A DNA stretch of 23,760 bases from a virus: positions 1 through 23,760 of the IMG/VR virus record IMGVR_UViG_3300024513_000087; one strand, given 5' to 3'. The notes under the pieces were generated by a model. That model had not been told where the DNA came from, ran no database searches, and saw only the letters and a list, made by a program, of their open reading frames with translations. Position numbers and translations under genes: made by a program. Shown piece after piece: positions 1 through 23,760 of the stretch. Each line of letters starts with the position of its first letter. The first letter of the stretch is position 1.

Positions 1-143
1 TTACTAAAATCAGATGGGCCGTCAGCATTGTTAAGTGGGTCTATAATATCGTTTTCTATAATCATCCTTAACTTACCAGAAACAGTAATAAATATTTTGC
101 CGTTTCTAAAAGTTAACCCATCATACATTTTAATGTCGGCCAT
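1..143 (-). CDS. Hypothetical protein, 3' end cut by window edge
   Basis: A reading frame begins with ATG at 143 and runs off the left edge after 47 codons. The visible protein begins MADIKMYDGLTFRNGKIF and continues with short alternating hydrophobic and polar stretches that suggest beta strands. It starts 10 bases after the stop of the small gene upstream, and that stop region (GGAATAAAAA) supplies only a weak ribosome binding site. It lies last in the fibre and lysis-like gene series, so a small virion or tail accessory protein is possible. I do not recognise the family, and no function can be assigned from 47 residues. Confidence 0.55.
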   Translation of the reverse strand, partial: MADIKMYDGLTFRNGKIFITVSGKLRMIIENDIIDPLNNADGPSDFS

Positions 144-153
144 TTTTTATTCC

Positions 154-315
154 TTATTGGATTAACTTTATTTCTTTATTTTCAAAATTAGTTGAGCAAG
201 TTGAATAAGAATTTGTTTTTCCAAAAACTATATACTCCGTAAGCATCGGAGTTTCTGAAACCTGTACAATACCTTGATTAATTAATATTTCAAAATTAAC
301 TTCTTGCTGGTTCAT
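154..315 (-). CDS. Small hypothetical protein, 53 aa
   Basis: An ATG at 315 opens a 53-codon frame ending with TAA at 154. Upstream on the coding strand is AGGTAAGGGAAGAAC, a usable purine-rich ribosome binding site. The frame overlaps the last 20 bases of the holin-like gene, the same kind of coupled junction seen between other genes of this strand. The protein starts MNQQEVNFEILINQGIVQVS and has one cysteine, no membrane segment and no motif I recognise. Small size makes the call less certain, but it fills the only gap between its neighbours, is in the right orientation and has a suitable start. Confidence 0.5.
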   Translation of the reverse strand: MNQQEVNFEILINQGIVQVSETPMLTEYIVFGKTNSYSTCSTNFENKEIKLIQ

Positions 316-586
316 GTTCTTCCCTTACCTGTCTTTTAAGAGCTTGTATTTCTCTTGTATTTAATAATACTTGATTAAGTATTTCAAGGCTTTTATTCTG
401 AGTATTAACTACAGTATCTATTCCTTCTTCTAACTTATTTAAAAACTCTATGTGTCTTTCTTGCATTGGCAATATGACTTTTTCGCCTAGCCACATCCCA
501 GATTTATAAGCACACCATACAAAAAATACTAAAAATGAAAAAGAAACACCAAATCTTTCTACTAAAGTTATAAATGTTTCGCTCAT
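296..586 (-). CDS. Small membrane protein, holin-like (UviB/BhlA type)
   Basis: A 96-residue protein with one hydrophobic segment at about residues 10-33 (FGVSFSFLVFFVWCAYKSG is its core). A long charged helix follows, predicted to form a coiled coil from about 40 to 85, with a basic and acidic tail. This plan matches small phage holins and the UviB/BhlA group, which have one N-terminal membrane helix and a cytoplasmic coiled coil and permeabilise the host membrane late in infection. The start at 586 has GGAG eight bases upstream. It lies downstream of the fibre genes, a common place for lysis genes, but no endolysin is visible in the window, so lysis is inferred. It could instead be another small membrane protein. 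Confidence 0.5.
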   Translation of the reverse strand: MSETFITLVERFGVSFSFLVFFVWCAYKSGMWLGEKVILPMQERHIEFLNKLEEGIDTVVNTQNKSLEILNQVLLNTREIQALKRQVREEHEPARS

Positions 587-628
587 TTTCTATTCTCCGA
601 GTGATTTGTTACGCTAATTAATACACCA

Positions 629-940
629 TTAGAGAACGCCCTTAGTTTTACCAATTTTATCAATTGCGTATAAAAACATACCTACAGCTTGAGCCACCTC
701 TGTATCAGCAGCAGCTTCTGCATAAATATCATCTATATTCATGGTTATGGTATGTTCCGGCTTGTCAGAAAGAATCCAAGTACCATCCTCATTTTTCTTT
801 CCACGCTGAAATATAATTCTAGCCTGAGCGGGGCGAGTTATACCCTCACCAACAAAAGTCATTTGTTTAATGACCCAGTTATTATAAACGATTGCTTCGG
901 ATGCTGGAATTTGTACTGGAGTGCTTGCATTAATTAACAT
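629..940 (-). CDS. Hypothetical phage protein, 103 aa
   Basis: A 103-residue soluble protein beginning MLINASTPVQIPASEAIVYN. The middle contains a strand-rich segment with the pattern ARIIFQRGKKNEDGTWIL, and the C-terminal half is helical (DIYAEAAADTEVAQAVGMFL). There is no signal peptide or membrane segment. The start at 940 is one base after the stop of the DUF4376-like gene (TAAaATG), with AGAGG upstream, so the two are translationally coupled. Its position among fibre-associated genes suggests a small virion or tail accessory protein, but I do not recognise the family and assign no function. Confidence 0.7.
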   Translation of the reverse strand: MLINASTPVQIPASEAIVYNNWVIKQMTFVGEGITRPAQARIIFQRGKKNEDGTWILSDKPEHTITMNIDDIYAEAAADTEVAQAVGMFLYAIDKIGKTKGVL

Positions 941-941
941 T

Positions 942-1466
942 TTAAACCTCTGGTTCTATGGTTGTAATTGATAAAATTTCTTCAATAGTAGAAGCATTTT
1001 GTACAGCTCTTCTTTTTGCAGCAAAAATTTTAGAAACATTGCTTCTAAATGCCCCATACTGCAACATAAAAATAGTCATTGACTGAATATCAGGAAATAC
1101 AATTTCTTGATTATCTAGAGTAATAATTGGTGGTATTGGATAGCCTAAATTCGATGCCTCTTTTGCCATGGCAAAATTTGCCGATAAAAGGGCTACATCT
1201 TCTGCGGATATGCCCAAAACGCCCTGTCCAGAATTCCAACCTTGAGCGATGGTTTGGCCCCATTCGTCATCAATTTGAGCCAGTTTTTCCAGCTTTGCTT
1301 TTTCAAATGGCCATTGAGAAACAACTTCCTGAGCAGCTTGTTTCTGCTCATCTGTGGCTTCTTCTTTATAATCAATTCTGAAATTCCCATTTCCTAAATC
1401 CCCAATTCCATCTATCGGGCATACTTTTGAAATGGATTCAGATAAGGTAGATAAATATATTAACAT
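942..1466 (-). CDS. DUF4376-like tail/fibre-associated protein
   Basis: About 174 residues. The N-terminal third holds a short strand region with a GDLGNGNFRIDY segment and a charged helix rich in Gln, Glu and Ala. The rest is mostly helical, with a central segment ISAEDVALLSANFAMAKEAS and a C-terminal helix containing FAAKRRAVQNASTIEEI. The helical C-terminal half resembles the DUF4376 group found in phage tail-fibre proteins and fibre-assembly proteins; this is a pattern judgement, not a search. I prefer ATG at 1466: it has GGGAG seven to eight bases upstream and overlaps the previous stop by seven bases. The alternative GTG at 1472 lies almost on top of that binding site. A role in tail or fibre assembly is inferred from neighbours. 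Confidence 0.6.
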   Translation of the reverse strand: MLIYLSTLSESISKVCPIDGIGDLGNGNFRIDYKEEATDEQKQAAQEVVSQWPFEKAKLEKLAQIDDEWGQTIAQGWNSGQGVLGISAEDVALLSANFAMAKEASNLGYPIPPIITLDNQEIVFPDIQSMTIFMLQYGAFRSNVSKIFAAKRRAVQNASTIEEILSITTIEPEV

Positions 1467-2371
1467 ATCCACACTCCCAACATTTTACTTGCCTCGTTTG
1501 CACCAGCAACATTTATAGTTCCTGTTGCACTACCAGAGTATTCAAGCCATGCGATATAATTATAGCCAGTTTGTGGCATAGAACTCATATTGCTATGCCT
1601 TTGATGAAACCAAGTCAAAGTTCCGGTGGCATAGCCTTGGCCACTTGAAGTATAAGTTGGTATTCCTGAAGTTGTATTTAAAGCAGCACTTGGATAATAA
1701 GCAGAAATGGCCGTTGTTGCATAAGTATTTACAGTTAAGTTGCAAGATACTGAATCTAAAGCAATTCCGGCTACAAATTCTATTTTGTTATTTGAATTAT
1801 TATTGGCGTATCTCCAAGCTGCTGTAGTATAAGTCCAAGCACCAGTAGTCTCGTAAACATAAATATTCTTGGAAACTCTATTATTAAAATTCCAAACCAA
1901 TCTTTTGGTTGCAGAATCTTCCGTAGTAGTGGTAGAAGTCGTGCGAATTGTTCCCAAGTATCTTCTAGTTAATGCACCTGTTTTTAAATACACACCGTTG
2001 GTCATGGTTAATGATGTGGCCCTCGTTGTATCATTAGTCCACGCTGTTAATTCTAGAGTTAGCGTTCCGGCGTTGTTGTACAAAAAAACATCGTAGTTTC
2101 TAGCTGATATAAGAGTTCCTAAAGCCAAAGACCGTTGCGTAAATGTATAAGTAGACCAATTAGTTCCATCATAAAGACTGATACGATCACCATTATATGG
2201 TGTGTAATAGATTGTTGTTTTGCTTGTCTGATCAGAAGTGGATACTGGCACTCCGCTTTCTAGTGTAAGTCTGCCAGAAGCAGTATTAGTAACCCAAGAG
2301 CCACCAGTCGAATCGGTTAAAGAATTTACGCCAGATATAACTGCTGTTTTATTGTTAATTGCTATAGCCAT
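1460..2371 (-). CDS. Conserved phage tail/fibre structural protein, beta-rich
   Basis: A 303-residue protein rich in Thr, Ser, Asn and Tyr, typical of beta-structured virion proteins. Residues about 30-200 follow a layout I recognise from many uncultured phage fibre loci: a segment like GRLTLESGVPVSTSDQTSKT, then YYTPYNGDRISLYDG, then NYDVFLYNNAGTLTLELTAW, and TRRYLGTIRTTSTTTTEDSA. The family is usually annotated only as a hypothetical or tail protein, and its biochemical role is unknown. The start codon overlaps the fibre stop by one base (TAATG), so the two are probably made together in a fixed ratio. It may be a capping, receptor-binding or accessory subunit of the fibre; that part is inference. 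Confidence 0.75.
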   Translation of the reverse strand: MAIAINNKTAVISGVNSLTDSTGGSWVTNTASGRLTLESGVPVSTSDQTSKTTIYYTPYNGDRISLYDGTNWSTYTFTQRSLALGTLISARNYDVFLYNNAGTLTLELTAWTNDTTRATSLTMTNGVYLKTGALTRRYLGTIRTTSTTTTEDSATKRLVWNFNNRVSKNIYVYETTGAWTYTTAAWRYANNNSNNKIEFVAGIALDSVSCNLTVNTYATTAISAYYPSAALNTTSGIPTYTSSGQGYATGTLTWFHQRHSNMSSMPQTGYNYIAWLEYSGSATGTINVAGANEASKMLGVWIC

Positions 2372-5300
2372 TAGCCTGTTACCTCAACTGTATCAACTTT
2401 TGCTACCCATCTTATTGTTTTTGACGCTTCTCCAGTAACAAGTATTTTTAAACTTCCGTATGCAGTATCTGCTACAGCATCAACAGACCAAGAACTATCT
2501 CCACCTATTGTAGTTATAATTATACTGCCAACTAAAGCTGTGGTTCCAGCAGTAGCATTTCTATCAATAACTCCTTCAATCTTCCAACCAGCAGATTCAT
2601 CATTTGCATCTGTTCTTCTAGCAACTATTAATGCAGAAAATGCATAAGTTGTATCATTAGGTAATGACAAATGATTATATGTGTCTTGCGCCGATCCATC
2701 AGAAGTCATTACTGTCTGGGTTCCATTGGTAGTTGAACATCTTAAAGTCACGGTTCTTGATTGTGCATCTCCGGCAGATGAAAATGCTCCACTTGATAAA
2801 GCAAACGCACTTCCTGTTAAAGATCTTGTAGTTGCATTTGCTCCAGCAGAAATAAATCCATTAATACTAAAAGATCCATTTGCTTCTAAGGTAGCTATAT
2901 TAGTTGTTCCGGCATACCATTTAAAATAATTAGTTGTAGTTGGAATAGAAAACCACAAGGTATTCATTTCTATACCAAGTGCATAATCTACTGTTGTAGA
3001 GGAAACTTCTGGCCATAGGACTATTTTTGTTCCAGAACTTCTTGTATTGAATGACGGCGCAGCATATCCATTAGCGCCAAAATCTATTCTATTTCCACCA
3101 GAACCATCTAGATAAATTTGTCCTCCGCCATCAGATGCATTATTTGCAAGATTTGATACAAATCTTCCAGTATAATCAAAGTAAGAATAAGTGGTAGCTC
3201 CAGTAGAATTTCTAAAATCTAATAAGTTGGCAGTTTGTGAGTTTGCCCCAAATATTCCTAATGGTGTTTGACTTGCTGATGTTGCATAAGCTCCGGTATC
3301 AATTCCAGAAGTTGCCTGATATTCTAATCCAACAGCACCAGCAAAAGATCCAGCGCCATCATTATATTGGAAATAATATTGAGAACCTCCAGGAGATGAA
3401 TTGCTACCTTGATCACCTTGACTACCCTGATCTCCTTGATAACCTTGATCGCCCTGAGATCCTTGATCCCCCTGACTGCCTTGAAATCCTTGGGAACCTT
3501 GAACGCCTTGAAAACCTTGATATCCTTGAAAACCTCTTAGTCCTTGAATACCTTGATTTCCTTGAAACCCCTGACTACCTTGTGATCCAGTCGCACCTTG
3601 ATTTCCTTGTGACCCAGTAGAACCTTGACTACCCTGTGATCCAGTTGCGCCTTGATTACCCTGTGATCCAATAGATCCTTGACTACCTTGTGGTCCAGTT
3701 GCACCTTGATTTCCTTGTGATCCAGTAGCACCTTGATATCCTTGATACCCTTGTGATCCAGTATTACCTTGATATCCTTGATTGCCTTGTGAACCAGTAG
3801 AGCCTGTATTTCCTTGATAGCCTTGGCTACCTTGTACCCCATTATTTCCTTGGTTGCCTTGCGAGCCAGTATTGCCCTGATACCCTTGATTTCCTTGAGG
3901 TCCAGTTAACCCCTGATAACCTTGTGACCCATTGTTTCCTTGGTTGCCTTGATAACCTTGTGGGCCAACTTGAGTATATAAAACTTGAGTAGCTGTTAAT
4001 ATAATACTTGGAATTGCTGGGGCAGGAGAAGCAGCAGCTACATATTGTAAAGAAACATCAGTATTAGTTGCTTGCCAAGCTAGTTCTAGATAATCACCAG
4101 CATTAAGTTTTAAAACAAAATTAACTGTTCCAATAGCATGACCATCAGTTCCACCATGGCTTTCTACAACACTCCACTTGCTATCAGTATCAGATACATT
4201 TGAACCATTCTTTTTAAGCCATATACTAGCGTCTTGTATTTGAACATTAGCATTAACTAACTGTACAGAAAATATAATGCTATAAACACCAGAATAAGCA
4301 AATGTTATTCTTGAATTAGATACTACACTAACTCCATTATTATCAGCGTCTGAATTGTTGTAGGTTATAAGATATTCTGTATTTGCTGTAGTTATAAATT
4401 GATCTTGTGTAGACCAAAAAGATCCCCAATAACCTAATGCTCCACCAGCACCAGTAGCGCCAGTTGTACCTTGACTTCCCTGACTTCCCTGTGGTCCTGT
4501 TATAGAAGCTCCTTGATAACCTTGAAGACCTACACTACCTTGACTTCCTTGACTGCCTTGATAGCCAGAACCTTGATTTCCTTGAAAACCCTGTGAACCT
4601 TGGTCACCTTTGCTTAAAACTAACTGCCAATTAGATGGATATGATGGTGGAATATATCCAGCTGCACCAATATAAACTGTCATTACATATAAAGAACCAT
4701 CATATGTAACTGCTTGACCTACTGAATAGGTAACTCCATTATTATAAGATCCTAAATAATCAAATATTTCTGGGCCTTGTGATCCTTGGAAACCTTGATT
4801 GCCTTGATCACCTTGTGAACCTTGTTCACCTTGAAAACCTTGGCTACCTTGATCACCCTGTGAACCTTGTTCACCTTGAAAACCTTGGTTACCTTGGTCA
4901 CCCTGTGACCCTTGTTCACCTTGGAAACCTTGGTTACCTTGGTCACCCTGTGACCCTTGTTCACCTTGGAAACCTTGGTTACCTTGGTCACCCTGTGACC
5001 CTTGTTCACCTTGGAAACCTTGATTGCCTTGATCACCCTGTGACCCTTGTTCCCCTTGAAAACCTTGATTACCTTGGTTACCCTGTGATCCTTGTTGCCC
5101 TTGGAAACCTTGGTTACCTTGTGAACCTTGTGAACCTTGTATACCTTGAAAACCTTGATTACCTTGATGCCCCTGTGATCCTTGTTGTCCTTGCAATCCT
5201 TGATAACCTTGCGGACCTGTTGCTGGATTAGAAACTAAAGTTGTATGAATATGCGTTTGAGTATTATCACGAAACTCAAAAGTGGCAGAACTATTATTTT

Positions 5301-8300
5301 GTCTTATATTTACATATATTTTTATTCTCAATCTTTTAGTTAAATCTGGCAAAATTGTAGCAGGAACAACGAGATCTGAAACTACTAATGATTGAGTTGT
5401 TAAAATAGCAGAAGCTGATGAAGATGAACCTTGTATAATTAGTGTTTCATTGCTTGTGCCATCTGAATCTACATAATAAATACCATAATGCATAGTCGGC
5501 ACTTGGCCAGTAGTGCTTGAAAGTGCATATAAATTTAATTCCCAAACACCAGAAGTTATAACTGTTGAAGTTAAAGCGCCAACTTGAGTCGTAAATGTTC
5601 CAACCAAATAATTATTTGCTATATTTAAACTACCAGTTGTAATTGTGGTTTGTGTTCCGGCATTTACACTCGTTAATAATTCTCCAGTTTGCGGATATGA
5701 TCCACCGGTAGTATCAAAAAATAAAACTAAACCGCCACTAACACCGGCGTTTCCTTGAAAACCTTGATTACCCTGTAATCCTTGACTTCCTTGTAAACCT
5801 TGGTTGCCTTGATTGCCCTGTGATCCTTGAGTACCTTGAAAACCTTGGTTACCTTGGAATCCTTGATATCCAGAATCGCCCTTATCTCCAGTTCTTGCAA
5901 AAGTAAGTAATACTTCATCATCATTAGAAAATGTTCCGCTTCCAGATAAATAAGAAATTGTAACATCAAAAAAACTAGGTTCTTCTTCTGAGGAATTGCT
6001 TATAGTATAAAGTGCAAATACTGTAGAGTCATTTTTCTTAGATAATTTAAAATGACCTTTTATAGTGCTTGTTGAAGCAGAGATTGTATTTAAGAATAGC
6101 GAAAGATCTATGTTTGCATTATTTGGATTATCATCAATTATAACATGCGTAGCTGATGCAAGAGAAGCGTTATTAAATCTTATATAATTGTCACCTGGGT
6201 CGTTGATTGAGTAATTATTTGTGTCTATTTTATATTCAACTGTTACGCCACCAAAGCTACCAGTTGATCCCTGATATCCTTGGCCACCTTGATTTCCTTG
6301 AAAACCTTGTTCACCTTGTGAACCTTGTTCCCCTTGGAAACCCTGACTACCTTGATCACCTTGTGATCCCTGTTCCCCTTGAAAACCTTGGTTACCTTGA
6401 TCACCCTGTGACCCTTGTTCTCCTTGGAAACCTTGGTTACCTTGGTCACCTTGTGACCCTTGTTCGCCTTGAAAACCTTGGTTACCTTGGTCACCTTGTG
6501 ATCCCTGTTCCCCTTGGAAACCTTGGTTACCTTGATCACCCTGTGACCCTTGTTCACCTTGGAAACCCTGATTACCTTGATCACCTTGTGATCCCTGTTC
6601 CCCTTGGAAACCCTGATCACCCTGTGACCCTTGTTCTCCTTGGAAACCTTGGTCACCTTGTGATCCTTGTTCCCCTTGGAAACCTTGATTGCCTTGATCA
6701 CCCTGTGAACCTTGTTCCCCTTGGAAACCCTGATCACCTTGTGATCCTTGTTCTCCTTGAAAACCCTGATCACCTTGTGATCCTTGTTCCCCTTGAAAAC
6801 CTTGATTACCCTGTGATCCTTGTTCTCCTTGAAAACCCTGCTCGCCTTGTAATCCTTGATTTCCTAATAAACCTTGATTCCCTTGAAATCCTTGATTACC
6901 TTGATTTCCTTGGTTACCTTGAAACCCTTGGTTGCCTTGAAGACCCTGATTACCTTGGTTACCCTGCGACCCTTGAAAACCTTGGTTACCTTGAAATCCT
7001 TGTTGTCCTTGAGATCCTTTAATAGGACCAACATTTTGCCAATAAACAGGACTTGATCCTGTATAAACAACACCGTCACCTATTGCAGCGGAACCATTAG
7101 ATGGATTTGGACATGCTTGAGAAGCAGTTCCTTGTGCTGTTGATGTAAGTAGCCACATATCACCAAGTACAGCACCAGAAGTTTCATTATTAAATATATT
7201 TTCCCAAGTATCAGATCCCTGTATGGTAACTCCTGCTCCAGTCTGTCCTTGACTACCTTGAATACCTTGGTTTCCTTGAAATCCTTGATTTCCTTGATAA
7301 CCTTGTGAACCTTGTATTCCTTGTGAGCCTTGTATTCCTTGGTTACCTTGAAAACCTTGAAATCCTTGATTGCCTTGTTCTCCTTGAGATCCTTGGTTTC
7401 CTTGAGATCCTTGAGATCCTTGACTACCTTGAGAACCTTGATTCCCTTGAAAACCTTGGCTACCTTGGTTTCCTTGAAAACCCTGTCTACCTTGAAATCC
7501 TTGATTACCTTGAAACCCTTGATTTCCTTGCAACCCTTGAAAACCTTGCGAACCTTGAAAACCTTGATCGCCAACTAAAACAAAAGATACAGAAATTAAT
7601 TCATTTGCGATTAAAGAAAACCCAGCACTAGATTGAACATGAGAAACATTAAAAGAACCATATGTTCCATTAACTGTAGTAGAAGATGTTATTTTAAATA
7701 CTGTAAACTTTGAAGGATTTGTTATTGATTGAATAAACAATATTGATTTTGTAGAATTTGTAGAATTGTCAAAAAGACTATATATCTCATGAACTTCATT
7801 TCCATTAATATCATAAGCACTTAAACTTAATGTTGTTGCAGAAGATATAGTGAGGTTGTTGAATCTTAACTGAGATGGTGTTGGAACACCGGAGATAGAA
7901 GTGCTATATATATATTTAATTGATGGGGCATTTATACCTTGATAGCCTTGATAGCCAAGCTCGCCTGTTATATTAACATCCCATATACTTGCGCTTCCAG
8001 TTCCTGTTACATAATCAACATCTACAGTTATTTCATTTGTTACTGGATTTGTAGAAGTTACTTTTCCTTCTAAAAAATCATCATTATTAGTAATGTCAAC
8101 TATTCTTACTCTTACGCCAGCCCTAAATGATAATATATTAGAAATTACTAATGTTTTTAATCCGATTGTTTTTGTTAATGTTGATAAAGATTCAGAAAAA
8201 CCAAATGAAAAACCCTGAGAACCTTGAACACCTATAATTCCTTGTTCGCCTTGAAACCCTTGATTTCCTTGATTTCCTTGCGAACCCTGTGAACCCTGCG

Positions 8301-8448
8301 TTCCTTGATTTCCTTGAAAACCTTGTGAACCAGTAATTACGCCTGGAACAAAATTAGTTCCATCGAACTTAATTACTTGTCCAGAAGCGGGAACTCCTAC
8401 AAAATCATCTTGATCTTGTATTCTCGATGGTTTTTTGCTGAAATGCAT
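2371..8448 (-). CDS. Giant modular collagen-like tail fibre, 2025 aa
   Basis: The N-terminus (about 1-39) has an ASGQVIKFDGTNFVPG segment typical of phage fibre attachment regions. Seven Gly-X-Y blocks then alternate with globular modules. The first module (about 78-165) is a strand module; modules at about 177-292 and 730-855 are two copies of one fold, each ending in (R/V)(T/V)GD(K/Q)G. Others are at about 402-478 (Trp-containing), 905-1075 (jelly-roll-like), 1227-1282 (resembling small CBM5/12 carbohydrate-binding modules: VTYSVGQAVTYDGSLYVM) and 1335-1493 (C1q/TNF-like). The C-terminal domains (1685-2025) end in a strand-rich module widespread in phage fibres. Gln almost always fills the Y position. 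Such fibres normally trimerise as triple helices and bind the host surface. The start at 8448 lies 3 bases after the sulfotransferase stop, with only a weak ribosome binding site, so coupling is likely. Block number and length may vary between relatives. Confidence 0.9.
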   Translation of the reverse strand: MHFSKKPSRIQDQDDFVGVPASGQVIKFDGTNFVPGVITGSQGFQGNQGTQGSQGSQGNQGNQGFQGEQGIIGVQGSQGFSFGFSESLSTLTKTIGLKTLVISNILSFRAGVRVRIVDITNNDDFLEGKVTSTNPVTNEITVDVDYVTGTGSASIWDVNITGELGYQGYQGINAPSIKYIYSTSISGVPTPSQLRFNNLTISSATTLSLSAYDINGNEVHEIYSLFDNSTNSTKSILFIQSITNPSKFTVFKITSSTTVNGTYGSFNVSHVQSSAGFSLIANELISVSFVLVGDQGFQGSQGFQGLQGNQGFQGNQGFQGRQGFQGNQGSQGFQGNQGSQGSQGSQGSQGNQGSQGEQGNQGFQGFQGNQGIQGSQGIQGSQGYQGNQGFQGNQGIQGSQGQTGAGVTIQGSDTWENIFNNETSGAVLGDMWLLTSTAQGTASQACPNPSNGSAAIGDGVVYTGSSPVYWQNVGPIKGSQGQQGFQGNQGFQGSQGNQGNQGLQGNQGFQGNQGNQGNQGFQGNQGLLGNQGLQGEQGFQGEQGSQGNQGFQGEQGSQGDQGFQGEQGSQGDQGFQGEQGSQGDQGNQGFQGEQGSQGDQGFQGEQGSQGDQGFQGEQGSQGDQGNQGFQGEQGSQGDQGNQGFQGEQGSQGDQGNQGFQGEQGSQGDQGNQGFQGEQGSQGDQGNQGFQGEQGSQGDQGSQGFQGEQGSQGEQGFQGNQGGQGYQGSTGSFGGVTVEYKIDTNNYSINDPGDNYIRFNNASLASATHVIIDDNPNNANIDLSLFLNTISASTSTIKGHFKLSKKNDSTVFALYTISNSSEEEPSFFDVTISYLSGSGTFSNDDEVLLTFARTGDKGDSGYQGFQGNQGFQGTQGSQGNQGNQGLQGSQGLQGNQGFQGNAGVSGGLVLFFDTTGGSYPQTGELLTSVNAGTQTTITTGSLNIANNYLVGTFTTQVGALTSTVITSGVWELNLYALSSTTGQVPTMHYGIYYVDSDGTSNETLIIQGSSSSASAILTTQSLVVSDLVVPATILPDLTKRLRIKIYVNIRQNNSSATFEFRDNTQTHIHTTLVSNPATGPQGYQGLQGQQGSQGHQGNQGFQGIQGSQGSQGNQGFQGQQGSQGNQGNQGFQGEQGSQGDQGNQGFQGEQGSQGDQGNQGFQGEQGSQGDQGNQGFQGEQGSQGDQGNQGFQGEQGSQGDQGSQGFQGEQGSQGDQGNQGFQGSQGPEIFDYLGSYNNGVTYSVGQAVTYDGSLYVMTVYIGAAGYIPPSYPSNWQLVLSKGDQGSQGFQGNQGSGYQGSQGSQGSVGLQGYQGASITGPQGSQGSQGTTGATGAGGALGYWGSFWSTQDQFITTANTEYLITYNNSDADNNGVSVVSNSRITFAYSGVYSIIFSVQLVNANVQIQDASIWLKKNGSNVSDTDSKWSVVESHGGTDGHAIGTVNFVLKLNAGDYLELAWQATNTDVSLQYVAAASPAPAIPSIILTATQVLYTQVGPQGYQGNQGNNGSQGYQGLTGPQGNQGYQGNTGSQGNQGNNGVQGSQGYQGNTGSTGSQGNQGYQGNTGSQGYQGYQGATGSQGNQGATGPQGSQGSIGSQGNQGATGSQGSQGSTGSQGNQGATGSQGSQGFQGNQGIQGLRGFQGYQGFQGVQGSQGFQGSQGDQGSQGDQGYQGDQGSQGDQGSNSSPGGSQYYFQYNDGAGSFAGAVGLEYQATSGIDTGAYATSASQTPLGIFGANSQTANLLDFRNSTGATTYSYFDYTGRFVSNLANNASDGGGQIYLDGSGGNRIDFGANGYAAPSFNTRSSGTKIVLWPEVSSTTVDYALGIEMNTLWFSIPTTTNYFKWYAGTTNIATLEANGSFSINGFISAGANATTRSLTGSAFALSSGAFSSAGDAQSRTVTLRCSTTNGTQTVMTSDGSAQDTYNHLSLPNDTTYAFSALIVARRTDANDESAGWKIEGVIDRNATAGTTALVGSIIITTIGGDSSWSVDAVADTAYGSLKILVTGEASKTIRWVAKVDTVEVTG
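3406..3966 (-). repeat. Collagen block 7 with Gly-X-Thr triplets
   Basis: About 62 triplets. Unlike the other blocks, the first two thirds contain many Gly-X-Thr triplets (GNT, GST, GAT, GLT) and a few GPQ and GNN triplets; the last third returns to Gly-X-Gln with acidic X residues. Thr at the Y position resembles the bacterial collagen BclA, where such Thr residues carry O-linked sugars. The block directly precedes the C-terminal domains. Confidence 0.85.
4774..5217 (-). repeat. Collagen block 5, acidic 15-residue periods
   Basis: About 49 triplets organised as GFQGEQGSQGDQGNQ units, the same motif as block 3. The two blocks are separated by about 1 kb of unrelated globular modules, so one was probably copied from the other. 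Part of the block (4885-5019) is identical at the DNA level between units. Confidence 0.9.
4885..5019 (-). repeat. Three perfect tandem 45-bp units
   Basis: Three consecutive 45-base copies (4885-4929, 4930-4974, 4975-5019) are identical base for base, each coding for one 15-residue collagen unit. Neighbouring units differ at synonymous positions. Identity including third codon positions points to recent duplication by slippage or unequal recombination. Confidence 0.9.
6258..7017 (-). repeat. Collagen block 3, acidic 12/15-residue periods
   Basis: The longest block, about 84 triplets. Its core is built from two units of 12 and 15 residues, GFQGEQGSQGDQ and the same with GNQ added, repeated over ten times. 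Glu and Asp occupy X at regular intervals; there is no Lys, Arg or Pro in the core. Units differ from one another mainly at synonymous sites, which implies that the protein pattern is maintained by selection. Confidence 0.9.
7231..7572 (-). repeat. Collagen block 2 (Gly-X-Gln)
   Basis: About 38 triplets, nearly all Gly-X-Gln, with X drawn from Phe, Asn, Ser, Ile, Leu, Arg, Tyr and Glu. No proline is present. The block ends in GQTGAG before the Trp-containing module. It has a more mixed X position than blocks 3 and 5, and so less DNA-level repetition. Confidence 0.85.
8212..8331 (-). repeat. Collagen block 1 (Gly-X-Gln)
   Basis: A short run of Gly-X-Gln triplets with X mostly Phe, Ser, Asn, Thr or Glu, next to the N-terminal attachment region. 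One non-canonical stretch (GIIGVQG) breaks it near its end. In DNA it appears on the plus strand as CCTTG recurring every nine bases. Confidence 0.85.
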
Positions 8449-8451
8449 TGT

Positions 8452-9015
8452 TTATTCCAAGTATTTTGGAGTTATTCCTGTAGTGCATCCATCTATATAT
8501 GATACACCACAAAAATCTGCTAATTGATTTGCAATCTGATTAGTATTTTGCATCAAATCTGAATAATTTATAGTTATTTTTTTACCATTAAAAGAATTGA
8601 ATATATTTTGACAAATTTCATGCTGTTTTTCTATGGTATCTGGATTAGCTTGTCTACCAAGTAAAGAAACATATTCTTGATAAGATTTTTCTATATTTCT
8701 CATAGACCATATTAAACCAATGTTTAAATCACAATCATTAATTAATTTTGCAAAAACACCTTTTCTTAAAAGATCAAAAGATCTTATTCCCATTTTATTA
8801 AAAACGCAGCTTTCTTTTTTTAATTTCCAATATGTAGATGTATTTAATGAAATATAATTTGAAAATTTATCATTAAAACTACCAGTTGGATACCACAATG
8901 CATTATCAGATTGTGGACTTTTTTCAGACATACTTATGCCCAAAGAACTAATTATTTTTGATATAACGCTAGTTCCAGATCTATATGTTCCTAAAACTAT
9001 ATAACAATCGTTCAT
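8452..9015 (-). CDS. Sulfotransferase-like protein (PAPS-dependent fold)
   Basis: The 187-residue protein opens with a strand and P-loop, YIVLGTYRSGTSVISKII, matching the 5'-phosphosulfate-binding loop of sulfotransferases that move sulfate from PAPS to sugars or proteins. A later segment, LIWSMRNIEKSYQEYVSLLG, fits the 3'-phosphate-binding Arg and Ser region. It is shorter than cellular sulfotransferases (about 250-300 residues) but not obviously broken. Its start overlaps the stop of the upstream glycosyltransferase (ATGA) with GAGGA before it, and its stop is three bases before the fibre start. That chain of couplings suggests that it acts on the fibre, on sugars added to it, or on host-surface glycans. 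The substrate is unknown; another P-loop kinase-like role is possible. Confidence 0.7.
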   Translation of the reverse strand: MNDCYIVLGTYRSGTSVISKIISSLGISMSEKSPQSDNALWYPTGSFNDKFSNYISLNTSTYWKLKKESCVFNKMGIRSFDLLRKGVFAKLINDCDLNIGLIWSMRNIEKSYQEYVSLLGRQANPDTIEKQHEICQNIFNSFNGKKITINYSDLMQNTNQIANQLADFCGVSYIDGCTTGITPKYLE

Positions 9016-9938
9016 TCTAAATCCTCATTTCTATCATTAAAAAATTTATTAATATCTTTTAGTAAATTACTATTTCCGACATATCTATATATACCCTGTT
9101 CTATAGCAAGATCTTTTTGCAATGAAAAATCATTATTATCTAATAAATCAAATCTAGATGCATATTGTCTATCTATTTTATTTCCATGATTAAGATGAAA
9201 AACCGGCTGATCTATATAATCAATATCAATATTGTTTTTGGGCAAAGTTAATAAATCGTCAATAAAGTTGTTTTTAAATTTTTTATACTTTATAAATGGT
9301 ATACTTTTTGTTTCTTCTAAATCTAACCACTTGATTATATTTATTGTGTCTCCTCCGCCAACTATGCATTTATCATATAGAGGGTTATTTAATAATGTTT
9401 CTTTTTTGGTTATCCAAGCTATACCTGGATTTCCATAAACAAAGTCTTCTGAAAATAGCGTTTTTTTATAACCATCTTTTCCGCCAGAAACAACGACTTG
9501 TTTTGAAATAGAATCGTGTTTAAATGTATAAAATCCATTGTATTTAGTATGATTTCTAGGTAAATAATGAACAGAAGAGAACGGTTGAATAAATAAGTTT
9601 TCTTTATTATCAATTTTTTGTTTTGCTTGTTCTATCCAGTCTTCTTCTGAAAAAAGAATATCTCCATCAATAAAAGAAACATATTTTATATCATCCGTTA
9701 ATTTTTGACAAACATAATTAATAACCCTTTCCTTCTGCCATAATAACTGATCTGTTTGAAATTTTATAGTTCCTGGAAATGGCAAATCAAAACTACCATT
9801 TGTAGAAATTTCTATCGGTATAATTATAGCATTATATTTTGATAGATTATTATGACATATATAAAAATTATTTAATAAGGATTTTCTTTTATAATGATTC
9901 CAATAATACATTATTATTGCAACATCATTATTTATCAT
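9012..9938 (-). CDS. Glycosyltransferase, GT-A fold with DxD motif
   Basis: The 308-residue protein begins with a strand, IAIIMYYWNH-like (VAIIMYYWNHYKRK), and has a clear metal- and nucleotide-binding DxD motif in YVSFIDGDILFSEEDW at about residues 88-103. A later GNPGIAWITKKETL segment and a VGGGDTINI segment resemble the acceptor-side regions of GT-A enzymes, including the galactosyltransferase-like group. It would transfer a sugar from a nucleotide donor to an acceptor. It is soluble, with no membrane segment. The start overlaps the preceding stop by four bases (ATGA), with AAGG upstream. Base composition is very AT-rich, like the genes on each side, and the cluster may have been gained as a unit. 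Donor and acceptor are not readable from sequence. Confidence 0.75.
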   Translation of the reverse strand: MINNDVAIIMYYWNHYKRKSLLNNFYICHNNLSKYNAIIIPIEISTNGSFDLPFPGTIKFQTDQLLWQKERVINYVCQKLTDDIKYVSFIDGDILFSEEDWIEQAKQKIDNKENLFIQPFSSVHYLPRNHTKYNGFYTFKHDSISKQVVVSGGKDGYKKTLFSEDFVYGNPGIAWITKKETLLNNPLYDKCIVGGGDTINIIKWLDLEETKSIPFIKYKKFKNNFIDDLLTLPKNNIDIDYIDQPVFHLNHGNKIDRQYASRFDLLDNNDFSLQKDLAIEQGIYRYVGNSNLLKDINKFFNDRNEDLE

Positions 9939-10936
9939 ACTTTAACCTTTATATTTGAAGTGTAGTTTTGTAATGATATATTCATAACTTGAGCTTCTTG
10001 CAAAGAAATACTTCTGTTAAGAAACACGCTAAAAGGGAAATAAGCTAAGTATCTTGTTTTAATTGAATTTTCTATGTCTTGATGAGTTGAGTATACAACC
10101 GCATAATTTTCATTGTCTGGAATAAAGTTATCATCAACAAAAGTAACTCTATCCTCAAGACCAAATCTTTGTAACCAAATTTTATTATCTATAAAATCAA
10201 TTTTATTTTTTGGTTTATAAGAAATAACTTTACATCCAGCTTGTGCTAATATTAACAAATCTGCTGCGGAAGAACCAATGTATATAATATTATTATTAAC
10301 TATCAAACTGGCTAAATCTATATAGTCATTATTAAAACTTCTATTTGGAACACCGTCAGGAAACACTATTGGAAATTCTAAAAATTGATGTTCAAGTTTT
10401 ATATTATCTGTTGCTAAATTAACTTTCGGCCAAAAACAAACAGTATTACAAAATTTTAAAAATTGATTTAATGTTTGAATTATTGAATTTCTATCATGTA
10501 CTTTTTTAATAAACTTTTTTAAATGCCTTGAAGAGATTAAAAATGGGCCGGTCGTAGTTTCTTCTATATATGAAGTAGTTGAGTATTCTGATGATTTACT
10601 TTCTGGCATTGGACCATTACATATTTTTAAAACAGCCAAATCAACTTGATATCTAAGCAACGGTTTCCAAGTTGATAAATTGTTATAAACATGCGGAGAT
10701 AGCTTTTGAGAATTTTCTACAAAAATAAAGTATTCGTAAGAATCTAGCAAAGATGCTTGCTCTAAAAAACTATAAAAATATGAATTTCTATTTTCTTTTT
10801 CAAGAGATACAACTTTTCCGACAAAATCTGTATAATTTACATTGCTTGGAAATAATTTATTTTGAAAGCAAACTAAATTTGTTAAGGGTTTTGTTCCAAC
10901 TCTAAATTCTGTTGATCTAGCATTACATACTGCCAT
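9935..10936 (-). CDS. Two-part protein: GT25-like N-terminus, Rossmann/methyltransferase-like C-terminus
   Basis: In the N-terminal half (about 1-200) the segment YEYFIFVENSQKLSPHVYNN matches the place where GT25-type glycosyltransferases have an EDD metal motif, but here it reads VEN, so metal binding may be lost. TTTGPFLISSRHLKKFI fits the later GT25 pattern. The C-terminal half contains IIYIGSSAADLLILAQAGCK followed by a basic loop, similar to the first motif of SAM-dependent methyltransferases but lacking the usual Gly-rich loop. This may be an inactive or diverged bifunctional glycan-modifying enzyme. It opens the operon that ends in the fibre, with AGGAGG five bases before the start and a TATAAT box just upstream. 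The domain assignments are tentative. Confidence 0.5.
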   Translation of the reverse strand: MAVCNARSTEFRVGTKPLTNLVCFQNKLFPSNVNYTDFVGKVVSLEKENRNSYFYSFLEQASLLDSYEYFIFVENSQKLSPHVYNNLSTWKPLLRYQVDLAVLKICNGPMPESKSSEYSTTSYIEETTTGPFLISSRHLKKFIKKVHDRNSIIQTLNQFLKFCNTVCFWPKVNLATDNIKLEHQFLEFPIVFPDGVPNRSFNNDYIDLASLIVNNNIIYIGSSAADLLILAQAGCKVISYKPKNKIDFIDNKIWLQRFGLEDRVTFVDDNFIPDNENYAVVYSTHQDIENSIKTRYLAYFPFSVFLNRSISLQEAQVMNISLQNYTSNIKVKV

Positions 10937-10941
10937 GTTTT

Positions 10942-10947
10942 CCTCCT
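10942..10947 (-). promoter_or_regulatory. Strong ribosome binding site of glycan/fibre operon
   Basis: AGGAGG stands five bases before the ATG at 10936. It is one of the strongest such sites in the window and supports the start choice and high expression of the first gene of this operon. Confidence 0.7.
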
Positions 10948-10955
10948 AAAAATAT

Positions 10956-10961
10956 ATTATA
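10956..10961 (-). promoter_or_regulatory. Candidate promoter -10 box (TATAAT) for glycan/fibre operon
   Basis: On the minus strand TATAAT is followed by ATATTTTT and then the ribosome binding site. No good -35 hexamer is 16-18 bases upstream, so it may be read by a phage sigma factor, as T4-type late promoters (TATAAATA) are. It lies between the capsid-gene terminator and the first glycan gene, where a promoter is needed. A similar TATAATA box precedes the capsid gene. Confidence 0.45.
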
Positions 10962-10982
10962 GGAAGAAATCGGGAATGCAAT

Positions 10983-11015
10983 AAAAAAAGGCAGAGCTTT
11001 CGCCCTGCCCTTTTT
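10983..11015 (-). terminator. Rho-independent terminator after major capsid gene
   Basis: On the minus strand an 8-base-pair stem (GGCAGGGC / GCTCTGCC, with one G-U pair) has a GAAA tetraloop and is followed by seven T. The stem lies at 10990-11009. It is imperfect (A-C mismatch) when read on the plus strand, which supports minus-strand use. It starts about 24 bases after the capsid stop codon. Confidence 0.85.
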
Positions 11016-11033
11016 ATTTTTATATAGGTCTTA

Positions 11034-12023
11034 TTAGAAACCGCCCAAGAGTACACGGCGGTTATCGAGAACAGCGAAACCGTGTTCACCAAAACCGTAC
11101 ATACCCATCCTACGCTGACGATGGAAAGTAGGATCTTCAAAGATCTCGATTTCCTGACGAACAGGCATAACGAAGCTGTCACGCTTCTCAAGGTCAAGAC
11201 CAACGACCAACTCGCTCTTGCCAGACAGAGAGCCAGACAAGGTAGAGGTGTAGTAAAGCTGGTATTCCTGACCAACACCAAGTTCATCAATCTCATGAAG
11301 ATTTACGCCGAAAACCTGAGATAAACCACCTTCCTGAGAAACAAAAATTTCTCGGCGGGTGAAGTCATCAACTTCGTTAATATCCCAAGTGCGAATATCT
11401 TCCATAGCTTCTGGAGATACATACAGATCGGTAAGCTTTCCACGATTAATGGAAGTGCTGTTACCACCAGCATTCCTACGCATCACGGTCTTCATCAAGG
11501 CAATAAGCCTCTTGCTGAAGTAACCAGCGGTAGCAACGCTGTCAGTCACAAGAAGGTTCCTACCTTTACCAGCAGCGATGATTACATGCCAACCATCATT
11601 ATTGTTCTTGCGGGTAAAAGAAGCTTCAAGGGTCTGCATTGCACGACCAACAATATCCCAACGAGCATCACGAAGATACTTAAGGGAGAAGTCGATGGAA
11701 GCACCAACTTCATAGGTCTGTACAGTCAGATAATCGCCTTCAACATGGCGTTCTGGAATACGACCTTGGGAAGGAATGGTGTAAGCGATGAAGTCCTTCT
11801 CAGAACCTGGAGACAGGAAATCGAGAGGGAATTCAACAGCAGTACCTGGCTGGAAAACAACCTGTTCAAAGATGTTTCCAAGAATATCGCCCTTCAAAAC
11901 GCCTTGGCGCAAAGGAAGGGTAAGAGCCTTGGCAAGTTCCTTCTGAGCAGCTACAGCAACTTCATAATTGTTGCTACCAGCCTGTTCAGCAAGTTTAACC
12001 ATTTCTGGAGTTGGGGTCTTCAT
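11034..12023 (-). CDS. Major capsid protein, HK97-like fold
   Basis: The 329-residue protein has the order expected of HK97-fold capsid proteins: a helical N-terminus, a beta-hairpin (E-loop) region with VEFPLDFLSPGSEKDF and HVEGDYLTVQTYEVGASIDF, a long spine helix around YLRDARWDIVGRAMQTLEAS, and P-domain and A-domain strands. It also has a KLTDLYVSPEAMEDIRTWDI segment typical of this group. It assembles the icosahedral head shell. It follows the protease/scaffold and decoration-like genes, the usual order, and is followed by a terminator. The start has GAGGAG upstream. Codon use is visibly richer in C/G-ending codons than the glycan genes, as expected of the most highly expressed virion gene. 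No large N-terminal pro-domain is evident. Confidence 0.88.
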   Translation of the reverse strand: MKTPTPEMVKLAEQAGSNNYEVAVAAQKELAKALTLPLRQGVLKGDILGNIFEQVVFQPGTAVEFPLDFLSPGSEKDFIAYTIPSQGRIPERHVEGDYLTVQTYEVGASIDFSLKYLRDARWDIVGRAMQTLEASFTRKNNNDGWHVIIAAGKGRNLLVTDSVATAGYFSKRLIALMKTVMRRNAGGNSTSINRGKLTDLYVSPEAMEDIRTWDINEVDDFTRREIFVSQEGGLSQVFGVNLHEIDELGVGQEYQLYYTSTLSGSLSGKSELVVGLDLEKRDSFVMPVRQEIEIFEDPTFHRQRRMGMYGFGEHGFAVLDNRRVLLGGF

Positions 12024-12041
12024 GGTATTAGTTTCTCCTCT

Positions 12042-12049
12042 TTATTATA
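12042..12049 (-). promoter_or_regulatory. Candidate late promoter box TATAATAA before capsid gene
   Basis: The minus-strand sequence TATAATAA overlaps the stop codon of the decoration-like gene and is followed closely by GAGGAG and the capsid start. Its resemblance to the box at 10956-10961 and to T4-type late promoters suggests extra transcription of the capsid gene. There is no convincing -35 element. Confidence 0.35.
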
Positions 12050-12506
12050 CGATTGGAAGGTCAATGAATACTTTTGCATACCCATCAGAATCAACTCCAC
12101 CAAGGAATTGACCGACCTTTGGAGTTCCAGAGGTCTGAGTATCGGTTAGCAAACCATTAGCTGCCAAATAAGCGGATTCGCCAGCTGCTGGAGAAACCCC
12201 AGAAGCGATCTTATCAGTAACAACCCATCCCTTCGTAAGAAGAGGAACTTTTTCGCCAACCAACTGTTCATCTTTGTGCCAGTTGCGATGCTGACGAGTA
12301 ATGTCGATGGACACTACATCTGCCAAGCAAAGACCAGCTGGAACAAGGCCGGAAGGATTAGATGCCCTAGTTACGGTAGCTACATCATCAGCCAAAGCAC
12401 CGGAACCGGAAACGCCGAATACCAATACTTCGCCCTTTTCAATTTCGATATTGCAAAGATTGCTAATATCGGTAACAACAATGTTGCGATCTGGTTTAAG
12501 AGCCAT
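12045..12506 (-). CDS. Capsid decoration-like protein
   Basis: A 153-residue, strand-rich protein rich in Gly, Ala, Val and Ser, with segments EKGEVLVFGVSGSG, VPAGLCLADVVSIDITRQ and PKVGQFLGGVDSDGYAKVF. Its size, composition and location between protease/scaffold and major capsid fit a head decoration or stabilisation protein of the kind that binds the mature shell, as lambda gpD does, although no specific family motif is certain. AAGGAG lies upstream of the ATG. Codon use resembles that of the capsid gene, which supports production in large amounts. It could alternatively be a minor head protein. Confidence 0.65.
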   Translation of the reverse strand: MALKPDRNIVVTDISNLCNIEIEKGEVLVFGVSGSGALADDVATVTRASNPSGLVPAGLCLADVVSIDITRQHRNWHKDEQLVGEKVPLLTKGWVVTDKIASGVSPAAGESAYLAANGLLTDTQTSGTPKVGQFLGGVDSDGYAKVFIDLPIV

Positions 12507-12520
12507 GAGAATGTTTCTCC

Positions 12521-13156
12521 TTATTCTTCGTTCTTGCCAAGGTTTTCAGTTTCAACACCAAGATAGGCAGCGATTTGAGAAGCGACTGTCTGAATTGGAT
12601 CTGCATCATTTGCAGGAACATTCAAAGCAGCTTCTTCCTTAACTTCTGCGTTATCTAAAACTTCTTCAGTTGCGACTACTTCTGCATTGTCCTCTTCTGC
12701 CATTACAGTTCTAGGACAAGAGCAAGTCTCTTCTTTTTCCATTTCTGGATTTGGCATCATTTCAGCTGTTTTCTTAAGCATCATGAGTTCTTCATTCAGC
12801 TTTTTAGCAGCAGCTTCATATTCAGCCATTTTCATAGAAAGATAATCACTCTGTTTGGCAATAACGCCAGCAAATGACTCATCTTCAAGGTTGTTCATGA
12901 ATGACACAATGCCTTCTGCTTCTGCCTTGGACATGCCAAGCTTTTCAGAAACAAGAGCAATGCGATCACTCTTTTTCTTCTCTTCTTTCATCTTCTGCAA
13001 TTCTTCAGTAGCTTTGGTAAGCTCCTGCTGCATAAGATTTGCCTTGGCAACAGCTTCAGAAAGTTCAGTCTCTAGTTTGGCTGTATTTTCAACAGCGACT
13101 TCAACCTTCTTTTCCATTTCAGCTGCCTCGGTCTTTTCGACAATCTGTTCAGACAT
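12521..13156 (-). CDS. Possible nested scaffold protein from internal start
   Basis: Inside the protease/scaffold gene, in the same frame, an ATG (MSEQIVEK) is preceded by AAGGAG with a nine-base spacer, a near-ideal ribosome binding site. It falls at the boundary between the protease domain and the coiled coil. Initiation there would give a 211-residue scaffold lacking the protease, as in lambda, where Nu3 is made from within gene C. The site is visible; its use is inferred. Confidence 0.45.
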   Translation of the reverse strand: MSEQIVEKTEAAEMEKKVEVAVENTAKLETELSEAVAKANLMQQELTKATEELQKMKEEKKKSDRIALVSEKLGMSKAEAEGIVSFMNNLEDESFAGVIAKQSDYLSMKMAEYEAAAKKLNEELMMLKKTAEMMPNPEMEKEETCSCPRTVMAEEDNAEVVATEEVLDNAEVKEEAALNVPANDADPIQTVASQIAAYLGVETENLGKNEE

Positions 13157-13957
13157 TGAAAAATTCTCCTTAACTTCTGGAGTCTCAAGACTTTCATACC
13201 CCAAATCAACTATTTTTGCTTCGGTTTGTAGTATAACGCTATCTGGGTTGGCTGGTTTACGAACTAAGCCCTTTCCAGAAAATATTATATTTCTTAAAAC
13301 ACGGCCTATCTTTTGATTTCCGTAAACACCAGTTCCGCCATATGATCTTAAATACTTTGTTAAAAATGAGGTAGCCTCATTTCTTGCTATAATTCTGGTT
13401 TTTTTACCATCAGTCATAGCATAATCAAAGTTGCTAAACAAAGCTTCCATCGACACAAACCAAGTGCCATTAGGGATTTGCGTAATTATATCATTAATCT
13501 GCAATTTCTTTTCTTGATTTTCCCATTCTTTATAAATTACAGCAGATGTAACAATATTGTAATTTTCTGGAGGAGTATCAGAAGTTATAGGCGAACCATT
13601 TTCATCAACTGGATAACAACCAGTAATGTGACCAATGATAATGTCTTGATTGTGTTCAAGATTAAATGGTTTATCTTCTGGCGTACTTCTAGCTTTCCAC
13701 ATTTCCTCTGCATCAAAAACATCATCGTTCTTATTCCAGCCTGTACTTACCAAAATAGACTTTAAATAAAATAAGTCTTCTTGGTTTTTATTTTCTGCTT
13801 TTGCTATTTCAGCTATTGTTTTATTAAACTTGTTATTAATAAATAGCTGTTCATCAACAGATGATTCCGAAGCTACCATATCAAAAGCTATGGAATTACT
13901 AGCTTTTACAAATTCGGAAACACCGTCTTCAATTTCTGTCTTGAATGGTTCAATCAT
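12521..13957 (-). CDS. Prohead protease fused to scaffold (478 aa)
   Basis: Residues about 40-240 form a prohead serine protease: the likely catalytic His is at 102 (FNLEHNQDIIIGHITG) and Ser at 169 (GTWFVSMEALFSNFDYAM), followed by the characteristic GLVRKPANPDSVI segment near 230. Residues about 268-430 are a long Glu/Lys/Ala-rich coiled coil typical of scaffolding proteins; the tail is acidic, with a CSCP cysteine pair. The protease would cleave scaffold and head proteins during maturation. I chose ATG at 13957 because AAAGAGGTGA lies just upstream and it follows the preceding stop by four bases; an upstream extension to 14020 is open but reads through the neighbour in another frame. An internal start at residue 268 could make scaffold alone. 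Confidence 0.85.
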   Translation of the reverse strand: MIEPFKTEIEDGVSEFVKASNSIAFDMVASESSVDEQLFINNKFNKTIAEIAKAENKNQEDLFYLKSILVSTGWNKNDDVFDAEEMWKARSTPEDKPFNLEHNQDIIIGHITGCYPVDENGSPITSDTPPENYNIVTSAVIYKEWENQEKKLQINDIITQIPNGTWFVSMEALFSNFDYAMTDGKKTRIIARNEATSFLTKYLRSYGGTGVYGNQKIGRVLRNIIFSGKGLVRKPANPDSVILQTEAKIVDLGYESLETPEVKENFSMSEQIVEKTEAAEMEKKVEVAVENTAKLETELSEAVAKANLMQQELTKATEELQKMKEEKKKSDRIALVSEKLGMSKAEAEGIVSFMNNLEDESFAGVIAKQSDYLSMKMAEYEAAAKKLNEELMMLKKTAEMMPNPEMEKEETCSCPRTVMAEEDNAEVVATEEVLDNAEVKEEAALNVPANDADPIQTVASQIAAYLGVETENLGKNEE

Positions 13958-13961
13958 AGTG

Positions 13962-14711
13962 TCACCTCTTTTTAAGAAATACACCAAACCAATTGAGTAT
14001 TCTTTTATACAATGGAACATAACCGCTTATGCACAAAGAAATTGTATCTATTTGAATTTGAGGTTTGTCTGCAAACTGAGCTAAAAACTCAGATGTATTT
14101 TTTGAATCAAAATAAAAATTATCAAAAAATCCATTAACTTTCACTTTTTTTAAATTATTATAATTCAAACTTTTTGGCCAAGCAGCTTCTAAAACATCTG
14201 GGTTATTATTATTTATTAATGGTGGCCAAACATCTTGATTAGATGTAACTGCAAAAACAGCAGTTTTCCATGCGTTTAACATTTCTGAATTCCACTTAAA
14301 AACAGAAGCATCAAAACCTTGGTTAATTTGTTTTTCAAAAATATTATAAGCCATAGGACTTACTTTAGTGTCTGTGGCATGAACAATTACAAAACAGTCA
14401 TTTCCGTTTTCATCAAAAATAATTGGTAACGCTTTTCTAAAATTAATACTTTCATAAAAACTTGTACTTCCTGTTTTGTCTACTGTATTTCTATAAATAA
14501 CTTTATGTATTAAATTATTTTTTTGTAATTCATCTAAAATCCATTTTTTGGAAATCTCTGGGTCTGCCCATAAAACATAAATAATAGGATGGTGTTTAAA
14601 GAAAACTCTACATCTATAAATATGCTGAACATTATCTATTAGTTCATGATATCTGCGATGAAGAGTTATCAATATTATCGGTTTTTTGTAATCCGATTGT
14701 GTGCATCGCAT
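13962..14711 (-). CDS. Glycosyltransferase-like protein inside head operon
   Basis: A 249-residue protein whose N-terminus, KPIILITLHRRYHELIDNVQ, followed by IIYVLWADPEISKKWILDEL, looks like the first Rossmann-type half of a GT-A glycosyltransferase. CFVIVHATDTKVSPMAYN may hold the metal site (DTK in place of DxD). A FKWNSEMLNAWKTAVFAVT segment follows. The family call is by pattern only. The start at 14711 overlaps the end of the portal gene by 68 bases in another frame and has no strong ribosome binding site, so it may depend on portal translation. Its stop is four bases before the protease start. The position between portal and protease is unusual for a sugar-transfer enzyme and suggests modification of head proteins. 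Confidence 0.55.
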   Translation of the reverse strand: MRCTQSDYKKPIILITLHRRYHELIDNVQHIYRCRVFFKHHPIIYVLWADPEISKKWILDELQKNNLIHKVIYRNTVDKTGSTSFYESINFRKALPIIFDENGNDCFVIVHATDTKVSPMAYNIFEKQINQGFDASVFKWNSEMLNAWKTAVFAVTSNQDVWPPLINNNNPDVLEAAWPKSLNYNNLKKVKVNGFFDNFYFDSKNTSEFLAQFADKPQIQIDTISLCISGYVPLYKRILNWFGVFLKKR

Positions 14712-16785
14712 ATACAGAAGCCTGTATTTTTCTAGTTATTTCTGATGTTGGTAAATTGCCAGTTTTTTCTAAATACTTAGCCATACAAGTTTTAAAGAAG
14801 TCTTCTACATCAGTAGGTATTTCAAGTTTCTCTTTTAATGAATTAAAAATAAAAGTCTTACTAATTTTTTGATCTGGTTCTGTTTTGCATAATAGAGCAA
14901 ACTTAATATGTTCAAACTCATTTATTTGTGCAACAGAAAGATCTCTTAGTGTTTTCTTGTTTATACTCTTTAAATAAGCTGGCTGGACTATTTCTGCTAT
15001 AGTCTTTTGTGTTTGCTCTGCCCAATTAAGCCTATCTATAAAATCAGATGCCATAGCTGGCTTAATCACTTTTCTTTTTCTTGGCAAGCTATCAGTTTTT
15101 CCGAGAGGTCTTCCCTGTCCAGATTCACCTTTTGGTTGCTCATCATTTTGATTAGTTGGATTTTGCGCCGGAGCTATAGAAGATGCCGGAGCTTTTATGC
15201 CAAAATATTCTGGTGGCAAAATTCCAAGTTGTGTAAATATTTTTTCAACAGCTTCTTTATGCTGCGGACTATGGAAAGGAGATGCCTTTGGAGGTAGCAT
15301 ATCTTGTTTTCTATAATCTCTTTCTCTTCTAAGTCGAACACTTTCAATTTCTGGTATAAGATTAAATCTTTCTTGAACCGCTTCCTCACTAATAAGATCT
15401 CTATCGGCAAGTTCAATCAACAATCTCTTTTCTGCTGCTTCATCTGATAAAGTTTGATGGTCAAATACTATTTGGGCTGGTGCTTTAAATCCCATAGCCA
15501 TTTGAACAAGCTTTACTTCTTTTTCCCAAAATTCAGCAACTACATCACGGCCATATTGAAGTCTTTCTATAAGAGTTCTCAAACTTATATAATTATTTGA
15601 AAAGCCAGATCCTCCTGGCAAACCAGTAAGTGATGGCGGAATACCAAGTCCGGCATAAATAGAATTTAAAATAGGCTTATATTTTTCTTCGCCTAAAAAA
15701 TTAACTAAATCAGTTTTAGTTTCAACAACATCAATTTCTGGACCCCAAATAAGATCCATGCTTCCGCCACCGACATTATTTAATAGCATGTCAGCAAGAC
15801 GATTAATTGCTTCTTCGGTTGGCAAAATACGATGTTCAAGCGATCCAAGCTTCCAAAGTCTGATATGGCTAATAGCTCCATCTAAAGCTGCTAAATCAGC
15901 TAATTTCATTTTTTCCAACATTTGCAAATCTTTTAGCAAAGCATATAACATCGGCTTTGCCCATACTTGCCAATCATCACGCTTGTAGTATAAAGCTACA
16001 GTTTTATTTACATCTAACGGAATTAAAAATCCGCCACGAACTGCATAATCATCCATTTCACTAGGTAATGATTTTACAATTTCTTTTTCTATATCGGATT
16101 TTGGATTTTTTATTTTTCTAGAAAAACTTTCTGTTAATCTAACGCCAAATCTAAAAGCTTTTGGGCCAATAAATGGAGCTACTTCTTCGCCATAAACCTC
16201 TATTGTTGTTGGATTATATATAGTATATTCCCAAGGAACTTGTGACTGTTTTGGTTTTTTAATAAAATTCTTTTTTGTTTCAGCTGCCATACCCTTTTGG
16301 ATAATGTCTATTTCTTCTGGTTTTAATATGGCGTTTGCTCTTTTAATAATTACATTTCCTGCACGATATAAAAGATTTAGTATTCTTTCAGTTCTTTCTT
16401 TACCTCTAATTTTCTTGAACCACTCTTTATAAAACTTTTCTATTTTTTGGTTTGGGTGAACCAAGTCAATTCCTTGGCAAGCAAATTCGCTCATCATATC
16501 TACAGTATTGCGAACAATGCCTATTCTTTCATAAGCTTGCATACAGGCCGTCATTATTTCTTTATCACGGACTGGTATTTGTTCATTTGGCCTAAAAAAG
16601 TCGTAATCCCTACGATCAAAGCCTTCACGAACAGAAATGTTTGGAGATTCAATGTTTTTATAACTACTTGTACCAACAGTCTTCTTAACTGCTTGGCCAT
16701 TATTATTGCTCTTAGCAATGGCTTTTTCTTTAGATTCTAAGTTATTTTCTTCCCAAGTAACGAATAAGTCTTTTTTATCGCTCAT
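14644..16785 (-). CDS. Portal protein
   Basis: A 713-residue protein with portal features: an N-terminal helical region beginning near IPVRDKEIMTACMQAYERIG, a central LLYRAGNVIIKR segment, the LGIPPSLTGLPGGSGFSNNY motif common in phage portals, a long helix around SLRTLIERLQYGRDVVAEFW, and an EEAVQERFNLIPE segment near residue 480. The protein forms a twelve-subunit ring at one head vertex through which DNA is packaged and released. The C-terminal extension (about 510-713) is charged and carries an extra helical domain. The start has AGGA six bases upstream and lies 41 bases after the large-terminase stop, the standard order. The gene overlaps the following gene by 68 bases. Confidence 0.88.
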   Translation of the reverse strand: MSDKKDLFVTWEENNLESKEKAIAKSNNNGQAVKKTVGTSSYKNIESPNISVREGFDRRDYDFFRPNEQIPVRDKEIMTACMQAYERIGIVRNTVDMMSEFACQGIDLVHPNQKIEKFYKEWFKKIRGKERTERILNLLYRAGNVIIKRANAILKPEEIDIIQKGMAAETKKNFIKKPKQSQVPWEYTIYNPTTIEVYGEEVAPFIGPKAFRFGVRLTESFSRKIKNPKSDIEKEIVKSLPSEMDDYAVRGGFLIPLDVNKTVALYYKRDDWQVWAKPMLYALLKDLQMLEKMKLADLAALDGAISHIRLWKLGSLEHRILPTEEAINRLADMLLNNVGGGSMDLIWGPEIDVVETKTDLVNFLGEEKYKPILNSIYAGLGIPPSLTGLPGGSGFSNNYISLRTLIERLQYGRDVVAEFWEKEVKLVQMAMGFKAPAQIVFDHQTLSDEAAEKRLLIELADRDLISEEAVQERFNLIPEIESVRLRRERDYRKQDMLPPKASPFHSPQHKEAVEKIFTQLGILPPEYFGIKAPASSIAPAQNPTNQNDEQPKGESGQGRPLGKTDSLPRKRKVIKPAMASDFIDRLNWAEQTQKTIAEIVQPAYLKSINKKTLRDLSVAQINEFEHIKFALLCKTEPDQKISKTFIFNSLKEKLEIPTDVEDFFKTCMAKYLEKTGNLPTSEITRKIQASVYAMHTIGLQKTDNIDNSSSQIS

Positions 16786-16826
16786 GTTTATCCTGCTTAT
16801 TAAATTGTAATTAGATCATAATTGAA

Positions 16827-18950
16827 TTACACCGAATCTCTTCTTATAGCTTCGCCATAATTTCCGCTCTTTTTCAATCCTTGGTTAAACCATTCTGGGG
16901 CTATATATAAAGGTTTGCCTGTATTTTTGCCAGATAAAGAATTAGAAAATCCACCAACAGAAACATAATTGTCTTGGACTATAGTTCTTTGTATTTGTCT
17001 AGCTGTCATATTAGCCATAAGCAAAGATGAATATCTATCTTTTCTTGTTCTGCTTCCTCTTATCTGATCTTTAAAGTCTGGAGTATCCCATCTATCTCTA
17101 CCACCAGATGTTAATGTATGAACTATGCTGGCTAATTCATCTTTTAACTCTTCTATTTCCATAACACAATCTTCTAAAGTGTCATATAACTGTATATCTT
17201 TGCCACTAGATGTATCGTAAACAATACGCCCTTTATCTCTATCATCTTCAAAAGCTAATCCTATAGATACGCTATCAAAAAATGGGAATAGCAATACTTT
17301 ATCTTCCATATCTTTTCTAAGACCGTGATTTGCTTCTACGACCCACTTTCCATCTGCAAAATTAACCATATTTAATATATGTTGGCCAGCTTTATCATCA
17401 GAATCTTTTCTTTTTTTGATATCTGGATCTATAGTTCTCCAGAACGGAACCTCATTTGGCAAGAGCTTTGACTCGTCATGTAGGGCTTCTTCTACCGAAA
17501 TACCACCACCTTGACTATCAATGGCAATCTCTCTACATGGAAATAACTTAGCTAAATCCCTTATTTTTCTGGCGCAATAAGAGTAAAAGTTCTGTTCTTT
17601 TGTGATTCCTCGCTTTAATCTTTCCCTATGCGCTGCCCTATTAGTTGTCCAGCAATAGACAATCCTTCTCATATTTTGATGTAAAGCCAAAATAATAACA
17701 GAAAAGTTATCTCTTTCAGATGCCGGATCAACAGCCATCACATGCTCAATGCCTATCTCGCCCACTAAAGAGGCTGAAAAATTAATATCTGCTAAGGAAG
17801 TTCCAGCTTTTCCAACAACGCAAGACTCTATTAAGCTACGCTTGAAAAATCCTTCGGAATCGGTTGCAAATGTTGCACCATATTCAATCATATAATTCGC
17901 CTTGGTGCTTGTCGCTTTCGCTGAAGATATCTGCTTCTGATCCATGAATCCTATTGGTAGTAACTCTACTGGTATTCTTACTATTGAGTAATCACGCCAG
18001 TTAAAGCCAGCTGGTATTGGTCCTTGGAAAAACTCTTCGAGCTTTTTTGTATCGCCACGACTATTGATGATAGTTCGATAAGAGTTCCAATTCTTATAGA
18101 AATGGTTAAAGGAATAGTAAGCTGTTCCTGAGATTATGTTTTGGTTTGCTCTAAGTGTGCGACTTTCTTCTTTTTCATTATCTTCTGACCATAATCCTAA
18201 TTGTTTCATTAACCTGATTCTTGCTTGATCTTTAACTGATTGAGCAGGAGAAGCTGCCACCGAAGAGAAGCCTCTCACAACATTTTGGTAAATTTCTTCT
18301 TTGATAGAAGCAAATTCGTCAGCAATTGTATAGTTTGCTCTTTGACCACGAATCTTGTCGCCATTACCGAGAGGAAGCGCAAATCCAACACTATCGCCAA
18401 CAATCATGTCAAATCTATCTACAGATCTGCTTGGCCCTTGTTCACGATTATTTTTGCCACGACCAGATCCGCACAAATCTCTATAAATATTACCGCTAAC
18501 CCAAAGATTTTCCATATATTCAAAAATAACTTTTGCCTGTCTAAATGCAGCGCCAACTATCGCTATCTTACAACCCTGTGTAAATAAAAGCCTTAACATA
18601 GCGTATAAACCAAGAATAAAAGATTTACCACTACCACGACCAGCAATAAGCATGGGGAATGGGCGATTCCAAAGTTCTTTTAAAATTAAATGCTGAAAAG
18701 GCATTATTTCTATGTCGAATAACAATTTGCATGTAAATGGAAAGTAATCTGGATTTCTCATTATTTTTAATAAATGTACATGCGGATTTTCTTTGTCTGC
18801 ATGAGTCATTACTTTAAATGGATGAATTGCATCTATGGGCAAGTCTAAAAGAGATTCAATCTGAGAAATGTCAGCACCAGGTCTGATGCCAACTATTTCT
18901 TTTTCAGAGAGCATCCAAGCTTTATCTAAAACTTTTTTAAGTTTGTCCAT
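16827..18950 (-). CDS. terL: Terminase large subunit
   Basis: The ATPase half has a Walker A loop, MLIAGRGSGKSFILGLYAML, at about residues 100-119 and a Walker B motif, YTIADEF, near 207-213. The C-terminal half has an RNase H-like nuclease: one acidic residue in VMAVDPASERDNF (near 408), one in REIAIDSQGGG (near 478), and a later acidic cluster in YDTLEDCVMEIEELKDE. It packages DNA through the portal and cuts concatemers. At about 707 residues it is longer than many terminases but intact. ATG at 18950 is preferred; GTG at 18959 would add three residues, and the purine-rich AGAGAG upstream is badly spaced for both. The start lies inside the end of the nuclease gene. Confidence 0.9.
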   Translation of the reverse strand: MDKLKKVLDKAWMLSEKEIVGIRPGADISQIESLLDLPIDAIHPFKVMTHADKENPHVHLLKIMRNPDYFPFTCKLLFDIEIMPFQHLILKELWNRPFPMLIAGRGSGKSFILGLYAMLRLLFTQGCKIAIVGAAFRQAKVIFEYMENLWVSGNIYRDLCGSGRGKNNREQGPSRSVDRFDMIVGDSVGFALPLGNGDKIRGQRANYTIADEFASIKEEIYQNVVRGFSSVAASPAQSVKDQARIRLMKQLGLWSEDNEKEESRTLRANQNIISGTAYYSFNHFYKNWNSYRTIINSRGDTKKLEEFFQGPIPAGFNWRDYSIVRIPVELLPIGFMDQKQISSAKATSTKANYMIEYGATFATDSEGFFKRSLIESCVVGKAGTSLADINFSASLVGEIGIEHVMAVDPASERDNFSVIILALHQNMRRIVYCWTTNRAAHRERLKRGITKEQNFYSYCARKIRDLAKLFPCREIAIDSQGGGISVEEALHDESKLLPNEVPFWRTIDPDIKKRKDSDDKAGQHILNMVNFADGKWVVEANHGLRKDMEDKVLLFPFFDSVSIGLAFEDDRDKGRIVYDTSSGKDIQLYDTLEDCVMEIEELKDELASIVHTLTSGGRDRWDTPDFKDQIRGSRTRKDRYSSLLMANMTARQIQRTIVQDNYVSVGGFSNSLSGKNTGKPLYIAPEWFNQGLKKSGNYGEAIRRDSV

Positions 18951-19407
18951 AATGTTCACACACTCTCTTAAATAAACTCGAAGCTACTTCTCGCCCAAAT
19001 TTTCCTGCAAGAATAATCTTTGTCTTAAATTGTACTTCTATATCTAAAAGTGCTTTTACAATAAACTGCGGAGTTATTTTTATAAACTTGTATTTGCTTG
19101 GGGGGATTTGAGTAGATTGAGGAAACTTGTAAATGTCTTCCATCGTAAATTCTAAAATAACAAATGGAAGCTCAAAGCTCTCAAGTCTTTCTAATTCGCT
19201 ATGAAATCTTTTTTGTGTGATGTTCATAGAGAATTCACTAAGATCTCCCTTCCTCTCTATCACAAATTTATCTTCAAAACCTTCTAATGAGTAATCGCCA
19301 GTTTTTAATGTGGCGATAGTCATTCCTTCACATGAAGGACTTGGATTGAATTCCCACCCAAGTTGTTCTCTAGTGTCTTTTATTACCTTATATTTTTTGT
19401 TGTTCAT
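18937..19407 (-). CDS. ERCC4 (XPF)-type nuclease, stand-alone
   Basis: A 156-residue protein with the ERCC4 nuclease signature: DTREQLGWEF at 11-20, TLKTGDYSLEGFEDKFVIER at 33-52, and the catalytic ERK-x-D motif at 51-55 (Glu51, Arg52, Lys53, Asp55). A conserved ITQKRFHSELERL helix follows. XPF-family nucleases cut branched or flap DNA. Here the domain stands alone, without the helicase or helix-hairpin-helix parts of XPF/Hef, as in some phages. It overlaps the dehydratase gene by 20 bases and the terminase gene by about 14. Its position suggests trimming of branches in replicated DNA before packaging, which is inference. Confidence 0.85.
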   Translation of the reverse strand: MNNKKYKVIKDTREQLGWEFNPSPSCEGMTIATLKTGDYSLEGFEDKFVIERKGDLSEFSMNITQKRFHSELERLESFELPFVILEFTMEDIYKFPQSTQIPPSKYKFIKITPQFIVKALLDIEVQFKTKIILAGKFGREVASSLFKRVCEHYGQT

Positions 19408-20383
19408 AAAGTTTATAGTCAGAAAGAACCATGTCTTTGACTAACTCACTAAAAGTGACGGTGGGAGTCCAACCAGTAACTTCCATAATCTTTGTTGGAT
19501 TTCCTCTAAGGTGTTTTACTTCAGAAGGTCTAAACAAAGACTGATCTATATCAACATGTTGTTGATAATTATCAATTCCTGCAACAATACATGCTTCTTC
19601 AAGGAATTCTTCTACTGAATGAGTAGATCCTGTAGCAACAACATAGTCATCTGGCTTCTCTTGATCGACAATTAGTTTCATTGCCTTAACATAATCAGCT
19701 GCATGACCCCAATCTCTTCGTGCTTTTAGATTTCCAAGAGTGATTCTTGGTAATGAAAGACCTCTTTCATAGCAATACATGAACTTTGCTGCCCACAAAC
19801 TGATTTTTCTAGTGACAAAATTGTGTCCTCTGCGTGGACTTTCATGATTAAACAAAATTCCGCAGCTTGCATGTAGGTTATATGAGTTGCGATAGCAGTT
19901 TACGAAGTTGTGAGCAGCTACTTTTGCTACTGCATAAGGACTTTCTGGTATGAAAGGCGTATTTTCGTCTTGAGTGCCATCATCTTCGACAGCATTTCCA
20001 AATTGTTCGGACGAACTTGCTTGATAAAACCTAGAAAATGGTGCGCTATCACGAAAAGCTTGCAAAACATTGAAGCAACCAACAGCAACTGAGTCAAAAG
20101 TCAGCATTGGCTGGTCAAAAGACACCCTAACATGTGATTGTGCAGCTAAATTAAAGATATAATCGGGTTGTTCGGCAGAAATAATATTCAAAACCGAGTG
20201 ATAATCAGTCACATCTCCATAAACAATACTAAAAAATGATGAGTTTAAGACATTTTTCAGTCTGGATAGGTTGTCAGACGATGTTCTTCGAGTAACACCA
20301 ACAACTTTGATGTTATTTTGTATCAAATATTCAGCTAAATATGACCCGTCTTGACCTGTAACGCCAAAAATTACTGCTTTCAT
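19388..20383 (-). CDS. gmd: GDP-mannose 4,6-dehydratase
   Basis: A 331-residue short-chain dehydrogenase of the GMD family, which turns GDP-D-mannose into GDP-4-keto-6-deoxy-mannose, the precursor of GDP-fucose, GDP-rhamnose and GDP-perosamine. Visible features are the NADP(H) loop GVTGQDGSYL at 7-16, SSSEQFG with the active-site Ser and Glu at about 124-126, Tyr150 and Lys154 in SPYAVAK, NHESPRRGHNFVTRKI, the typical GNLKARRDWGHAADYVKAM, and RPSEVKHLRGNPTKIMEVTG near the end. Length matches the family, so it is probably active. The start overlaps the upstream stop (ATGA) with AAGGA before it. It sits inside the packaging operon, and no downstream fucose synthase or aminotransferase is seen here. 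Confidence 0.93.
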   Translation of the reverse strand: MKAVIFGVTGQDGSYLAEYLIQNNIKVVGVTRRTSSDNLSRLKNVLNSSFFSIVYGDVTDYHSVLNIISAEQPDYIFNLAAQSHVRVSFDQPMLTFDSVAVGCFNVLQAFRDSAPFSRFYQASSSEQFGNAVEDDGTQDENTPFIPESPYAVAKVAAHNFVNCYRNSYNLHASCGILFNHESPRRGHNFVTRKISLWAAKFMYCYERGLSLPRITLGNLKARRDWGHAADYVKAMKLIVDQEKPDDYVVATGSTHSVEEFLEEACIVAGIDNYQQHVDIDQSLFRPSEVKHLRGNPTKIMEVTGWTPTVTFSELVKDMVLSDYKLYEQQKI

Positions 20384-21222
20384 GCTTCTTCCTTTTGATT
20401 TTCTATAGTGTCCGCATTCAAAATAGGCAAATCTGCCGAGCCATCTTCATACACATGGGGCGCTCCTAGCCTATCCATCTCTTTTTCTGATACCTGTCTC
20501 ATGATTTCCATGTGTCGCCCCATCAATTCCTTGTTCTCTTCCTCTTGTAATTGTCTGATAATAGCTAAAAAGCTCTGTTTTGACGACTCAATTCTTGTTA
20601 CTCGCTGCTCTCTAGTAGCTTTTAGATCTTTAAGTAGTGCCTGATGCTTCTCTTCAAGCTTGATAAACTCGCCAGACCTTGCCTGTTCGGCCTGTTTTGC
20701 CGATTGAATTTGAGCTTCAAGTGATAAAACATGCTCTCTATCGTCTTCAGACATGGCAGATCTGTCTGGAAAGGTCGCCAAAAAGTCATTTTGCATAGAA
20801 ACTAGTCGGGCGATCTCTTGAGCAGCGCTATATTTTGCCTTTGCGTTCCTATGCATCATGATTTCAAACTTGATTAGCAAAGAAATTTGTGTCTGCTCAG
20901 TCACTAGCACATCATCTTTGAACTGCGCCATATACTGAGCGTACTTTTCTTCATAATAAAGCAACTCATTGGGCGAAAGCTCTTCTGTTAGTTGCTGCCA
21001 AGCCTTGGTTTTCTTAATGTCTTGGGCGATTTGCTGCTCTTGCTCATTGAGTGAGGCTATTTTTCTATTAGCACGAAGCATTACATCGTTCTGATTAATA
21101 ACTCTTCGTACTTGAGCCTCGCTCTTATTCATTAGAGTACAAATTTCGGGTATGCCCATAGTTTTAGACAGTTCAATAATTTTGTCACGGTCATGAGCAG
21201 TTACTGTTGTTTTTCTAGCCAT
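20380..21222 (-). CDS. Terminase small subunit-like HTH/coiled-coil protein
   Basis: A 280-residue protein. The N-terminus (about 10-50) reads as a helix-turn-helix: HDRDKIIELSKTMGIPEICT, then MNKSEAQVRRVINQND. From about 55 to 250 it is almost all charged helix, probably a coiled coil (Gln, Glu, Lys, Ala rich). DNA-binding HTH plus helical oligomerisation is the general plan of small terminase subunits, which recognise phage DNA and stimulate the large subunit. It is upstream of the large terminase, separated by gmd and the nuclease, and longer than most small subunits (about 150-200 residues). The start overlaps the sigma-factor stop by eight bases and has no good ribosome binding site, so coupling is likely. 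A scaffold-like or regulatory protein is the alternative. Confidence 0.5.
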   Translation of the reverse strand: MARKTTVTAHDRDKIIELSKTMGIPEICTLMNKSEAQVRRVINQNDVMLRANRKIASLNEQEQQIAQDIKKTKAWQQLTEELSPNELLYYEEKYAQYMAQFKDDVLVTEQTQISLLIKFEIMMHRNAKAKYSAAQEIARLVSMQNDFLATFPDRSAMSEDDREHVLSLEAQIQSAKQAEQARSGEFIKLEEKHQALLKDLKATREQRVTRIESSKQSFLAIIRQLQEEENKELMGRHMEIMRQVSEKEMDRLGAPHVYEDGSADLPILNADTIENQKEEA

Positions 21223-21826
21223 TTTTGCGCCATTGTGCGAGAATATCTTTTATATGAATTTCCAACTGTTTTTTCTTTGTTTTACTAATAGAAACGCCCG
21301 ATCTTAACTGTAAATAAGCCTGTCTAAGCTCAACTGGTAATCTTTCATCAATTATTTCTAACATTTCCCTAGTTGCTGCATCATTAAATATGCTCGACTC
21401 TTTTTCTATACTACTATCACTTACATTAGAAATATCATAGGGGCGCATTAAGTTTTGCTTTGATGAGTTTCTCTTTTTCCAAGCTTTATATTTATTACAA
21501 TATTCCCCGTCACCATGATGCCCCTGTTCATGACATATTTTACACGGCGGATCTGATCTATGAAATTTATCTCTTTTAAAATTTATCAAACGATTTTTAA
21601 TATGTGAATATAAAAAATTTTCTAATGGGCGACTTTCATCGTATCTAGCCATTGCTTCAAGGCCAAATATTCTTGCTTCCTGCTTTATGTCATCAATATC
21701 AAAATAACCAAAGGAAAATCCTTTTCCTAAAACAATAACTATTTTATCTATGATTTCTATTATTTCTTCTACGGTATATTTTTTACTTTTCAAGTTGAAT
21801 GTTTTTTTGGATGATTTCTTCGGCAT
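21215..21826 (-). CDS. Phage sigma factor with zinc-knuckle-like insertion
   Basis: The protein (203 residues from ATG at 21826) has a sigma-70 region 2 pattern near residues 38-85: FDIDDIKQEARIFGLEAMAR, then YDESRPLENFLYSHIKNRLI. It continues to CKICHEQGHHGDGEYC, a C-x2-C-x4-H-x6-C arrangement likely to bind zinc, inserted where sigma region 2 ends. The C-terminal part (ERLPVELRQAYLQLRSGVSI) resembles sigma region 4. It would direct host RNA polymerase to phage late genes. A longer GTG start at 21892 is open, but that extension is implausibly Lys-rich and overlaps a better-supported small gene in another frame. ATG at 21826 lacks a clear binding site, suggesting coupling to that small gene. 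Confidence 0.75.
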   Translation of the reverse strand: MPKKSSKKTFNLKSKKYTVEEIIEIIDKIVIVLGKGFSFGYFDIDDIKQEARIFGLEAMARYDESRPLENFLYSHIKNRLINFKRDKFHRSDPPCKICHEQGHHGDGEYCNKYKAWKKRNSSKQNLMRPYDISNVSDSSIEKESSIFNDAATREMLEIIDERLPVELRQAYLQLRSGVSISKTKKKQLEIHIKDILAQWRKNG

Positions 21827-21923
21827 TGGTAGGATCGTTTTCGCAGATTTCTGCTTTTGTTTTTTCCGTAAGTTCTTCTTGTGCTTTAGCACTTATGATT
21901 GTTACAATATTTTCATCCGTCAT
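21783..21923 (-). CDS. Small acidic protein, 46 aa, overlapping sigma gene
   Basis: The ATG at 21923 has AGGAGAAAGTTTA upstream, one of the best ribosome binding sites in this region. The frame gives 46 residues: MTDENIVTIISAKAQEELTE, then a Lys/Glu-rich helix ending in NAEEIIQKNIQLEK. It is acidic and predicted helical. It ends 44 bases inside the sigma gene, in another frame. It is the first gene of the long minus-strand operon. No family is recognised. It could be a leader peptide that couples translation to the sigma factor, or a small partner protein. Confidence 0.55.
   Translation of the reverse strand: MTDENIVTIISAKAQEELTEKTKAEICENDPTNAEEIIQKNIQLEK
21879..21908 (+). promoter_or_regulatory. 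Candidate sigma70-like promoter for rightward genes
   Basis: TTGTGC (21879-21884), an 18-base spacer and TACAAT (21903-21908) preceded by TG one base upstream, which is an extended -10. It lies inside the minus-strand small gene because only 21 bases separate the divergent starts at 21923 and 21945. Transcription would begin about 30 bases before the first rightward gene. The -35 match is weak. Confidence 0.35.
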
Positions 21924-21944
21924 TAAACTTTCTCCTGAGAAAAA

Positions 21945-22145
21945 ATGGCCAGAGTTAAGTGGACTGAATCAATGTTGAAGTTTGTTCGTGAGAACTGCCA
22001 CTACATGACAGACAATCAACTTGCTCTTGCACTATCATCTATCATTGGTGTTCGTGTGTCAAGTCATAGTGTCAGAAACCTAAGAGAAGAAAAGGGTTAT
22101 ACAAAATGGAAACGGTCTTCAACCAAAGATCCCCCCACCTCTTAA
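21945..22145 (+). CDS. Small HTH-like protein, 66 aa
   Basis: A 66-residue basic protein with a compact helical fold: VKWTESMLKFVRENCHYMTD, then a second helix NQLALALSSIIG, then SSHSVRNLREEKGYTKW as a likely recognition helix. The layout (W-x-E ... N ... ms-x-x-q-l-a ... v-s-x-x-s-v-r) resembles the small DNA-binding repeats seen beside phage HNH endonucleases and in phage regulators, but no nuclease motif is present. The start has only a weak upstream TGAGAAAA. It is the first rightward gene and overlaps the next start by 40 bases. A role in DNA binding or regulation of the divergent promoters is inferred. Confidence 0.6.
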   Translation: MARVKWTESMLKFVRENCHYMTDNQLALALSSIIGVRVSSHSVRNLREEKGYTKWKRSSTKDPPTS

Positions 22146-22696
22146 TAGTAGACAACTTCTACAAAGATCCAGACTCAATAGTACATTTAGCAGAACAACA
22201 GGAGTATAAGCCTCAGTTAAAGTATTATAAGGGCGTTAGGACTGAGGAGAGGTTTTTATTTCCATATGTAAGAGAGGAATTCCAAAGACTGCTTCGTTTG
22301 GAAATTACAGACTGGTTAAATCAACCTATGAATGGAATTTTTCAGAAGACCAGTAAAGATGACCCTCTCGTATGGCATAGTGATAGTCAAGATTATGCTG
22401 CTGCTATTTATTTAACTAAAGATGCGCCCGTATCTATGGGAACATCTTTTTGGAGAGATACAAAGTTTGGCTGTCGTAGACCACCAAGCCATCCCTTGGA
22501 GGGCAAAGCAATAGCTGACGCTGAAGTGTATACCGAGTACAATCTCTTGCATAAAGACAATTGGCAGTTAGTTGATAAAGTAGGGGCCGTATATAATAGA
22601 CTAGCCATTTGGGATGCAAAGCTGATTCACTCAGCTAGTGAGTATGGTTCAATGGATCGTTTGGTACAACTTTTTTTCTTTAGTACGAAAAGGTAG
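22106..22696 (+). CDS. 2OG-Fe(II) oxygenase-like protein (DUF6445-like)
   Basis: A 196-residue protein with an iron- and 2-oxoglutarate-dependent dioxygenase layout: HxD at His91 and Asp93 (PLVWHSDSQDYAAAIYLT), a GTSFWRD strand, and after a loop the distal His175 and Arg185 in NRLAIWDAKLIHSASEYG followed by RLVQLFFF. These residues would hold Fe(II) and 2OG. Such enzymes hydroxylate amino acids, nucleobases or small molecules; the substrate is not readable here. The resemblance is to the DUF6445 group often found in phage genomes, judged from the pattern. The start has AAGGG nine bases upstream and overlaps the small HTH-like gene. It is followed after eight bases by a second, different oxygenase. 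Confidence 0.72.
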   Translation: METVFNQRSPHLLIVDNFYKDPDSIVHLAEQQEYKPQLKYYKGVRTEERFLFPYVREEFQRLLRLEITDWLNQPMNGIFQKTSKDDPLVWHSDSQDYAAAIYLTKDAPVSMGTSFWRDTKFGCRRPPSHPLEGKAIADAEVYTEYNLLHKDNWQLVDKVGAVYNRLAIWDAKLIHSASEYGSMDRLVQLFFFSTKR

Positions 22697-22704
22697 GGCG
22701 AGCT

Positions 22705-23265
22705 ATGCGAGTCTTTTGGCAATTCTGGAATCCTTATTTCAATTCTGAAACATGTCAGCGTGTAATTGATCAAGCTCTTAAAATTCCTCCGCAAGAAGCA
22801 AGTGTTTATGGTGGGGCGAAAGACGCTAGAAAATCAAATGTACGATGGCTAAATCGTGGCGATGAAAGCTGGAAATGGCTTTTTGATCATGTTGAGAACA
22901 TATTCCGAAGGGCCAACAACGCTTTCGGATTCGATCTTAACTACTTCCATGAGATTCAGTTTACTGAATATCATTCGGAATATAATGGCTTTTACAATTG
23001 GCACGAAGATCTATTGTGGCGACCACAATGTAACAGCATTATGCATAGAAAGCTGTCGTTTGTAATGCAATTGACAGATCCTAATGAATATACTGGGGGC
23101 GATTTGGAATTTGATATCCATGACGAGAAACCAGATCCAATGCAGCTTAGAAACAGAGGATCTGCGATAGTATTCCCATCTTTTGTAAGGCATCGTGTAG
23201 TACCAGTTACGAGCGGTGTTAGGTATAGCCTTGTTACTTGGTACGAAGGACCGTGTTTTAGATGA
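22705..23265 (+). CDS. 2OG-Fe(II) oxygenase, prolyl 4-hydroxylase-like
   Basis: A 186-residue protein matching the prolyl 4-hydroxylase alpha-subunit-like fold. His100 and Asp102 form the HxD motif (GFYNWHEDLLW), followed by KLSFVMQLTDPNEYTGGDLE and RGSAIVFPSFVRHRVVPVTS with distal His163, then GVRYSLVTW with Arg173, which binds 2-oxoglutarate. All expected metal and cosubstrate residues are present, so it should be active. Many phages carry this type, and substrates are mostly unknown. The start at 22705 is preceded by TAGGGCGAG. It lies eight bases after the previous oxygenase and is the last gene before a structured non-coding region. Proline is almost absent from the collagen repeats of the fibre, so those are not its obvious substrate. 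Confidence 0.85.
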   Translation: MRVFWQFWNPYFNSETCQRVIDQALKIPPQEASVYGGAKDARKSNVRWLNRGDESWKWLFDHVENIFRRANNAFGFDLNYFHEIQFTEYHSEYNGFYNWHEDLLWRPQCNSIMHRKLSFVMQLTDPNEYTGGDLEFDIHDEKPDPMQLRNRGSAIVFPSFVRHRVVPVTSGVRYSLVTWYEGPCFR

Positions 23266-23308
23266 GAATAGTTTAGGTAGTACATTTCAGTTTTTGGGCG
23301 TATGTTAT

Positions 23309-23356
23309 GTGGGAACCGCCCACCCCGGCCGGGCCCGGCCGAACCGCCAAAATGGC
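23309..23356. repeat. 16-bp perfect palindrome between 8-bp direct repeats
   Basis: The palindrome CGGCCGGGCCCGGCCG occupies 23326-23341. The direct repeats GAACCGCC lie at 23313-23320 and 23341-23348. Two smaller hairpins flank it: GTGGG/CCCAC (23309-23323) and GCCA/TGGC (23346-23356). No T-run follows directly, so it is not a standard terminator. Confidence 0.85.
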
Positions 23357-23455
23357 AGGGCAAAATACCCCACTAAACTTATCTCAAATATATAACATAG
23401 CCAGGGACTGCCATAATGACATTAAAAAAAATTTAAAAAATTTTTATTTTTACTA

Positions 23456-23484
23456 TTGATTTATTTTTATTTGGACGATATATT
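23456..23484 (+). promoter_or_regulatory. Sigma70-like promoter for the second sigma-like gene
   Basis: TTGATT (23456-23461) and TATATT (23479-23484) are separated by exactly 17 bases, directly downstream of an A/T tract that could act as an UP element. The predicted start near 23491 gives a leader of about 50 bases carrying a hairpin. This suggests early expression by the host polymerase. Confidence 0.45.
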
Positions 23485-23493
23485 AAATACATA

Positions 23494-23514
23494 AGCAATG
23501 CACTTCGCAATGCT
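23494..23514 (+). promoter_or_regulatory. Imperfect hairpin in the 5' leader of the sigma-like gene
   Basis: AGCA-A-TGC, loop ACTTC, GCA-A-TGCT: seven paired bases with one A-A mismatch. The same bases form a direct repeat of GCAATGC. It starts a few bases after the predicted transcription start and ends about 16 bases before AAGGA. It may be a binding site, a 5' mRNA stabiliser or part of an operator; function unknown. Confidence 0.4.
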
Positions 23515-23542
23515 AAAAAGCTAGTAAAAAGGAATTTTGGTT

Positions 23543-23760
23543 ATGAATCAATTCAACTTCGATTTCTCTTCGGTAGACTTCAACAAACTTACTAAGATTT
23601 TAGTAGGTAAAGCTAAGAAAAAGCTTGACTACCAAACCGCTCAAGATGTTGTACAGAATACCTTGATTTATGCTATGCGGAAATTCAATCCTAGCAATGG
23701 TGCAAGTTTTGAAACTTTCGCTGGTGTTTGCCTGCAAGGTAGAATACTTGATCAACTTCG
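23543..23760 (+). CDS. Sigma-70-like factor, region 2, cut by window edge
   Basis: The visible 72 residues contain a sigma region 2 pattern: AQDVVQNTLIYAMRKFNPSN followed by ASFETFAGVCLQGRILDQLR, close to the usual layout D-x-V-Q-x-T-x-x-x-A-x-x-x-F-(D/N)-P-x-x-G-x-F-x-T-(F/W)-A...R-(I/L)-(I/L)-D. This region binds core RNA polymerase and the -10 element. AAGGA lies nine bases before the ATG. The gene runs off the right edge, so region 4 cannot be checked. It is on the opposite strand from the first sigma factor and has its own apparent promoter, so the two may act at different stages of infection. Confidence 0.7.
   Translation, partial: MNQFNFDFSSVDFNKLTKILVGKAKKKLDYQTAQDVVQNTLIYAMRKFNPSNGASFETFAGVCLQGRILDQL

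What the first reader, a model, noticed from the sequence alone, without database searches (positions are those of the whole stretch)
8452..10936. Glycan-modification cassette translationally chained to the collagen-like fibre
Sequence shows: a GT25-like/Rossmann protein, a DxD glycosyltransferase and a sulfotransferase-like P-loop protein joined to one another by ATGA overlaps, the last ending three bases before the start of the giant fibre, all behind one promoter box and strong ribosome binding site. Family knowledge: these folds transfer sugars and sulfate. Inference: the phage builds a glycosylated and sulfated fibre or virion. I know of no described phage system that couples glycosylation and sulfation to a collagen-like fibre.
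Basis: partly seen in the sequence, partly recalled or inferred. Interest (0 to 1): 0.75.

Follow-up and report, generated by a model that had tools for sequence, protein, structure and literature searches.

The report
Phage sugar-modifying genes beside collagen fibre
A large uncultured phage carries three fast-changing enzyme genes, probably for building a decorated sugar, in one operon with its collagen-like fibre; relatives carry almost identical pieces of that fibre without the enzymes, so what the enzymes modify is still open.

Summary
In detail: three genes (P333, P308, P187) overlap by ATGA and end 3 nt before a 2025-aa collagen-like fibre, behind a capsid-gene terminator and their own TATAAT box and AGGAGG, a layout kept in all 3 lineages with the cassette. 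Such packing is common in this phage (12 of 17 gene pairs). P308 looks like a GT-A glycosyltransferase; P187 is sulfotransferase-like with a doubtful PAPS site; P333 is not supported as GT25, and its C-terminal half resembles methyltransferases. Of 29 capsid clusters, 14 show collagen-like fibres: 3 with this cassette, 3 with an unrelated FkbM/GT25 cassette, 8 with neither. The complete cassette was never seen without collagen, but five of the fibre's eight globular domains occur, up to 100% identical, in cassette-free loci; the collagen repeats hold almost no lysine or proline. Cassette proteins evolve faster than core proteins (dN/dS 0.22-0.43 versus 0.04-0.16) with catalytic motifs kept in P308. 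Best reading: a diversifying late module making a capped glycan on the virion (0.45), or on the host surface (0.30). Glycosyltransferase and sulfotransferase genes near tail-fibre genes are known from phages such as S-SRM01: a new variant of a known kind.

The parts
9935..10936 (-). P333, 333 aa: N-terminal half of unknown fold, C-terminal half (about 190-312) SAM-methyltransferase-like
   Evidence: model mean pLDDT 43.5; Foldseek best E 1.0e-3, TehB; all 50 rows shown are methyltransferases, Z 8.3-9.7. No Pfam, NCBIfam or PHROG family.
9012..9938 (-). P308, 308 aa: GT-A fold, probably a glycosyltransferase
   Evidence: BoGT6a, GTA/GTB, mannosylglycerate synthase, GalNAc-T2, and also sugar cytidylyltransferases. 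D91/D93, GD197 and H248/H251-G252 kept in 3 lineages and in the Xanthomonas phage XaC1 homologue. Weak Glycos_transf_2 hits of its homologues, below cut-off.
8452..9015 (-). P187, 187 aa: sulfotransferase-like P-loop protein
   Evidence: Pfam Sulfotransfer_3 E 3.8e-5 (24.5 bits, cut-off 27); the L030 homologue passes the cut-off (31.5 bits) and the L036 one does not (26.2). GTYRSGTS loop visible in the sequence; R106+8 is an invariant Glu where phage sulfotransferases have Ser (register by eye).
2371..8448 (-). collagen-like fibre, 2025 aa: 9 collagen runs, 289 triplets, Gln at Y in 251, alternating with globular domains
   Evidence: (Collagen E 1.9e-130).
10937..10981 (-). AGGAGG ribosome binding site, TATAATATA box and TTGCAT 14 nt before it, upstream of P333
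   Evidence: Sequence; equivalent boxes and AGGAGG in L030 and L036.
10988..11006 (-). stem-loop of an intrinsic-terminator-like site between capsid gene and cassette
   Evidence: by eye a hairpin with T tract at the same place in all 15 sequences printed, with several different stem sequences.
11034..12023 (-). major capsid protein, the anchor of the comparison
   Evidence: PHROG 2522 major head protein E 6.8e-7; 80 loci.

Best explanation
The three genes are a late-expressed, soluble glycan cassette carried in the adhesion-fibre transcription unit. P308 transfers a sugar, and P187 (sulfate) and perhaps P333 (methyl, if its methyltransferase-like half is active) cap or modify it. The most likely acceptor is a virion surface protein (fibre globular domains, capsid or another late protein), giving a variable sugar coat that changes quickly under selection by hosts or competitors. 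Shown: operon layout and its conservation, a GT-A fold with conserved DxD and His residues, a sulfotransferase-like family hit, fast protein evolution. Inferred: late expression, activity, sugar, acceptor and purpose.
For: The cassette begins after a capsid-gene terminator with its own box and runs into the fibre gene. In the 3 cassette lineages the fibre start has no clear Shine-Dalgarno of its own, whereas 4 of 4 sister loci printed have GGAG there, which fits translational coupling. No cassette protein has a membrane-like segment (maximum 19-residue hydropathy 0.83-1.49). DxD, GD and HxxHG of P308 and the YRSGTSVI loop of P187 are invariant while overall identity is 43-58%. dN/dS is 0.32-0.43 against L030 and 0.22-0.41 against L036, versus 0.04-0.16 for the core genes other than P249 that gave a value. 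The complete cassette occurs only with a collagen-like fibre (3 of 3 clusters), and an unrelated cassette (FkbM methyltransferase, GT25, a 325-aa protein) sits between capsid gene and collagen-like fibre in 3 other clusters. A GDP-mannose 4,6-dehydratase lies beside the terminase genes, and epimerase-family matches occur in 10 of 10 relatives' records searched.
Against: No direct evidence of any modified virion protein. Tight gene packing is general in this phage (12 of 17 pairs). Near-identical fibre domains occur without the cassette. 8 of 14 collagen clusters lack any glycan cassette there. Ser and Asn frequency in the collagen repeats is not consistently higher in cassette lineages. By fold alone P308 could be a sugar nucleotidyltransferase: the best VIA-align rows are cytidylyltransferases, and no curated glycosyltransferase cut-off is reached. 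P187's PAPS site is doubtful and APS kinase was found in 0 of 10 records. P333's methyltransferase motif I lacks the second glycine (by eye).
Confidence: 0.45

Rival explanations
1. The cassette modifies the host's surface glycan late in infection (sulfating, methylating or adding a sugar to lipopolysaccharide or capsule), to block superinfection or stop released virions sticking to debris. It sits beside the fibre because both belong to the host-recognition locus.
For: This is the published reading for glycosyltransferases in the host-recognition cluster of pelagimyophages, whose structural operon also holds collagen repeats (PMC7029224, passages seen). Fibre domains are exchanged independently of the cassette. 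Further GT2-family matches are scattered through the 206-221 kb cassette-bearing records (6 and 7 matches, one in each being the P308 homologue).
Against: No membrane-like segment in the cassette proteins; the unit lies after the capsid gene and with a fibre, where early superinfection-exclusion genes are not expected (inference).
Confidence: 0.3
2. The interval is a variable cargo slot: genes of unrelated use inserted between capsid and fibre, not coupled to the fibre in function.
For: The interval holds this cassette, an 83-95 aa cysteine-rich protein, or an FkbM/GT25 cassette in different clusters. The genes are AT-rich (GC 0.26 against 0.46 for the capsid gene). Overlaps are common in the genome.
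Against: Gene order, overlaps and catalytic motifs are kept across 3 lineages despite 42-57% divergence; both larger cassettes are sugar-related.
Confidence: 0.15
3. The enzymes modify something other than surfaces: phage DNA or a small molecule.
For: Phage glycosyltransferases are known to modify DNA (general statements in PMC10202952 and PMC12619734, passages seen).
Against: The genes sit among structural genes; sulfation of DNA is not known to me; no base-modifying gene is recognisable in the cassette, although two oxygenase-like genes lie about 11 kb away on the other strand.
Confidence: 0.1

Closest known systems
Host-recognition cluster of pelagimyophages (PMC7029224, passages seen)
   Same: Glycosyltransferases among tail-fibre genes in a hypervariable region; triple collagen repeats reported among proteins of the structural operon.
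   Different: T4-like marine phages, GT8 the most represented family; no sulfotransferase in the text (0 occurrences); read there as host O-chain modification.
Synechococcus phage S-SRM01 baseplate/tail-fibre region (NC_070963.1)
   Same: Sulfotransferase, glycosyltransferase, nucleotide-sugar epimerase and a 2OG oxygenase beside baseplate and long tail fibre genes (annotation).
   Different: No run of 6 or more collagen triplets in the stretch read; a full-length sulfotransferase; not a compact three-gene operon ending at a fibre.
Mimivirus L230 collagen hydroxylase/glucosyltransferase (PMC4691112, passages seen)
   Same: A virus-encoded enzyme glycosylating its own collagen-like proteins.
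   Different: Acts on hydroxylysine; the window's collagen runs hold 1 Lys in 289 triplets, and P333/P308 show no GT25 or hydroxylase match in Pfam.
Mycobacteriophage virion glycosylation (Freeman et al. 2023; seen only as cited in PMC12619734)
   Same: Glycans on virion proteins of a phage.
   Different: Capsid and tail-tube C-termini of mycobacteriophages; no collagen or sulfation in the passage seen.
FkbM/GT25 cassette in L078, L082, L084
   Same: Same interval between capsid gene and collagen-like fibre, also a methyltransferase plus a glycosyltransferase.
   Different: Proteins without detectable relation to this cassette (no tblastn match; GT25 against P333 by hhalign 0.4%) and a different fibre N-terminus.

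Membership tests
GT-A glycosyltransferase (P308) | GT-A (nucleotide-diphospho-sugar transferase) fold | tested here: met
   AlphaFold2 model (mean pLDDT 48.1; first 110 residues 53-80 by block), Foldseek E 1.8e-4 to BoGT6a, VIA-align Z 9.6-11.4 to GT-A enzymes and sugar nucleotidyltransferases. The fold does not separate these two groups.
GT-A glycosyltransferase (P308) | Conserved metal-binding DxD and C-terminal His | tested here: met
   D91, D93, H248, H251 invariant in 3 lineages and in phage XaC1; meaning of the motifs recalled.
Named Pfam glycosyltransferase family (P308) | Score above curated cut-off | tested here: not met
   Best Glycos_transf_2 18.0 bits against 23.3 for the L030 homologue; MGS_GT 12.5 against 27 for the window.
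Sulfotransferase Sulfotransfer_3 (P187) | Score above Pfam cut-off (27 bits) | tested here: inconclusive
   Window 24.5, L036 26.2, L030 31.5: 1 of 3 passes.
Sulfotransferase Sulfotransfer_3 (P187) | 5'-phosphosulfate-binding loop (P-loop-like) | tested here: met
   YRSGTSVI invariant in 3 lineages; motif recalled.
Sulfotransferase Sulfotransfer_3 (P187) | 3'-phosphate-binding Arg...Ser (R+8) | tested here: inconclusive
   The 4 phage sulfotransferases in A5 keep R112/S120; P187 has R106 and an invariant Glu at +8; register set by eye. hhalign aligned only 34 C-terminal columns, probability 17.9%.
GT25 (P333) | Match to Glyco_transf_25 or to the cousins' GT25 proteins | tested here: inconclusive
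   No Pfam hit; hhalign probability 0.4% against A4. Both alignments are shallow (3 and 2 sequences) and residues 1-190 are modelled with low confidence.
Class I SAM methyltransferase (P333 C-terminal half) | Rossmann-like methyltransferase fold | tested here: inconclusive
   All 50 rows are methyltransferases (Z 8.3-9.7, residues about 190-312), but on a model of mean pLDDT 43.5, and Foldseek's best E is 1.0e-3.
Class I SAM methyltransferase (P333 C-terminal half) | GxGxG motif I | tested here: not met
   IYIGSSAAD (window), VYVGSSPAE (L030), VYLGSSAAE (L036), by eye, motif recalled.
Collagen-modifying system of Mimivirus/animal type | Lys or Pro available at collagen Y positions | tested here: not met
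   251 of 289 Y positions are Gln; 1 Lys and 6 Pro in all window collagen runs, the 6 Pro at X.
Cassette obligatorily paired with collagen fibre | Cassette and fibre gained and lost together | tested here: not met
   Fibre without cassette: 8 of 14 collagen-bearing clusters have no glycan cassette there. Cassette without fibre: not seen (0 of 3). Cassette profiles matched in 5 of 28 records searched.

The most novel reading that the evidence does not exclude
Aquatic large phages of this capsid lineage use the interval between capsid and collagen-like fibre as a slot for interchangeable glycan-capping cassettes (methyltransferase-like plus glycosyltransferase plus sulfotransferase-like here; FkbM plus GT25 in cousins), giving their fibres or capsids a sulfated or methylated glycan coat that diversifies independently of the fibre domains: a two-part adhesion system with separately changing protein and sugar parts.
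Probability: 0.2. Interest if true: 0.75.

Novelty: new variant of a known kind. Interest (0 to 1): 0.42.

Why it matters
The role of phage sulfotransferases is open: PMC10580990 says their function in phage genomes remains unclear (passage seen). Here a sulfotransferase-like gene sits in a compact operon with a glycosyltransferase-like gene and a fibre, which narrows the possible substrates and makes the question testable. The comparison separates two layers of variation: fibre domains are exchanged between lineages, while the cassette proteins change in place by amino-acid substitution.

Tried and rejected
Rejected: P333 as a collagen GT25; a collagen hydroxylysine or hydroxyproline route; replacement of the whole cassette by recombination as the main cause of its divergence from L030, because its dS (0.86-1.28) is within or just above that of core genes (0.56-1.26) while its dN is about 3-21 times that of the core genes other than P249 (Nei-Gojobori with Jukes-Cantor, near saturation, AT-rich codons; the L036 scaffold row failed, with 1 codon aligned, and was dropped, and the L036 P156 row gave no finite dS).

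Led nowhere: PDB sequence searches with A1, A2, A3, A7, A8 and the L030 P187 homologue gave no credible relative. Viral scans with the three-sequence alignments returned only the 3 known lineages. Genome-contig scans with A1 and A2 found none. The viral scan with the cousin GT25 alignment returned only the contigs of L082 and L084. P333 and P187 have no match at E 0.01 in 50,697 phage records; P308 has one at E 1e-5, XaC1, with no gene annotated as structural within 8 kb. The cousin 325-aa protein looked GH130-like to me by recall; no Pfam or PDB hit supports that. The output was cut, so the proteins of some loci there (L078, L079 among them) were not read; one search covers them by search only. 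The L066 fibre start in my ORF listing is odd and was not used for start-site statements. Literature: (collagen-like, phage, glycosyltransferase, sulfotransferase) gave 2 papers, neither on phage fibres by title and abstract start; one search gave 0; one search gave 8, of which I read passages of 3.
Full report
What is there. The window is a 23,760-base virus record, probably a fragment. By eye, a hairpin with T tract follows the capsid gene in all 15 sequences printed, with several different stem sequences, and the cassette begins behind TATAATATA and AGGAGG. Overlaps, box and AGGAGG recur in all 3 lineages that hold the cassette. In these lineages the fibre start has only a weak GGA before it, while 4 of 4 sister loci printed have GGAG, which fits translational coupling. 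As a control, 12 of 17 adjacent minus-strand pairs in the window overlap or lie within 3 nt (longest-ORF starts), so packing alone says little.

What the proteins are. P308: the AlphaFold2 model from 3 sequences has low mean confidence (48.1), but its N-terminal part gives GT-A matches; the best VIA-align rows are sugar cytidylyltransferases, so the fold alone does not settle glycosyl transfer. DxD, GD and HxxHG are kept in the 3 lineages and in the only homologue found among 50,697 phage records, Xanthomonas phage XaC1, 24.5% identical. P187: Sulfotransfer_3 at E 3.8e-5 in the window; of 3 lineages only the L030 homologue is over the curated cut-off. The 5' loop is intact, but the expected 3'-phosphate-binding Ser is an invariant Glu (by eye). 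P333: no family; the C-terminal half gives only methyltransferases among the 50 rows shown, on a poor model (43.5) and with a degenerate motif I by eye. The GT25 label is not supported.

Distribution. The capsid protein brought in 80 loci (the best 80 of 104 relatives), 29 clusters at 97% nucleotide identity. Fourteen clusters show collagen-like fibres within the stretch fetched: 3 with this cassette; 3 with an unrelated cassette (325-aa protein; TPR plus FkbM methyltransferase, best E 1.9e-16; GT25, best E 3.2e-5; in L084 a collagen-like ORF also precedes the cassette); 8 with only an 83-95 aa cysteine-rich protein. Two clusters end too early to tell (L029, with part of P333 only; L073, with part of the second cassette). 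Thirteen show no counted collagen fibre, 10 of them with at least 9 kb downstream; one, L092, has a single run of exactly 6 triplets in a 900-aa protein and was not counted as a fibre. None of the 10 has either cassette, but one, L068, has a sulfotransferase (PF13469 E 2.1e-15) directly behind two large non-collagen proteins that I take for fibres. So both cassettes, where complete, were seen only with collagen-like fibres (3 of 3 and 3 of 3), while fibres occur without them. Profiles of the three cassette proteins matched in 5 of the 28 records I searched, all from the three cassette lineages; sister records up to 142 kb have no match. Loci are cut at about 10 kb and no record is known to be complete. 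Clusters are related, so these counts are not independent events.

Evolution. Between the window and L030 the capsid protein is 97% identical and the cassette proteins 49-58%. dS is 0.86-1.28 in the cassette and 0.56-1.26 in core genes, while dN/dS is 0.32-0.43 against 0.04-0.16; P249, a gene next to the portal, has 0.28. Against L036 the cassette values are 0.22-0.41. So the cassette mainly diversified in place. The fibre behaves differently: several of its globular domains are exchanged. Domain 736-853 is 95-98% identical in amino acids in the 14 best of 28 loci (92-94% nucleotides in the 12 rows shown), all cassette-free phages; capsid genes of those for which I computed it are 71-74% identical in nucleotides. 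Domain 1345-1494 is 100% identical in nucleotides, and domain 908-1077 96%, to cassette-free L038, whose capsid gene is 77% identical. Domains 407-477 and 1228-1280 also occur in cassette-free loci, at up to 89% and 88%. Against this, domains 82-161 and 174-292 were found only in L030-type loci (62% and 55%), which have the cassette, and the C-terminal 342 residues in none of the other loci. So most fibre parts occur with and without the cassette, but not all.

The collagen as target. The window fibre has 289 triplets in runs, 251 with Gln at Y, 1 Lys and 6 Pro in all. The hydroxylysine chemistry of Mimivirus L230 (PMC4691112, passages seen) has almost no substrate here. Ser at X is 75 of 289 in the window but 11 of 88 in the partial L036 fibre and 28 of 255 in cassette-free L055, and Asn shows no consistent difference, so the repeats carry no consistent sign of being the acceptor.

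Sugar and sulfate supply. The window's GDP-mannose 4,6-dehydratase-like protein (19388-20383; Pfam GDP_Man_Dehyd E 7e-107) scores 355 bits to TIGR01472, under its cut-off of 415. Epimerase-family matches occur in 10 of 10 records searched, with and without collagen. APS kinase is in 0 of 10 (11 of 14 control genomes ring), so any sulfate donor would be the host's, as far as these incomplete records show. GT2-family matches occur in 8 of 10 records, some of them P308 homologues.

Comparison with the known. Glycosyltransferases among fibre genes in a hypervariable region, with collagen repeats in the structural operon, are described for pelagimyophages and read as host O-chain modification (PMC7029224, passages). 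S-SRM01 has a sulfotransferase, a glycosyltransferase, an epimerase and a 2OG oxygenase near baseplate and tail-fibre genes (annotation); the passages of its paper that I saw mention glycosyltransferases and no sulfotransferase (PMC8557907). Viral sulfotransferases are also counted as auxiliary genes in estuarine surveys (PMC12285232, PMC13079714, passages). OM43 phage authors state that their role is unclear (PMC10580990, passages). The window's operon is a compact variant with a collagen-like fibre. I did not find it described.

Verdict. The enzyme reading is well supported for P308, plausible for P187 and unsupported for P333 as GT25. The link to the collagen fibre as specific target is weakened by the comparison but not excluded.

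Noticed in passing
L078, L082, L084 (and part in L073), between capsid gene and collagen-like fibre: An unrelated cassette of a conserved 325-aa protein of unknown family, a TPR plus FkbM methyltransferase protein and a GT25 protein occupies the same interval in three clusters.
   Followed up: partly
window 5890-6243 and 3967-4416 (fibre residues 736-853 and 1345-1494) against L038, L043, L055 and others: Fibre globular domains are exchanged across lineages: up to 100% nucleotide identity where capsid genes are 71-77% identical.
   Followed up: yes
window 7573-8205 (fibre residues 82-292) and 2374-3399 (residues 1684-2025): The first two globular domains were found only in the L030-type loci, which also hold the cassette; the C-terminal 342 residues in no other locus of the 80.
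   Followed up: partly
window 13962-14711 (P249): A gene between portal and scaffold genes, conserved in the sister clade (32-40%) and the cassette lineages (65-72%), with raised dN/dS (0.25-0.28) and no credible family or PDB match.
   Followed up: partly
window 19388-20383: GDP-mannose 4,6-dehydratase-like gene beside the terminase genes; a homologue lies about 8-10 kb upstream of the capsid gene in many relatives too.
   Followed up: partly
window 22106-22696 and 22705-23265, plus strand: A DUF6445 protein and a 2OG-Fe(II) oxygenase stand side by side; the tail region of S-SRM01 also has a 2OG oxygenase near its sulfotransferase.
   Followed up: no
L068 19782-20612: A sulfotransferase (PF13469, over cut-off) directly behind two large non-collagen fibre-like genes; relatives in cyanophages S-SKS1, S-SRM01 and S-SCSM1.
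   Followed up: partly
L055 11088-11339 and equivalents in the sister clade: An 83-95 aa cysteine-rich protein (weak DUF6171 match, E 1.6e-4, below cut-off) sits where the cassette is in the window's lineage.
   Followed up: no
window 4624-4746 (fibre residues 1235-1275): A weak carbohydrate-binding module match (CBM_5_12, E 0.0015, below cut-off) in a fibre domain.
   Followed up: no
L040 10597-11503, L085 18556-19420: Thr/Pro-rich, mucin-like repeats in proteins downstream of the fibres of cassette-free relatives.
   Followed up: no
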